Assembly (NCBI GenBank): GCA_902797855.1
Contig: CADBUI010000013.1
Coordinates: 1-55,021 of the forward strand
Length of the DNA: 55,021 nucleotides
Reading direction: 5' to 3'
Source of the DNA: an uncultured Erysipelotrichaceae bacterium
GTDB lineage: Bacteria > Bacillota_I > Bacilli_A > RFN20 > CAG-826
The notes under the pieces were generated by a model, which saw only the letters and a program-made list of their open reading frames with translations, did not search any database and was not told the origin of the DNA. Shown here one piece after another: positions 1 through 55,021 of this stretch. The first letter of the stretch is position 1. Each line of letters begins with the position of its first letter. A program made the translations under genes and the position numbers.

Positions 1-2
1 CC

Positions 3-359
3 GGCCTCATATTTATAAAAGGTCTCAAAATTAAGTTATGGGATTATTCAGACCGCAAGGGGAATATCATGGGCATCATTTGTCCGTTGTTTTCTTTAAT
101 ATGGTTAGTAGTTGGCTCATTATACTATTTCCTATTGAATCCAGTTTTGGTGAAAGGCATATCTTGGATAAGCGAAAATCTTATCTATACATATTTTGTT
201 GGAGTGGTCATCGGTGCAATATTAGTTGACTTTGCTTATTCGGTTCATCTTGCTTCAAAGTTAAAACAATTTAAAGAATATAGCGATTTAAGATTCGAAG
301 ATTTTAAAAAAGAATTCAAAAAGAGAATCAAAGAAATAAGAAACAAAGATAGACTTTAA
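3..359 (+). CDS. Putative ABC-transporter-type membrane protein, CmpB family (5' truncated)
   Basis: The reading frame is open from base 3, so the gene begins before the window; the ATG at 69 is an internal Met. The frame reads KLWDYSDRKGNIMGIICP and then hydrophobic segments. The WDYS...N..G.ICP pattern, followed by a Trp-containing helix, a short loop and a last helix with an acidic residue (VDFAYSVHL), fits the C-terminal half of the 'putative ABC-transporter type IV' CmpB family (PF06541) as I remember it. Those are integral membrane proteins of unknown transport role. Two membrane segments are visible at about residues 26-46 and 60-82, followed by a Lys/Glu-rich cytoplasmic tail. The family call is from motif memory, and only the last 118 residues can be judged. 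Confidence 0.6.
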   Translation, partial: GLIFIKGLKIKLWDYSDRKGNIMGIICPLFSLIWLVVGSLYYFLLNPVLVKGISWISENLIYTYFVGVVIGAILVDFAYSVHLASKLKQFKEYSDLRFEDFKKEFKKRIKEIRNKDRL

Positions 360-412
360 TTTATTATTTCTCTGTGGCACTATTGTGACACACGTGCATG
401 TATATTATATAT

Positions 413-465
413 AGGACTATGTTCATTGTTGATGTCCCCCTAACTATTAACATCTATATAGTCCT
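413..465. repeat. Nested inverted repeat between genes
   Basis: AGGACTAT (413-420) is exactly complementary to ATAGTCCT (458-465), and inside it GATGT (431-435) pairs with ACATC (450-454). There is no U-run directly after it (TTCAAAAAAG follows), so it is a poor intrinsic terminator. It may be an RNA hairpin or a protein site between the CmpB-type gene and the next gene. Function unknown. Confidence 0.4.
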
Positions 466-520
466 TCAAAAAAGAATTACATAGCAATAACCCATTTCCA
501 TTTGTAAAATACAATAAACA

Positions 521-2077
521 ATGAAAGACGAATTTAACGAATTAAAGATTGTTAACGAGGATGAAAACCTCAATTTTGAGTTTGGTTCTACTCCAATAGA
601 AGAATCAGCCTCTTATTCTGATAATAGCGATAATCTTCGTGATGAACTTAACGATAATAAAGTTGAGAACTCTTCTAATAATAAAAAGAAAGAAGAAGAG
701 CGCAAAAAAGAGAATAAAAATAAGCAAGAAAATCACGACAATAAGCAAAGTAGTGGACATTCTGCCACAAGTGGAACTGTTGCTACAGCTGGAGCAGTCG
801 CTGCAGTTGCGGCATGTGTTGTCACAGGTATTGTAAGTGTAGGTGCAACTCCGCTTATCCCAGAAGTCCAAAATGCAAAATTTACATCTCAAGAAACAAG
901 TATTGCTTGCTCTTTTGATATTTCGACACCTACATACACAAACAAATACAAAATTAAACTATCTAATATTGATTTAGATTTCTCTAGTGAGCAAGACTGC
1001 GAAGTCGGCCATAACGATAAAGAATTCGTTAATTTAAAATCTTCAACCGAATATAACTTTGAAGTACTTAGGGGAGTTTTTGATCAAAATATCAACGACT
1101 ACTCGTTTGAATCTATTTATAACACCAATGTTTCGACATTAGATGCTTCTAAAGTTGCAACTATTTCGTATGACTCTTTAGGTAGAGAAGGCTCAATGAG
1201 CTCTATTGAAGTTGATAGATATAGTGAATATACACTTCCTCCATGTATCTTTATCCCAAATGATGATGAAATCTTTGATGGATGGAAGATAAATGGTGAA
1301 GGAGAAAATATCGCTCCTGGAACAAAAATCACTATTAGTGATAACACTACATTAGTTGCAGGTTGGACAAAACTTCCAACTCAACCAAAAGAATTTACCG
1401 CTGATTCTAGTATGTTCGAAAGCTTCCCAAGTCAAGCTTCTTCTGAGATTAGTGAAGTTACTGGTCTAATGGGACTAAATTTCCTTGTCCAAGAAGTCTA
1501 TTTTACAAGTTCAACCGCAACTCTTAATTTTGCTACTACTGGTGGATTTGTTTCTAACTCCACTCCATTTGGTGGAACAATTGCTAGTATTCAAGTAAAT
1601 ACCAGTAGCGTTCAAGCTGGAGATGTTGATTACACATTTGTTTATAGTGATGTCCCACTAACTCAAAAGACTACCGAAGGTGGTGAAACACATACCTTAG
1701 GTGTAGCTGCTGGTTCAAGTTATACCTTTAATTGCACAAAAGAAGATGCTAGATATTTCTGTCTTTCAGTACCGGAAGGTAATGTTGAAGCGGCTATTGA
1801 AAGCATGGTGTTTACATATAACGTTCCATATGTAGATCGTGAATTCAAAGTTACATTTGACGCTAATGGTGGTAGCGGATCGTTTGGTCCATACACAGTT
1901 AAAGACAAAAATAAAGAAGAGTTGCCTGATGCTTCTAGAATTGGATTTACCCCTCCTGATGGAGAGGAATTTGCTGGTTGGAAGATTAATGGTCAAGGTG
2001 ACACTTTAGCAGCAGGTACCGTAGTTGGTATTTCTTGTGATATTACTCTTGTCGCACAATGGGAAGCTGCGACTTAA
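521..2077 (+). CDS. Membrane-anchored surface protein with FN3-like region and two InlB/Flg_new-type repeats
   Basis: The 518-residue product has an acidic and Asn/Lys-rich N-terminus (1-82), one Ala/Val-rich membrane segment (about 85-113), then an extracellular part, so it is probably N-terminally anchored with its C-terminus outside. Residues about 115-205 look like a fibronectin-III-type fold (SSTEYNFEVLRGVF). Two repeats of the Listeria-Bacteroides (Flg_new/InlB B) kind follow: one at about 210-290 (FDGWKINGEGENIAPGT) and one at the C-terminus (FDANGGSG, FAGWKINGQGDTLAAGT, LVAQWE). Between them lies a beta-rich Ser/Thr domain with no recognised family. There is no LPXTG motif. No Shine-Dalgarno sequence precedes the start; TAAAAT (506-511) ends 9 bases before the ATG. 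Adhesion or matrix binding is plausible from the repeats but not shown. Confidence 0.75.
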   Translation: MKDEFNELKIVNEDENLNFEFGSTPIEESASYSDNSDNLRDELNDNKVENSSNNKKKEEERKKENKNKQENHDNKQSSGHSATSGTVATAGAVAAVAACVVTGIVSVGATPLIPEVQNAKFTSQETSIACSFDISTPTYTNKYKIKLSNIDLDFSSEQDCEVGHNDKEFVNLKSSTEYNFEVLRGVFDQNINDYSFESIYNTNVSTLDASKVATISYDSLGREGSMSSIEVDRYSEYTLPPCIFIPNDDEIFDGWKINGEGENIAPGTKITISDNTTLVAGWTKLPTQPKEFTADSSMFESFPSQASSEISEVTGLMGLNFLVQEVYFTSSTATLNFATTGGFVSNSTPFGGTIASIQVNTSSVQAGDVDYTFVYSDVPLTQKTTEGGETHTLGVAAGSSYTFNCTKEDARYFCLSVPEGNVEAAIESMVFTYNVPYVDREFKVTFDANGGSGSFGPYTVKDKNKEELPDASRIGFTPPDGEEFAGWKINGQGDTLAAGTVVGISCDITLVAQWEAAT

Positions 2078-2200
2078 TACATTGTTATATTAGTAATCAA
2101 AATAAATGTTACATTTAGTAGCGAAGAAAATAGCGATTATACAGTTAATAAAGATATAATCGTGAAATATAAAATTTCATAAAAATAAGGAGGCTATTTT

Positions 2201-3223
2201 ATGGAAAAGAAGAAAATTCTTAAAATCGTTGGTTGGGTTACGTTTGGACTATTTGCTGCGGCAGTAATAGTCTCATTCATATTCAACAAAAAGATCTTTG
2301 GAGCAGAGACAATATTTGTTCCAACTGAAGGTCAAGATGGATTTGTTAACTACATGATGAGTAGGGGTTTCCCAGCCATCATTCGTACAGTTCAAATCGT
2401 TGTGATCGCAGCTGCGGCAAGTATCATCTTGTCTTTACTTGCAAAGGTCACATTTGAATCAAAGAAGACAATTACAGTCACACTTTTATTACTTAATTTA
2501 CTTAAGTGGATTGTCGCAATTGCATCTGTCTTCTTTATTCTCGCTGCATGGGGAGCAGATACAACTATGATGCTCGCAAGCGCTGGTGTCTTAACACTCA
2601 TCATAGGTCTTGGTTCACAAGCCCTTGTTCAAGATATCCTTGCTGGTATCTTCATTGTCTTTGAAGGCGATTTCCAAGTTGGTGATATCGTTATCATTGA
2701 TGGTTGGAGAGGTACTGTTAAAGCGATTGGTATTAGAACAACCAAATTAGTGGACGCTGGTGGAAACATCAAAATCATTAATAACTCAGATATTCGTTCT
2801 ATCGTTAACCAAACTCAAGAACTCTCTGTCGCAAAATGTTATGTTGGCATCTCCTATGGAGATAGAATTGAAAAAGTTGAAAAAGTTATCGCTGATAATT
2901 TAGAACAAATTAAAGAAAAGATCCCAGCTATTGTTGAAGGACCTTTCTACAAAGGCGTTACTGAACTTGGTGAATCTTCAGTTAACTTATTATTTGTTGC
3001 TAAATGTAAAGAAAACGATATCTATCAAGTTCAACGTGATTTAAATAGAGAAATTAAGATTGTTTTTGATGACAATGACATCAACATTCCATTCCCACAA
3101 ATCACTGTTTCTTACGAAAAAGATAACGATAATTCTAAAGTTTCTAACAAAGTTAAAAATGTCGCCAACGAATTCGTTGAAGAACAAAAAGAAGTTTCTA
3201 AAGATATCGACGTCAGAAAATAG
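2201..3223 (+). CDS. mscS: Small-conductance mechanosensitive channel, MscS family
   Basis: The 340-residue protein releases solutes during hypo-osmotic shock if it behaves like its family. It has three to four hydrophobic segments (about 8-30, 55-80, 90-112 and the pore helix region 118-150). The MscS signature follows: GLGSQALVQDILAGIF, EGDFQVGDIV and DGWRGTVKAIGIRTTKL, with the beta domain (NNSDIRSIVNQTQ) and a cytoplasmic alpha/beta cage domain. The C-terminal 40 residues are a charged, Asn/Lys-rich tail. AAGGAGG sits about 9 bases before the ATG, supporting the start. A terminator hairpin follows directly, so it is probably transcribed alone. Confidence 0.93.
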   Translation: MEKKKILKIVGWVTFGLFAAAVIVSFIFNKKIFGAETIFVPTEGQDGFVNYMMSRGFPAIIRTVQIVVIAAAASIILSLLAKVTFESKKTITVTLLLLNLLKWIVAIASVFFILAAWGADTTMMLASAGVLTLIIGLGSQALVQDILAGIFIVFEGDFQVGDIVIIDGWRGTVKAIGIRTTKLVDAGGNIKIINNSDIRSIVNQTQELSVAKCYVGISYGDRIEKVEKVIADNLEQIKEKIPAIVEGPFYKGVTELGESSVNLLFVAKCKENDIYQVQRDLNREIKIVFDDNDINIPFPQITVSYEKDNDNSKVSNKVKNVANEFVEEQKEVSKDIDVRK

Positions 3224-3240
3224 TTTCTATACATATACTA

Positions 3241-3270
3241 AGTGGTGCTAAAAATTAGCATCACTTTTTA
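3241..3270 (+). terminator. Intrinsic terminator after mscS
   Basis: AGTGGTGCT (3241-3249) pairs with AGCATCACT (3257-3265) with one G-U pair and a seven-base loop, followed by a T-run. Confidence 0.85.
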
Positions 3271-3299
3271 TTTATTCTAAAAACGATTATCATTGAATT

Positions 3300-3812
3300 A
3301 TGAAAGTATCTTTATCTAACAGGTATAAAGTTGGGCGAATTATCGCTATTGTTGCTTTTTCACTTATTATGGCGGCCTTACTAACCGCAATCATAAGTGA
3401 TGGGGTTTTATTTGCTAGTCAAATATTTGGCTTCATCTTTGCCACACTTGCCTCTATTATGGCGTTTTTAATTGCTATTATCTTAATGGTTGTTAGCTGC
3501 GTGTTCATCTTTGGAGTCTATATTCTTTCTAACAATGGATTCTGGCCATATTCTTGGGCGACAAATGTCTTTAAAACAATAATCGCGGATTACCATATGA
3601 CTAGTGAACAACTACAAGTATTTATGATTATTAGAGTCGTTTTACTTGTTATATGTGCTTTAGGCTTCGTTCTTTCCATTATTGGAATATTCTTTAATAA
3701 GAAAAGTCCGCTTAAACTTCCTAAAGTATTTGATATATTAGCTTTAGTCTTTTCTATCTTAGGAGTGTTTAGCTCAATCATAATGATGATGATTATCAAT
3801 GTACTTGCTTAA
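3300..3812 (+). CDS. Hypothetical integral membrane protein
   Basis: The 170-residue protein has four predicted membrane segments at about 12-33, 42-70, 100-122 and 140-165, and almost no soluble part. I recognise no family. The stop codon is followed without a gap by the ATG of the esterase gene, so the two are translationally coupled and probably share a transcript with pepT. No clear ribosome-binding site precedes the start. A role linked to the downstream hydrolase and peptidase is possible, but nothing in the sequence specifies it. Confidence 0.7.
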   Translation: MKVSLSNRYKVGRIIAIVAFSLIMAALLTAIISDGVLFASQIFGFIFATLASIMAFLIAIILMVVSCVFIFGVYILSNNGFWPYSWATNVFKTIIADYHMTSEQLQVFMIIRVVLLVICALGFVLSIIGIFFNKKSPLKLPKVFDILALVFSILGVFSSIIMMMIINVLA

Positions 3813-4649
3813 ATGAATATCGGACCATTTAAAAAATACACAAAAGAACCTAATGATATATGTTATGGCTCTATATATACCTATGAGGTAAGTTTACCTA
3901 TTTTTTATTATAAAAAGAGGACAGTTAGACTTTATCTTCCAGAAGACTATGATAAAAATAAGTCATATCCATTACTTGTAATGGCGGATGGACAAAATAT
4001 CGTCGATAAATATACCTCAGCTTATGGAGCCTGGGAAATAGATAAAAGACAGCATGAATTAATTAAGGAAGGCTATCCTTCTTTTATTGTTTTAGGAATT
4101 GATTGCCCAGTAGGCATTAAAGAAAGAGCCTTAGAATATTCTTTCCCTTTTATGAAAATGAACAAAAAAGAAGAAGGGAAAGAGTTAAATAAAGCTGATT
4201 TAAAATTTGAATCGCATCTATTATTTAATTACATAGTGGATAAACTCATTCCATTGGTGAAGAAATATTTTAAGATTAGTGAAATCGCTAGTGGTGGTTC
4301 CTCGATGGGAGGAGTCTTTTCTTTAGCTTTGTTAACTTCTTATCCAGAAGTATTTTCCACAGCCTTATCATTTTCTCCAGCCTATTTTTTATATAATAAA
4401 AAGACACTTGATGAATACATGGATAAAGCCATAACTAAAATAGACAAGAATCATAAATTCTTTTTCTATGTTGGTGGTGTTAACTTTGAATCTAAATTTG
4501 TAAATAGATGCGTTTTAATGAATAACTATTTAGTTAATAAGGGATATAATACTAAACTAGTGATCGATGAAAGTGGTGAACATAATGAAGCTACTTGGTC
4601 GTCTCACTTTAACGAAGCTATTAGATATTGGCTTAGAAAGGATAAATAA
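3813..4649 (+). CDS. Alpha/beta-hydrolase, putative esterase (esterase-D/Fes-like)
   Basis: The 278-residue cytoplasmic hydrolase carries a nucleophile elbow G-S-S-M-G with the catalytic Ser at residue 164, an upstream MADGQN motif typical of the PF00756 'putative esterase' family, and a C-terminal GEHNEATW segment likely to supply the catalytic His. No signal peptide is seen. It starts on the base after the stop of the preceding membrane protein and its stop overlaps the ATG of pepT (TAATG), so it sits in the middle of a tight operon. The family usually acts on carboxyl esters (S-formylglutathione, siderophore esters, acyl glycans). The substrate here is not evident. Confidence 0.85.
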   Translation: MNIGPFKKYTKEPNDICYGSIYTYEVSLPIFYYKKRTVRLYLPEDYDKNKSYPLLVMADGQNIVDKYTSAYGAWEIDKRQHELIKEGYPSFIVLGIDCPVGIKERALEYSFPFMKMNKKEEGKELNKADLKFESHLLFNYIVDKLIPLVKKYFKISEIASGGSSMGGVFSLALLTSYPEVFSTALSFSPAYFLYNKKTLDEYMDKAITKIDKNHKFFFYVGGVNFESKFVNRCVLMNNYLVNKGYNTKLVIDESGEHNEATWSSHFNEAIRYWLRKDK

Positions 4650-5848
4650 TGACGCTTTTAGATAGATTTATAAATTATGTAAAGATTGATACAAAATCTA
4701 ATGAAGATAGTGAATCCACTCCTAGTAGTAAAAATCAATTTGATCTACTTAATCTACTTAAAAAAGAATTAACGGAGATGGGTGTTTCTAATGAACTTGA
4801 TGAATATGGTAGGTTATATGCCTATATTCCAGGAAATGAAAAGTATGATGCAATTGGGGTATGTGCTCACGTGGATACTGCAAGTGAATGCTCAGGAAAA
4901 GATGTTAAACCTCAAGTAATCAAAAACTATGACCTAAGCGATATTAAATTAGGTAATAGTGGACTTATCCTATCACCAAAAGAATATAAAAAGCTCAACG
5001 AACTAAAAGGTAAAACTATTATCACTACTGATGGAAGTACACTTTTAGGAGGAGACGACAAAGCTGGTGTAGCGATTATTATGGATGCTATTGTAGCACT
5101 AGTTAAATCTTCAAAAGATTCTCATCGCCCAGTTTCTATTTTATTTACTCCTGATGAAGAAATTGGTCGTGGAGCGGAACATTTTAATAAAGATAAATTC
5201 AAGGCAAAATTCGCTTACACAATTGATGGAGATGATCCAAAATATATTTCAATTGAAAACTTCAATGCTAAATCATTAAGTGTTGAAGTAGTTGGTAAAT
5301 CAATCCATCCAGGAGATGCTAAAGATGTTATGATTAACGCTATTTTAGTGCTTAATCATTTTGTATCTCTACTTCCTAAAGATATGGTTCCATCTAAAAC
5401 AAGTGGAAGAGAGGGATTTAACCACATTGTCTATATTAATGGCGAAGTTGAAAAAGCTAACGCTCAATATATTTTAAGAAACCACGATAAAGACATTTTA
5501 GAAAAGCAAGTTCGCGATTTTGAAAAGGCAAAAGAATTAACTCTTAAAGAATATCCAGGAGCGATTATTAATCTAAAAGTCAAAGATCAATACCGAAATA
5601 TGATTGAGATCATTAAAGATAATCCTGAATGTAAAAAACATATTGAAAAAGTCTATAACAAACTCGGTCTTTATTTTGAATATGATCCAATTAGAGGCGG
5701 CACTGATGGAGCGACTTTCTCCTTTAAAGGTGTACCTTGTCCAAACCTTGGAACCGGTTCATATAATCATCATGGCCGATACGAATATGCGGTTTTAGAA
5801 GAGATGGAACTTCTTGTTAAGATAGTCAAAACCATCTTCGAAATCTAA
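4649..5848 (+). CDS. pepT: Peptidase T (tripeptide aminopeptidase)
   Basis: This is an M20-family zinc aminopeptidase that removes N-terminal residues from tripeptides in the cytoplasm. Length (399 residues) is normal. The metal and catalytic motifs are all present: CAHVDTASE (His74), DGSTLLGGDDKAG, TPDEEIGRGAEHF and the late GGTDGATFSFKGVPCPNLG, plus the dimerisation part in the middle. It overlaps the esterase stop by two bases and is the last gene of the 3300-5848 operon. Peptide use fits a fastidious gut organism. Assignment to PepT rather than other M20 peptidases is firm because of the DGSTLLGGDDKAG motif. Confidence 0.95.
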   Translation: MTLLDRFINYVKIDTKSNEDSESTPSSKNQFDLLNLLKKELTEMGVSNELDEYGRLYAYIPGNEKYDAIGVCAHVDTASECSGKDVKPQVIKNYDLSDIKLGNSGLILSPKEYKKLNELKGKTIITTDGSTLLGGDDKAGVAIIMDAIVALVKSSKDSHRPVSILFTPDEEIGRGAEHFNKDKFKAKFAYTIDGDDPKYISIENFNAKSLSVEVVGKSIHPGDAKDVMINAILVLNHFVSLLPKDMVPSKTSGREGFNHIVYINGEVEKANAQYILRNHDKDILEKQVRDFEKAKELTLKEYPGAIINLKVKDQYRNMIEIIKDNPECKKHIEKVYNKLGLYFEYDPIRGGTDGATFSFKGVPCPNLGTGSYNHHGRYEYAVLEEMELLVKIVKTIFEI

Positions 5849-5923
5849 AAATAACTGATTTGTTGCTATTTTTTCTTGAAATTTTAGATTTCAATTTTAT
5901 AATAACTAGCGAGGTATATTTTT

Positions 5924-7021
5924 ATGGAAAATAAGAAAAAAATTCGAGTTTCAGAAATTCTCCTAATTGCAGTGGTGGTTTTGCTCGGATTAGCTGTTTT
6001 ATGTTTCTTTGTTTTCAAAAAGAGCAGCTTTGCTTTATTTGATTTAGCTAATTCCTTTGCACTTCCAACTCTTACATTAGGTCTTGCTGGAGATTTATCT
6101 AGTTTTGATAGTCTCGCTAAGATTTTATCTGTTATTTTAAGTGTCTTTGCTTGCTCATCAATTCTTGCTGCAATTGTTGTTAGCATTGTTGCACTTGCCA
6201 AAAAGAAAGGTCGTGCTGTATTTTCAGCTCTTGGCTTAATTGTTGCAAGCCTTGCTCTTGTTTATGGTGCTGCTTTAATCATCACAAACATTGATACAGT
6301 TACATCAAACAAATTATTCTATGCTCTACTTTTAGTTGCTGGAATCTTTGTTGCTCTTCTTTATGGCACATCATTTGTTGCTCTTCTTGATGCTCTTAGA
6401 GGTCACGCTTTCCTTGAAGAAGCTGCCCCAGTAGCAAAAGAAGAAAAAGAGGAAGAAAAACCAGTCGAAGAAGAAAAGGTTGAAGAACCAGTTAAAGAAG
6501 AACCTGCACCAGCACCTGTTGAAGAAAAGGTTGAAGAACCTGTTAAAGAAGAACCACTTCCAGAACCAGTTAAAGAAGAACCAGCTCCAGAAGTAGTTCC
6601 TGAAGTTGAAGAAGACGCTCAAGGTGGTTTCAATGGTCGTAAGATTGAACGTGTTCCATTTGAAGATAAAGTTCGTAGAGCAGATCGCGACTTAAAAGAT
6701 AAATATGATGACTTAAAAGCTTATGCCTTAAGTTATGGTATTAAGAGCAGAATCTCAGTTGATGGCGATTCCTTCAGATTACATAAAGTTATGTATATGA
6801 TGATTACCATTGCTGGTAAGAAGATGAAAGTTTATTTTAAACTTGATCCTGCTCAGTTTAAAGATTCACCTGTCCCAGTAAGAGATAGTAGTGAAGTTAA
6901 GAAATACGCAGAAGTTCCTGCTCAACTTGATGTTAGAAGTGAATTATCACTTAAACGTGCTAAAGCTCTCCTTGATCAAGTAATGCAAGAAGCTGGTATT
7001 GCTAAAGAAGAATCTAAATAG
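5924..7021 (+). CDS. Membrane protein with Glu/Pro/Lys repeat linker and conserved C-terminal domain of unknown function
   Basis: The 365-residue protein has three or four membrane segments in the first 165 residues, then a low-complexity linker (about 166-230) made of repeated EEKVEEPVKEEP units, then a soluble domain of about 120 residues. The soluble domain includes YDDLKAYALSYGIKSRIS, KKMKVYFKLDPAQFKDS and SLKRAKALLDQ. I remember similar domains at the end of many Firmicutes membrane and zinc-ribbon proteins, without a known function. GCGAGG about 10 bases upstream of the ATG supports the start. A bidirectional terminator follows. Confidence 0.8.
   Translation: MENKKKIRVSEILLIAVVVLLGLAVLCFFVFKKSSFALFDLANSFALPTLTLGLAGDLSSFDSLAKILSVILSVFACSSILAAIVVSIVALAKKKGRAVFSALGLIVASLALVYGAALIITNIDTVTSNKLFYALLLVAGIFVALLYGTSFVALLDALRGHAFLEEAAPVAKEEKEEEKPVEEEKVEEPVKEEPAPAPVEEKVEEPVKEEPLPEPVKEEPAPEVVPEVEEDAQGGFNGRKIERVPFEDKVRRADRDLKDKYDDLKAYALSYGIKSRISVDGDSFRLHKVMYMMITIAGKKMKVYFKLDPAQFKDSPVPVRDSSEVKKYAEVPAQLDVRSELSLKRAKALLDQVMQEAGIAKEESK
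6428..6612 (+). repeat. In-frame tandem repeat coding for EEPVKEEP-type units
   Basis: GAAGAACCAGTTAAAGAAGA-like units recur several times with small changes and encode the charged linker of the membrane protein at 5924-7021. Such repeats can change in copy number. Confidence 0.75.
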
Positions 7022-7033
7022 TATTTAGATAAT

Positions 7034-7067
7034 GAAAAAGTGTTAGGCTCACCACCTAACACTTTTC
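7034..7067. terminator. Bidirectional terminator between convergent genes
   Basis: GAAAAAGTGTTAGG pairs with CCTAACACTTTTC around a seven-base loop. It lies between the 5924-7021 gene and the convergent degV-family gene and can serve both. Confidence 0.85.
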
Positions 7068-7070
7068 ATA

Positions 7071-7931
7071 TTAATTAACTCTTCGTTTTCCCTTATAGAA
7101 ACAAGCTAATAATCCAGGTCCTGTATGAGCACCGACAATTGGTCCCATAAAATGAATCTTGATATCTTTAAATGGAATTTCTTTAAGTAATTCTTCTTTT
7201 AAGGAAAGTGCTCCATCTAAATTATCCGCATGACAAATATATAATTCTTCATTTTCTGGATTAAGCGACATATGTTTGATCATTTCAATATATGCTTTTT
7301 TAGCAGCTTTTTCTCCGCGAACTTTTTTCACTACTCTTAAGTGTCCATCTAAATCACAATCTAGTATTGGATTAATAAGTAGCATATTCCCAAATAATGC
7401 TTGAGCTTTAGATAATCTTCCACCTCTAGCAAAATAAGTTAATGTGTTAGTGGTGTAGAAAGTATTAACGTTTAGCACCATATCTTCAATATGCTTGACA
7501 GCATCAGCAAATGACACACCTTCTTCTTGGAGTTTAAGTGCTTCTTTAACTAGGATAAATAAGCCCACAGAAGCCATCTTTGAATCAATAACAGCAAGTT
7601 CTACACCTAAATCATCTTTAACTGAAATAGCATTATCAATTGTGGCGGATAATCCTTTTGTAAGTGAAATATGAATAATTGGAAGATGTTCCTTTGCTTC
7701 TATTTCCTTGAAATAAAGCTTAAAATCATTTGGATTTATTTGACTTGTTTTATAATTAACCCCTTTTCTCATAGCTTCATAAAATCTTTTAAGGGATTCT
7801 TCTTTCATATCATCAACGAAGATGTTTTCTCCATCCGTGTAATTAAATGAAATATGGTATACGCCTAGATTATCAAGTTCTAAGGCGGTTGTATCACAGG
7901 ATGAATCAACACTTATGACAAATTTTTTCAT
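7071..7931 (-). CDS. DegV family fatty-acid-binding protein
   Basis: The 286-residue protein has the DegV start pattern FVISVDSSCDTT, the YKTSQINPNDF Ser/Gln motif, and the GRLSKAQALFGNMLLINPIL and IVGAHTGPGLL motifs. DegV/FakB proteins bind a fatty acid and present it to the kinase FakA for phospholipid synthesis. Whether this one is a true FakB cannot be told from sequence alone. I place the start at the ATG of MKKFV because AAGGAG lies 9 bases upstream; the longer frame would need a TTG start inside the ribosome-binding site. It is convergent with 5924-7021 and divergent from the XRE regulator. Confidence 0.9.
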   Translation of the reverse strand: MKKFVISVDSSCDTTALELDNLGVYHISFNYTDGENIFVDDMKEESLKRFYEAMRKGVNYKTSQINPNDFKLYFKEIEAKEHLPIIHISLTKGLSATIDNAISVKDDLGVELAVIDSKMASVGLFILVKEALKLQEEGVSFADAVKHIEDMVLNVNTFYTTNTLTYFARGGRLSKAQALFGNMLLINPILDCDLDGHLRVVKKVRGEKAAKKAYIEMIKHMSLNPENEELYICHADNLDGALSLKEELLKEIPFKDIKIHFMGPIVGAHTGPGLLACFYKGKRRVN

Positions 7932-8004
7932 AACTTTTCTCTCCTTTAGCAACTAAATTAAAAATCATGTATAATTTTTATGCACTGAACTTGTCAGAAT
8001 TATT

Positions 8005-8043
8005 TTGTAGAGAAGTTCTTGTTGCGCTCCACAAATTGTAGAG
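8005..8043. promoter_or_regulatory. Repeated motif and near-palindrome in front of the XRE regulator
   Basis: TTGTAGAG occurs at 8005-8012 and again at 8036-8043. The second copy is the right half of a near-palindrome, CTCCACAAATTGTAGAG (8027-8043). The second copy overlaps a possible -35 (TTGTAG, 8036-8041), 16 bases before TAATAA (8058-8063). This is the usual layout of an autoregulatory XRE operator, but that is inference. Confidence 0.4.
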
Positions 8044-8077
8044 TAAGATATTTAAGGTAATAAATAAGGCACTTGTT

Positions 8078-8680
8078 ATGGAAGATTTAAATAATATATT
8101 CGCTACTAACTTAGTAGAATTAAGAAAGCTTAATAACCTCACTCAGTTAGAACTTGCCGATAAACTTGGATATAGTGATAAAAATATTTCTAAGTGGGAG
8201 AATGGTTTAGCTATTCCTTCTGCTGATATTCTTTTAGAAATGAGTAGATACTTTAATGTTAGTGTCGATTATTTACTTACTGAACACACTGAAGACGAAA
8301 AGAAAGAAGTTAATAAGTCTCACCATAAATCAATCAGAAACAAAGTTCTTATTACTGGTTTAGCAATTCTTTGCGTGTGGCTTGTTGCACTTCTTGTCTT
8401 TATGTCTATTTTTAGCAGTGTATCTAATGCTTGGATAGCTCTTCTATATGGTTTCCCAGCTTCTGCTATTGTCGCAATTGTCTTTATCCCACTTTGGTTT
8501 AAGATTAGACCTTATCTATTTATCTCAATCTCTATGTTGGTCTGGACTTTACTTGCATCAGTCTATCTCACCGTAACCTTTATATTAGGATTTGATAATT
8601 ATTATTGGCTGATGTTCCTTCTTGGAATTCCTCTCCAACTTGCGATAATCCTCTGGTCACAGTTCAAAGTTCACAAATAA
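8078..8680 (+). CDS. XRE-family transcriptional regulator with C-terminal membrane domain
   Basis: Residues about 10-65 form a Cro/CI-type helix-turn-helix (LTQLELADKLGYSDKNISKWENG, split over two helices, then PSADILLEMSRYFNVSVDYLL). After a short charged linker come four membrane segments (about 90-112, 118-140, 145-165 and 172-195). Membrane-linked XRE regulators of this type are common in Firmicutes and may sense envelope stress or control a neighbouring transporter; no target is obvious here. The gene is monocistronic, with a strong terminator behind it and a repeated motif in front that may be its own operator. Confidence 0.88.
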   Translation: MEDLNNIFATNLVELRKLNNLTQLELADKLGYSDKNISKWENGLAIPSADILLEMSRYFNVSVDYLLTEHTEDEKKEVNKSHHKSIRNKVLITGLAILCVWLVALLVFMSIFSSVSNAWIALLYGFPASAIVAIVFIPLWFKIRPYLFISISMLVWTLLASVYLTVTFILGFDNYYWLMFLLGIPLQLAIILWSQFKVHK

Positions 8681-8704
8681 AAAGACCTTATGGTCTTTTT
8701 TTTA
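8680..8704. terminator. Intrinsic terminator after the XRE gene
   Basis: AAAAGACC and GGTCTTTT flank a TTAT loop, followed by a T-run. The stop codon of the convergent methyltransferase-like gene lies inside the T-run. Confidence 0.9.
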
Positions 8705-9805
8705 ATATTTAAGTTCCTTCGCGAGTTTTCTTAACGATTCATCTTTAAGAAAGTCATGGAATTCATCATAGGAATTAAACTGATAATCTTTTAAGTGATG
8801 ATATAACTTATTAATTATTTCATCGTTCTCGTTTTTAGCTTTTAGATAATCGTTTTCACTATATTTATAAATAACTTTTTCTTCATAAAGAGTTAAAACG
8901 TATCTTCTTAGCATCGCAAGTAGTGATGTTTCAATCCAATAATCATATCTATCTGCGTAGCAAGTATTTTCAAGCCCCTTAAGTTTTAGATAAAGAATAA
9001 AACCATCTCCAACATTATGGTAAATATCAATGAATGCGTAGTCATAATGAGGACAGTTATTAATGTAGTTAAAAGCATCCTCGTTAATGATATTAATCTT
9101 ATCCTTATATTCGAATTTATTAAGGAGATTATCTTTAAAGATTTTGATGACTTTAGGATCTTTTTCAATAATTGTTATCTTTTTAACTTCCTTCTTTAAA
9201 GAAATCATATAGGCGTAATAACCTAAACCAAGTCCAAAGACGACTACGTTTCCTTTTGCGTTATTAATCGCTTCTTTCATCGTATTAATTTCATGAGGAA
9301 TAATACTCATCCAAATTAAATCTTTTTCAATGATGGCAGGGTAGGAAAATTCTTTATCAAAAAATCCTAGTGGAGTGTGCTCACTAAAATAGGTCTCGTC
9401 AATAATTAATTCATCATAGACAAATCCTTCAAAAGGATAATATTTCTGCATATTTATGATCCAATCATTATCCTTAATCTCAGTATTTTTGATGAGGTTA
9501 TAATATGGATTATTTAGATACTCTTTTTGGTTGAGAAGTTCCATTTTCTCTATAAGAGAATTTGAATTAATTTCTATATATTCTAAATCATCTTCACTAA
9601 TATGAAGTTTCTTTAAAAATGCTTTATAAAATGCCTTTTCAATTGGGTATTTTTTAGATAATGCTTCAATATCGCTTTTAGATATATCAAGCGGGTGATT
9701 ATTTAAATATTCAATATATATTTCCGCGCTTGAAATATTGTTCTCTTTTGCATTGAGCAACAATCTAGCTTTATCAAAATCAGACTTTTTAAAATTTAGT
9801 ATCAT
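8702..9805 (-). CDS. SAM-dependent methyltransferase-like protein (spermidine-synthase-type fold)
   Basis: The 367-residue product has a helical N-terminal half without recognised motifs and a C-terminal Rossmann region. That region has a glycine-rich motif I (VVVFGLGLGYYAYM), an acidic motif (ITIIEKDPKV) and a post-motif DYAFIDIYHNVGDG, as in polyamine synthases and related class I SAM-binding proteins. Substrate and reaction are unknown; the N-terminal half is too divergent to call it SpeE. Its ATG overlaps the TGA stop of the upstream hydrolase (ATGA), so the two are co-translated. It could also be a nucleotide-binding protein that is no longer a methyltransferase. Confidence 0.7.
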   Translation of the reverse strand: MILNFKKSDFDKARLLLNAKENNISSAEIYIEYLNNHPLDISKSDIEALSKKYPIEKAFYKAFLKKLHISEDDLEYIEINSNSLIEKMELLNQKEYLNNPYYNLIKNTEIKDNDWIINMQKYYPFEGFVYDELIIDETYFSEHTPLGFFDKEFSYPAIIEKDLIWMSIIPHEINTMKEAINNAKGNVVVFGLGLGYYAYMISLKKEVKKITIIEKDPKVIKIFKDNLLNKFEYKDKINIINEDAFNYINNCPHYDYAFIDIYHNVGDGFILYLKLKGLENTCYADRYDYWIETSLLAMLRRYVLTLYEEKVIYKYSENDYLKAKNENDEIINKLYHHLKDYQFNSYDEFHDFLKDESLRKLAKELKY

Positions 9806-10755
9806 TTTATAAATTTATTAACAAAGTTATTCACCACTTGGGCGTATTCTTCACCTTTAATTTTAATTTGTTCACAATGATCGCAATCAGTGAATACATG
9901 GGTTTCTTTATAGATATTTGGGTTCACTAGTGAGGCGTTGATTTCAAGGTTTTTAAATGGGACCATGTTATCTTTATCCCCATGCATTAATAGAAGTGGA
10001 ACCTTGCAATCTTTTAAGGTGTTTTTAGTATCATTTCTGAAAGAAAAGTGGTGGAATACAAGTGCATAAACATTCCCACACCAAGCTGCAAACTTTGGTG
10101 ATTTAACATGGTTTTTTCCGCTTGTATAAATCATTTGAGAATATAAAGAAGAATATCCACAATCTTCGACCGCGCATTTAACATTTTGAGGCAGATTATT
10201 AAGCGTCATCATAACGATATGTGCACCCATAGATACTCCAAATAATAAAATTTGGTATTCTGGATTTCTTTTAATCATTAAATCCATCCATTGATATAAG
10301 TCTTTTGCTTCATTTTTACCCATGGATATTACTTTACCTTCACTTGTGTCGTGACAACGGTTATTAATCATAAGTAAGTTATAATCATTCTCGTATAAAA
10401 ACTGTGCTTGTTTAGATAGTGAATAATATCTTCCATGATATCCGTGGACTGTTATAGCGAGTTTATTAGAATTATTCTTTACAAAGAAACCTTTAAGTTT
10501 TAATCCATCAAAAGAGGTTATTGTTATCTCTTCAATATTATGAGAAAATAACCATTTTCTATCAGGTGCGTTCTTTGCTTTTCTTGGTTCGGTTTCTGCA
10601 AAATGCTCATCGCCTTTTCTTCTTCTGCAAGATGTTTCAAAAAAGATCTTTCCAAAGATGAAAACACTTATCCAAAATAACAATGTTATTACTCCAAAAG
10701 CACTTAATAGAATTACTACAAGCATATAAACATTATAATTATTGATTGCTACCAT
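9802..10755 (-). CDS. Membrane-anchored alpha/beta hydrolase
   Basis: The protein (317 residues) has one N-terminal membrane segment (about 10-35), a Cys-Arg-Arg-Arg stretch, and an alpha/beta hydrolase domain. The domain shows an HGYHGRYYS oxyanion-hole motif, a nucleophile elbow G-V-S-M-G, MHGDKDNMVP with the likely catalytic Asp, and TDCDHCEQ with the likely catalytic His. It resembles the YqkD/BAAT-like hydrolases of Firmicutes; the substrate is unknown. The gene ends in TGA, which overlaps the next ATG and shows that TGA is a stop in this genome. It is transcribed divergently from the DUF1624 gene. Confidence 0.85.
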   Translation of the reverse strand: MVAINNYNVYMLVVILLSAFGVITLLFWISVFIFGKIFFETSCRRRKGDEHFAETEPRKAKNAPDRKWLFSHNIEEITITSFDGLKLKGFFVKNNSNKLAITVHGYHGRYYSLSKQAQFLYENDYNLLMINNRCHDTSEGKVISMGKNEAKDLYQWMDLMIKRNPEYQILLFGVSMGAHIVMMTLNNLPQNVKCAVEDCGYSSLYSQMIYTSGKNHVKSPKFAAWCGNVYALVFHHFSFRNDTKNTLKDCKVPLLLMHGDKDNMVPFKNLEINASLVNPNIYKETHVFTDCDHCEQIKIKGEEYAQVVNNFVNKFIK

Positions 10756-10768
10756 ATAAAGAAAAAAT

Positions 10769-10810
10769 AAATGCTTATAAGAATGAATGCTTTATTTTAT
10801 AAAAAGCATT
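10769..10810. promoter_or_regulatory. Repeated AATGCTT motif in a divergent promoter region
   Basis: AATGCTT occurs at about 10770 and 10786 and inverted (AAGCATT) at 10804-10810. The last two form an inverted repeat with 8-base arms, AATGCTTT (10786-10793) and AAAGCATT (10803-10810). It lies between the hydrolase and DUF1624 genes and directly upstream of TATTAT (10814-10819), which ends only 6 bases before the DUF1624 ATG. It is a candidate operator. Confidence 0.4.
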
Positions 10811-10825
10811 TGATATTATAGACAC

Positions 10826-12169
10826 ATGGTTACTTCTCGCTTAAAAGAGGAACGCATTAATCTAAAAAAAGAAAAGCTCGATGAAAATATCGAGTTTTTA
10901 AGGTTGAAGTATCTAAAGAAACTTAACGCTGAATCTGCAAAATATAATGAGACTCATGAAGATGAAATCGATCAACAAGTCTACTATGCAGATAGAAATA
11001 AATATTACCAAGACTTATTAGAAAAGAAGGTCAACCAAAATAGGAAAAATCTTTCTAAATACGAAAAGAAACTTGATAAAAAAGAAGTTAACGGAATTAA
11101 AAAGAGCAAACGTATTTGGGAAATTGATTTTCTTAGAGGAATCATTATTTGGGGAATGGTTTGGGACCACTTAATGTATGATTTCACTAATTTTGGGTTA
11201 TTCAAACAACTCTTTAATTTTGGTCAATCTCCAATTGGAGAGTGGTTTGGTAGAGTAACTGGATACGATTTTGTTCTTGGTCAATATACCGGAACTGGAG
11301 TGGTTACTTGGGCGAGTAACTATTGGAATAGTGATTTTAGAGTTACGTTTAGACTACTTGGCGTTATCGTCTTAGTGGTGCTTTGTGGTATTTCCTCACA
11401 CCTTTCTAAAAATAATTTCAAGCGTGGTGGTCTTATCCTTGGTTTTGGTCTAGTAGTTACAGGTGCTCTTAATGGACTTGGATTCTTCCTAAAAAGTTCA
11501 CATCAAGCTGGATATGAAGAATATTTTATTCTTATCTCCACTTTAACTTGTTTAGGACTATGTATTATTATCTATAACTTTGTTAGATGGCTTTATTCAC
11601 TTATAGAACGATCTATCAAAAAAGGATGTAAGAGTAAAAACAAAAATTCTTATTGGAAATATTTTGCTTTAGGCTTTGCTTTCCTCGTATTTATTCCTTG
11701 GGGAATTATGAGAATGCATTATAGAGATTTATCTATTGATAACCTCCAATCTTTCTATTACGCCTTCAATAACCATCTTCCACAGTATTATAACTATGCT
11801 GATTGGGTGAACTTTAAAGGTGGAGATTTCTGGAAATATCTATTTGGTTTTGAAGGTTTTGGAGCGGATTGGCTTGGACTATTCCCATTCCTTGGATATA
11901 TCTTCCTTGGAGGATTTATCGGCGAAACAGTTTATAAACACAAAAAATCATTCATCTTCTATTTTTATCCAAGAGAAGTTAGAGAAAATCCAAATATGCT
12001 TGAAACCGAACCAGGTAAAGTTAATGCATTTATAAATAAATGGATTTCTCCAATTACCTATCCAGGACAACATACATTATTTGTCTATATCTTCCATCAA
12101 CCAATATTAATTGTTATCTTTGCGATTATTTTCTTAATCGGTGGAGCATCAATTTCGTTACCTTTCTAG
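10826..12169 (+). CDS. DUF1624/HGSNAT-like membrane acyltransferase with N-terminal coiled coil
   Basis: The 447-residue protein begins with about 95 highly charged residues likely to form a cytoplasmic coiled coil. Then comes the signature RIWEIDFLRGIIIWGMVWDH at about 96-115 and some seven or eight membrane segments to the C-terminus. The (E/D)xxRGxxxxxM..DH pattern marks the heparan-alpha-glucosaminide N-acetyltransferase catalytic family (DUF1624), which moves acyl groups across the membrane. The acceptor is unknown. It is followed after 9 bases by an acyl-CoA synthetase gene, which suggests a supply of activated acyl groups. The start ATG lies only 6 bases after a TATTAT box, so the mRNA may be leaderless. 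The coiled-coil extension is not usual for the family. Confidence 0.8.
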   Translation: MVTSRLKEERINLKKEKLDENIEFLRLKYLKKLNAESAKYNETHEDEIDQQVYYADRNKYYQDLLEKKVNQNRKNLSKYEKKLDKKEVNGIKKSKRIWEIDFLRGIIIWGMVWDHLMYDFTNFGLFKQLFNFGQSPIGEWFGRVTGYDFVLGQYTGTGVVTWASNYWNSDFRVTFRLLGVIVLVVLCGISSHLSKNNFKRGGLILGFGLVVTGALNGLGFFLKSSHQAGYEEYFILISTLTCLGLCIIIYNFVRWLYSLIERSIKKGCKSKNKNSYWKYFALGFAFLVFIPWGIMRMHYRDLSIDNLQSFYYAFNNHLPQYYNYADWVNFKGGDFWKYLFGFEGFGADWLGLFPFLGYIFLGGFIGETVYKHKKSFIFYFYPREVRENPNMLETEPGKVNAFINKWISPITYPGQHTLFVYIFHQPILIVIFAIIFLIGGASISLPF

Positions 12170-12178
12170 GAGATAAAT

Positions 12179-13801
12179 ATGGAAAAACATATTTGTGAAA
12201 AACGTCAATCGATGTATATGGCCGTTAAATCAAGTGCGGAATTTTATCCAAATAACGTTGCACTTAGATATATGTTCCGTTCTTTTTCATATAAGCACCT
12301 ACTTAAAAGAATCAACCAATTCGCGTTTGAACTTAAAGAAATAGGTGTTAAAAAAGATGAACCAGTCACCGTTTGTTTACCAAACATTCCTGACGCAGTT
12401 TATCTTTTCTATGCGATTAACCAAATTGGGGCGATTGCTAATGTTGTTCATCCATTATTTACCTATGAACAAATGAGAGATAATTTAGCACTTACTAAAT
12501 CCAAATATCTCTTTTGCTTAGATTCTAAGTTTAAAGATTTTAAACCTTTAATCGATGATGGTATCTGTGTCCATGCTTGCTCTCCTGCAAGTGAATTACG
12601 TTTATTAAAACGTATCGGATATAGATTTCTCACTAGAAAGAAAATTGAAAAGATACCTCAAGAATATAAGATGAGAGGTTTTTATAACGCGCCTATTTTA
12701 AAGGAATTTGATGATAGATATGAAAATGATGCGATTTATCTACATAGCGGTGGAACTTCAGGAAAACCTAAAGTAATTGCTTTATCTAGTTTTGCCGTTA
12801 ATGCTTTGGTCGCTCAAGGACCTTGGATTGCTAATAGAGACAATCTTGATAAATTATCGATGCTTGCAGTTCTTCCAATGTTCCATGGTTTTGGTTTAGG
12901 TATTGGAATTCATATCATGCTTAGCGATGGTGGATGCGATGTCTTGATGCCTAAATTTTCACCAGATGACACTATTAAATATATAAATCGTGGTGAACTA
13001 AATATGCTTATTGGAGTGCCAGTATTATTTGAGGCACTTGTTAATAAACCTAAGTTTAAAGGTCCAGGACTTAAAAATGTCATCATTGCTTGGGTTGGTG
13101 GAGACTTTATTCCATCATCTCTTCTTGATAAATTTAATCGAAAAATGATTATCGCTGGTAGCGATGGTAGACTTCGTCCAGGATATGGCTTAACTGAAAC
13201 AGTTAATGTTTGCTGCGTTAACTCAGTTTCACATTTTAAAGAAGGCACCGTAGGCACTAATCTACCAAACGTTAAATTTAAAGTAGTGGATCCAGAAACC
13301 TTAAAAGAAAAGAAAATTAATGAAGACGGTGAACTTCTTGTCGGTGGAGAAACACTTATGAATGGTTATCGCTTTAGTGAAGATCCAAAGGCAAATGAAA
13401 AAGTATTTGTTAATATTGATGGAGAAAAATATGTTCGCACTGGAGACTTTGTCTCTCTTGATAGTGATGGCTTCCTTTCATTTAAATCTAGACTAAAAAG
13501 ACTTATCAAAGTGAATGGAATTCCTGTCTTCCCTTCTGAAATTGAACAAGCTACTGCTTCTTTACCTTATGTTTGGGAATGCGCCGCTATTGGAGTAGAC
13601 GACACTAAACGTGGACATATCATTAAATTATTCGTAGTACTTAACCATAAAATGGATATATCAGAAGAAACAGCTAGAAAAGAAATATCCGATAAAATCG
13701 TTGCATCTCAAGGGGTGTACGCTAAACCTAAAGAAATCATTTTTATCGATAAAATGCCACATACAATAGTTGGTAAAGTCGATTTCAAACAATTACAATA
13801 G
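12179..13801 (+). CDS. AMP-forming acyl-CoA synthetase (FadD-like)
   Basis: This 540-residue ANL-superfamily ligase activates a carboxylic acid to an acyl adenylate and then usually to an acyl-CoA. The nucleotide loop HSGGTSGKPK is at about 190-200. A8-type motifs follow: GYGLTET near residue 340, YVRTGDF, and FKSRLKRLIKVNGIPVFPSEIE near 440-460. The C-terminal lysine motif VGKVDF is also present. AGGAGA stands just before the ATG. Chain length cannot be told; the long-chain FadD-like layout fits best. It lies between a membrane acyltransferase and a rubredoxin-like gene in one operon. Confidence 0.9.
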   Translation: MEKHICEKRQSMYMAVKSSAEFYPNNVALRYMFRSFSYKHLLKRINQFAFELKEIGVKKDEPVTVCLPNIPDAVYLFYAINQIGAIANVVHPLFTYEQMRDNLALTKSKYLFCLDSKFKDFKPLIDDGICVHACSPASELRLLKRIGYRFLTRKKIEKIPQEYKMRGFYNAPILKEFDDRYENDAIYLHSGGTSGKPKVIALSSFAVNALVAQGPWIANRDNLDKLSMLAVLPMFHGFGLGIGIHIMLSDGGCDVLMPKFSPDDTIKYINRGELNMLIGVPVLFEALVNKPKFKGPGLKNVIIAWVGGDFIPSSLLDKFNRKMIIAGSDGRLRPGYGLTETVNVCCVNSVSHFKEGTVGTNLPNVKFKVVDPETLKEKKINEDGELLVGGETLMNGYRFSEDPKANEKVFVNIDGEKYVRTGDFVSLDSDGFLSFKSRLKRLIKVNGIPVFPSEIEQATASLPYVWECAAIGVDDTKRGHIIKLFVVLNHKMDISEETARKEISDKIVASQGVYAKPKEIIFIDKMPHTIVGKVDFKQLQ

Positions 13802-13817
13802 TATTGGAGGGCTAAAA

Positions 13818-13970
13818 ATGAAAGAAGACGGACGCAAATATCGTTGCAAAATTTGTGGGCAAGTAATTAAGCCTGCTCCAGATGGATCATGTCCACTTTG
13901 TGGCGCACCAAAAAGCATGCTATCTCAAATTAGAGATGCTGATGATGACGATAACGATTTAAAGAAATAA
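13818..13970 (+). CDS. Rubredoxin-like zinc ribbon protein
   Basis: The 50-residue protein has two knuckles, C10-K-I-C13-G and C25-P-L-C28-G, in the spacing of the rubredoxin-like domain at the end of rubrerythrins. It should bind iron or zinc. An Asp-rich tail follows (DADDDDND). I take the ATG at 13818 because TGGAGGG lies about 8 bases upstream; the longer in-frame extension overlaps the synthetase gene and has no such signal. It sits one base before the amidohydrolase gene. An electron-transfer or structural role is open. Confidence 0.85.
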   Translation: MKEDGRKYRCKICGQVIKPAPDGSCPLCGAPKSMLSQIRDADDDDNDLKK

Positions 13971-13971
13971 T

Positions 13972-15228
13972 ATGACGATACTATTTAAGAATGCTAAAAT
14001 TCTCACTTTTAGTGACGATAAAATCATTAATGGGGAATTACTCGTTAAAGATAATTTAATCGCCTATATTGGTCCTAAATGCACTATAAAAGCCGATAAG
14101 ATAATAGATTGTGAAGGTAACTTACTGATGCCTGGGTTTAAAAACGCCCACGCACATACAGCGATGATCTTTGCAAGAAGCGCATCAGATGACCTCCCAC
14201 TTCATGATTGGTTATATGATTGTATTTTCCCAATGGAAGAAAAATTCATTGAAGGAGATATCTATCACCTCACCAAAGTTGGAATTTTAGAATATCTTAG
14301 TGGTGGAATTACATCTGCGTTTGATATGTATTTTAATCCACCAGAAATTGTTAAAGCTTGTGAGGAGATGGGCTTTAGAGAAGTCATTCTTGCAACTAGT
14401 TTAAAAGAACCTGTTTCTTTAGTAAAAGAAAGATATATCAATTGGAATAAGAAAGGCTCATTAATCTCATATAACCTTGGTATTCATGCGGAGTACACAA
14501 CTCCACTAGAAAGAATGAAAGATATTTCGAAACTCGCTAATGAATTACACGCTCCAGTTTTCCTCCATATTGGTGAAACAAAAGATGAAGTTCAAGGCTG
14601 TGTGGATAGATATGGAGTCACCCCTTTAAAATTACTAGATTCACTAGGAATGTTTAATTACGGTGGAGGTGGATTCCATTGTAATTATCTAAGCGATGAA
14701 GAAATTACTATTGCTAAAAAACGTAACTTTAACATAGTTACTTGTCCAGCTAGTAATCTAAAACTCGCTAGTGGAATTGCTCCAATTTATAAATATCAAA
14801 AAGCAGGGCTTAATATCGCTATCGGCACTGATGGTGCAGCGAGCAATAACTCCTTAGATATGTTTAAAGAGATGTATCTTGTCTCTACCTTACAAAAACT
14901 CACTAATAACGATGCATCTATTATGGATGGCTATGATGTCTTAAAGATGGCGGTGGTTGGAAGCGCAAAAGCCATGGGATTAGATAACTGTGATACATTA
15001 AGCGAAGGTAAATACGCTGATATCATTATGATTGATTTATCTAACCCAGCAATGCAACCTCTTAATAACATTAAGAAGAATATTGTTTATGCTGGCAGTA
15101 AAGACATCGTTAAGATGACGATGATAAATGGAAAAATATTATATTTTGATCATAAATTCTTAATTGATGAAGATATAAATCAAATCTATAAAAAGGCTCA
15201 GGAAATTACTGATCGACTTAAAGGATAG
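13972..15228 (+). CDS. Amidohydrolase, MtaD/TRZ-ATZ type (adenosine-derivative or related deaminase)
   Basis: The 418-residue metal-dependent hydrolase carries PGFKNAHAHT (metal ligands near residues 59 and 61), LHIGET, GGGGFHCNYLSD (His), and GTDGAASNNSLDMF (Asp). This is the pattern of 5-methylthioadenosine/S-adenosylhomocysteine deaminases and chlorohydrolase-like enzymes. Deamination of a purine or thio-purine nucleoside is the likely reaction, but members of this group differ in substrate. It follows the rubredoxin-like gene by one base and ends the 10826-15228 operon at a strong terminator. No upstream SAM-cycle gene is present to fix the pathway. Confidence 0.88.
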   Translation: MTILFKNAKILTFSDDKIINGELLVKDNLIAYIGPKCTIKADKIIDCEGNLLMPGFKNAHAHTAMIFARSASDDLPLHDWLYDCIFPMEEKFIEGDIYHLTKVGILEYLSGGITSAFDMYFNPPEIVKACEEMGFREVILATSLKEPVSLVKERYINWNKKGSLISYNLGIHAEYTTPLERMKDISKLANELHAPVFLHIGETKDEVQGCVDRYGVTPLKLLDSLGMFNYGGGGFHCNYLSDEEITIAKKRNFNIVTCPASNLKLASGIAPIYKYQKAGLNIAIGTDGAASNNSLDMFKEMYLVSTLQKLTNNDASIMDGYDVLKMAVVGSAKAMGLDNCDTLSEGKYADIIMIDLSNPAMQPLNNIKKNIVYAGSKDIVKMTMINGKILYFDHKFLIDEDINQIYKKAQEITDRLKG

Positions 15229-15231
15229 ATT

Positions 15232-15261
15232 AAAGGCGGAAATTATTCCGCCTTTATTTTT
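15232..15261. terminator. Terminator between convergent genes
   Basis: AAAGGCGGA (15232-15240) pairs perfectly with TCCGCCTTT (15247-15255) around AATTAT, with T-rich sequence after it. Confidence 0.9.
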
Positions 15262-15267
15262 ATTAGA

Positions 15268-16389
15268 TTAGAAGGTATGCGTTACTTGTGGTAAAGCATA
15301 ATCTAAGAATGCACTTAATAGTGGAGAATGATATCTTTCCGCGCATTCATTTTTCCAAATGTAATAGGTATTTGAACCATAAGTCATCGTGTAATAATCA
15401 GTTTCTGGAATAATCATTCCTTCAAGGACTTTAGTCTCGACATTATTAATGTATTGAAGATTTCCTTTACGAGCTTCACTATAGAAGGATTCTTTTATCT
15501 TTACTTGTCCACCTTCATTTGACAATGAATCGTTAAAGTAGACACTACTAGAAAGGATACTAGAAGCATAGCTCACTCCATTTCCCTTAATAAGTTGGAA
15601 AGTTGGCACTACTCCAGTGGTATAACCAAATTGTTCGTTATTTACACTTGCTAGACCATAATCATTTTTAAACGTTTGCCATTTAGCAGCGCTTTCTGGA
15701 GTAAGATGACCCTCCTCATCATATTCTCTAATTCCGATTGTTTCACAATCGAGAATATATAGTTTATTTGCTTCACGATGAGAAACTGTGTATTCTCTTA
15801 AGAAATCAATTTCAACAGATTGACAATCTGGGCAATTACTTCTAGCGAAATAAATGACAGCTTCTTTTCCGCTTTGATAAATGGATGTAAGTTGATCTAG
15901 GGAAACAAAATACATCGTTGGTTTAGAAATTAAACTTTCAAGATATTCTTTAAAGGCGCTAGGTTGTTTAAACATTGGATTACTTGAAGAATAAACAGAT
16001 TGGGTTTTTAGTTCGCCTTTAGAGAAAAGGGCGAATGTTTCCATTTCTTTTCTTATATCAAGTCCAAATGTATTAAGTTGGTTATTAGAAGCATCAAAGA
16101 AGGAATTATATGAAATTTCATAAATAATAACATGGTTATCTTTAATGTAGTCATTAAGAATAGCTTTGAAATCTTGCCAGCACATACATCCAGCATGTCC
16201 TGGAGAGACAACCGCAATAAAAGATTCTTTACTATCTACTTTACTAGCGAGTTCAGGTTGAGTGATGGTGGTAATCTCATTTTGAGCGTAACTACCATAA
16301 TGTAAATCTACTTTTTGGTCACTAGCAGGACATCCTGAAAGAAGAGGAGCGAACAATATTGGAAGTAGTAATAGTTTTACAAATTTCAT
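15268..16389 (-). CDS. Lipoprotein with two thioredoxin-like regions
   Basis: The 373-residue protein has a lipobox, LLSGC, with Cys20 the likely lipidation site, so it is anchored outside the membrane. Residues about 55-110 look like a thioredoxin-type fold but with C68-M-C70 (GHAGCMCW) instead of CxxC. A second region has C186-P-D-C189 in a thioredoxin context (VIYFARSNCPDCQSVEIDF). Thiol-disulfide exchange or redox sensing on the cell surface is plausible. GGAAGGCGATT precedes the ATG. It is divergent from potA. No partner such as CcdA or DsbD is seen nearby. Confidence 0.78.
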   Translation of the reverse strand: MKFVKLLLLPILFAPLLSGCPASDQKVDLHYGSYAQNEITTITQPELASKVDSKESFIAVVSPGHAGCMCWQDFKAILNDYIKDNHVIIYEISYNSFFDASNNQLNTFGLDIRKEMETFALFSKGELKTQSVYSSSNPMFKQPSAFKEYLESLISKPTMYFVSLDQLTSIYQSGKEAVIYFARSNCPDCQSVEIDFLREYTVSHREANKLYILDCETIGIREYDEEGHLTPESAAKWQTFKNDYGLASVNNEQFGYTTGVVPTFQLIKGNGVSYASSILSSSVYFNDSLSNEGGQVKIKESFYSEARKGNLQYINNVETKVLEGMIIPETDYYTMTYGSNTYYIWKNECAERYHSPLLSAFLDYALPQVTHTF

Positions 16390-16442
16390 AATCGCCTTCC
16401 TTTTTTATTTTTATTATTATATGCGTATATAAGAAAGTTCGC

Positions 16443-16519
16443 AAAAAGATATCAAAAAATAATGCAAAAAAGCCAATGAAAAATCATCCAAAAAATCTTT
16501 CAAAAAAATTATTGAAAAA
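16443..16519. promoter_or_regulatory. Seven regularly spaced A-tracts upstream of potA (likely curved DNA)
   Basis: Runs of five to seven A occupy 16443-16447, 16454-16459, 16466-16471, 16479-16483, 16490-16495, 16502-16508 and 16515-16519. Their centres are 11.5 to 12.5 bases apart. They end just before T-rich promoter-like sequence (TTGTTT at 16525, TATAGT and TATATT at 16543-16556). Phased A-tracts bend DNA; a 12-base period is longer than one helical turn, so the curve would be writhed. Confidence 0.65.
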
Positions 16520-16633
16520 TTTTCTTGTTTTTTGTGAGTTAATATAGTTATATATTCATTGTCTAAATTTTGTTTAGAAGAATTCACACGATTTAATTCG
16601 TATTTAATACTGTTAGTTATGGAGGAAACCAAT

Positions 16634-18280
16634 ATGGCATCCGATGAAGTAATCATCAGCTTAAGTAATGTAGTTAAAGGCTTCGGCGACTTTCATGCAG
16701 TCGACGGCATTTCTCTTGACATTAAGCGCGGTCAATTTGTGACCATTTTAGGCCCGTCTGGTTGCGGCAAAACAACCACCTTACGCATGATTGGAGGTTT
16801 TGAACTTCCAACAAGTGGGACGATTTTATTAAATGGAAAAGATATCACTCTTCTTCCACCTTATAAGCGTCCAATTAATACCGTTTTCCAACGTTACGCA
16901 TTATTTCCACATTTAGATGTATTTGATAACGTTGCCTTCGGATTAAAGCTTAAGAAAGTCCCATCGCATGAAGTAGAAGGAATTGATAAAGCCTCTATTA
17001 GGGAAAATAAGAAATATATCAGAGCTCTTAAAAGAGAGTTAAAGACAGCAGAAAACAAAGCTGAAATCGAATCTAAGATTAACGAACTCATCTCTAAGAA
17101 TGAAGAACTTTCTCACACAGTTACTAAAGTAACTAAGTATCGTAAATATACTCGTGCAGAGATTGATGAACTCGTGAGTAAAGCTCTTACTGTTGTGGAT
17201 CTTGATGAACTAGAAAATAGAGACATCACAACTCTTTCTGGTGGTCAACAACAACGTGTCGCAATTGCTAGATGTATCGTTAATAAACCAGAGATTCTCC
17301 TTCTTGATGAACCTTTAGGCGCTCTTGACTTAAAGATGAGAAAAGATATGCAGATCGAACTTAAAGAAATGCATAAGAAACTTGGTATCACCTTTATTTA
17401 TGTTACCCATGACCAAGAAGAAGCTCTCACTATGAGTGACGTCATTGTCGTTATGAAAGATGGTGTCATCCAACAAGTTGGAACACCAATTGATATCTAT
17501 AATGAACCAGTCAACGCTTTCGTTGCAGACTTCATTGGTGAATCCAATATCTATAACGCTTCTATGGAAGGTAAACTCCAAGTCAGATTTCTTGGACACA
17601 CCTTTAAATGTGTTGATGATTTTGAAAAAGGTGAACGTGTCGATGTTGTTGTTCGTCCTGAAGACGTTATTCTTCTCCCAAGCGGAAAAGGAGATGTTGA
17701 AGGCGAAATCGTCGGCAAAGTCTTTAAAGGTGTTCACTATGAATACATCATCATGGTTGGTAAAAACGAACTCATCGCTAAATCAACTAAAGATATGCCA
17801 GAAGGTAAAGTATCTTTCTCAATTGAACCAGATGGCATTCATATTATGAAAAAACAAAAGATTGAGAATTTATTCACCAATCTTGAAGTTTATAAAGATG
17901 ACACAATTGATATTTCGGTTGGAAACTTTGATGTTGATTTAACTCAACTTATCAAAGGTAGCAAACTTGATGAAGAAGGTTATATCGTCTCTCCAAATGG
18001 AAAGAAATATGACTTCACAGGTGCTCGTGTCTCCGCTGAAATCGCTTTAGATAAAATTGAAATTTCTGATGATACCTCAAAAGGTCAACTTACAGGTACC
18101 ATCGTCTCTAACATTTATGTTGGAGACCATTATCAGGTCACAATTAGAACAGAAGATGATGAATTCTTCGTTTTAGAAACACCTGATACATGGAACGAAA
18201 ATGATGTTGTCGGCATCAATATTAATAAGGAAGATATTAAACTTCGTCTTAAAGGAGACGTAGGGGAATATGAAATTTAA
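16634..18280 (+). CDS. potA: Spermidine/putrescine ABC transporter ATPase PotA with central insertion
   Basis: This ATPase drives polyamine import. Walker A GPSGCGKTT lies at 40-48, the Q-loop at 86 (VFQRYALFPHL), the signature LSGGQ at 201-205, Walker B ILLLDEP at 221-227, and the H-loop in YVTHDQEEALT. Between Q-loop and signature, residues about 108-177 form a charged, probably coiled-coil insertion not found in E. coli PotA; Mollicutes PotA proteins also carry insertions. Two TOBE-like beta regions follow (about 300-385 and 440-548), making 548 residues against about 380 usual. The ATG at 16634 is chosen because GGAGG is 8 bases upstream. It is first in the potABCD operon. Confidence 0.93.
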   Translation: MASDEVIISLSNVVKGFGDFHAVDGISLDIKRGQFVTILGPSGCGKTTTLRMIGGFELPTSGTILLNGKDITLLPPYKRPINTVFQRYALFPHLDVFDNVAFGLKLKKVPSHEVEGIDKASIRENKKYIRALKRELKTAENKAEIESKINELISKNEELSHTVTKVTKYRKYTRAEIDELVSKALTVVDLDELENRDITTLSGGQQQRVAIARCIVNKPEILLLDEPLGALDLKMRKDMQIELKEMHKKLGITFIYVTHDQEEALTMSDVIVVMKDGVIQQVGTPIDIYNEPVNAFVADFIGESNIYNASMEGKLQVRFLGHTFKCVDDFEKGERVDVVVRPEDVILLPSGKGDVEGEIVGKVFKGVHYEYIIMVGKNELIAKSTKDMPEGKVSFSIEPDGIHIMKKQKIENLFTNLEVYKDDTIDISVGNFDVDLTQLIKGSKLDEEGYIVSPNGKKYDFTGARVSAEIALDKIEISDDTSKGQLTGTIVSNIYVGDHYQVTIRTEDDEFFVLETPDTWNENDVVGININKEDIKLRLKGDVGEYEI

Positions 18281-19067
18281 CTTTAAAAGAAAATATCTCA
18301 CAATCCCATATATCATTTTCTTAGCGTTATTTATTATCATTCCAATTCTCTTAATCCTCTATTACGCATTTAGCGACGCTAGTGGAGCATTATCGTGGAA
18401 TTCAATGATTAAATTCTTTACCTCTCCGACAAAACTTAACGCGATAGTTATAAGCTTTTTTATCGCCATTCAAACAACACTTCTTTGTCTTCTTATTGGC
18501 TATCCTCTAGCTTATTTCCTCGCTGATAAAAAGATTAATAAAAACGCTGTCATGATAATGTTATTTATCATGCCAATGTGGATTAACTTCGTTTTAAGAA
18601 CTTGGGCAACTAGAGAAGTTTTAACTTGGTTCTCTTTAGGTGGAGCAGATAAACCATATACCGCAACATTAATTGGTATGGTCTATAACTATCTCCCATT
18701 CGCAATTCTTCCACTTTATACAACAATGATTAAACTTGATCATTCTCAAATGGAAGCCGCAAGTGACTTAGGTGCTTCTCCAATTCAAGTCTTTATTAAA
18801 AACGTTATTCCTCAATCTCTCCCAGGAATTATTAGTGCAATAACAATGACTCTTGTTCCAGTTATGTCATCATATGTTATTAGTAGCACACTTTCCGAAG
18901 GAAAGATTACTTTAATTGGAGACTCAATTTATCTAAACTTCTCCAACAATCAATGGAACGATGGTTCATTTATGGCTGTTCTATTACTCATCTTAGTATT
19001 TTTCTCAATGTTACTTACGAAAGATGAAAAGAACGCTGCTGAAAGTAGAGGTGGTGGATTATGGTAA
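18270..19067 (+). CDS. potB: Spermidine/putrescine ABC transporter permease PotB
   Basis: The 265-residue permease has six predicted membrane segments and the EAA loop EAASDLGASPIQVFIKNVIPQSLPG (given here only to mark residues about 168-192), which docks on PotA. It overlaps the end of potA by 11 bases and the start of potC by 7. TAGGGG stands just upstream of the start. Length and motif fit the PotB/PotH group. Confidence 0.92.
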   Translation: MKFNFKRKYLTIPYIIFLALFIIIPILLILYYAFSDASGALSWNSMIKFFTSPTKLNAIVISFFIAIQTTLLCLLIGYPLAYFLADKKINKNAVMIMLFIMPMWINFVLRTWATREVLTWFSLGGADKPYTATLIGMVYNYLPFAILPLYTTMIKLDHSQMEAASDLGASPIQVFIKNVIPQSLPGIISAITMTLVPVMSSYVISSTLSEGKITLIGDSIYLNFSNNQWNDGSFMAVLLLILVFFSMLLTKDEKNAAESRGGGLW

Positions 19068-19912
19068 AGAAAATTCTTGCTAATTCATACATCTACTTAA
19101 TTCTTCTATTAATGTATCTACCGATACTACTCATCATCGTTTTCTCTTTCTCAAGCGCAACCGTTATCGGTCATGACTTTGGTGATTTCTCTTGGATTTG
19201 GTATCAAAAACTATTCTCTGAAGAATCACTTAAAGTATGGCAAGCTCTTGGTAATACCTTAATTATCGCTGTTACTTCATCAGTTGTTGCAGTTGTCTTA
19301 GGTACTATTGGTGCTATCGGTGCTCATAACTTAAAAAGAAAGAGCAAAAAAGTAGTGGAAGTCATCACTCAAATTCCAGTCGTGAATGCTGAAATTGTTA
19401 TGGCTTTATCCTTAACAGTTATGTTTGTCTTTTTGCAAAGCAAGATTTTTGGAGGAGCGAAACTATTCTCATTCTGGACACTTCTTATCGGACACGTCGT
19501 CCTCTCTCTTCCATTTGTCTATCTTTCAGTTAAACCAAAATTACAACAAATGGATCCTAACTTATATGAAGCCGCTCTTGATTTAGGTGCAAACCCAAAT
19601 GTTGCACTTTGGAAGGTTATTATTCCACAAATCATGCCAGGCATTTTTAGTGGATTCCTTCTTGCTATCACTTTATCTCTTGATGATTTTATCATCACTG
19701 CCTTTACAAGAGGCCCAGGTTTACTAAGTGGAGATAGCGATATTGAAACTCTTTCAACCTACATTCAAGCTGCTATTCATAAAAAAGCTATTCCAGGTTC
19801 AACTAGAGCCCTTACAACTTTAATATTTGTAACTGTTCTCTTAATTGTTATTGGAGTAGTTATCTATCAAAATATGCGCGCTAAAAACGGCAAGAAAAGG
19901 AGGGAAGCATAA
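19061..19912 (+). CDS. potC: Spermidine/putrescine ABC transporter permease PotC
   Basis: The 283-residue second permease has six membrane segments, with the EAA loop YEAALDLGANPNVALWKVIIP near residues 165-185 and the PotC-type stretch LSLDDFIITAFTRGPG. It pairs with PotB to form the channel. The start overlaps the potB stop and the end overlaps the potD ATG by one base, so all four genes are coupled in translation. Confidence 0.92.
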   Translation: MVKKILANSYIYLILLLMYLPILLIIVFSFSSATVIGHDFGDFSWIWYQKLFSEESLKVWQALGNTLIIAVTSSVVAVVLGTIGAIGAHNLKRKSKKVVEVITQIPVVNAEIVMALSLTVMFVFLQSKIFGGAKLFSFWTLLIGHVVLSLPFVYLSVKPKLQQMDPNLYEAALDLGANPNVALWKVIIPQIMPGIFSGFLLAITLSLDDFIITAFTRGPGLLSGDSDIETLSTYIQAAIHKKAIPGSTRALTTLIFVTVLLIVIGVVIYQNMRAKNGKKRREA

Positions 19913-21525
19913 TGAAAATTAGAACTTTATTATTTACTTTATCTATCTCTTCTTTAGCCGCTATCGCAGCGTCTCTTCCTCTTCCAGTTGATGCATTAGA
20001 AGCAAAAGCCGAAGGATTTGAATCAGTGGAAGCAATGCATAAATATTACGCTAGTGAAACTATTCAACTTTCAGTTAAAAACTGTGAAGACTATATTTAT
20101 CTAGACGATGAAGATCCGGAAAATGACCTAGTAAGACAATTCGAGAGATATATGAAGGAAAAAGGTCATAATGTTCAGGTTGTTTATTCAACTTATGACA
20201 CTAACGAAAACCTCTTCAACGATTTAAAAACTGGTAAGGCTAATTATGACATCATCATGCCAAGTGACTACATGATTCAAAAGATGATTAACGAAGGCAT
20301 GCTAGAAAAACTTAATCCAGAAATCACAATGCAAAACGTTGAAGACTACCTCTCCCCATACTTAAAAGGTGTCTTTAACGATATTAAAGCTGCGAATGGT
20401 GAATCTATTTCTGAATACGCTCGTCCATATATGTGGGGAACAGTTGGAATTATGTATTCCCCAAGCTACTACGCTGCAAAAGGAATGAGTGAAGAAAAGA
20501 TTCACGAAGATTTCCAAAGCTACGATGTTTTATATAATCCAGATTATAAATCTTCAATTTCAATTAAAGATTCAGTTCGTGATTTATACGCGATTGGTGT
20601 TGTTCATATTGAAGAACATAAGCGTCAAATCACTGAACTACAAGAAAAACTTCATTCTGGAGAATTGGACGCTGATACATATAACAAAACCATCAATGAA
20701 ATCTTTAATAGATGTGATGATGATACCTTAAGAGCAGTCCAAGCTGATTTAATTGAAATGAAAAATAATTCATTTGGATTTGAAGTTGACTCTGGTAAAA
20801 ACGATATGGTCACCGGTATGATTGGTGGAAATATCGCTTGGAGTGGTGATGCTGTCTATGCGATTGATACAGCGCTTGAAGACTATAATGTCACCTTAAA
20901 ATTCTCCATTCCAACTGTGAACACTGCTTCAAATATTTGGTTTGATGGATTATGTATTCCAAAATGGAGCAATAATCAACCAAATGAACATATTGACATC
21001 GCTCAAGAATTTATCGATTTCTTATATATTCCTGAAAAAGCTGCGATGAATATGGATTATATTGGATACACTCCTGGTGCAGCTGGGGATGATATCCTTA
21101 ACCTAGTTCAATCATATTATGATGTTAGATATGATGAAGAAACTGGTGAAATCGGTGATGGTAGTGGCCTTGTTGAAGGAGAAGACTATGTCTTATATGA
21201 CTTATCATACTTCTTCGAAGGCACAGTTGAAGATGAATCTCAAACTATCATCTGGGCAGATCCAGAATCTGCTGAAGGAGCGTTACGTGCTCAATATCCT
21301 GCTAAAGAAGATCTCCCATATCTAGCAGTTATGAGAGACTTCGGAGACCGCAATCTCGCTGTCCTTGATATGTGGGAAAACGTTAAAACCTCTCCAATTC
21401 CTGTTTGGCTTACAGTAATTCTTATTGCTGAAGTTAGTATAGGTGTTGGTCTAGCTATCTATTTTGGTGTTGCAAAATTCACTAAAAAGAAACTTAGAAA
21501 AGCTCGTCGAGGAGAGACGAAATAA
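19912..21525 (+). CDS. potD: Polyamine-binding protein PotD with C-terminal membrane anchor
   Basis: The 537-residue solute-binding protein has an N-terminal signal segment (1-28) without a lipobox Cys. The PotD fold includes YDIIMPSDYMIQKM, MWGTVGIMYSP and GNIAWSGDAVYAI, the last two shaping the polyamine site in the family. A Lys/Glu-rich insertion sits near residues 236-270 (HKRQITELQEKL). A membrane helix at about 498-518 is followed by a basic tail KKKLRKARR. So the protein is probably held by its C-terminus with the binding domain outside, rather than by a lipid. Normal PotD has about 350 residues. It is the last gene of the pot operon. Confidence 0.9.
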   Translation: MKIRTLLFTLSISSLAAIAASLPLPVDALEAKAEGFESVEAMHKYYASETIQLSVKNCEDYIYLDDEDPENDLVRQFERYMKEKGHNVQVVYSTYDTNENLFNDLKTGKANYDIIMPSDYMIQKMINEGMLEKLNPEITMQNVEDYLSPYLKGVFNDIKAANGESISEYARPYMWGTVGIMYSPSYYAAKGMSEEKIHEDFQSYDVLYNPDYKSSISIKDSVRDLYAIGVVHIEEHKRQITELQEKLHSGELDADTYNKTINEIFNRCDDDTLRAVQADLIEMKNNSFGFEVDSGKNDMVTGMIGGNIAWSGDAVYAIDTALEDYNVTLKFSIPTVNTASNIWFDGLCIPKWSNNQPNEHIDIAQEFIDFLYIPEKAAMNMDYIGYTPGAAGDDILNLVQSYYDVRYDEETGEIGDGSGLVEGEDYVLYDLSYFFEGTVEDESQTIIWADPESAEGALRAQYPAKEDLPYLAVMRDFGDRNLAVLDMWENVKTSPIPVWLTVILIAEVSIGVGLAIYFGVAKFTKKKLRKARRGETK

Positions 21526-21540
21526 TAACTAATATTCTAC

Positions 21541-21569
21541 TTGTTAAGAATATTCAGTAATGATATAAT
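21541..21569 (+). promoter_or_regulatory. Promoter of the tRNA cluster
   Basis: -35 TTGTTA (21541-21546), 17-base spacer, -10 TATAAT (21564-21569). The tRNA-Cys gene begins 13 bases after the -10. Confidence 0.8.
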
Positions 21570-21581
21570 TTCACTCGCTGT

Positions 21582-21656
21582 GGTTCCGTAGCCAAGTGGC
21601 TAAGGCAATTGACTGCAACTCAATGACCGTCAGTTCAACTCTGACCGGAACCTCCA
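21582..21656 (+). tRNA. tRNA-Cys (GCA)
   Basis: The acceptor stem GGTTCCG/CGGAACC closes, the anticodon GCA lies at 21615-21617, the discriminator is T, and CCA is encoded. Confidence 0.95.
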
Positions 21657-21669
21657 GCGAAGAAATCTC

Positions 21670-21699
21670 TTGATAAATGCTTAAAAATAAGCATAATAT
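21670..21699 (+). promoter_or_regulatory. Possible second promoter before tRNA-Arg, with hairpin
   Basis: TTGATA (21670-21675), an 18-base spacer and TAATAT (21694-21699). The spacer contains a perfect hairpin, ATGCTTA-aaaa-TAAGCAT (21677-21694), which could instead be a processing signal in a shared tRNA precursor. Confidence 0.4.
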
Positions 21700-21721
21700 A
21701 TAGAGGTTATTACCTAACCTT

Positions 21722-21798
21722 GCGCTTGTAGCTCAATTGGATAGAGTATCAGACTACGAATCTGAGGGTTGCATGTTCGATTCATGTCAAGCGCGCCA
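21722..21798 (+). tRNA. tRNA-Arg (ACG)
   Basis: The acceptor stem GCGCTTG/CAAGCGC closes, the anticodon ACG is at 21756-21758, and CCA is encoded. A34 would be read as inosine after TadA editing. Confidence 0.95.
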
Positions 21799-21808
21799 TT
21801 ATAACTGT

Positions 21809-21885
21809 CGGGATGTAGCGTAGCTTGGTATCGCGTCTCATTTGGGATGAGAAGGTCGCAGGTTCAAATCCTGTCATCCCGACCA
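21809..21885 (+). tRNA. tRNA-Pro (TGG)
   Basis: The acceptor stem CGGGATG/CATCCCG closes, the anticodon TGG is at 21843-21845, and CCA is encoded. Confidence 0.95.
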
Positions 21886-21889
21886 TTAA

Positions 21890-21965
21890 GGGGTTATAGC
21901 TCAGCTGGGAGAGCGCCTGATTTGCATTCAGGAGGTCGTGGGTTCGATCCCCATTAACTCCACCA
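21890..21965 (+). tRNA. tRNA-Ala (TGC)
   Basis: The acceptor stem GGGGTTA/TAACTCC has one G-U pair (third position), the anticodon loop is TT-TGC-AT, and CCA is encoded. Confidence 0.95.
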
Positions 21966-21972
21966 TTTATTT

Positions 21973-22049
21973 GGCTGGGTAGCTCAGTTGGTCAGAGCAG
22001 TCGGCTCATACCCGGCGTGTCGAGGGTTCAAATCCCCCCTCAGCTACCA
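21973..22049 (+). tRNA. tRNA-Met (CAT), elongator type
   Basis: The acceptor stem GGCTGGG/CTCAGCT closes with two G-U pairs. The anticodon loop CT-CAT-AC with stem GTCGG/CCGGC resembles elongator tRNA-Met of Bacilli (GGTTCATACCCG-like). Ile2 is less likely. CCA is encoded. Confidence 0.85.
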
Positions 22050-22061
22050 ATAACAAAAAGT

Positions 22062-22097
22062 CGGCATTTTGTAGAATATACAGGATGTCGTTTTTTT
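22062..22097 (+). terminator. Terminator of the tRNA cluster
   Basis: CGGCAT (22062-22067) pairs with ATGTCG (22085-22090) with one G-U pair, followed by seven T. Confidence 0.7.
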
Positions 22098-22124
22098 ATA
22101 AAAATAAACTATGTTGACTAAGGT

Positions 22125-22151
22125 AAAAAAAAGCGCTCATTGAAGAGCGAC
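22125..22151 (-). terminator. Terminator of the small minus-strand gene pair
   Basis: On the minus strand, a CGCTC/GAGCG stem (22134-22138 with 22145-22149) is followed by a run of eight T. Confidence 0.7.
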
Positions 22152-22159
22152 TTATTTTG

Positions 22160-22402
22160 TTAATTGTCATATAGACTTAATTCAGTTACTGTCTTAACAG
22201 CAATTTTAAAGAGTTCTTTCTCTTCTTTAGTAAGCCCTTTTACTCCAACATATTCGTTTTCGATATTGGCTGCGTATTCGCCAATTTCATCGATGTTATC
22301 ATCATTTAATTCGTTGAGTCCCAATGTGGGAAGAATGGTGCTTTCAATAAAAGCAATAACATCATCTGATAATTCGTATTCTTTTTCTAAATTTATTTTC
22401 AT
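22160..22402 (-). CDS. Small acidic protein of unknown function
   Basis: The 80-residue, Glu/Asp-rich and probably helical protein has no signal or membrane segment. Its ribosome-binding site (AAAGGAAAG, 7-10 bases before the ATG) lies inside the last codons of the upstream basic gene, one base away, so the two are co-expressed. The acidic/basic pairing resembles toxin-antitoxin modules or a small protein with its partner, but I recognise neither family. A terminator follows. The gene is probably real because of this ribosome-binding site and the codon use. Confidence 0.6.
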   Translation of the reverse strand: MKINLEKEYELSDDVIAFIESTILPTLGLNELNDDNIDEIGEYAANIENEYVGVKGLTKEEKELFKIAVKTVTELSLYDN

Positions 22403-22403
22403 T

Positions 22404-22625
22404 TTATTTCTTTCCTTTCAAAAATTTGTTCATTAGTTTAGTGTGGTATTTCCAAGTTGTATTTATATTCTTTGTTCTTGGGTTTATTGCTAAAGCGATC
22501 TTGTTTCTAGAATATCTGATGTAAGATGGTTTACCTCTTCTATTATATTTTATAGCAGTGGTGTGCAATGGTTTATGTCTTAAATTATACCTTAAAGCAG
22601 ATTTTGTTATACATCTAGATCTCAT
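22404..22625 (-). CDS. Small basic protein of unknown function
   Basis: This 73-residue protein is rich in Arg, Lys, Tyr and Asn (RYNLRHKPLHTTAIKYNRRG), with no membrane segment. It is likely to bind nucleic acid, judging by charge only. It comes directly before the acidic 80-residue gene. No clear Shine-Dalgarno sequence precedes the ATG. TTAACA and TATAAG spaced about 10 bases apart upstream give only a weak promoter. It may be a toxin or an RNA-binding partner of the acidic protein; this is a guess from layout. Confidence 0.5.
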   Translation of the reverse strand: MRSRCITKSALRYNLRHKPLHTTAIKYNRRGKPSYIRYSRNKIALAINPRTKNINTTWKYHTKLMNKFLKGKK

Positions 22626-22715
22626 TTATTAAGTGAATTATTAACCTTATATAAGCGCTTGTTAATTTTTCCATTTTAAAGTAACATTTTTTTAGAATGA
22701 TTAAGGTTTCATTTT

Positions 22716-24104
22716 ATGAAAAAGCACTTTAAATTATTTCTTTCTTTAACTATTTCATGCGTTATTTTATCTGGATGCGGAGAAACTCCAGTAGAAAATA
22801 TTCATGAACATGTATATGACAATCCTACTTATGTATGGTCGGATGACTTTTCAATATGTACTGCTACGAGGGTGTGTGTTGAAAATAATACTCATAAAGA
22901 AATTGAAACAGTTAATTCGGTTTATACAGTTATTTCTTCACCGACATGTGATAGTAATGGTTCAGGCGTATATACTGCAACATTTGTTAATCCTGCTTTC
23001 AAGAAACAAACATACGAGGTCACTATCGAAACGGCGCCTCATGAATATGGAGAAATAAGTTATACATGGTCTAGTGATTACTCAACTTGCACAGCAAAAA
23101 GAATATGTAACAATAATAGTTCTCATATTGAAACTGAAACAGCTGATTCTTCTTATAAAGTTATTTCACCTGCTACAATGGATTCCGAAGGTTTAGGGAG
23201 ATATACTGCCCAATTTAAAAACGCAGCTTTTGAACAGCAAAATCACGACATCGTTTTAGAAAAATTATATTATGGTAACTATCCACAAATAAGTTTAGAT
23301 GGTAATACTCTTACTTATGGATTATATCCTCAAAATAATGTTAATGATGAAACGTTATTATCATCTTTAAATGAATTATCAGCCACTGAATCTAATGGGT
23401 ATTATTTATATAATGACGTATATTATGCTAAATTAACGGCTAAACCAAATGATCCACAGGAAAAATTCGATAATGGTAATTCCATTGTTGAAGGAGAAAC
23501 ATATTGGTTTAAATGTGAGCCTATTACTTGGAATATATTATCAAAAAATAATGATGAATATTATCTTCTTTCAAGTGTTTTAATAGATAACCATTGTTAT
23601 ACTTCAGAATACGATAGATTGCTTGATGGTTACTATATACCAAATAATGATTTCGAATATAGCGATATAAGATCATGGCTTAATAACGAATTCTTTAATT
23701 CAGCTTTTGCCTTAAATAATTCGTATATTCAACTCGTAACTGTCGATACTCCTCGTGCCCCAGAACCTGCTGACTTCACCGAACAATTTCATCAAAGCAC
23801 GCAAAATAAAGTATATTTGCCAAGTTATTATGATTATTTAAATACATCATACAATTTTCCTGATTCTACTGAGCCAACAATAATAAGATGTTGTAAAACA
23901 ACTGATTGGACAAGAGCAAATGGTGCATTTAGTTGGTCTACAGAAGACGAATACAAAAATTGCGGAAGTTATTTGACACGCTCACCTTATACTAATCACA
24001 ACAGTTTTGTTTATGAAGTTGACGTGAATGGCGGTCTATATGAAACTAGAAGTCTAAAGGCGAATCTTGGTGTACGACCAGCTATTACGATTAAATTATC
24101 TTAG
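22716..24104 (+). CDS. Lipoprotein with two N-terminal repeats and a DUF6273-type C-terminal domain
   Basis: The 462-residue protein has a lipobox ending at Cys21 (VILSGC). Two repeats of about 75 residues follow (about 28-105 and 106-180). Each has a WS.D.S.CTA.R.C core, an HxE/HKE segment and a GxGxYTAxFxNxAFxxQ end. The C-terminal part reads ITWNILSKNNDEYYLLS, SDIRSWLNNEFFNSAF, VYLPSYYDY, YLTRSP, and LGVRPAITIKL, the pattern of DUF6273 surface domains common in gut Firmicutes. Function is unknown. The protein should face outward. Related genes often occur in many copies per genome. Confidence 0.82.
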   Translation: MKKHFKLFLSLTISCVILSGCGETPVENIHEHVYDNPTYVWSDDFSICTATRVCVENNTHKEIETVNSVYTVISSPTCDSNGSGVYTATFVNPAFKKQTYEVTIETAPHEYGEISYTWSSDYSTCTAKRICNNNSSHIETETADSSYKVISPATMDSEGLGRYTAQFKNAAFEQQNHDIVLEKLYYGNYPQISLDGNTLTYGLYPQNNVNDETLLSSLNELSATESNGYYLYNDVYYAKLTAKPNDPQEKFDNGNSIVEGETYWFKCEPITWNILSKNNDEYYLLSSVLIDNHCYTSEYDRLLDGYYIPNNDFEYSDIRSWLNNEFFNSAFALNNSYIQLVTVDTPRAPEPADFTEQFHQSTQNKVYLPSYYDYLNTSYNFPDSTEPTIIRCCKTTDWTRANGAFSWSTEDEYKNCGSYLTRSPYTNHNSFVYEVDVNGGLYETRSLKANLGVRPAITIKLS

Positions 24105-24136
24105 TTTATAAAACAACAAATATAAGAAGGATTGTT

Positions 24137-24682
24137 ATGGATACATTAGAAACACTAAAAAAACGAAGATCGATACGAAAATTCAAATCTACACAAATAA
24201 AAGATGAAGAACTTAAAGCAGTTTTAGAAGCTGGAACATACGCTCCAACAGCGATGGGATTACAGTCTCCACTTATTGTTGCGGTGCAAAATCCAGAAGA
24301 TGTCATGAGATTAAACGAATTATCTTTAGAGGTTATGAACCGTGGAAGAGGTAATCCTAGAGGTGGTCTACCATATTATGGAGCGCCTACTATCATTATC
24401 ATCTTTGCCACTAAACGTGTTCCTGATCCATTACTTGGAATACTTGATGCTTCAGCAGTAACCACCAATATGCTTAATGCTGCCTATGCAGTAGGGCTAG
24501 GCTCCATCTGGATTAACCGTTCTAAAGAAATATTTGAAATGGATGAAGGAAAAGCTCTACTTAAAAAATGGGGCATTTTAGAAGAAGTGGTGGGGGTAGC
24601 CTCCATTGGACTAGGATACGCCGATATGGATAATCCAACTCCAATAAAAAGAAGAGAAGATTACTATAAAATTATTAAATAA
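24137..24682 (+). CDS. Nitroreductase family protein
   Basis: The 181-residue flavoprotein has the FMN motif RRSIRKFKSTQI at the N-terminus, APTAMGLQS near residues 36-44, and GSIWINRSKEIF and GVASIGLGYAD in the C-terminal half, all typical of the nitroreductase fold. It should use NAD(P)H to reduce nitro compounds or quinones; the natural substrate is unknown. AGAAGGA precedes the ATG. A terminator follows, so it stands alone or is read from the lipoprotein gene 32 bases upstream. Confidence 0.92.
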   Translation: MDTLETLKKRRSIRKFKSTQIKDEELKAVLEAGTYAPTAMGLQSPLIVAVQNPEDVMRLNELSLEVMNRGRGNPRGGLPYYGAPTIIIIFATKRVPDPLLGILDASAVTTNMLNAAYAVGLGSIWINRSKEIFEMDEGKALLKKWGILEEVVGVASIGLGYADMDNPTPIKRREDYYKIIK

Positions 24683-24689
24683 TTATCTA

Positions 24690-24713
24690 AAAGATCGCGA
24701 TGCGGTCTTTTTT
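24690..24713. terminator. Terminator between nitroreductase and convergent membrane gene
   Basis: AAAGATCGC (24690-24698) pairs with GCGGTCTTT (24702-24710) with one G-U pair, followed by T-run. Confidence 0.85.
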
Positions 24714-25191
24714 ATTCACCAAATTCTTTCTTATTCTTAAAGAATGGATAAATAGAAATCACTACAAAAATAATAGTGAGCAAATAGAAAGCATTCATTA
24801 AGTCATGCCATATCACAAGTGAGAAGACATTAATTAAAGACAAATTAAGCCCGAAAGTTTGTAAAGTTGAATAAATAGCAACGCTTAAGCATAAAAGCGA
24901 AATAATGGCGAAAATTACCTGTCTAAGAGGTGAATATGATTCATCATCTTTAATGGTGATACTACGAATAAAGATAGAACCCATCTTCATCGCCCTAAAA
25001 GAGACATAAAATAGAAGTCCACAAGCAATTAAATGAATGAATAGATAAGAGATTTCTAAAATATGAGATAAAAATGAATCATCTTCGTATCCTATAACAA
25101 AGCATCTAATAAGCGAATAACCGCACAAAATAAAAGATAAAGTTATTCCTATAAGTAGACCAATAAATAATTTAGATTCTTTTTTCATCAT
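24712..25191 (-). CDS. Hypothetical membrane protein, four segments
   Basis: The 159-residue protein has four membrane segments at about 8-30, 45-68, 88-108 and 120-148 with short loops. It resembles the DUF2975 type in layout, but no motif allows a firm call. Two ATG codons in tandem open the frame and there is no Shine-Dalgarno sequence; a GATAAT box ends 4 bases before the first ATG. It is convergent with the nitroreductase gene. Confidence 0.7.
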   Translation of the reverse strand: MMKKESKLFIGLLIGITLSFILCGYSLIRCFVIGYEDDSFLSHILEISYLFIHLIACGLLFYVSFRAMKMGSIFIRSITIKDDESYSPLRQVIFAIISLLCLSVAIYSTLQTFGLNLSLINVFSLVIWHDLMNAFYLLTIIFVVISIYPFFKNKKEFGE

Positions 25192-25230
25192 AGATATTAT
25201 CTATTAAATAATAGCTAAAGTATAAGAAAA

Positions 25231-25253
25231 AATGAAAAGTCGCCGAAGCGACT
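25231..25253 (-). terminator. Terminator of the maltodextrin operon
   Basis: On the minus strand, AGTCGC-TTCG-GCGACT (25238-25253) carries a stable UUCG tetraloop and runs into TTTTCATTTTTT. Confidence 0.9.
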
Positions 25254-25258
25254 AATCA

Positions 25259-25630
25259 TTACATCTGCGTTACAACTTCATTATCTTCTTTTTCTTTTTG
25301 CTTCTCTGCGTCTTTTAGAATTAATCCAAATGAGACAAGAGTTAGAATTGATAATGCATAAGCTGGGATAGCAGTACCGATATAAGCACCTTTATTTTGA
25401 GCGGAGATTTTGACGAAGTCTTCATTAACGCTAGTCCAGAAGACTTGCATTGGACTACCTTCTCCAGAAGTCTTCATTTTGCTCTCACTAGATAAACGAA
25501 CTTGTTCACTAGCTTTGAATTTAGCTTTCTCATATTGAGAAATAGTAAATAAAGTAAGAGCTAAAACGCTACAACCGCCAATAATACCAACATAAATAAG
25601 AGTTCTTTTTGTTTTCTTAGCGAGTTTCAT
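25259..25630 (-). CDS. Small membrane protein at the end of the maltodextrin transport operon
   Basis: The 123-residue protein has two membrane segments (about 10-30 and 82-104) with an extracytoplasmic or cytoplasmic loop of about 50 residues between them, and a charged C-terminus. No family is recognised. GAGGAATAAAGT precedes the start. It follows malK by 3 bases and is the last gene before the operon terminator, so a role with the MalEFGK transporter is suggested by position only. Confidence 0.75.
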   Translation of the reverse strand: MKLAKKTKRTLIYVGIIGGCSVLALTLFTISQYEKAKFKASEQVRLSSESKMKTSGEGSPMQVFWTSVNEDFVKISAQNKGAYIGTAIPAYALSILTLVSFGLILKDAEKQKEKEDNEVVTQM

Positions 25631-25633
25631 ACT

Positions 25634-26878
25634 TTATTCCTCTTTTACTTCTTCGCTAGATTCTTCTTGATGAATTTCTTCCTCAGCTTCTTCTTTAACT
25701 GGAGAGTTATTAAGAGGTTCTTTATCAGCGAGATATTGATTATCTATTAAAAGGTTATATTCAGTTGCTTGAGAGAAGAAATGCATAGCTTTTCCTTCAA
25801 AGGCAATATTGATGACTTCTCCAGAAACCATTTTGGTTCTTTCTTCTTCACTTAAATTGATAGTTGGAATTCTAACGATAAGTTTTGTGCCATCTTCAGT
25901 CACAACGTGAAGGTGGTATTCGCTACCCATCATTTCATTAACTTCAATAGTGACTGGGAAAGAAGCACCTTTCTTTTCTCTTACTAATGTAACGTGTTCT
26001 GGACGGACACCAAGATAGATTGGTTGAGCTTCAACATTACGTGAATTAAGAAGTGCAAGTTTTTCACCATCAACTGGAAGTTTATATCCAAATGGATTAA
26101 CGAAATATTTCTTACCTTCTTTAATAAGGTCACATTTAACCATGTTCATCATAGGCGCACCGACGAATTCAGCAACGAACTTACTTGCTGGCCAATCGAA
26201 TAATTCGCTTGGTGTACCAATTTGCATTACGTATCCGCCTTCTTTCATACAGACGATACGATCACCAAGAGTCATAGCTTCGGTTTGGTCGTGGGTAACA
26301 TAGATAAATGTTGTGTTAATTCTTTTTCTTAAAAGAATAATTTCTGCTCTCATTTGGTTACGAAGCTTAGTGTCAAGGTTAGAAAGAGGTTCATCCATAA
26401 GGAATACTTTACAATCTTTAACCATGGCTCGACCAATCGCGACACGTTGACGTTGCCCACCAGAGAGGGCTTTTGGTTTACGAGTTAAATATTGAGTGAT
26501 ACCAAGAACTTGAGCCGCGCTAGTAACTCTTTCATAAATTTCATCTTGGCTCATCTTAGGATTCTTTTGGAGTCTAAGAGGGAAGGCAATATTTTCAAAA
26601 ACAGTTAAATGAGGATAAAGGGCGTAGTTTTGGAAGACCATGGAGATGTGTCTATCTTTTGGTTGAAGATCGTTAACGACTTCACCATCAATTTCAATAG
26701 TACCTCCAGAAATATCTTCTAAGCCTGCAACCATTCTAAGAGTAGTGGACTTACCACATCCAGAAGGCCCGACGAATACGATAAATTCTTTATCAGCAAT
26801 ATCAAGGTTAAAGTTTTGAACTGCAACAGTTCCACCTTGATAAACTTTCTTAACATTAGTTAATTTTACTTGTGCCAT
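25634..26878 (-). CDS. malK: Maltodextrin ABC transporter ATPase (MalK/MsmX type)
   Basis: This 414-residue ATPase has Walker A GPSGCGKST, a Q-loop QNYALYPHL, signature LSGGQRQRVAIGRAM, Walker B VFLMDEPLSNLD and H-loop YVTHDQTEAMTLGD. A C-terminal regulatory OB/TOBE domain follows (YLGVRPEHV). The last 40 residues are a Glu-rich tail beyond the usual end. In many Firmicutes the ATPase is encoded away from the other subunits; here it lies directly behind malF and malG. AGGAGGC precedes the ATG. Confidence 0.94.
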   Translation of the reverse strand: MAQVKLTNVKKVYQGGTVAVQNFNLDIADKEFIVFVGPSGCGKSTTLRMVAGLEDISGGTIEIDGEVVNDLQPKDRHISMVFQNYALYPHLTVFENIAFPLRLQKNPKMSQDEIYERVTSAAQVLGITQYLTRKPKALSGGQRQRVAIGRAMVKDCKVFLMDEPLSNLDTKLRNQMRAEIILLRKRINTTFIYVTHDQTEAMTLGDRIVCMKEGGYVMQIGTPSELFDWPASKFVAEFVGAPMMNMVKCDLIKEGKKYFVNPFGYKLPVDGEKLALLNSRNVEAQPIYLGVRPEHVTLVREKKGASFPVTIEVNEMMGSEYHLHVVTEDGTKLIVRIPTINLSEEERTKMVSGEVINIAFEGKAMHFFSQATEYNLLIDNQYLADKEPLNNSPVKEEAEEEIHQEESSEEVKEE

Positions 26879-26893
26879 TTTATTAGCCTCCTA

Positions 26894-27760
26894 TTATCCT
26901 TTAACTGCGCCACCAGTAACGCCTTCAACATAGTATTTCTGTAAGAAGAGGAAGAGAACCATTACTGGAATTGCAACAACCACACCACCAGCGCAGAAGT
27001 GTGTAAAGTTAGATGAAATATTAGCTGCGCTTAACCATGAGTTAAGACCAGCAGCGACGTTCATACCGGTTTGAGAACCTAAAGCGATACATGCAGCGAA
27101 GATGAAGTCACCCCAAGGACCCATAAATGCAGTAAGAACGGTATAAATAAGAATTGGTTTACATAAAGGTAAGATAACCTTCACAAAGATTTGCATTCTT
27201 GTCGCACCATCAACAAGGGCAGCTTCATCGAGTGATTTTGGAAGTGTATCAAGGAATCCCTTGATAACGTAATAACCCATACCACTAGAAGCGACATAGA
27301 CAAGAATTAAACCTGGAACAGCGTTATCGCCTGTTAAACCGATGGTTTTAAGAACTTGGTATAAAACGATCATTGTTAAGAATCCTGGGAACATGCCAAG
27401 AACAAGCATGACATTCATAAGTGGTTTACGAAGCGCAAATCTAAATCTAGATAAGGCATAAGCCATCATGAATTGCATAGCAGTTTGTAGCACACAGACA
27501 AATAAAGCAATGATAAATGTATTGAAATACCATTGTAAGAAGTTAGCGTCTGGACTAAATAGGAATATATAGTTATCTAGTCCCCATTGTTGAGGGAGAA
27601 CATAACCAACAACACCTGTAGACTCACATCTAAATGATTGGAGTACTAAGAACACGAATGGAAGAATCCAAATGATTGAGATGAGAGAAAGTGCGATATA
27701 AGAGAAGACATTACCAATGGTACGCTTCTTCGACATTGACATTGAATGTTTTTCGACCAT
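26894..27760 (-). CDS. malG: Maltodextrin ABC transporter permease MalG/MdxG
   Basis: The 288-residue permease has six membrane segments. The EAA loop, DEAALVDGATRMQIFVKVILP, lies near residues 185-205, and the C-terminus reads GVTGGAVKG, a common MalG ending. The ATG overlaps the malF stop (TAATGG), with AGGAGGAATT upstream. It forms the translocation channel with MalF. Confidence 0.93.
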   Translation of the reverse strand: MVEKHSMSMSKKRTIGNVFSYIALSLISIIWILPFVFLVLQSFRCESTGVVGYVLPQQWGLDNYIFLFSPDANFLQWYFNTFIIALFVCVLQTAMQFMMAYALSRFRFALRKPLMNVMLVLGMFPGFLTMIVLYQVLKTIGLTGDNAVPGLILVYVASSGMGYYVIKGFLDTLPKSLDEAALVDGATRMQIFVKVILPLCKPILIYTVLTAFMGPWGDFIFAACIALGSQTGMNVAAGLNSWLSAANISSNFTHFCAGGVVVAIPVMVLFLFLQKYYVEGVTGGAVKG

Positions 27761-29802
27761 TATTGGAATTCCTCCTCGTTTTTAGTTGATGGGATGAGGT
27801 TATAAACCACAAGAGAAACAACAGCAACAACAATAAATACCATGATACCGATAACGGCAGCGAGTTTATAGTTGCTATCATTAATCGCAAGCGAGAATAA
27901 CCATGTAATAAGTAAGTCTGTCTTACCTGCATTACCAAACATATTAATATCTTTTGGTCCGCCACCAGTGAGAAGATAAATAACGTTAAAGTTATTCATA
28001 TTACCAGTAAAACTGGTAAGTAGGTATGGACCAGTAATAAATAACATATAAGGTAAGGTGATCTTAGAATATTGTTGCCATGCACTAGCACCGTCGACAT
28101 TTGCGGATTCATATAAGTCAGCAGGAATGTTCATTAAAATACCAGTGACGACAAGCATTAAGTAAGGAACACCAATCCAGAGGTTAATGATGATGACTGT
28201 AATTCTAGCGAGCCATTCATTTTCCCAGAATGGAATTGGAGTTGCCTCAGCATTACCAAACCAGTTTTGTTGAATCCACATATGCATGTTATTGATGATG
28301 CCATCACTAGCGAACATCTGTGAAACATATAGGATTGAAATAAACTGTGGAATAGCGATTGAGAAGACAAGAATTGTTCTCCAAAGTTTTTTAAGTTTGA
28401 TACCTTTCTTATTAATAAGCATCGCAACAAGCATACCAAGGAAGTAGTTTGTGAATGTTGCAAAGAAAGCCCAAACAAGTGTCCAAAGGAGAATTTGACC
28501 AAAGGTCATGGAGAAGCTTGCGCCTCCTGAGTTAGTCCATTCAAATAATTGACCAAAGTTATCAAAACCAACCCAACCAAATAAGTTTAGTGGTGGATTG
28601 TGGTTTGCGTCATAGTTAGTGAATGCAACCAAAATCATGAAGAAGATTGGCAGGATAGTAAAGATAACAATACCTAAAGTTGGTAGGGCAAGTAGAGTCT
28701 TATGGAAGTTTTTATCAACCATCGCTCTAAGATCATCTTTTGCGCCTTCAAGTTTCTTTTCATCTTTGATGATTTGTTCGGAAATCTTATTTTGCTTGAT
28801 GTTTAAATACCAAGTGTAGATAAACGCCGCAATAAAGAAGAGTGAAAGCACACCATATAAAAGGATATTAAATGAGTTTGCTCCATAGATGATTGTGCCA
28901 TCTTCAGCGATAGAGGATGCTTCCCAATAATAACCTAAACTATTAAGTTTACCGAGATATTGTCCTCCAAAGAAAATCATGTAAAGGATAAAGACAACTT
29001 CAAAGATAAAGAACACTAATCCTCTAAGCCATTGTCCTCTAGCGATACTACCAAATCCCATAATGAAATAGGAAACTTTAGTTTTCCAATCGCCATGAAC
29101 AAATGTTAAGCCAAGTTCTTTAAAGAAATGACCAATTCCAAAGACAATTTTTAAGACAAGTTTAGAAATTGCTATTCCTAAACCTTCAAATTTTCCTGGG
29201 ATAGCTTTAAAGAAGTTTTTAAACTTGAATACGAATTGTTCACCTTTAGAAAGAGTTAAATAAATTGCACTTTCAGTAGTTTTAACTTCTTTCTTTTCAG
29301 ATTCAATTTGTTTTTCGTTAGAAAGTAAGGCTTCTTTAACTGAACCTTTTTGTGCTTTATAAGTTTCATGATCGTTTCTTCTAAGAAGTGAAGCATTTAA
29401 CTTAATTAGTTTCTTTTCATTTTTAAGAATCTTGATCTTGGTTTCATGACATTTCTTAACTGAATAATAATATTCTTTCTTTAGCGTAAGTAAGTCTTTT
29501 GTGAGTGTTTTAATCTCACTAGACTCTCTTGCTTTTGAAAGTTCTTGATCAGCCTTAAGATATTCTTCCTTAGAAATTTCATCATTAAAGAATGCTTTAT
29601 CTAAATCACTTTCTCTAGTGGAAAGTTCATTAGTGATGGAATTATATCTATCTTGCTTTTCTTTAATTAAAGTAGATTTTTCTAATTGAAGTTCTTCTTC
29701 TTTACTAATTAAGTTAGAAAGTTCCTCGTTTAAAGCACTTAAGCAGTTAATCTTAAGTTCTTCTTTAGATTGATTAGTTGGAGTATTATTTTCTTTTTCC
29801 AT
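27760..29802 (-). CDS. malF: Maltodextrin ABC transporter permease MalF with long coiled-coil N-terminus
   Basis: This 680-residue permease is more than twice the usual core length. Residues 1-180 are almost purely Glu/Lys/Leu-rich and should form a cytoplasmic coiled coil. Then come extra membrane segments (about 245-345, including MGFGSIARGQWLRGLVFF). The MalF core follows, with the loop YESANVDGASAWQQYSKITLP near 570-590. I put the start at the ATG of MEKENN because AAAGGAGG lies 6 bases before it; the longer frame starts inside the malE stop region. It is translated right after malE and overlaps malG. Confidence 0.92.
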   Translation of the reverse strand: MEKENNTPTNQSKEELKINCLSALNEELSNLISKEEELQLEKSTLIKEKQDRYNSITNELSTRESDLDKAFFNDEISKEEYLKADQELSKARESSEIKTLTKDLLTLKKEYYYSVKKCHETKIKILKNEKKLIKLNASLLRRNDHETYKAQKGSVKEALLSNEKQIESEKKEVKTTESAIYLTLSKGEQFVFKFKNFFKAIPGKFEGLGIAISKLVLKIVFGIGHFFKELGLTFVHGDWKTKVSYFIMGFGSIARGQWLRGLVFFIFEVVFILYMIFFGGQYLGKLNSLGYYWEASSIAEDGTIIYGANSFNILLYGVLSLFFIAAFIYTWYLNIKQNKISEQIIKDEKKLEGAKDDLRAMVDKNFHKTLLALPTLGIVIFTILPIFFMILVAFTNYDANHNPPLNLFGWVGFDNFGQLFEWTNSGGASFSMTFGQILLWTLVWAFFATFTNYFLGMLVAMLINKKGIKLKKLWRTILVFSIAIPQFISILYVSQMFASDGIINNMHMWIQQNWFGNAEATPIPFWENEWLARITVIIINLWIGVPYLMLVVTGILMNIPADLYESANVDGASAWQQYSKITLPYMLFITGPYLLTSFTGNMNNFNVIYLLTGGGPKDINMFGNAGKTDLLITWLFSLAINDSNYKLAAVIGIMVFIVVAVVSLVVYNLIPSTKNEEEFQ

Positions 29803-29815
29803 AATTACCTCCTTT

Positions 29816-31105
29816 CTAATCATCGCTTAAGCAGGCTGGTAATCCTGCTTCATATGCAGCGAGAATACTTCTAATATCAGAGTCTGTAGATGATGTCTTA
29901 ATTGCAGTAGCCGCTGCCATTAAAGTTGAGAACCATGCGCCTGGGCATTGTCCTTGTTGAGCAGCGTAAGCGTGTTGAGCTTTTAATGCTGATAAACCTG
30001 GATGAGCAATAACATCAGGTCTAGCAGAAGTCTCAAGGTGAGTTGGGCCCCAACCGAAAAGATTAAATCTTTCGGTTTGACAGGCATTATTTGTTAAAAA
30101 TTGAGCGAGTTTACGACACACAGAAGCCTTCTTAGAATCAACTTGTGGTTTAACGCCTATGAATTTATATCCATCAAGGCTACCTAAGTGGTGGTCAACT
30201 CCATCAACAGTAAATGTTGGAAGTTCAGCACATCCTAGATTTGTTCCCCATTTTTCTGCTAAACCAGCATATTCCCAGATACCTGAGACAATAGCGCCAG
30301 CTTCACTTGTCCAAATACTTCTTGTTGCAACGATGCTATCATCAGCGATTTCTTTAATGCCTTTAGCAGCAATAAATCCTTCTTCAGAATTGTAGTTATC
30401 ATCAAATTTAGTGAATTTTCCACTTTCTTCATTAATTGTCCAATTTGAATGACAACCCATTCCAATAAAATAGCTTGCAGCATAGAAGCCATCGGCTCTA
30501 GCAGAGAAATTGAGTTTTTTACCTGCTGCTTTGAGTGATGCAAGTAATGTTGTCATATTTTTAGCAGCAGCGTCATTAACATATTGCTTATTATAGTATA
30601 GGAAGTATCCGTTATCGCTAGTGGTAGGGAAAGCATATAGTCCGCTACCAATTGATCCAGCTTTAATAGAATCATCACTATTCTTATTTCTAATATAGTT
30701 ACCTAGTGAACCAGTTAGTTTAGTAATTGCACCAGCAACTTTTAAACGTGCAAGTTGGTCTTGAGCAAAGCAGAAGATATCTGCACCATCTTGAACGTCT
30801 TGAATCATGCTTGTTGCAGCATTACTTTCAGTCATAGGTTCAATGTTTAAATTGATGGTGTATTTTCCGCCATAAGCCGAAACAAAGCTTGCGACTTGAG
30901 ATGAAGTGAGTTGTTCGATACTTTGGTCGACCCAAATTTTAATGTTATATGTACCAGAATCATCGATACCTGAATCATCTTCCCAGATATCTCCTCCAGT
31001 ATCGCCACCAGTGACACCTTTAATGTTATATACATATTTAAAGTTACACGCGGTAGCGAGTAATAGTACTGGCACAAGTAATAATGGTTTTAATGCTTTC
31101 TTCAT
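29816..31105 (-). CDS. malE: Maltodextrin-binding lipoprotein MalE/MdxE
   Basis: The 429-residue family 1 solute-binding protein is a lipoprotein (LLLATAC, Cys20). It has a Gly/Asp-rich linker, then a binding fold with IKIWVDQSIEQL, GADIFCFAQDQLARL, AFPTTSDNGYFLYYNKQYV and SLDGYKFIGVKP. It should deliver maltodextrins to MalFG outside the membrane. AAGGAGG precedes the ATG. Ligand class is inferred from the pullulanase, MalQ and MalK context as well as the fold. Confidence 0.9.
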   Translation of the reverse strand: MKKALKPLLLVPVLLLATACNFKYVYNIKGVTGGDTGGDIWEDDSGIDDSGTYNIKIWVDQSIEQLTSSQVASFVSAYGGKYTINLNIEPMTESNAATSMIQDVQDGADIFCFAQDQLARLKVAGAITKLTGSLGNYIRNKNSDDSIKAGSIGSGLYAFPTTSDNGYFLYYNKQYVNDAAAKNMTTLLASLKAAGKKLNFSARADGFYAASYFIGMGCHSNWTINEESGKFTKFDDNYNSEEGFIAAKGIKEIADDSIVATRSIWTSEAGAIVSGIWEYAGLAEKWGTNLGCAELPTFTVDGVDHHLGSLDGYKFIGVKPQVDSKKASVCRKLAQFLTNNACQTERFNLFGWGPTHLETSARPDVIAHPGLSALKAQHAYAAQQGQCPGAWFSTLMAAATAIKTSSTDSDIRSILAAYEAGLPACLSDD

Positions 31106-31117
31106 TGCTTTACCTCC

Positions 31118-31573
31118 TTATGCCACCCAAATGCCATATAAATTGAGAACATTGCTTTGGAAATAATCTGTTTCAAAGTCCCAAAGTTTAGATGTATCAA
31201 TACATGTTGGATATTGGCTATATCCTAAGAAATGTGGGTATAAAGGATCTGCGGCTTTTGAATCATCTAAAAGTGCTTCAGTTGGGCAAGAACCTAAAGG
31301 TTTAAGCATAGTCCAAGACAACTTATAGATGTATTCAGGAACGACTGTTGTAGATCCATCTGGATTTTTAATATCGTTTGTTGGATCATCCGAATGAGAA
31401 TAATCAAGGTAGAAATAAACAGTCATTGGAAGTTCTTCACCTGGATCATCCTCTGAAGGCTGATCAGCGTCATCTTCTTCTGGATATGGGATTCTAGGTT
31501 CATAAGTATATGAAGTCGCACATCCTGCTAGAAGTGGGAACAATAGAGTTAATAAATAGAATTGTTTCTTCAT
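31118..31573 (-). CDS. Lipoprotein of unknown function in the maltodextrin operon
   Basis: The 151-residue protein has a lipobox LLAGC with Cys18. An acidic Pro/Glu/Asp linker (about 26-50) is followed by a small domain rich in Tyr, Trp and Asp (VYFYLDYSHSDD, YPHFLGYSQYPTC, FETDYFQSN). No family is recognised. It sits between pulA and malE, with an 11-12 base gap on each side, so it is co-transcribed with them. The aromatic-rich domain could help hold glucans, but this is inference from position. Confidence 0.75.
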   Translation of the reverse strand: MKKQFYLLTLLFPLLAGCATSYTYEPRIPYPEEDDADQPSEDDPGEELPMTVYFYLDYSHSDDPTNDIKNPDGSTTVVPEYIYKLSWTMLKPLGSCPTEALLDDSKAADPLYPHFLGYSQYPTCIDTSKLWDFETDYFQSNVLNLYGIWVA

Positions 31574-31585
31574 TTTATCTACCTC

Positions 31586-34500
31586 CTAATGTCCATGTCG
31601 GTCAAAGACCGCGCTTGATTGTTGTACGCCAAATTTAATTCCGCTAGAGGAAAGAGTGTAATTTCCATAATCAAACTTCTTCCAAGCTTCATTAACTTCG
31701 GATTTAATTAAATCTTCAGTGCCGATATTACCGCCACAAAGATAGATGAATGTTTCATTGATTTGGAATCCAATTGTATTTGCCCAGTCATCATCAGTCT
31801 TGGAGAAATAGATACCATTGGTGAGGGTTCTAGTATTTCCTGGGCTAACATAAGATTCAGCAAGGAAAGTCTCGTTTTCTTGAGTTGTTCCTCTCTTCTT
31901 AATCGTTTCAGCGTGCATTCTAACAAGTGATCTAAATGCCTCGTTATAATGGAATTCGTCATTTGTTAAAACTTCACCATCAATATTAACCGAAATCTTA
32001 TTGGTCCATTTAAATGTATTAACATTAGCAGGAGCGTTATATGAGTTATGGGAAATTCTATGTCCCCAAAGCTCAGTCCAGCTATCTGCTGTAACATAAG
32101 ATGGAATCTTATCCTCAGTTGGATATAAGTCTTTTGTGAATTCTTTTGTTCTAAGGAATTCTTCTCCACCAAGCATAAAGGCAGGTGTATTAGCAGACAT
32201 GACCATTGCATGTGCTGCAAGTGAACCTCTTAAAATGCGTTCTGCAGATGCGTGATGTACTTTACCATGCTCATCTTCATAATATGGAAGAGTTTGGAAA
32301 AGTTGATCTCTAACTGTCCAGTTATCGTGACAGCTAACATAGTTAACTGTTTGTTCTGGGAAATACATACCTTTGGTATGCATACCGTTTGTGTTAATTC
32401 CCCAAGCACCCTTAGCAATCTTATCAAGCATTGCAAAATCGGTGTACCAAGTTCCATTACTTTCCTTCCAGGAACCAAGTTGGAGGAATCCTTTATTTGG
32501 ATATGTTTTACCATCTCCACCTTTGTCCCCGTTAGTTCCTCTCATCGCGTCTCTAAAGGCGTCATTAAATCCGCCTAGATATACGCCACTAGTTTTGTAA
32601 TTATTACATTCGTTATAAACTTGCCAGGTGAATCCACCAAAGTTATGTGGATCTTCTGCTCCTGGATGCTCGGCTTTCCATTGGTCACTTCCTTCACCAT
32701 GATAGCCAAGTGCCCAACCTTCTCCATACATATAAATGTCTGGATCGATATCGTGAAGGGCTTCTTTAGCTTTCACAAGTGTCTTGAAGTCAATAAGACC
32801 CATAAGGTCAAAACGGAAACCTTTAATCTTATAATCAGTTGCCCACATGCAAAGTGAGTCAACAATGAATTTTCTCATCATTGGGCGTTCAGTTGCGACT
32901 TCGTTATGGCAACCAGAACCATCCCAAAGTTCACCTGCGCTCTGATACTTTTCACCTTTTTCGTTATAGTAGTCTTTACCAGCATAACGGAAATAGTATC
33001 TTGGCATAAGAGCATGGAAGTTACTACCAGTCGCAGAGCTAACATGGTTATAGACAACGTCCATAATTACTCTTGTGTGAACTTCTGTCTTAGACATCTC
33101 TAAAACAAGATTCTTAAATTCTCTAACTCTAGCTGCACCATCATGGATATCGCTAGAATAGCCACCTTCAACCACGTTGTAGTTAAGTGGGTTATAACCC
33201 CAGTTATATTTAAGTCCGTCAGTAGTTTCAGCAGTTGTTTCATCATTATCATGATCAAATACTGGCACTAATTGAACGGCTTTAACACCAAGTTCATCTA
33301 AGTGATCGTATCCAGCGGAGACAGTTGTTCCTGCAACATGTGCGCCACTTTCAACGAAAGCGTTATATGTTCCGCGTTTAGTGGTTTTTCCGTTCGCATT
33401 TTCCCAAGATGCATCACCTGTGAAGTCTTGAACATGAACTTCGTAGATTGATAAATCTTGTGGAGAATCGATATCAAGTCCCTTAGCGGTTTCTCCATCC
33501 CATTTAAGTGGAAGAGAATTCCAACCTTCTGGATTGGTAGATTCTTTATCGTAAATATAACCTCTAAGTCCATTTGCGCCTGCACTAGTAGCATATGGAT
33601 CCATAACGATATTGTTACCAAGAACGTTATCGATTTGATAGTTATAGTATTTACCTGCTAAATCACCATCAATGGTGAGTTCCCAAATACCACCAGAATG
33701 GTAGTGCATATGGTAACCCTCATATAAATCTGCAACTTCTTTTTCGTCTGCTTTTGCAAATTCTTTAGGTGTATCAATGTCATATAGCATGACAGTCATC
33801 TTAGCAGTGATAGGTGACCACACTCTAAATGTTGTGTGAGTTGGAGTGTAGGTTACACCAAATCTCTCATCATCCTTCTTTTGAGAGAAATTAATTGGTT
33901 CATAATGGTCATGGAAATATTTGGTTTCGTAGAGCTTATCATAACCAATTGTGACTGTTTTATTGAGTTTTGCCATCACTGGATCAATATCAGTGGATGG
34001 GTCATGAGTGACAAGAGAATAAACGAGGTTAATATGTGCTTTAAATGGAAGTGAAATTGTTGTGGTACCTCCAGTTGTAGAAGTAAGCGTACCTTCTTTA
34101 ACTAAATACCATTTTTCAACTTCCGCACGTCTTTTTGGTTTAATTTTGTAATAAGTTTCATCAAAAGCATAAAGTTTATAATTTGCTTTATTTGATGTAG
34201 ATGTAAATTGACAAGAAATAGTGTTCCAGTCTGTGAATTTTGCTAGTTGAATACCAGGAACTCTGGTTTGAGCTTCACTAGAAAGAATAGCGATACCTCC
34301 GCCAGCAGCTGGCATAGTCCAGACTTCACATACATCACTACCTTCTTCTGGTGGGAAGTCAGCGTAGACAAGTTGCATATCATCGCTTTGTCCACCCCAG
34401 TTAAGGTCGGTTGGACTTTTCATCTTGTATTTGATGATGAAATACATTTTTGATTTGCCAGCAAATTTAGCAAATCGTGGTGAGGTAAAATCGATGGTGA

Positions 34501-34879
34501 TGTTCATCATCTTACCGCCATCAGTGACATTAAAAATGTCAGAGGCGTTATCGAGATTATATTCAACACCATCTTCTCCTGTACACCAAAGATAGAATGC
34601 TCTTCCTTCATTCCCTCCAGCCTCATTATAGTAGTGGAGTTTAACTTTATTGACGATTACTTCAGGATCTTCTTCCTCCTCATCGTCACCTGCTCTTACT
34701 TTGTTAGAGACATCAGGGGCGCCAAGTTTAGCGTGCGTATTATCTTCGCTAATAAGAGCAGTATCCTCTTCTAAACTATCAAGAATTGGTTCAGAAAGAG
34801 ATTCAGCACTACAAGCTGACATGGCAAGAATGAAAAAGGAAGGTAACAAAGTCATTAGCGCTTTTTTGACTTTTTTCAT
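31586..34879 (-). CDS. pulA: Pullulanase (type I, GH13) lipoprotein
   Basis: This 1097-residue enzyme cleaves alpha-1,6 links of pullulan and branched starch. It is a lipoprotein (lipobox MSAC, Cys23). An N-terminal PUD/CBM41-like region starts near residue 75 (KLHYYNEAGG, FYLWC). A CBM48-type region follows (FGVTYTPTHTTFRVWSP). The GH13 domain has the pullulanase mark YNWGYNPLNY near 560, and the catalytic triad is Asp691 (GFRFDLMG), Glu720 (YGEGW) and Asp852 (SCHDNW). It opens the operon with malEFGK. A promoter with a palindrome lies just upstream, in the end of malQ. Confidence 0.94.
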   Translation of the reverse strand: MKKVKKALMTLLPSFFILAMSACSAESLSEPILDSLEEDTALISEDNTHAKLGAPDVSNKVRAGDDEEEEDPEVIVNKVKLHYYNEAGGNEGRAFYLWCTGEDGVEYNLDNASDIFNVTDGGKMMNITIDFTSPRFAKFAGKSKMYFIIKYKMKSPTDLNWGGQSDDMQLVYADFPPEEGSDVCEVWTMPAAGGGIAILSSEAQTRVPGIQLAKFTDWNTISCQFTSTSNKANYKLYAFDETYYKIKPKRRAEVEKWYLVKEGTLTSTTGGTTTISLPFKAHINLVYSLVTHDPSTDIDPVMAKLNKTVTIGYDKLYETKYFHDHYEPINFSQKKDDERFGVTYTPTHTTFRVWSPITAKMTVMLYDIDTPKEFAKADEKEVADLYEGYHMHYHSGGIWELTIDGDLAGKYYNYQIDNVLGNNIVMDPYATSAGANGLRGYIYDKESTNPEGWNSLPLKWDGETAKGLDIDSPQDLSIYEVHVQDFTGDASWENANGKTTKRGTYNAFVESGAHVAGTTVSAGYDHLDELGVKAVQLVPVFDHDNDETTAETTDGLKYNWGYNPLNYNVVEGGYSSDIHDGAARVREFKNLVLEMSKTEVHTRVIMDVVYNHVSSATGSNFHALMPRYYFRYAGKDYYNEKGEKYQSAGELWDGSGCHNEVATERPMMRKFIVDSLCMWATDYKIKGFRFDLMGLIDFKTLVKAKEALHDIDPDIYMYGEGWALGYHGEGSDQWKAEHPGAEDPHNFGGFTWQVYNECNNYKTSGVYLGGFNDAFRDAMRGTNGDKGGDGKTYPNKGFLQLGSWKESNGTWYTDFAMLDKIAKGAWGINTNGMHTKGMYFPEQTVNYVSCHDNWTVRDQLFQTLPYYEDEHGKVHHASAERILRGSLAAHAMVMSANTPAFMLGGEEFLRTKEFTKDLYPTEDKIPSYVTADSWTELWGHRISHNSYNAPANVNTFKWTNKISVNIDGEVLTNDEFHYNEAFRSLVRMHAETIKKRGTTQENETFLAESYVSPGNTRTLTNGIYFSKTDDDWANTIGFQINETFIYLCGGNIGTEDLIKSEVNEAWKKFDYGNYTLSSSGIKFGVQQSSAVFDRHGH

Positions 34880-34918
34880 AAGCTTTCCTCTTTTCTTAAA
34901 AGATTCTCTTGCAACTAT

Positions 34919-34947
34919 AGAATAACATTATGTTATTCGTTTGTAAA
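34919..34947 (-). promoter_or_regulatory. Promoter of the pulA-mal operon
   Basis: On the minus strand, TTTACA (complement of 34942-34947), a 17-base spacer, then TATTCT (complement of 34919-34924), 40 bases before the pulA ATG. The promoter lies across the malQ stop codon. Confidence 0.55.
34920..34938. promoter_or_regulatory. Perfect palindrome in the pulA promoter (candidate operator)
   Basis: GAATAACA-TTA-TGTTATTC, eight-base arms with a three-base centre. It fills the spacer and -10 of the predicted pulA promoter, as expected for a repressor site. As RNA it could also form a weak hairpin at the malQ stop, but no T-run follows. Confidence 0.6.
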
Positions 34948-36345
34948 TTTGACATTCTTCATCCAGGAAAAATCCCTAAATTTGAATGTCCAGTTAGGAT
35001 CACCAACTGTCCCTGGATAATTGATGCGAGCTTTATCATCAAGCATCAATAAATCCTGGAGTTGATATATTGTCATATAAGAAGGTAATGAAGCGATATA
35101 TTCGAATACTTTCTTATATAATCCCCGTTTTGTGTTGAACTTCTTAATAAGAAATTCTTTATTTTCTTTTGGTAGACTTTTTAGCCAACCATATAACGTT
35201 TGATTATCATGTGTTCCTGGATAGACAATTTGTCTATTTGTGGACATAGCATTTATGTCAAAGATAGTGAATTCAACTATGTACATTCCAGGAAGATTAT
35301 ATTTATCTCTAAGTTCTAGGACACTTGGGAATAAATCACCAAGGTCTTCGGCGATTAAATTAATGTTTGGATATTTCTTATATAAAGCATCAAAGAATTC
35401 TTCACGTGGACCTATTTCCCATTTGCCTCTTCTAGCGTTAGTGTCTTCGCTAGGAATGACACAATACGTATCAAATGCTCTAAAGTGATCAAGGCGGAGC
35501 ATATCACATGTACTTGCTAAATATCCAATACGATTAACGAGGAAAGAATAGTTATTTTCTTTCATCTTTTTAAAATCATATATTGGAGTGCCCCAAAGTT
35601 GACCATCATCACTAAAAGCATCAGGTGGGCATCCACTTACTAAAGTAGGATGATAATTCTCGTCCATAATAAATTCATCTTTATGTGTCCAACAATCAAC
35701 TGAATCAATTCCAACATAGAATGGACAATCAGCGATAATCAAAATCCCATTTTTATGAGCGAATTTCCTAAGTTTGTTATATTGCCTAAATGCAATAAAC
35801 TGCATAAATATTTCAAATTCGCATCTTTCTTTATATTCACTTGGAATATCATTATGTTCATCAAAATAGTTTTGCATCCATTTTGGCCAAGTATTCCACA
35901 CGGCATAATTTGTTTCTTTTCTAAAAACAATAAATAAGGCGTATTTTTTTAACCAAGGATTATCTTTTTTAAATTTTTGGTATCCTTTTAATGGTTTTTT
36001 GATGAATTTCTTAAATGCTTTAAAAAGATATTTTTCTTTAAAAAGCCTAACATCTTCATAATTTACTTTATTAGCCTTAGAGTGGTGGAGAGGTACTTTT
36101 TTAAGCAAACCTAAATCCACGAGTTCATCTAAGTTAATATATCTATTTTCAAGCGCTTCAGAACACGTGGACATATATGGAGAGTTTCCTGGTCCAAGTG
36201 GATTAAGTGGAAGTACTTGCCAATATTTATAATTATTCTTTTTTAGCCACTTCATGAATTTAAAAGAGGATGGACCAAAATCACCTATTCCATGTTTACC
36301 TGGAAGAGATGCGATTGGTAATAATATTCCTACGTTATTTTTCAT
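34933..36345 (-). CDS. malQ: 4-alpha-glucanotransferase (amylomaltase), GH77
   Basis: The enzyme moves glucan chains among maltodextrins in the cytoplasm. With 470 residues the length is normal. Motifs include GILLPIASLPGKHGIGDFG near the start, YWQVLPLNPLGPGNSPY, the nucleophile region MLRLDHFRAF, and LIAEDLGDL with the acid/base Glu, then YPGTHDNQTLYGW. I choose the ATG of MKNNVG; the longer frame would need TTG and lies in a hairpin. No clear Shine-Dalgarno sequence is seen. It follows the surface protein gene by 48 bases, with a hairpin between. Confidence 0.94.
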   Translation of the reverse strand: MKNNVGILLPIASLPGKHGIGDFGPSSFKFMKWLKKNNYKYWQVLPLNPLGPGNSPYMSTCSEALENRYINLDELVDLGLLKKVPLHHSKANKVNYEDVRLFKEKYLFKAFKKFIKKPLKGYQKFKKDNPWLKKYALFIVFRKETNYAVWNTWPKWMQNYFDEHNDIPSEYKERCEFEIFMQFIAFRQYNKLRKFAHKNGILIIADCPFYVGIDSVDCWTHKDEFIMDENYHPTLVSGCPPDAFSDDGQLWGTPIYDFKKMKENNYSFLVNRIGYLASTCDMLRLDHFRAFDTYCVIPSEDTNARRGKWEIGPREEFFDALYKKYPNINLIAEDLGDLFPSVLELRDKYNLPGMYIVEFTIFDINAMSTNRQIVYPGTHDNQTLYGWLKSLPKENKEFLIKKFNTKRGLYKKVFEYIASLPSYMTIYQLQDLLMLDDKARINYPGTVGDPNWTFKFRDFSWMKNVKFTNE

Positions 36346-36355
36346 AATAGTGTAA

Positions 36356-36377
36356 AGCGCCCACAATAGTGAGCGCT
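36356..36377 (-). terminator. Hairpin between surface protein gene and malQ (weak terminator or attenuator)
   Basis: On the minus strand, AGCGCTCAC-TATT-GTGGGCGCT with one G-U pair, followed by TTACACTATT. The T-run is short, so some read-through into malQ is likely. Confidence 0.6.
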
Positions 36378-36393
36378 ATTAAAATAATTTTAA

Positions 36394-38496
36394 TTAGTCG
36401 TGCTTACGAACTTTAAGGTAGACAACTGCACCAACAGATGTAATAGCAAGTACGCTAACACCAATAATAAGGATTAATGGTAAGTTGGTTTCATTGAAGA
36501 TTTGTGCAGCACCTGTGTATCTAGCACCAGAGATATTTCTTCCAAGGAAGTCATATCCAGTACTTAATTGTTTTGCGTGTCTATCTAAGACAACATCATA
36601 GAGATCGCTAAATGCAGCCAAGTCTTCATTAGAAGAACCATGTGAATCTTTAAGATGTTGTTGGATAGCTGCTTTTAATTCAGCAACGTCGCCACCTAAA
36701 GCAGCATAATTTGTCTTTTGGGTAGTCCAAGCATTATCAAGTGCAGTGATATCTGTAGTACCATCTTGCTTACAAACACCACCTTTTTGACCTTGGATAG
36801 CTTTTAAGAAGTTTTGAGCATATTCAATAGCTAAAGCTAAATCTTCAGAAACATCACCGAAATAGATTTCATCAGCGCCTGATTTGAGTTTTAGATAAAC
36901 TGCGCTTTGAACAGCTTTAGAAGCAACAATGTGTCCGCCACTTACTGTAAACGAGCCTTCGATTGTAGGAGCTTCGCTGTAATTAGTGATGTCAAATAAC
37001 ACTGCATATCCTGATGATGCTGTAGTATCAATTAAACGAACAACAGCGTTTTGAGCAAAGCTAAGAGATGATGAATAAAATTCTCTATAAGATGGATCAA
37101 GAGGATCTGGATTTTGAGTCATCTTATGATATACGTTATCAACTAATACGTGATATCCACCAACTTCCATGCCACCAACAAATAATGTTTTTGCGTTGAT
37201 ATCAATGTAGATTCTTGCTTGTGAAACGGTTGCGATTACATTTCCACTTGCATCAACGTTATTGTTACCGATAGCTTTTCTATTAAATGTAGTATCAGCA
37301 ACACCATTTTTTAAAACAGTAACGGATTGACCAGAAGTCAAATTAAGTAATGCAGTTTGGTATTCTGTACCAGTATTTAATGTTAGTGGATATGTTGTTG
37401 ATCCAACTTGAATTGTATATGGAAGAGTCCAACTTGGATTTTCAACACTATACCATCCACTTGTCGGGTTATAGTAGACGTCATATGTGCCAGCATTTGT
37501 TAACACAAGGTCATCGCCTACAACCTCAGTTGCAACCTCTGTTGAGGTATGAATTTTTGTTGCATCTGGATGATAGTAGGTTAAAGCGTTTCCTGATGTC
37601 GGGGTTTTAACAAATTGTAATTTTTGTCCTGCTGTTACTGTGACTGATTCAGCCTTGTAAGCTCCATCTCCAGTAGCAACACCTTCGACACCAGTCTTTG
37701 CATTCCAACCATTGAAATCACCAATTACGTAATATTTTTCTGGGGTGAATTGGCCAGCCCATAGTTTATTAGCAATTGTATCGAGGTAAATATATTCATC
37801 GAAATCTTCAGCTGCAACAAGTTGATTGGATGAATTCTTGTATACCTTTGTTAATTGATCATCATCTTTTGCATCGACAACATATGAGGCATCATCTTTC
37901 AAAAATGTTAGATAATCACCCTTTGATAGTGAAATTGAGGATGAAGTTGTGTATTCGGTTGCTGATCCAGAATTTCTAACCATTTGGACAGCTGTTCCAC
38001 CGTTAATTGAATACTTATATGTTGCCGGTTTTTCGATACCAAACGCCCATATACCATTGTTGTATGATGTAATATTTTTATCAAAATAAACGGTGTAGGT
38101 GCCAGCGGCTCTTGTTTCAAAGTTGTTGCCGGTACCTGCCTGGGTATAGGTTGTCCAACCCTTTCCGCTCCAGTCTAAATCGGCCCCATATCCTGCATTT
38201 AGTTCGATGCCACCATCCCAACTATTAACATTTTTTAGTTTGAACTTCACAGTAGACGCATCAGTGAATGTGTATTCGTATCTTGTTCCATCATCACTGA
38301 GTTCTAACTTGTTCCAAGTGTCCCAGTTTTGTCCATTGATAGTACCGATGATGTACCAAGTTGTGCCACATTCTGATCCACTCCAAGCATCAGCTTTGAT
38401 AATGTCTTTTACGTTTGCACTGAGTGCTGCGCCTAAAGCTAAAAACGCCGATAACGACAAAATCAGCCCGCCAGTAAATAATTTTTTATTTTTCAT
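36394..38496 (-). CDS. Membrane-anchored surface protein with carbohydrate-binding-type modules
   Basis: The 700-residue protein has an N-terminal signal (1-35), several beta-rich modules, and a C-terminal helix (about 672-694) with a short basic tail (KVRKHD), so it is held in the membrane by its C-terminus. The modules include WYIIGTINGQNWDTW near 47-61 and YYVIGDFNGWN near 265, the latter in the style of starch-binding CBM26/CBM48-type folds. An all-helical part follows near 570-650. There is no LPXTG and no hydrolase motif. It has its own promoter with an overlapping cre site and lies between amylase and malQ. Binding of starch at the cell surface is inferred. Confidence 0.78.
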   Translation of the reverse strand: MKNKKLFTGGLILSLSAFLALGAALSANVKDIIKADAWSGSECGTTWYIIGTINGQNWDTWNKLELSDDGTRYEYTFTDASTVKFKLKNVNSWDGGIELNAGYGADLDWSGKGWTTYTQAGTGNNFETRAAGTYTVYFDKNITSYNNGIWAFGIEKPATYKYSINGGTAVQMVRNSGSATEYTTSSSISLSKGDYLTFLKDDASYVVDAKDDDQLTKVYKNSSNQLVAAEDFDEYIYLDTIANKLWAGQFTPEKYYVIGDFNGWNAKTGVEGVATGDGAYKAESVTVTAGQKLQFVKTPTSGNALTYYHPDATKIHTSTEVATEVVGDDLVLTNAGTYDVYYNPTSGWYSVENPSWTLPYTIQVGSTTYPLTLNTGTEYQTALLNLTSGQSVTVLKNGVADTTFNRKAIGNNNVDASGNVIATVSQARIYIDINAKTLFVGGMEVGGYHVLVDNVYHKMTQNPDPLDPSYREFYSSSLSFAQNAVVRLIDTTASSGYAVLFDITNYSEAPTIEGSFTVSGGHIVASKAVQSAVYLKLKSGADEIYFGDVSEDLALAIEYAQNFLKAIQGQKGGVCKQDGTTDITALDNAWTTQKTNYAALGGDVAELKAAIQQHLKDSHGSSNEDLAAFSDLYDVVLDRHAKQLSTGYDFLGRNISGARYTGAAQIFNETNLPLILIIGVSVLAITSVGAVVYLKVRKHD

Positions 38497-38525
38497 ATTT
38501 TATCCCCCTAGGGAGCGCTTCACAA

Positions 38526-38539
38526 TGAATGCGCTTACA
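38526..38539 (-). promoter_or_regulatory. cre site (CcpA or related LacI-family) at the surface protein promoter
   Basis: The minus strand reads TGTAAGCGCATTCA, which fits TGNAANCGNWNNCW at every position. It covers about +1 to +14 relative to the predicted start, the position for repression. Confidence 0.7.
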
Positions 38540-38546
38540 TACCTAC

Positions 38547-38575
38547 ATTATACGCGCGTCGTGTCGCTTTGTTAA
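38547..38575 (-). promoter_or_regulatory. Promoter of the surface protein gene
   Basis: On the minus strand, TTAACA (complement of 38570-38575), a 17-base spacer, then TATAAT (complement of 38547-38552), giving a leader of about 45 bases with TAGGGGG before the ATG. Confidence 0.75.
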
Positions 38576-38615
38576 ATATTATTTAATGAAATTAATATAT
38601 AAAAAATAGTTCAAT

Positions 38616-38646
38616 AAAAAAATGGGTTCAAAACAGAACCCATTTT
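38616..38646 (-). terminator. Terminator after the amylase/lipoprotein operon
   Basis: AAAATGGGTTC (38619-38629) pairs perfectly with GAACCCATTTT (38636-38646); the minus strand continues into a T-run. Confidence 0.9.
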
Positions 38647-38660
38647 GTATCGATGTAGTC

Positions 38661-40271
38661 TTATGAAATTTGAGCGAATGTATAAGTGTACCAAGCATGA
38701 GACCAATCGTCAGAATTGTGTGCCCAAGCAGTCCAAGTAATAACGTATTCATGACCTGGTTGTAATGAGGTGACACCGCCTAAATAAACAGTAGAACTCA
38801 TCTCATCATAATTACCTTCGTTATGGTCACCGTTATTAACTGGATGGCGGTATTGATTAGATGTATTTACAAAGTACATATGAAGCTCACTAGTAGAAGT
38901 AGAGGATGTTATTGCTCTACGGTATTGACCCTTTGTAGCTTCCTCTCCACTTGTTAGTGTTGCAATGCCTAAATCAGCTTCAGTAAGTCCAATATGGACT
39001 TCTTTCATATCTCCCCATCCATTTACACCTGCAAAATAGACGACAATTTCATTAGAAATATCTTCAGGAATTGGTGTGCTATTTAAGCCAAAGTAAATCT
39101 TATTATCTTCATATTTTAATTTAATGTATATGTCGACATTGAAGTTTACTTTAACAGTGTAATAATCGCTTCCTTTATCTAGATAAGACATCCATTTTGT
39201 GTCAGTGTCACTTGTTCCTCCAAATGACCATCCATCAAGATTTTCAACCCATCCAGAAGAATATTCGAAGTCATAAATTTTAAACTTCTGTCCAACAGCG
39301 AAATCTTGTCCAGAAATAAGATATTGTTCACGACCTTCAGGGTCTTGTTCAGATTGTTTAACTCCTACAATCTTATCACCATTATCAAAGATGAGACCGA
39401 ATCCAGTTTCTGGGGCTACGTCTCCGCCATCAATTGGTGGATTAGAGTCAGTTCTTTGGAAATAGATAAGATTATCTTCAAACTGCATTTTAAGATATAC
39501 GTCTGCAGTAAAATCAGCTTTTACAACATACGTTGAAGCGGTCTTTTCGACGTATTTTTGCCAGTAGACTGACGCAGCGTGAGTGCCACCAAATGAATAT
39601 GGATCTAAGTCTTCGGTCCAACCTGCTTTATTTTGGAAATCGTATAAGACAAATCTATCACCAGTCTTAAATGGATAGTTAGTAATCTTATACTGAGTCC
39701 TTCCTTGCGCATCTTTTTCTTCTAATAAGGTTGCAGCAACATAACTAGAATCAGTGAAATAGAAACCGAAACCAGATTTTGGCATTCCATCATCTGGTGT
39801 TGGAGTTGGATCGACTCCGCCTCCTGATCCATTTCCGCCTGAGAATTTAGCATATAAAATCATGCCATCAACAGCTGGAACTGAGTTATAGCGTTTAGTC
39901 GCTCCAGTTCCTTCGTAAGACTGCCAATATTCAAATGTTGAACCAGCAGTGGAGCTGATTTCATCAGCTTTTGGTAAATCTGTACCGACATCAGCCTCAT
40001 AGGTTAACGTATTTTCTAGATATAATTTTTCAACTGCTGTACCAGGATTTCCACGATATCTACCATATTCACCTAAAACAAGATAAGTTGTGACTTTACC
40101 TGTTACTGGTGTTGGTGGTACTGGTGGCTCTGGAGTTGGAGTTGGCTCTGGAGATGGTTCTGGTGTAGGTGTTGGATCATTTGGATTAACCATGTCTCGG
40201 CCGTTATACATTACACAGCCTGAAAGGATCATTGCTGCTAGTGGGAGAAATAACATTATTTTCTTATTCAT
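38661..40271 (-). CDS. Lipoprotein with tandem starch-binding-like modules
   Basis: The 536-residue protein has lipobox MILSGC (Cys19), a Pro/Thr/Glu linker of TPEP units (about 30-58), then a Flg_new-like stretch (FEYWQSYEGTG, GMILYAKFSGG). Two close repeats of about 120 residues follow, about 165-285 and 290-405. Each begins GFGF or GFGL, has GxRFVLYDFQNKAGW or GQKFKIYDFEYSSGW and YSFGGT or WSFGGT, and ends in KMQFEDNLIYF or KLKYEDNKIYF. A last beta domain starts IVVYFAGVNGWGD. These look like carbohydrate-binding modules of the CBM26/SusE-like kind, from pattern and context. It is co-transcribed behind the amylase gene (12 bases apart). Confidence 0.78.
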   Translation of the reverse strand: MNKKIMLFLPLAAMILSGCVMYNGRDMVNPNDPTPTPEPSPEPTPTPEPPVPPTPVTGKVTTYLVLGEYGRYRGNPGTAVEKLYLENTLTYEADVGTDLPKADEISSTAGSTFEYWQSYEGTGATKRYNSVPAVDGMILYAKFSGGNGSGGGVDPTPTPDDGMPKSGFGFYFTDSSYVAATLLEEKDAQGRTQYKITNYPFKTGDRFVLYDFQNKAGWTEDLDPYSFGGTHAASVYWQKYVEKTASTYVVKADFTADVYLKMQFEDNLIYFQRTDSNPPIDGGDVAPETGFGLIFDNGDKIVGVKQSEQDPEGREQYLISGQDFAVGQKFKIYDFEYSSGWVENLDGWSFGGTSDTDTKWMSYLDKGSDYYTVKVNFNVDIYIKLKYEDNKIYFGLNSTPIPEDISNEIVVYFAGVNGWGDMKEVHIGLTEADLGIATLTSGEEATKGQYRRAITSSTSTSELHMYFVNTSNQYRHPVNNGDHNEGNYDEMSSTVYLGGVTSLQPGHEYVITWTAWAHNSDDWSHAWYTYTFAQIS

Positions 40272-40283
40272 AAGTTTTTCCTC

Positions 40284-42869
40284 CTAATTATTAAGCCCAA
40301 AGACAGAGATACCAAATTTAGTTGAACCAATATCTCCATCCTTATCAGATGGGCCTCCATTAATAGATTTCTTAAATGTTAGATTTGCACCAGCAATATA
40401 GTCTGGGTTCATAGTGTAGCTACTATTAGAAGTACCAGTGTTAATGTAAATCACTAATTTTGGATTATATGAAGCATCATCAACACGAATAACCATGACA
40501 TGATTACCACTTGTTGGATGATATGTGATTCTTGCATCTTTTGGATACATCTTCTTCACTTCAATTACTTGCTTATAGAAATTAAGCATTGAATTATCCA
40601 TTGAAGCTTGCTCTTCCATATTAGGAAGGAGTTTATTATATTCATCAAGCTCAAAGGTATATTGACCAGATTTATAGTTTGGTCTAAGTGCAGTATTTGA
40701 CCATAGGAATGGTTGACGATACCAAATATCTTCACAGTTCTCGCTTCCGTATTTAGCGATATGTTGATCAGTATTTGATGACATACCAAGTTCATCACCA
40801 TAATAAATCCATGATATACCTCTATTAAGTAAGGTAACTGCAGCATGGATTTTAGCGCGGTTAATTTGATCTCCGCTTCCATCAATCTTCGTTGATGGAG
40901 TAGTGCCATCGACGGTACCAGATGAGAAGTTAACTTGGTTAATTGCTCTCATAACGTCGTGGTTAGAGGTGAATGCACCATCGATGAAGTCAGGTCTATG
41001 ACCTCCAGGGACACTCATAGATTTTCCATCTAGTTCGACATAATTAGATGTTGAATATACATCAAATGATTCACTAGCTTGTTTACTAGCAAATGTAGAT
41101 GCTCCTCCAGAACTAGCATATAAGTATGCTGGAATATGATAGTAGTGGGAGAAGGAGAATTGAGAATCTAAACCTTGGTAGTATGCAGCGGTTTGTTTAC
41201 CCCAACCATCAAAGTTTTCACCAACTAAGAAGCAGTTTGGATAATCTGCTTTTAAGGCGTTAGAGAAATCTTTCCACCAAGTAACATTTTTCGTTAGGTT
41301 AGATGAATAGTCGAAATCTTTTGGAATATATTCACCTTTTTCATCATCATAAGCTCGTTTTGTGCCTGTATCAGTGATGACGATATCGCCTGGATAGTCA
41401 TCATGAGCAGGTTCATAACATTCATCTCTCATAAAGATGTGCTTAACAGCATCAAGTCTAAAGCCATCAAGACCAAAGCTCATCCAATATTTCGCCATAT
41501 CGATGACAAGTTGACGTGTTTTAGCGTTTTGATAGTTAATTTCAGGCATTCCGCTTCCAAATTTACCATAGTAATAGTAATTTGATTCACCATCTCTATA
41601 CCAAGATGGGTTATCGCTTAATGCATCTTGTTCAACGGTAATTGTTTGATAACTACCATTGATATATTTCTCAATTGGGTCATCTTTATACTTCCATGAA
41701 TAGACGTCTCTCCATTCATTCTTAGTTCCATCTTCATTAACACCCCATTGAGAATTAGTGAACCAGACATTGCCTTTAGAGGTATGGTTAAGGACTAAGT
41801 CCATAATAACTTTCATACCTTTCTTATGGGCTTTATAAATAAGTTCACGATAATCTTCAATTGTTCCGAATTTCTTATCAACTGCGTAATAGTCAGAAAT
41901 ATCATAGGCATGATAAGAATCAGATTTTTGAATTGGAGTGAGCCATAGGACTTCCACTCCTAAGTCAGATAAATAATCTAATGAATCAATAACACCTCTA
42001 AGATCACCTAAGCCATCGCCATTAGAATCTCTAAAGCTAGCGACAAAGATTTGATATCCGACTCCTAAATCTTTAAATGAATCACTTGTTCCTGGAACTT
42101 TATATGAATCAGGATAATGTGAATCAGTTGAAGAGGAATATTTTCCAGTTGAATCTTGTTCAATTGGATTAACTCTCGCAGTTGGTATACCACTTCCTGC
42201 GAAATATTTAGTTTGATCTAATGAACCGGTAGTAGCAAAGACGTGCACAGCTTTACCACCAGTTACAGCTCTCCAGTTGCTATCAAGATTAAAATTACTA
42301 ATATAGTTTTCACGGCCACCATCACTTGTCCAGTTGGTGCTTCCATCCATTGAGGATTGTTTAACCATTAAGAATCCAAGTTCTTTAGCACCTTCATAAG
42401 TAGTGGACATTCCACTTTTTCCACCTACTAGACCAGCTTTATATAAATCGACATCAGCGATAACTCCATAATTATCGGAATATACGCCGCTACCTTCATT
42501 TCCTTTACCAACATCTTCAAATGTCATCCATGAGGTAGACATTGGTTTTAGTCTAAGTTTAGTGGAAACTTGAGGATTTCCTGAAAATGCCCATAACGCA
42601 CCCTCTAAATCTTGAGGAGCGTATTGCCATAGCCATAAACAAAAATTCTCATAACCTTTTTTATCTCCACGGTTATAGTGGAAATATAAGTGATTAGGTT
42701 TTGAGAAGGTATTGCACCAGGCATCATATTTATCACCCTCTTCGCTAGATGGGTTGTCACCAGGATCAACAGGAGTTGGTTCAGGAGGATTGTCTTTTCC
42801 ATTATTAGTGACGCATCCACCAAGAAGGAGAGTAGGCAAAAGAGCAAAAATAAATAATTTTTTATTCAT
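40284..42869 (-). CDS. Secreted alpha-amylase lipoprotein, GH13
   Basis: The 861-residue enzyme hydrolyses alpha-1,4-glucan outside the cell. Its lipobox is LLLGGC with Cys19. An N-terminal region (LYFHYNRGDKKGYENFCLWLW) resembles the first domain of the pullulanase here. The GH13 barrel starts GYQIFVASFRDSNGDGLGD. The triad is Asp473 (GFRLDAVKH), Glu551 (VGENFD) and Asp638 (TSNHDV), with VIMDLVLNHTS as region I. Specificity between amylase and neopullulanase/oligo-glucosidase is not settled by sequence. It is first in a two-gene operon, with TAAGGA as ribosome-binding site. Confidence 0.92.
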   Translation of the reverse strand: MNKKLFIFALLPTLLLGGCVTNNGKDNPPEPTPVDPGDNPSSEEGDKYDAWCNTFSKPNHLYFHYNRGDKKGYENFCLWLWQYAPQDLEGALWAFSGNPQVSTKLRLKPMSTSWMTFEDVGKGNEGSGVYSDNYGVIADVDLYKAGLVGGKSGMSTTYEGAKELGFLMVKQSSMDGSTNWTSDGGRENYISNFNLDSNWRAVTGGKAVHVFATTGSLDQTKYFAGSGIPTARVNPIEQDSTGKYSSSTDSHYPDSYKVPGTSDSFKDLGVGYQIFVASFRDSNGDGLGDLRGVIDSLDYLSDLGVEVLWLTPIQKSDSYHAYDISDYYAVDKKFGTIEDYRELIYKAHKKGMKVIMDLVLNHTSKGNVWFTNSQWGVNEDGTKNEWRDVYSWKYKDDPIEKYINGSYQTITVEQDALSDNPSWYRDGESNYYYYGKFGSGMPEINYQNAKTRQLVIDMAKYWMSFGLDGFRLDAVKHIFMRDECYEPAHDDYPGDIVITDTGTKRAYDDEKGEYIPKDFDYSSNLTKNVTWWKDFSNALKADYPNCFLVGENFDGWGKQTAAYYQGLDSQFSFSHYYHIPAYLYASSGGASTFASKQASESFDVYSTSNYVELDGKSMSVPGGHRPDFIDGAFTSNHDVMRAINQVNFSSGTVDGTTPSTKIDGSGDQINRAKIHAAVTLLNRGISWIYYGDELGMSSNTDQHIAKYGSENCEDIWYRQPFLWSNTALRPNYKSGQYTFELDEYNKLLPNMEEQASMDNSMLNFYKQVIEVKKMYPKDARITYHPTSGNHVMVIRVDDASYNPKLVIYINTGTSNSSYTMNPDYIAGANLTFKKSINGGPSDKDGDIGSTKFGISVFGLNN

Positions 42870-42895
42870 GATAAGTGCCCGTCCTTACAATTTAA

Positions 42896-42924
42896 ATAGT
42901 AATGACATAAATGAACATAGTCAA
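42896..42924 (-). promoter_or_regulatory. Promoter of the amylase operon
   Basis: On the minus strand, TTGACT (complement of 42919-42924), a 17-base spacer, then TACTAT (complement of 42896-42901), about 30 bases before the ATG. Confidence 0.7.
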
Positions 42925-42934
42925 GTAAACTTGA
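42921..42934. promoter_or_regulatory. Palindrome over the amylase -35 (candidate operator)
   Basis: TCAAGT-AA-ACTTGA, a perfect inverted repeat that overlaps the -35 at 42919-42924. Confidence 0.5.
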
Positions 42935-42954
42935 AACCCCTTACATTTATTCTT

Positions 42955-42969
42955 TCTCAATCCTTGAGA
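42955..42969. promoter_or_regulatory. Second inverted repeat upstream of the amylase promoter
   Basis: TCTCAA-TCC-TTGAGA, perfect six-base arms, 34 bases from the centre of the first palindrome and sharing its TCAA/TTGA half-site core. Confidence 0.45.
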
Positions 42970-43009
42970 GGTAAATTTTTAAAATCTATGCATCTTATCG
43001 CTATTTTTT

Positions 43010-43023
43010 TGTAAACGCTTTCT
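43010..43023 (+). promoter_or_regulatory. cre site (CcpA or related LacI-family) in the amylase/43091 divergent region
   Basis: TGTAAACGCTTTCT fits TGNAANCGNWNNCW at every position. It lies 13 bases before the -35 of the 43091 gene and about 85 bases upstream of the amylase -35. Confidence 0.65.
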
Positions 43024-43035
43024 TAATGAAAGAGG

Positions 43036-43064
43036 TTGAATAAGCTAGTGAATAGAACTACACT
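43036..43064 (+). promoter_or_regulatory. Promoter of the exported protein gene at 43091
   Basis: TTGAAT (43036-43041), a 17-base spacer, TACACT (43059-43064), then AAGGAGGGAT before the ATG. Confidence 0.6.
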
Positions 43065-43090
43065 AATTCTCCTTTAAGGAGGGATAATAG

Positions 43091-43696
43091 ATGGACAAGA
43101 AAATATTAAGTATCTCCTTAGCAACTCTACTTGGATTAGGCGTGGCTATTGGAGCATTAACATTAGATGGTAATAAATTACTCGTTAATGCAGAAAGCAG
43201 CCTTGAAAAATATATTTTAATTGATGCAAGCACAGTTACTAACATTGAAGGCAACGATTCTGATAATGTTCATTTCGATGTAGCTACAAAATGTGCTTTT
43301 GACACTGATTTAGATTTTGAAATTAAAGGCTTAAGTGCGCTTTGTATTTATGAAGGCACAACCTCATTTCATATCGGCGGAACAGATTTATTTACCGTTA
43401 CTACAAACAACAATTCCAAACAGTGGTATGTTGAAGGTGTTGCAGAGCTACTTCACATAAATGATAGTTTCACAAAAGTTAGTTATAGTTACACATATTC
43501 ATTCGCTAACGAAGAAAAAAGTGGAGAATATGTTTTTAATCGAGAAGTATTAGCGGCTAGAAGCTTTTTTAGATATGATTCAGAATATGATATTGATTAT
43601 GTCACTTGTTACACTGATAACAATTATTTTGAAGAAGCCGATGAGAATGTTAGAAACATTAGAATTCACGAAATAAAACTATTCTATACTTGCTAA
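43091..43696 (+). CDS. Small exported protein of unknown function, paralogue of 45341-45925
   Basis: The 201-residue protein has a signal segment (about 4-26: ISLATLLGLGVAIGALTL) with no lipobox and then a beta-rich domain. It contains few Lys and many Asp, Thr and Tyr, a GGTDLFTVTT turn near residue 98, and ends IRIHEIKLFYTC. The protein at 45341-45925 has the same length, the same signal layout, a GGSSIFSVTS turn at the same place, and ends ITINKITVYYYC, so the two are paralogues. They flank the fatty acid isomerase-like gene. No family recognised. Confidence 0.8.
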   Translation: MDKKILSISLATLLGLGVAIGALTLDGNKLLVNAESSLEKYILIDASTVTNIEGNDSDNVHFDVATKCAFDTDLDFEIKGLSALCIYEGTTSFHIGGTDLFTVTTNNNSKQWYVEGVAELLHINDSFTKVSYSYTYSFANEEKSGEYVFNREVLAARSFFRYDSEYDIDYVTCYTDNNYFEEADENVRNIRIHEIKLFYTC

Positions 43697-43720
43697 AAAA
43701 TGTAGAATAAATCCCAAATG

Positions 43721-43747
43721 AAAAACAGGGCAACGCCCTGTTTTTTT
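43721..43747. terminator. Bidirectional terminator
   Basis: AAAAACAGGGC-AAC-GCCCTGTTTTT lies between the 43091 gene and the convergent isomerase-like gene. Confidence 0.92.
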
Positions 43748-43759
43748 GATGTGGATTGA

Positions 43760-45220
43760 TTAGAAGAATCTATTGATAAGATCTTTACTTGCAGCACATG
43801 TATCTTCCATATCACCAAATGAGATAATTTCACCGGCGTAGAAGGTATTCTTGTTACCTTGAAGTGCTTCAAGTTTATCATACCAACCATCAGCGTAATC
43901 TTTGCTTGAAACGTGTGGACAATAATAGACTTCTTGAGCGTATAACTTCTCTTTAATTGGGAAGCCGACTTTCTTCATATCTTCATCCATTGTCTTCATC
44001 ACAACATCATAATCAACATCTGGTGTACCAGTGTGATTTGCGAGTGCGTAGACTGTGCATGGACAATCGTTTTCAAGATATTGCCATCTATTGTAATAGA
44101 CCATCGCGTGTCCAAGTTTTTCTGGCACCATGTTTTCCACTAGATAACCAGAGATGACTGGGCTCTTACCTTCTTCAAATGTTGCGATATAATCGCAGTA
44201 TCTTTCGTGGATGATCTTAGAGAATAATTCTGCTTCTTCTTTGGTAGCATCAGCGTATTTTGCGAAGTAATCAAGAGGTGTAGTAACGATGAGTTTATCG
44301 AATTCTTCTTTCTTTTGTTTTCCGTCTTTACCTTTAACAGTAACGATGACTTTACCATCTGGACGTTCAACTTTCACAACTTCTGTTTCTAAGATAGCTG
44401 GATGCATTAGTTTCTTATTGACGTGTTCATAGATTTGTTGAGTACCATCTTGCCATGTCCAAAGCTTCATATTAACGAATTCAAGTGCAGTGGTGACGTC
44501 AAGATATTTCATGACAAGCGCGGCTGGAATTTCATCAAAGAAGCCGTAGCCAAATGATGTGAATGGTGCGATCCAAATTCTTTGAACTTCTTCAACACCA
44601 TTGATCTTACAGAATTCAGCGAATGGAAGCGCTAAATCTTTTAGATTTGGGTTTGTACCCTTAATATAATTTGGGAATGAATTTTCTTTGGTTGCTCCGC
44701 AGTATCCATCAACACCTTTAGAGATACCATAGTATTCACCTTTAGCGATACCAAGGTGTCCATAGCAGTCATAACCCACATATTTTGTTTGCATGAGTTT
44801 ATTAAGCTTCTTCATTTGTTTTTTGAGCTTAAGTAAACCGCTAAGTTTCTTGAATGAGAAATTGACTTTTGGTTCAAATGGATGATCAACTTCACCAGTG
44901 GTCTTACGGAATTCTCTTCTCATATTTGGTTCACCAGGTTTGAAGTCTGGACCTTTATGATAGTAACCACCGAATTCTTCCATTTCACTAACAGCGTGAT
45001 AGGTAATAGCACCCATAATCGCGCCTGTTTCGAATGATTTTTCTTCTTCAACACCATTATGTTTAACTTTGATTAATGGTGAATAGCATTTGCCACCTAC
45101 TTTATTAAGTTTTTCGTAGATGACATAGTTTTTGTATCCTTTTTTCTCAAGATACATTGCAGCAGAAAGACCAGCTGGGCCTCCGCCGATAATACAAATT
45201 TTTTCGTCTAAATTTGCCAT
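43760..45220 (-). CDS. FAD-dependent fatty acid double-bond isomerase-like protein (PAI type, amine oxidase fold)
   Basis: The 486-residue flavoprotein opens with the dinucleotide-binding motif IIGGGPAGLSAAMYLEKKG and VIYEKLNKVGGKC. Segments such as TKYVGYDCYGH, PFTSFGYGFFDEIPAA, LWTWQDGTQ, AMVYYNRW, HVSSKDYADGWYDKLE and NTFYAGEIISFGD match my memory of the Cutibacterium (Propionibacterium) acnes polyunsaturated fatty acid isomerase, which turns linoleic acid into 10E,12Z-conjugated linoleic acid. An insertion (about 130-150) is Lys/Leu-rich. No signal peptide. I use the ATG of MANLDEK, with AAAGAGGG upstream. The substrate is not proven. Confidence 0.8.
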   Translation of the reverse strand: MANLDEKICIIGGGPAGLSAAMYLEKKGYKNYVIYEKLNKVGGKCYSPLIKVKHNGVEEEKSFETGAIMGAITYHAVSEMEEFGGYYHKGPDFKPGEPNMRREFRKTTGEVDHPFEPKVNFSFKKLSGLLKLKKQMKKLNKLMQTKYVGYDCYGHLGIAKGEYYGISKGVDGYCGATKENSFPNYIKGTNPNLKDLALPFAEFCKINGVEEVQRIWIAPFTSFGYGFFDEIPAALVMKYLDVTTALEFVNMKLWTWQDGTQQIYEHVNKKLMHPAILETEVVKVERPDGKVIVTVKGKDGKQKKEEFDKLIVTTPLDYFAKYADATKEEAELFSKIIHERYCDYIATFEEGKSPVISGYLVENMVPEKLGHAMVYYNRWQYLENDCPCTVYALANHTGTPDVDYDVVMKTMDEDMKKVGFPIKEKLYAQEVYYCPHVSSKDYADGWYDKLEALQGNKNTFYAGEIISFGDMEDTCAASKDLINRFF

Positions 45221-45340
45221 TTTTAAATGATTCCCTCTTTCCTTTCGGTTGATTTTATTATAACACCAGTTATTAGTTATTTTCATAGTATTTATTAAAA
45301 TATTTTCCTATAATAGAAACATAATCTTAGGGGGATTAGT

Positions 45341-45925
45341 ATGAATAAGAAAATTGCGATTATATCTGCTGTTACTTTAGGTGTTGCTTGTTTGACCGTT
45401 GGCGCTATTGTCGGCACAAATAATCAATTATTAACATCTACTCGAGGAAATGCTGGTAGTGAACTAACAATTGAATTCACTGCTGATAACGTCGTTCCTG
45501 AATTGACTGATATTTCAGACTATCAGGCTGATTTCTATCTTTCAGCTAAACCATTTTATGATAAGACACACGACTACGACATTGTTTGTAGAGTTAGTAA
45601 CGATCAGGTGAGGACAATAACTGTTGGTGGTAGTTCTATTTTTTCTGTAACTTCTGATTATTTCTGGGGATTTAATTTCTTTGGAACTTTAGATAATGTG
45701 GGTAATGGTTTTTCAAAAGTTAACTTTACTGGCACATACATTGACACAGATAGTTCTGTTAAAAATATTTATATCACTAATGATAGAAATAGTAGTGAAG
45801 TAACTTTTAAATATGATTCTGCAACCGACCACACTCAGTTTGACGTTTACGAAACTTCCTATACCACTGGAAATAAAAATATCACAATCAACAAAATAAC
45901 AGTTTATTATTACTGCTATCAATAA
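45341..45925 (+). CDS. Small exported protein of unknown function, paralogue of 43091-43696
   Basis: The 194-residue protein has a signal segment (about 5-26) without lipobox, and a beta-rich domain with the GGSSIFSVTS turn and the ending ITINKITVYYYCYQ. The promoter -10 TATAAT lies at 45309-45314 and TTAGGGGG serves as ribosome-binding site. It is divergent from the isomerase-like gene and followed by its own terminator. Function unknown. Confidence 0.8.
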   Translation: MNKKIAIISAVTLGVACLTVGAIVGTNNQLLTSTRGNAGSELTIEFTADNVVPELTDISDYQADFYLSAKPFYDKTHDYDIVCRVSNDQVRTITVGGSSIFSVTSDYFWGFNFFGTLDNVGNGFSKVNFTGTYIDTDSSVKNIYITNDRNSSEVTFKYDSATDHTQFDVYETSYTTGNKNITINKITVYYYCYQ

Positions 45926-45932
45926 TTAGATT

Positions 45933-45955
45933 AGGCACCGCTCGGTGCTTTTTCT
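45933..45955 (+). terminator. Terminator after the 45341 gene
   Basis: GCACC-GCTC-GGTGC followed by TTTTTCTTT. Confidence 0.88.
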
Positions 45956-46017
45956 TTGCGCGCATATATAATCTTGATAATAAAGTGAAAAAGTTCTTTA
46001 ATCTCGGAGTGATTTAA

Positions 46018-46023
46018 TATAAT
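46018..46023 (+). promoter_or_regulatory. -10 box of the tRNA-Ile2/tRNA-Ser unit
   Basis: TATAAT ends 13 bases before the tRNA; a weak TTCTTT at 45994-45999 could be the -35 (18-base spacer). Confidence 0.6.
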
Positions 46024-46036
46024 ATATTTAAGCGCC

Positions 46037-46112
46037 GGACCAATAGCTCAACGGTTAGAGCTCTCGGCCCATAACCGATCGGTTCCAGGTTCGAATCCTG
46101 GTTGGTCCACCA
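46037..46112 (+). tRNA. tRNA-Ile2 (CAT, expected lysidine) or Met-like
   Basis: The acceptor stem GGACCAA/TTGGTCC resembles Ile2 tRNAs of Bacilli (GGACC start), and the anticodon loop is CC-CAT-AA. It has no C1:A72 mismatch, so it is not the initiator. Position 33 is C rather than the near-universal U. CCA is encoded. Confidence 0.8.
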
Positions 46113-46120
46113 GAAATATT

Positions 46121-46211
46121 GGAAGATTACCCAAGTGGTTGAAGGGGATGGTCTTGAAAACCGTTAGGGGGTGCAAGCCCCGCTAGAGTTCGAATCTCTA
46201 ATCTTCCGCCA
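46121..46211 (+). tRNA. tRNA-Ser (TGA)
   Basis: The acceptor stem GGAAGAT/ATCTTCC closes, the anticodon TGA is at 46155-46157, and a long variable arm (GGGGGTGCAAGCCCCG) marks class II. CCA is encoded. Confidence 0.95.
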
Positions 46212-46220
46212 GATAAAAAT

Positions 46221-46250
46221 AAAGACGCATCGTTTGGTGCGTCTTTTTCT
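46221..46250. terminator. Bidirectional terminator
   Basis: AAAGACGCA (46221-46229) pairs with TGCGTCTTT (46238-46246), between tRNA-Ser and the convergent protease gene. Confidence 0.9.
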
Positions 46251-46251
46251 T

Positions 46252-48330
46252 TTATTTCTTTGTTAATGTAAGTGTTGCGGTGTAACCTTCAAGAGTTTTG
46301 AAGATGTTATCAACACTAACTTCCCAGCCAAGATCAATTCCGCTATCAAGTTTACCAACATTAACGAATTGATTCTTGAATTTTTCCATCGTGAAGGTGT
46401 CACCTATCTTAAAGAAATGATTCTTACGAATGGAATTACTTTCACTAAATGTATAAGAGGTATCATTACGAATCTGGAATAATTCCACATATTGATCGTA
46501 TTCAGCTAATCCATATCCATATTGATTTGGACTATTCTCTGTAATTTGAGCGATGTTATTTAGCTTTGCGTTTGAATGAGGTTCACTATGAACAGTTGGT
46601 GAAGTGATTGATGAAACTCTAGCATCAACGTGCCAAATTCTAATACCAACTTCAGCGATATCATCAGGGGAGCCTCCGCTTCCTCTAACAACAGGATAAT
46701 CAATCGCACGGAATTTATTTAGTCCATATGGTGTATATAAATCAATGAGGATATATTCATCAAATGGTGAATCATAATCGTTCCAATGAGGAGAAAGAAT
46801 GATACAATCATTCGAAGATTCTAAATCGTTGATATCAAGTGTAATTGTGTCATCTGGAATATATGGATCTGCCCAGTTATATAGCATTCTTGAATATGAT
46901 TCATGAGATACACTTGATTCATCTTGCATGGTGTAGCCACCCGCGAACTTTTGCGAGGTTGAGTATGAATAATAGTCATTTAAACCAAGCATATGTCCAG
47001 ATTCATGAATGAATGTGGAGGTATGTAGATTAACAGGGATGTGGCCATTTCCGCTATGAGCAGGTTCACTATAGTTGCTCTTTCCTGTTCTTTCTAAAGC
47101 TTTTTCATTACTTTGATAGAGGAAATCATAAGAAACCCACATATGCCTACCCATACCTGGTTTAGATGTGTTAGGAGTTAGTGAACTGGAGGCAATAACT
47201 GACGCCCACATATTTTGACCTTCTGTACCTAGTGAGCCAGTGGATCTATCTAATGAACCATAAACAAAGCACACTCCATCAAGGAATCCATCGTGATCAT
47301 AGTCATAATCTTGTCTATTTTCAGTTGGATTAGAGGTGAAATACCATTCAACAGCGTCTTTACAGATTTGGAGTGATTGAGTGTAGGCATCATAAGATGA
47401 CTTACCTGAAACATACCAGTCACTAACCTTACCAGTGATATTAAGTAGACCTAGTGATTCAAGATAGTAATAGGATTTAACACTATAGTATCCATTTGAA
47501 GTACCTTCACCAAAGAAGACACTATTAATATCTTCCTTAACATTCGCGTAGTTAGAAATATATGTATCACTATTAGTGAACTTAATAGGAATAATAAGCA
47601 TCTTAGGAGTGCCTTTAGTAGGTAATCCAGTATTGTGCATCCCAAATTCATTTCTATTTAAATCAGTCACACTTGCTTCCAATTTAACTTTTTCATTTGC
47701 TTCTTCTTCAGTAACAATTTGAATTTGTTTGGTTAAAGACTTAGTAACTCCATTTAGAGAATATGAAATGGTGATGTTATAGTTACCTAGTGTAGTGGTG
47801 TCAACTTGAGTTGAATCAACTGTAGGCACTATTGGTTCTTCATATCCGGTTTGATATTTCGCATATACAGTTCCTCTAAAGACAAAGTCTTTGTTAACTG
47901 CATATTTCGTTTTCATTTTGATAACTGAAATTGATCTAAGTTCTTTTTGAACAACTTTAACATGGCATTTAAGGACCATTGAACCAGTTCCAGCAATGTC
48001 ATAGACAATATCACATTCTCCAACATTTAAAGGAGTGACCAAACCAGCATTTGTGACACTTGCAACATTTGGATCAGTGCTTGTTATTGTTGAACCAGGA
48101 ATATATCTAGTGACATTATCGTATTTATCTTCTTCACTAGTGGAATCTTTTGGATATAGATAAATGGTGAATTCTTCACCAGCAACAACAGTTTTAGATG
48201 TGTAGTTAAGTTTATATGAAGAGTTTGTTAAAACATTTTGAAGTCTATCAAGTAGACCGCATCCACTCACAAATACCGGAGCGGAGAAGACAAGAAGTGC
48301 GCTTAAAACAATTGAATATTTATTTTTCAT
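46252..48330 (-). CDS. M6-family metalloprotease lipoprotein with Ig-like domains
   Basis: The 692-residue protein has a lipobox (VSGC, Cys24). Residues about 38-125 form a bacterial Ig-like domain (ITSTDPNVASVTNAG), and about 128-205 a second (LRSISVIKMKTKYAVNKDF, Big_3 style). The peptidase domain carries HESGHMLGLNDYY with zinc ligands His442 and His446 and catalytic Glu443, as in the immune-inhibitor-A-like M6 family. A beta C-terminal part follows. It should cut proteins outside the cell. A TATTAT box ends 6 bases before the ATG on the minus strand and there is no Shine-Dalgarno, so the transcript may be leaderless. Confidence 0.9.
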   Translation of the reverse strand: MKNKYSIVLSALLVFSAPVFVSGCGLLDRLQNVLTNSSYKLNYTSKTVVAGEEFTIYLYPKDSTSEEDKYDNVTRYIPGSTITSTDPNVASVTNAGLVTPLNVGECDIVYDIAGTGSMVLKCHVKVVQKELRSISVIKMKTKYAVNKDFVFRGTVYAKYQTGYEEPIVPTVDSTQVDTTTLGNYNITISYSLNGVTKSLTKQIQIVTEEEANEKVKLEASVTDLNRNEFGMHNTGLPTKGTPKMLIIPIKFTNSDTYISNYANVKEDINSVFFGEGTSNGYYSVKSYYYLESLGLLNITGKVSDWYVSGKSSYDAYTQSLQICKDAVEWYFTSNPTENRQDYDYDHDGFLDGVCFVYGSLDRSTGSLGTEGQNMWASVIASSSLTPNTSKPGMGRHMWVSYDFLYQSNEKALERTGKSNYSEPAHSGNGHIPVNLHTSTFIHESGHMLGLNDYYSYSTSQKFAGGYTMQDESSVSHESYSRMLYNWADPYIPDDTITLDINDLESSNDCIILSPHWNDYDSPFDEYILIDLYTPYGLNKFRAIDYPVVRGSGGSPDDIAEVGIRIWHVDARVSSITSPTVHSEPHSNAKLNNIAQITENSPNQYGYGLAEYDQYVELFQIRNDTSYTFSESNSIRKNHFFKIGDTFTMEKFKNQFVNVGKLDSGIDLGWEVSVDNIFKTLEGYTATLTLTKK

Positions 48331-48358
48331 GCCTATATAATAAACAATTTTTATTTAA

Positions 48359-48386
48359 TTGACTAGAAATCATCAAAATATATAAT
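48359..48386 (+). promoter_or_regulatory. Promoter of the ABC-2 operon
   Basis: TTGACT (48359-48364), 16-base spacer, TATAAT (48381-48386). The start would lie near 48392, just before AGGGGAAAAT and the ATG at 48410. Confidence 0.8.
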
Positions 48387-48409
48387 TTTGTATGAATAGG
48401 GGAAAATCT

Positions 48410-49321
48410 ATGTATTTAATTGAAACTAATGAACTCACTAAAAGATATGGTGATGTTAATGTTGTTGACCATGTAAATATGCATATTCCTGAAGGATCCA
48501 TTTATGGATTCGTAGGAGAAAATGGTTCAGGTAAAACAACCATTATGAGACTTCTTACTGGTTTAGCTGAACCTACTTCAGGAACATATTCACTTTTTGG
48601 TGTTTCTAACAAAAATAAAGAAATCTATAAAAAAAGAGCGAATGTTTCCGCGATTGTCGAAACTGTCTCTTTAGTGCCTTCAATGACTGCTATTGATAAC
48701 ATCATCTATCAAGAAAAATATCTTGGTATTAAACTCACTAAAAAGCAAAGAGAAGAATTACTCATGAAAGTCCATCTAGAAAAAAATGAAGGAAAGAAAG
48801 TGAGAAACTTCTCTTTAGGAATGAGACAAAGACTAGGCATCGCCTTAGCCTTAATCAATAATCCTAAAATCCTTCTTCTTGATGAACCAATGAATGGTCT
48901 AGATCCAGAAGGAATCGCCGAACTTAGAGAACTACTTATTGAATTATCTTCTAAGGAAGGATTAACAATTCTCATCTCCTCCCACATTCTTTCTGAACTT
49001 GAAAAAATTGCGAATGTCTATGGCTTTATTTCTCATGGAAAACTTCTAGAGGAAATAAGCGCGGAAGATTTACAAAATAAAGGTCGTAAATCCATCGTAA
49101 TTAGAGTGAATGATTCTTCAAAAATTGAAGATGTCTTCATTAAGATGAAAATTAAAGATTATAAAATCTACCCAAATGGAGATATTCAAATCTTTGATTT
49201 AATTCCTATTAGTAAACTCGTCTTAGCTCTTGATAAATCTAAAATCGAAGTTATCTCACTTAACTCAATTGATGAAAGTGTTGAAGACTATTATCTAAAT
49301 TTAATGAAAGGAGGCAATTAA
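48410..49321 (+). CDS. ABC transporter ATPase (ABC-2 type exporter)
   Basis: This 303-residue ATPase has Walker A GENGSGKTT, the signature LSLG variant FSLGMRQRLGIALAL, Walker B ILLLDEPMNGLD and H-loop SSHILSEL. The C-terminal 90 residues are the usual helper part. Upstream ATG 48392 would start the transcript itself; I choose 48410 because AGGGGA lies 6 bases upstream and MYLIETNELTKRYG is the normal start. It works with the permease 1 base after its stop. Substrate unknown: lantibiotic immunity, bacitracin-type or lipid export are all possible. Confidence 0.9.
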   Translation: MYLIETNELTKRYGDVNVVDHVNMHIPEGSIYGFVGENGSGKTTIMRLLTGLAEPTSGTYSLFGVSNKNKEIYKKRANVSAIVETVSLVPSMTAIDNIIYQEKYLGIKLTKKQREELLMKVHLEKNEGKKVRNFSLGMRQRLGIALALINNPKILLLDEPMNGLDPEGIAELRELLIELSSKEGLTILISSHILSELEKIANVYGFISHGKLLEEISAEDLQNKGRKSIVIRVNDSSKIEDVFIKMKIKDYKIYPNGDIQIFDLIPISKLVLALDKSKIEVISLNSIDESVEDYYLNLMKGGN

Positions 49322-49322
49322 T

Positions 49323-50171
49323 ATGGCTAAGCTATTTAATGCATTCTTCTTTAAACTTAGAAAAGATTTATCTTTTAGAATCACTTTATTTATTGGAATT
49401 GGTTTAGCCATTCTAATTTCTTTGATTTTATTAGGAATTGAATTAATCGTTAATGGCACTCTTGGAAGTAGTCATCGTTTACTCACTGGTGAAACGATGT
49501 TAACTAATTCACTTTCTCCAGTCGCAAACTTTGGAATCGCTATTCCAGTTAATTTAATTACATTTACTGTTCTTGAATTTAGCCAAGGCACAATTAGAAA
49601 TAAGATAATCGCAGGTTATTCTAAATTTAAAATATATGTCTCTTTATATTTATTTGGATTAATCTTCTCATTAGCGCTTTTATCTATCTATGTTGGTTTA
49701 TGCACTGCCATTGGTTCAATTTATGGAGGATTCAATCCATATGGAAGTGGGTTTACTTCCTTTGGAAGTTTCACTCCAACTTATCTATGGAGACTAGTGT
49801 TAACAACATTTATAAGCTATTTGTTTATTGTTAGTTTTACAGTTTTCTTCTCAACACTATTTAGACAAATAGGTGGGGCTATTCCAGTTGTGATAGTTGT
49901 CTTATTCTTCTTCTATTTTGTCGCAATGATTGCTTCTACTTTAACCTTAGGAGGAGAACCAGAAAATGAATTTAAAACAGTCATCAATATCTTAAAATTT
50001 GTTGATCCATTATTCGCTCCATGCGGAAATGTTGCTGAACTAAATGGAGAAAGTTTTATTTTAGTCATCGACGACTTATCGTTAATAGGTAATATCGTCT
50101 CTAACTTGGTGTATGCTTCGATATTCTTTATTCTTGGATTATTTATTTTTAAGAAAAGAGATGTAAAATAA
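49323..50171 (+). CDS. ABC-2 type permease
   Basis: The 282-residue membrane protein has six segments at about 20-42, 75-95, 105-130, 155-180, 185-212 and 255-278, with a large loop after the first, matching ABC-2 permeases of exporters. AGGAGG precedes the ATG. It pairs with the ATPase gene directly upstream. The nearest function by family is multidrug or antimicrobial peptide export; no evidence chooses between them. Confidence 0.88.
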   Translation: MAKLFNAFFFKLRKDLSFRITLFIGIGLAILISLILLGIELIVNGTLGSSHRLLTGETMLTNSLSPVANFGIAIPVNLITFTVLEFSQGTIRNKIIAGYSKFKIYVSLYLFGLIFSLALLSIYVGLCTAIGSIYGGFNPYGSGFTSFGSFTPTYLWRLVLTTFISYLFIVSFTVFFSTLFRQIGGAIPVVIVVLFFFYFVAMIASTLTLGGEPENEFKTVINILKFVDPLFAPCGNVAELNGESFILVIDDLSLIGNIVSNLVYASIFFILGLFIFKKRDVK

Positions 50172-50193
50172 TTTTGTAAAGGAGATTTTATTT

Positions 50194-50652
50194 ATGGAAG
50201 AAAAAGAACTCGAAAAAGTTGAAGAACAACCAGCCGAAGAATCTAAGGCCAGCAAGACAGTTGCTGATGTTGAAGAAAAATCATCTATGGTTGCTGATAA
50301 GTTTGGTGGTAAGAATGTCTCTGGAAATAGAGCCGCTTTAATTGCATTTATTTTCGCAGCCATTTCATTAAGCGCTGCCGCAGGTGTTTCATTCATCTAC
50401 GGTTCACAAGACTGGGTTAAATATTTAGTCGCGTTTATCATTTCATTACTTTGCTTACCACTTCCAATCATTGGTTTAGGTTTTGGAGCAAAAGGTAGAA
50501 ACGCTGATAAGAATCCATTCAAAGTGTTTGGAAAGATCGCCAAACCAGTTAACATCGTTTGCTTAATTGTTATCGCTTTAAACACTCTTATTTACCTTGG
50601 TTTGTGGATTGGTTTCTTAATCAAAGAAATAGTTGAAAAAGCAGGAATTTAA
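50194..50652 (+). CDS. Hypothetical membrane protein with acidic N-terminus
   Basis: The 152-residue protein starts with about 40 Glu/Lys/Ala-rich residues, then three or four hydrophobic segments (about 48-68, 76-100 and 113-145) with a loop GAKGRNADKNPFKVFGK. AAGGAG lies upstream of the ATG. It follows the ABC permease by 22 bases and could belong to its operon. No family recognised. Confidence 0.75.
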   Translation: MEEKELEKVEEQPAEESKASKTVADVEEKSSMVADKFGGKNVSGNRAALIAFIFAAISLSAAAGVSFIYGSQDWVKYLVAFIISLLCLPLPIIGLGFGAKGRNADKNPFKVFGKIAKPVNIVCLIVIALNTLIYLGLWIGFLIKEIVEKAGI

Positions 50653-50668
50653 CAGTTTCGTTAATAAA

Positions 50669-50780
50669 GGGTTGCAATAAAATACTTGCGATGCTATCGT
50701 AATAAAGTATGTTCAGGTTGCACCCCTTAGCTACCTAAACACACAGGTATCCCTTCCATAACTGGTCGGGATACTTTTTT
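50669..50780 (+). ncRNA. Candidate structured non-coding RNA
   Basis: No ORF is seen here. An outer stem GGGT(T)GCA (50669-50676) pairs with TGCACCC (50719-50725). Inside it, ATACTT (50682-50687) pairs with AAGTAT (50705-50710), and CGAT (50689-50692) with ATCG (50696-50699). ACCT (50733-50736) can pair with AGGT (50745-50748), but GTATCCC (50747-50753) and GGGATAC (50768-50774) form a competing terminator stem before TTTTTT. It fits no Rfam class I remember (SRP, 6S, preQ1, fluoride, THF considered). The following gene has its own promoter. Confidence 0.5.
50747..50780 (+). terminator. Terminator of the candidate RNA
   Basis: GTATCCC and GGGATAC pair around a 14-base loop, followed by six T. 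Confidence 0.85.
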
Positions 50781-50812
50781 ATTCCATTTTCTATAAATTA
50801 ATAGCGAAATTG

Positions 50813-50841
50813 TTGAATTATTATTCGCTTAAAACTATTAT
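50813..50841 (+). promoter_or_regulatory. Promoter of the small membrane gene and regulator
   Basis: TTGAAT (50813-50818), a 17-base spacer, TATTAT (50836-50841). AGCGAA (50803-50808) and TTCGCT (50824-50829) flank the -35 as an inverted repeat. Confidence 0.65.
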
Positions 50842-50873
50842 TACTAATGGAAAAAAACTTGGAGGTGAATTTC

Positions 50874-51110
50874 ATGAATCAATTTATCAAATGGATGGAC
50901 AATAGAAGTAGATTAGTTAAAATCCTTTTCTGCTTACCAATTATTGATATCATTTGGGGTGTCTACCGTGTTCTTGGTGCAATTAAGAACAAGAACTGGT
51001 TCCATCTTGTCTTAGCAATTATTTGGCTATTTATCGCAGGATTTGTCGGTTGGGTCCTTGACTTAGTCTGCATTATCTTATTTAACCATATCTGCTGGTT
51101 CCAAGAATAA
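50874..51110 (+). CDS. Small membrane protein with two segments
   Basis: The 78-residue protein has two hydrophobic segments (about 17-34 and 42-68) and a Trp/Cys-rich C-terminus (CIILFNHICWFQ). The start is fixed by GGAGGTGAA 8 bases before the ATG. It precedes the metalloregulator gene by 17 bases and may be co-transcribed with it. No family recognised. Confidence 0.75.
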   Translation: MNQFIKWMDNRSRLVKILFCLPIIDIIWGVYRVLGAIKNKNWFHLVLAIIWLFIAGFVGWVLDLVCIILFNHICWFQE

Positions 51111-51127
51111 TATACTTATAAAGAAAT

Positions 51128-51490
51128 ATGAAATTATATGAATCAAGTGAAGATTATTTAGAAAGAATACTTATCCTCACTAATAAAAATGGTTCTGTTA
51201 GATCCATTGATATAGTTGAAGATATGCATTTTTCAAAGCCTAGTGTTTCTGTAGCAATGAAAAAGCTTAAAGAAAATGGCTATATTTTAATTGATTCAAA
51301 AGGATATATTTCTTTAACTAGTAGTGGTCTAGAAGTCGCTAGTAAAACGCTTGAAAGACATCAAGTCTTAACTGATTGGTTTATCAGTTTAGGTGTTAAT
51401 GAAAAAATCGCACAAGAAGATGCCTGTCGCATCGAACACGATTTATCCGAAGAGACGTTTAATGCGATAAAAAAGGCCATTTCAAAATAA
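51128..51490 (+). CDS. DtxR/MntR-family metal-dependent repressor
   Basis: The 120-residue regulator has the winged helix (residues about 8-60, SIDIVEDMHFSKPSVSVAMKKL then GYILIDSKGYISLT) and the dimerisation part LGVNEKIAQEDACRIEHDLSEET, whose Cys, Glu and His are the usual metal ligands. It lacks the C-terminal SH3 domain found in DtxR. Just downstream are a terminator and the feo operon, whose promoter has a palindrome matching the expected operator form. Iron is therefore the likely metal, though Mn cannot be excluded. Confidence 0.9.
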   Translation: MKLYESSEDYLERILILTNKNGSVRSIDIVEDMHFSKPSVSVAMKKLKENGYILIDSKGYISLTSSGLEVASKTLERHQVLTDWFISLGVNEKIAQEDACRIEHDLSEETFNAIKKAISK

Positions 51491-51511
51491 ATACGATTCC
51501 ATCAGAAAAAC

Positions 51512-51540
51512 AAAAGAGTTAGCGTTGTCTAACTTTTTTT
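51512..51540 (+). terminator. Terminator after the metalloregulator gene
   Basis: AAAAGAGTTAG pairs with CTAACTTTTT around CGTTGT, followed by T-run. Confidence 0.85.
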
Positions 51541-51541
51541 G

Positions 51542-51570
51542 TTGACTTTGACATATATTATATATATTAT
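51542..51570 (+). promoter_or_regulatory. Promoter of the feo operon
   Basis: TTGACT (51542-51547), 17-base spacer, TATTAT (51565-51570). An overlapping TTGACA lies at 51548-51553. Confidence 0.7.
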
Positions 51571-51577
51571 ATTAACG

Positions 51578-51593
51578 GTTAGTTTTGACTAAC
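51578..51593. promoter_or_regulatory. Palindrome at the feo start site (candidate metalloregulator operator)
   Basis: GTTAGT-TTTG-ACTAAC, perfect six-base arms, lies directly after the -10 with AAGGAG just beyond. The TTAG...CTAA halves fit DtxR-type sites. Confidence 0.6.
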
Positions 51594-51614
51594 TAGACTA
51601 AAGGAGTGATTAAT

Positions 51615-51827
51615 ATGCCTATTATGCTTGCCCCAATCAATCAAGAAGTGAGAGTTGTGAAAATTCTCGCTAACGAAAAAATTAAAAAGCACTTGGAAAG
51701 CTTAGGAATTTTAGTTAACTCAAGACTTGTTGTCCTATCTACTGTCAATGGTGGAGTAGTTGTGGCAATTAAAGATGGTCGACTTGCTTTAGATCATGAA
51801 ATCGCAAGCAAGATACTAGTTGCGTAG
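51615..51827 (+). CDS. feoA: FeoA-type protein (first copy)
   Basis: This small SH3-like protein (70 residues) has the FeoA pattern LGILVNSRLVVLSTVNGGVVVAIKDGRLALDHEIASKI. It probably acts on FeoB at the membrane. The ATG of MPIMLAP is 9 bases after AAGGAG; the longer frame would need GTG. The second FeoA gene begins 13 bases after its stop. Confidence 0.88.
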   Translation: MPIMLAPINQEVRVVKILANEKIKKHLESLGILVNSRLVVLSTVNGGVVVAIKDGRLALDHEIASKILVA

Positions 51828-51840
51828 AAAGGTAGGAATT

Positions 51841-52080
51841 ATGCTAAAAAAACTAGTGGAATTTAAAATAGGCGAGACTGGCCTAATTAAGAAAGTTGAA
51901 GGCGAAGGGCGCCTCCGCAGAAGATTATTTGATATGGGTGTTACCCCAGGAGCAAAAGTATATCTTCGCAAAAAAGCCCCTCTCGGCGATCCTCTTGAAG
52001 TGACGATCAGAGGATATGAACTTACACTTCGTAAAAGCGAAGCGGAACTTGTCGTTTTAGAAGTGGAGGATGCTAAATAA
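51841..52080 (+). CDS. feoA: FeoA-type protein (second copy)
   Basis: The second SH3-like protein (79 residues) has the clearer FeoA signature GEGRLRRRLFDMGVTPGAKVYL and GDPLEVTIRGYELTLRKSEAELV. AAAGGTAGG precedes the ATG. Its stop overlaps the feoB ATG. Two FeoA genes before FeoB are common in Clostridia and Bacilli. Confidence 0.92.
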   Translation: MLKKLVEFKIGETGLIKKVEGEGRLRRRLFDMGVTPGAKVYLRKKAPLGDPLEVTIRGYELTLRKSEAELVVLEVEDAK

Positions 52081-54428
52081 TGAAAAGATTTGCTTTAGCA
52101 GGTAATCCTAACTGCGGTAAAACTACCTTATTTAATTCTCTCACTGGATCAACAGCCCATGTCGGTAACTGGCCTGGTGTCACTGTTGAAAAAAGAAGTG
52201 GAACTTATAAAAAACTAGAAGAACATGTATCAATCATCGATCTTCCAGGTATTTATTCGCTTTCACCTTACACAAATGAAGAGGTTATCTCAAGAAATTA
52301 TATTCTTGATGAACATCCTGATTGTGTCATCAATATTATTGATGCTACAAACCTTGAAAGAAACCTCTACTTAACAACACAATTACTAGAAATTAACGTT
52401 CCATTAATTGTTGCTCTAAACATGATGGACGTTTTAGATAAAAACGGTGACCGTGTTGATGTTAACGCTCTTGAAAAGAAGCTTGGAGTGCCAGTCGTGG
52501 CAATCTCTGCTTTAAAAGAAGACAATCTTGATGAACTTATGAAAAGAGCTTACGAGGCAAGTAAATCTCCTCGTGAAGGTAAAACTATCATCACTAATAA
52601 AGATGTTCTCCATCTTATTAAAGATGTTCAAATTGCCTTTAAAGGTAAAGGAGTGGAAGATCCACTTTTCCATGCGATTAAGCTTGTTGAAAATGACGAA
52701 CTTGAAGTTTCTAATCACAAAGACCTTCTTCCAATGGTAGAAGACTTCAAAAAAACATTTTCTGATGATACCTTCGGTGATGACTTTGAAGCAATCATTG
52801 CTGACTCACGTTATCACTATATTTCAGATAACTACGCTAGCGTGATGAAACGCGCAGAAACTCCTGAACAAAAAGATGTTGTTGTTAAAACATCTAAATC
52901 AGACAAGATTGATAAAGTCCTCACTCACAGAGTGTTTGGTTTAATTATCCTAGCAGTTATCCTTTTCTTCGTCTTCCATTTAACATTCTCTGAAGACTTA
53001 TTCTATATCGGTGCAATTAGGGGTGCAGCGGGTCTAGAAGAATGGGCTCCTTCTTTTGAAGGAAGTATCTATGAAGGATTATTCTGGACGGGTGGAGGAA
53101 TTAATTCACCAGGGGTTATCTTATTTAACTTCTTTGATATGTCATTCTCCGCTATAACGGATTCATTAAGTGGAGTTATGAGTGCAAACCTTGGAGAAGA
53201 ACTTGCTTGGTTAACTGGCTTTGTTTGCGATGGTGTCCTTTCTGGATTATTCGCTATCCTTGGTTTCTTACCACAAATCCTCGTCTTATTCTTATTCTTC
53301 TCAATTATGGAAGATACCGGATATATGGCTCGTGTTGCCTTTATCTTAGATAGAATCTTCCGTAAATTTGGTTTAAGCGGACGTGCATTTATCCCAATGA
53401 TTATGGGATTTGGTTGCTCAGTTCCTGCAATGATTAACACCCGTACACTTGCGGATGATAAAGAAAGAACCGCGACAATTAGAGTTATTCCTTTCTTCTC
53501 TTGCGGTGCTAAGCTTCCAATCTTAGTTGCAATCGCTGGTGGTATGGTTATGCATTTTGGCTTCCCACACCCAGACTTAATTGTCTATGGCATGTATGTA
53601 TTAGGCGTAATTGTCGCTCTAGCATGTGTTTTATTAATGAGAAACACAACACTCAAAGGAGATGCTGCTCCATTTATCATGGAGCTTCCAGAATATCACT
53701 GGCCACAATTTAGAAGCTTAATGATACACCTTTGGGATAAGGCTAAACACTTCGTTAAGAAAGCGTTCACCATTATCTTAGCTTCCACAATTGTGATTTG
53801 GTTCTTATCTAACTTTGGTTGGAACTGGATGTATATTGGTGAAATGGAAGGATCAATTCTTGAATCACTTGGTCAATTCATTCAACCTATCTTCACACCA
53901 CTTGGCTTTGGTGCTCAACTTTCAGTTGCTGGTTGGGTCTTTGCTGTTGCAGCAATTACTGGACTTATCGCTAAAGAAAACGTCATTGCCACCTTCAGTG
54001 TTCTTGCTGCTGTCTTTGTAAGTGGCTTTGAAGGAACTGCAGAAGGTGTTGAAGAAGCAGTCATTATGATTGCTAACACCGGAATTACATGGCAAGGCTG
54101 TATCTCATTTATTGCCTTTAATATGTTTACAATTCCTTGCTTTGCCGCTGTTGCTAGTGCAAAAGCAGAACTTCCAAAAGGTCAATTTAAATGGACACTT
54201 TTATTCTGGGTTGTTGCCAGCTATCTTGCTAGTGCTTCAATCTATTCACTCCTCAACTTATTCCCAACAAATAAGATTGATAGTGAAACAGGATTAATTA
54301 TTTCCCCATATTATGATGGGCAACTTGCATGGGCTATCCCAGTTAGTGTTTCTATCATCGCTATTTGTGTCTTATCAGTATTCGCCATTAAGTGGTGGAA
54401 TGCTCGTAAAGCAAAAGAGGCTAATTAA
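52080..54428 (+). CDS. feoB: Ferrous iron transporter FeoB
   Basis: The 782-residue Fe(II) importer has an N-terminal G domain with G1 GNPNCGKTT (8-16), a G2-like GNWPGVTVEK, G3 DLPG and G4 NMMD. The membrane domain carries MEDTGYMARVAF, MGFGCSVPA and FSCGAKLPI, which include the conserved Cys of the pore. A C-terminal part follows (GLIAKENVIATF). It is coupled to feoA by one overlapping base. Confidence 0.97.
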   Translation: MKRFALAGNPNCGKTTLFNSLTGSTAHVGNWPGVTVEKRSGTYKKLEEHVSIIDLPGIYSLSPYTNEEVISRNYILDEHPDCVINIIDATNLERNLYLTTQLLEINVPLIVALNMMDVLDKNGDRVDVNALEKKLGVPVVAISALKEDNLDELMKRAYEASKSPREGKTIITNKDVLHLIKDVQIAFKGKGVEDPLFHAIKLVENDELEVSNHKDLLPMVEDFKKTFSDDTFGDDFEAIIADSRYHYISDNYASVMKRAETPEQKDVVVKTSKSDKIDKVLTHRVFGLIILAVILFFVFHLTFSEDLFYIGAIRGAAGLEEWAPSFEGSIYEGLFWTGGGINSPGVILFNFFDMSFSAITDSLSGVMSANLGEELAWLTGFVCDGVLSGLFAILGFLPQILVLFLFFSIMEDTGYMARVAFILDRIFRKFGLSGRAFIPMIMGFGCSVPAMINTRTLADDKERTATIRVIPFFSCGAKLPILVAIAGGMVMHFGFPHPDLIVYGMYVLGVIVALACVLLMRNTTLKGDAAPFIMELPEYHWPQFRSLMIHLWDKAKHFVKKAFTIILASTIVIWFLSNFGWNWMYIGEMEGSILESLGQFIQPIFTPLGFGAQLSVAGWVFAVAAITGLIAKENVIATFSVLAAVFVSGFEGTAEGVEEAVIMIANTGITWQGCISFIAFNMFTIPCFAAVASAKAELPKGQFKWTLLFWVVASYLASASIYSLLNLFPTNKIDSETGLIISPYYDGQLAWAIPVSVSIIAICVLSVFAIKWWNARKAKEAN

Positions 54429-54430
54429 TT

Positions 54431-54628
54431 ATGAGTGGAATATCGCTACTTATCACCATCTTAGTTATAGTTATTGTTGCTTCCTTTTTTGTAGCGCTTA
54501 TTGCTAACTATATCTATCGAAAGAGACATAATCTTCCAACTGGTGATTGTGCGATGTGCCACACAAGTGGTAAGCATAAAAAGAACGCTTTAGTAAAGGC
54601 GTATTATAAAACTTACCATAATAAATAA
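54431..54628 (+). CDS. FeoB-associated Cys-rich membrane protein
   Basis: The 65-residue protein has one membrane segment (6-30), then YRKRHNLPTGDCAMCHTSG with a CxxC, and a basic Lys-rich tail. This is the PF12669 type often found behind FeoB. Its role in Fe(II) uptake is not clear. It starts two bases after the feoB stop. Confidence 0.9.
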   Translation: MSGISLLITILVIVIVASFFVALIANYIYRKRHNLPTGDCAMCHTSGKHKKNALVKAYYKTYHNK

Positions 54629-54633
54629 TATCT

Positions 54634-54656
54634 AGGGGGTGATTTTCACCCCCTTT
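54634..54656 (+). terminator. Hairpin at the end of the feo genes
   Basis: AGGGGGTGA-TTT-TCACCCCCT, perfect nine-base stem, but only two T follow. It may terminate partly or protect mRNA ends. Confidence 0.65.
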
Positions 54657-54665
54657 AACTCAATT

Positions 54666-54893
54666 ATGAAAAACAAGATTAAATACGTATTAAAAATAGA
54701 TGGAATGATGTGTGGGATGTGTGAAGCTCACGTTAATGATGTGATAAGAAGAAATTTTGATATAAAAAAAGTCAAAAGTAGTGCTCGTAAAAATCAAACT
54801 ATCGTCATAAGTGATCACATCATTAATGAAGAAGAATTTCACAAAGTCATCGATGAAACTGGTTATAGAATCGTTTCTATCAATAAAGAATAA
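54666..54893 (+). CDS. Heavy-metal-associated (HMA) domain protein, CopZ-like
   Basis: The 75-residue protein has the metal-binding motif GMMCGMC (Cys16, Cys19) at the start and a ferredoxin-like alpha/beta pattern, with LKIDGMMC and EEEFHKVIDETGYRI. Family members carry Cu(I) or other soft metals. The ATG at 54666 is 12 bases after the hairpin and lacks a clear Shine-Dalgarno sequence; a GTG start at 54639 lies inside that hairpin and seems less likely. No copper ATPase is seen in the window. Confidence 0.85.
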   Translation: MKNKIKYVLKIDGMMCGMCEAHVNDVIRRNFDIKKVKSSARKNQTIVISDHIINEEEFHKVIDETGYRIVSINKE

Positions 54894-54902
54894 TATTAGT
54901 TG

Positions 54903-54932
54903 TTGCAATTATTAATTGTTTCTTTATATAAT
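54903..54932 (+). promoter_or_regulatory. Promoter of tRNA-fMet
   Basis: TTGCAA (54903-54908), 18-base spacer, TATAAT (54927-54932), 13 bases before the tRNA. Confidence 0.65.
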
Positions 54933-54945
54933 ATATAACGTTCAT

Positions 54946-55021
54946 CGCAGGGTAGAGCAGTTGGTAGCTCATCAGGCCCATAACCTGGAGGTCGGAGGTT
55001 CAAGTCCTTCCCCTGCAACCA
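54946..55021 (+). tRNA. Initiator tRNA-fMet (CAT)
   Basis: The C1:A72 mismatch (54946 with 55017), the rest of the GCAGGG/CCCTGC acceptor stem, and TAGAGCAGTTGGTAGCTC in the D arm mark the initiator. The anticodon loop is CC-CAT-AA, with C at position 33. CCA is encoded and is the last three bases of the window. Confidence 0.93.

Follow-up and report, generated by a model that had tools for sequence, protein, structure and literature searches.

Can the protein encoded by a solitary gene in this window, by which we mean the whole stretch of 55,021 nucleotides analysed here, isomerize polyunsaturated fatty acids (PUFA), and, if so, what would become of the conjugated product? The original prediction had identified it, from a set of sequence motifs, as an FAD-dependent relative of the polyunsaturated fatty acid isomerase (PAI) of Cutibacterium acnes and as a candidate producer of conjugated linoleic acid (CLA).

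Family, fold and substrate-site residues

The gene consists of a minus-strand ORF of 486 codons followed by a stop (Table 1). ORF finding returned a longer version that begins with an ATG at 45286, upstream of the ATG at 45220. We prefer the latter start, because the ATG at 45286 lies inside a promoter-like site, while that at 45220 is preceded, about 12 nt upstream, by a likely ribosome-binding site (AAAGGAAAGAGGG) and is the point at which the BLAST alignments of the relatives begin.

When the PDB was searched with phmmer, C. acnes PAI (2b9w) was by far the best solved relative (E 5.9e-104, the next solved protein reaching 2e-6), and BLAST found 195 of 485 residues to be identical (40%) at 99% coverage. 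The motifs that had prompted the original prediction are present and align with those of PAI (TKYVGYDCYGH with TKYQGYDANGH, LWTWQDGTQ with LWTWADGTQ, and HVSSKDYADGWYDKLE with HVSSEDYKAGWYEKVE); the PDB entry cited there was the right one, and the identity exceeds the roughly 25% that had been named as a lower limit. A template-free AF2 model computed from a diverse alignment reached a pLDDT of 90; it superseded a first model, from a less diverse alignment, that had a pLDDT of 74 and rendered the substrate site poorly. The top PDB match of this model was 2b9w (E 3e-52, TM 0.95 on the target), and the next one had a TM of 0.79.

Arg102 and Phe248 of the window protein are the equivalents of PAI Arg88 and Phe193, the residues that we take to make PAI prefer the free acid, so that the Arg/Phe pair to which attention had been drawn at the outset is intact. 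Arg88 was kept in every full-length member tested and Phe193 in all of them except L209. Homology, these residues, the three-domain FAD fold and its close superposition thus agree that the protein is a member of the PAI family, and it very probably has isomerase activity. PAI is said, in work by Liavonchanka et al. from 2006 and 2009, to move a hydrogen from C11 to C9 via FAD. For the window protein, the sequence would fit a 10E,12Z as well as a 9Z,11E product, and hence a trans-10 as well as a trans-11 route.

We considered the possibility that the protein is an amine oxidase, or another oxidase of the PF01593 superfamily, that merely resembles PAI. Its only Pfam label is indeed Amino_oxidase, from that superfamily, and it reaches no NCBIfam equivalog cut-off. 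Yet the match to PAI is about 98 orders of magnitude better than that to any oxidase, and the gap between the first and second structural matches points the same way, making an oxidase very improbable. The 'linoleate isomerases' of the oleate hydratase/MCRA type, from lactobacilli and bifidobacteria, are likewise FAD proteins that act on linoleic acid, but they form a separate family, PF06100, which was not among the Pfam matches of the window protein; none was found in the window's genome, which rules out MCRA as its isomerase.

The window protein differs from PAI (2b9w and five sister entries) in the organism of origin and in a number of inserts. The largest, of about 37 residues, follows PAI residue 134 and is shorter by at least 9 residues in a clade of about 68% identity; the others are smaller, one of them adding about 15 residues.

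The isomerase gene stands singly between two plus-strand genes, which encode secreted-type proteins that are 27% identical to one another (E 2e-10), match no Pfam or NCBIfam entry and are of unknown family. Their opposite orientation, their secreted nature and the lack of a Pfam match rule them out as operon partners. Beyond them lie a gene for a secreted protein with an M6-metalloprotease-like domain, which has no Pfam match, and an apparent cluster for the uptake and breakdown of alpha-glucans, comprising an ABC transporter with a MalK-type ATPase, a binding protein, a 4-alpha-glucanotransferase, a CBM48 protein and an alpha-amylase-type lipoprotein. DegV and a FadD-type protein, which had been put forward as a sign that fatty acids are handled, are both encoded in the window, but more than 30 kb from the isomerase gene; being generic as well, they offer weak support and were dropped from the argument.

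Table 1. Features of the window and, in the last four lines, of contig C6 of the same genome
Feature	Position	Strand	Basis
PAI-family fatty acid double-bond isomerase, 486 aa	43760..45220	-	homology, predicted fold
Likely ribosome-binding site, AAAGGAAAGAGGG	45233..45245	-	spacing to ATG
Promoter-like ATGAAA-18-TATAAT with TG extension	45257..45286	-	match to consensus alone; such sites more numerous in shuffles
FAD-binding GGGPAG, residues 12-17, Rossmann dinucleotide fold	45170..45187	-	aligned to PAI GAGPAG; NAD_binding_8 match
Arg102, equivalent of PAI Arg88 (carboxylate/free-acid site)	44915..44917	-	92/92 aligned sequences; invariant down to 22% identity
Phe248, equivalent of PAI Phe193	44477..44479	-	92/92 aligned sequences; at least 90% in wide set; Met in L209
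Stretch of ~37 residues (157-193), absent from PAI (~4 residues there)	44642..44752	-	alignment
Secreted-type protein	43091-43696	+	
Secreted-type protein	45341-45925	+	
Secreted protein, M6-metalloprotease-like domain	46252-48330	-	NCBIfam TIGR03296, E 1e-14 (below cut-off)
Apparent cluster for uptake and breakdown of alpha-glucan	25634-42869	-	
DegV	7071-7952	-	
AMP-binding/FadD-type protein	12179-13801	+	
HypB	C6 3707-4381		
IsrA-type reductase, putative	C6 4383-7292		
HypA	C6 7285-7629		
HypB, second copy	C6 7666-8337		

A recurrent partner set beside PAI-family genes

Clustering of the proteins encoded around PAI loci revealed one recurrent set, made up of HypB-type GTPases, an FAD/Fe-S flavoprotein of about 960 residues and HypA. 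The flavoprotein contains Fer4, dihydropyrimidine-dehydrogenase domain II and an NfnA/GltD-like FAD/NAD(P)H domain; in the close homologues L069 and L037, Pfam gave the order N-terminal Cys domain, Fer4, Fer4_20, Pyr_redox_2, Fer4, and the motifs of these domains are also found in the copy of the window's genome. The same domains and the same HypA and HypB neighbours characterize IsrA, a putative isoprene reductase of Acetobacterium wieringae, 73% of whose homologues lie near HypA and 56% near HypB (PMC10134865). IsrA has CxC motifs at 180 and 254 and its next Fer4 at 289 (PMC10134865), and the window genome's copy has them at 222, 296 and 331, which gives identical spacings of 74 and 35. In domain order, in this spacing and in its HypA and HypB neighbours the copy fits clade 9 of IsrA, a group of putative diene reductases. 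This likeness, established by comparing domains and motifs, goes along with differences: the partner is about 60 residues longer than IsrA and adjoins a fatty acid isomerase, with no known link to isoprene.

In the window's genome a complete HypB-IsrA-HypA-HypB set is present (G000:C6:3707-8337), on a contig other than that of the PAI gene and not joined to it. No [NiFe]-hydrogenase large subunit (PF00374) was found in this genome or in 30 relatives, which rules out a role of HypA and HypB in the maturation of such a hydrogenase; they therefore probably serve the IsrA-type enzyme. Relatives carry this set next to the isomerase gene, and the genome itself carries it elsewhere, which makes for a much stronger context than DegV and FadD. 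As an observation the original prediction is confirmed, and as an interpretation it is partly supported: it had the family right, the product it named, 10E,12Z-CLA, is a candidate, and it underestimated the context.

In 25 of 77 loci, a gene for an IsrA-type protein, HypA or HypB lay within about 1 kb of the PAI gene. We counted at least nine different gene orders, and on the PAI tree adjacency underwent a minimum of eight changes of state. Among 395 genomes of the window's class (Bacilli), 29 had an IsrA-type gene, and so did all 11 that carried a PAI-family gene. After this result a second sample was drawn afresh, as a prospective test, from the Clostridia-side class of genome G068 (391 genomes); it contained 5 genomes with a PAI-family gene and 36 with an IsrA-type gene, and all 5 had both. 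The corresponding p-values (4e-14 and 5e-6) are optimistic, since Fisher tests treat genomes as independent, and a shared habitat could account for some of the co-occurrence. IsrA-type genes had an overall prevalence of 7-9% across the two samples and were common without PAI (18 of 29 genomes in Bacilli, 31 of 36 in the fresh sample), which means that the dependence runs one way and that there are further partners or substrates for IsrA.

Stronger evidence than these p-values comes from adjacency in genomes that are not related to one another. In four of the five genomes of the fresh sample (G068, G672, G751 and G513, the last of which keeps only a PAI remnant) the PAI gene lay within 4 kb of the IsrA-type gene. 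In G142, which belongs to a different family, a PAI of 30% identity sits directly beside HypB-IsrA-HypA on a 3.2-Mb contig, and in G151 a PAI-family protein of 23% identity is encoded close to the set.

These arrangements bear on a simpler explanation, namely that the protein is a plain PAI-type linoleate isomerase acting alone, with CLA as an end product that is excreted or enters lipid, and that the linkage to an unrelated IsrA set stems from the joint transfer of redox genes between anaerobes of the gut. C. acnes PAI does release CLA (PMC2885616), and no IsrA set is near most PAI loci (52 of 77), that of the window included. Against this stand the recurrence of the adjacency, with differing gene orders, in unrelated genomes whose PAI is as divergent as 23-30% (G142, G151, G672 and G751), and the fact that no other neighbour family was found to recur across clades around the PAI loci. 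We consider this explanation rather unlikely, while still the most serious of those that compete with a coupling of the two enzymes.

Habitat and horizontal transfer

The 80 nearest loci in named genomes all come from uncultured-bacterium records, nearly all of them labelled as MAGs. The titles of 53 point to a ruminant gut, the other 27 being silent and none naming another host; 24 of the 53 mention goat, roe deer, water buffalo or reindeer or carry an RGIG label, and 29 are RUG or RUI isolates, names that we take to denote the rumen. The organism had been placed in the gut, which stands, although probably ruminant gut puts it better. The enzyme had also been thought rarely described outside a few genera. 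This was not borne out, as many uncultured Bacilli and Clostridia of the rumen carry the gene, and PAI-like genes have already been reported in 7 of 228 rumen MAGs (Lachnospiraceae, Oscillospiraceae and unclassified; BLAST, at least 40% identity; PMC10019597), so that the enzyme as such is not new. Those genes belong to the same family and come from the same habitat, and they were reported without a reductase partner; the reduced-genome Bacilli lineage of the window is not among the groups just listed.

Within the window's class the distribution is patchy, a close PAI homologue being present in 10 of 395 genomes. We judged relatedness by RpoB identity rather than by record titles, since L110, titled Gammaproteobacteria, proved to belong to the window's own class. 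PAI of the window's genome shared 82-87% identity with that of several other genomes, whereas RpoB shared only 46-52%; for G068 the values were 86% and 50%, and for G007, of the same genus as the window's genome, 92% and 79%. That PAI is far more conserved than RpoB indicates, at the level of sequence comparison, that the gene has moved horizontally between distant lineages. Single MAGs may be mis-binned, but as a general explanation this is unlikely, because eight MAGs (L062, L065-L070 and L101) have one distinctive arrangement in common. Plasmid carriage was ruled out as the route, the plasmid collection yielding a single match, of 29% identity, from Photobacterium.

In the divergent PAI loci (22-30% identity), a transposase-like helix-turn-helix protein of 331-361 residues is encoded directly upstream of the PAI-like gene (L150:6118-7203, L207:9906-10973, L209:9990-11027 and L151:11165-12160); it could bear on the spread of the gene or be a regulator. 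In one roe deer MAG, two loci (L042 and L112, on JAFUXB010000005.1 and JAFUXB010000004.1) encode identical PAI proteins in the same neighbourhood, which reflects either a large duplication or an assembly artefact.

A proposed two-step pathway and its possible substrates

Genome context inclines us, with some reserve, towards a coupled reading, in which PAI makes a conjugated diene that the IsrA-type enzyme reduces. The flavoenzyme would bind the carboxylate of a free C18 PUFA, exogenous linoleate or linolenate, through Arg102 and Phe248, use FAD to move a hydrogen within the pentadiene, and release the conjugated diene (CLA). An IsrA-type FAD/Fe-S reductase, possibly containing nickel and assisted by the HypA/HypB chaperones, would then convert this diene, its putative substrate, to a trans-monoene, with NAD(P)H or ferredoxin as the electron donor. 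The pair would in this way remove toxic, bactericidal PUFA and consume reducing equivalents. No ketoacyl synthase was found in the window's genome (1.1 Mb) or in ten relatives, and these organisms therefore probably depend on outside fatty acids; the pathway, if real, would explain how such a small genome copes with toxic dietary PUFA.

Hydrogenation of unfunctionalised conjugated C=C bonds has been put forward as the activity of IsrA homologues, and those of A. woodii and A. fimetarium lie beside an oleate hydratase, which is itself a fatty-acid enzyme (PMC10134865). Strain Y, a related isolate, reduces conjugated dienes but not compounds with a single double bond (PMC9765523). Fatty acids are not mentioned in the latter paper and the word isomerase is absent from the former, and a search of open-access journal papers found no earlier report of a PAI-IsrA link.

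The same fold and hydride chemistry might instead serve a different compound whose double bonds are methylene-interrupted or conjugated, such as a bacterial lipid, an isoprenoid, linolenate or a longer PUFA, rather than linoleate. The identity to PAI of only 40% and the two larger inserts leave room for this, as do the links of the wider family, which lead to a reductase originally described for isoprene and, in certain genomes, to polyene-acting proteins of the CrtI type. It is made improbable by the family-wide retention of the residues tied to the binding of free fatty acids and by the habitat, a ruminant gut in which free linoleic and linolenic acid abound.

The fat of milk and meat is determined by biohydrogenation in the rumen, the trans-10 route of which is linked to milk fat depression. 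A CLA reductase of B. fibrisolvens was reportedly sequenced in 2007 by Fukuda et al. There is disagreement over the organisms behind the trans-10 shift (PMC9853040). Returning to the coupled reading, we are evenly divided on its broadest form, that the isomerase and the nickel-chaperone-dependent diene reductase constitute a horizontally shared two-step PUFA biohydrogenation of rumen Bacilli and Clostridia, that conjugated fatty acids are a natural substrate of the IsrA family, and that the pair represents ruminal, perhaps trans-10, biohydrogenation genes. If true, it would supply a concrete and assayable gene pair, in uncultured rumen lineages, for a process whose organisms and reductase genes are unsettled, the two genes being candidates for a step long missing from ruminal fat hydrogenation. 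It would also provide a likely physiological substrate for IsrA, a family that is widespread but still orphan.

A second pairing was observed in G708 and G050, where the PAI gene (63% identical to C. acnes PAI in G708) is followed by genes for an NAD(P)H/2Fe-2S reductase and for a flavoprotein of the CrtI family, a type that acts on polyenes. In G513 the CrtI/reductase pair, the PAI remnant and the IsrA set lie side by side, and L106 has CrtI- and FNR-like genes nearby. The loci with a CrtI/phytoene-desaturase-like and an NAD(P)H-FAD-2Fe-2S protein are L131:8072-12309 (G050), L206:1157-5258 (G708), L208:1610-8931 (G513) and L106:1307-4080. The CrtI-type pair may be an alternative or additional reductase, forming a second, saturase-type route for conjugated fatty acids.
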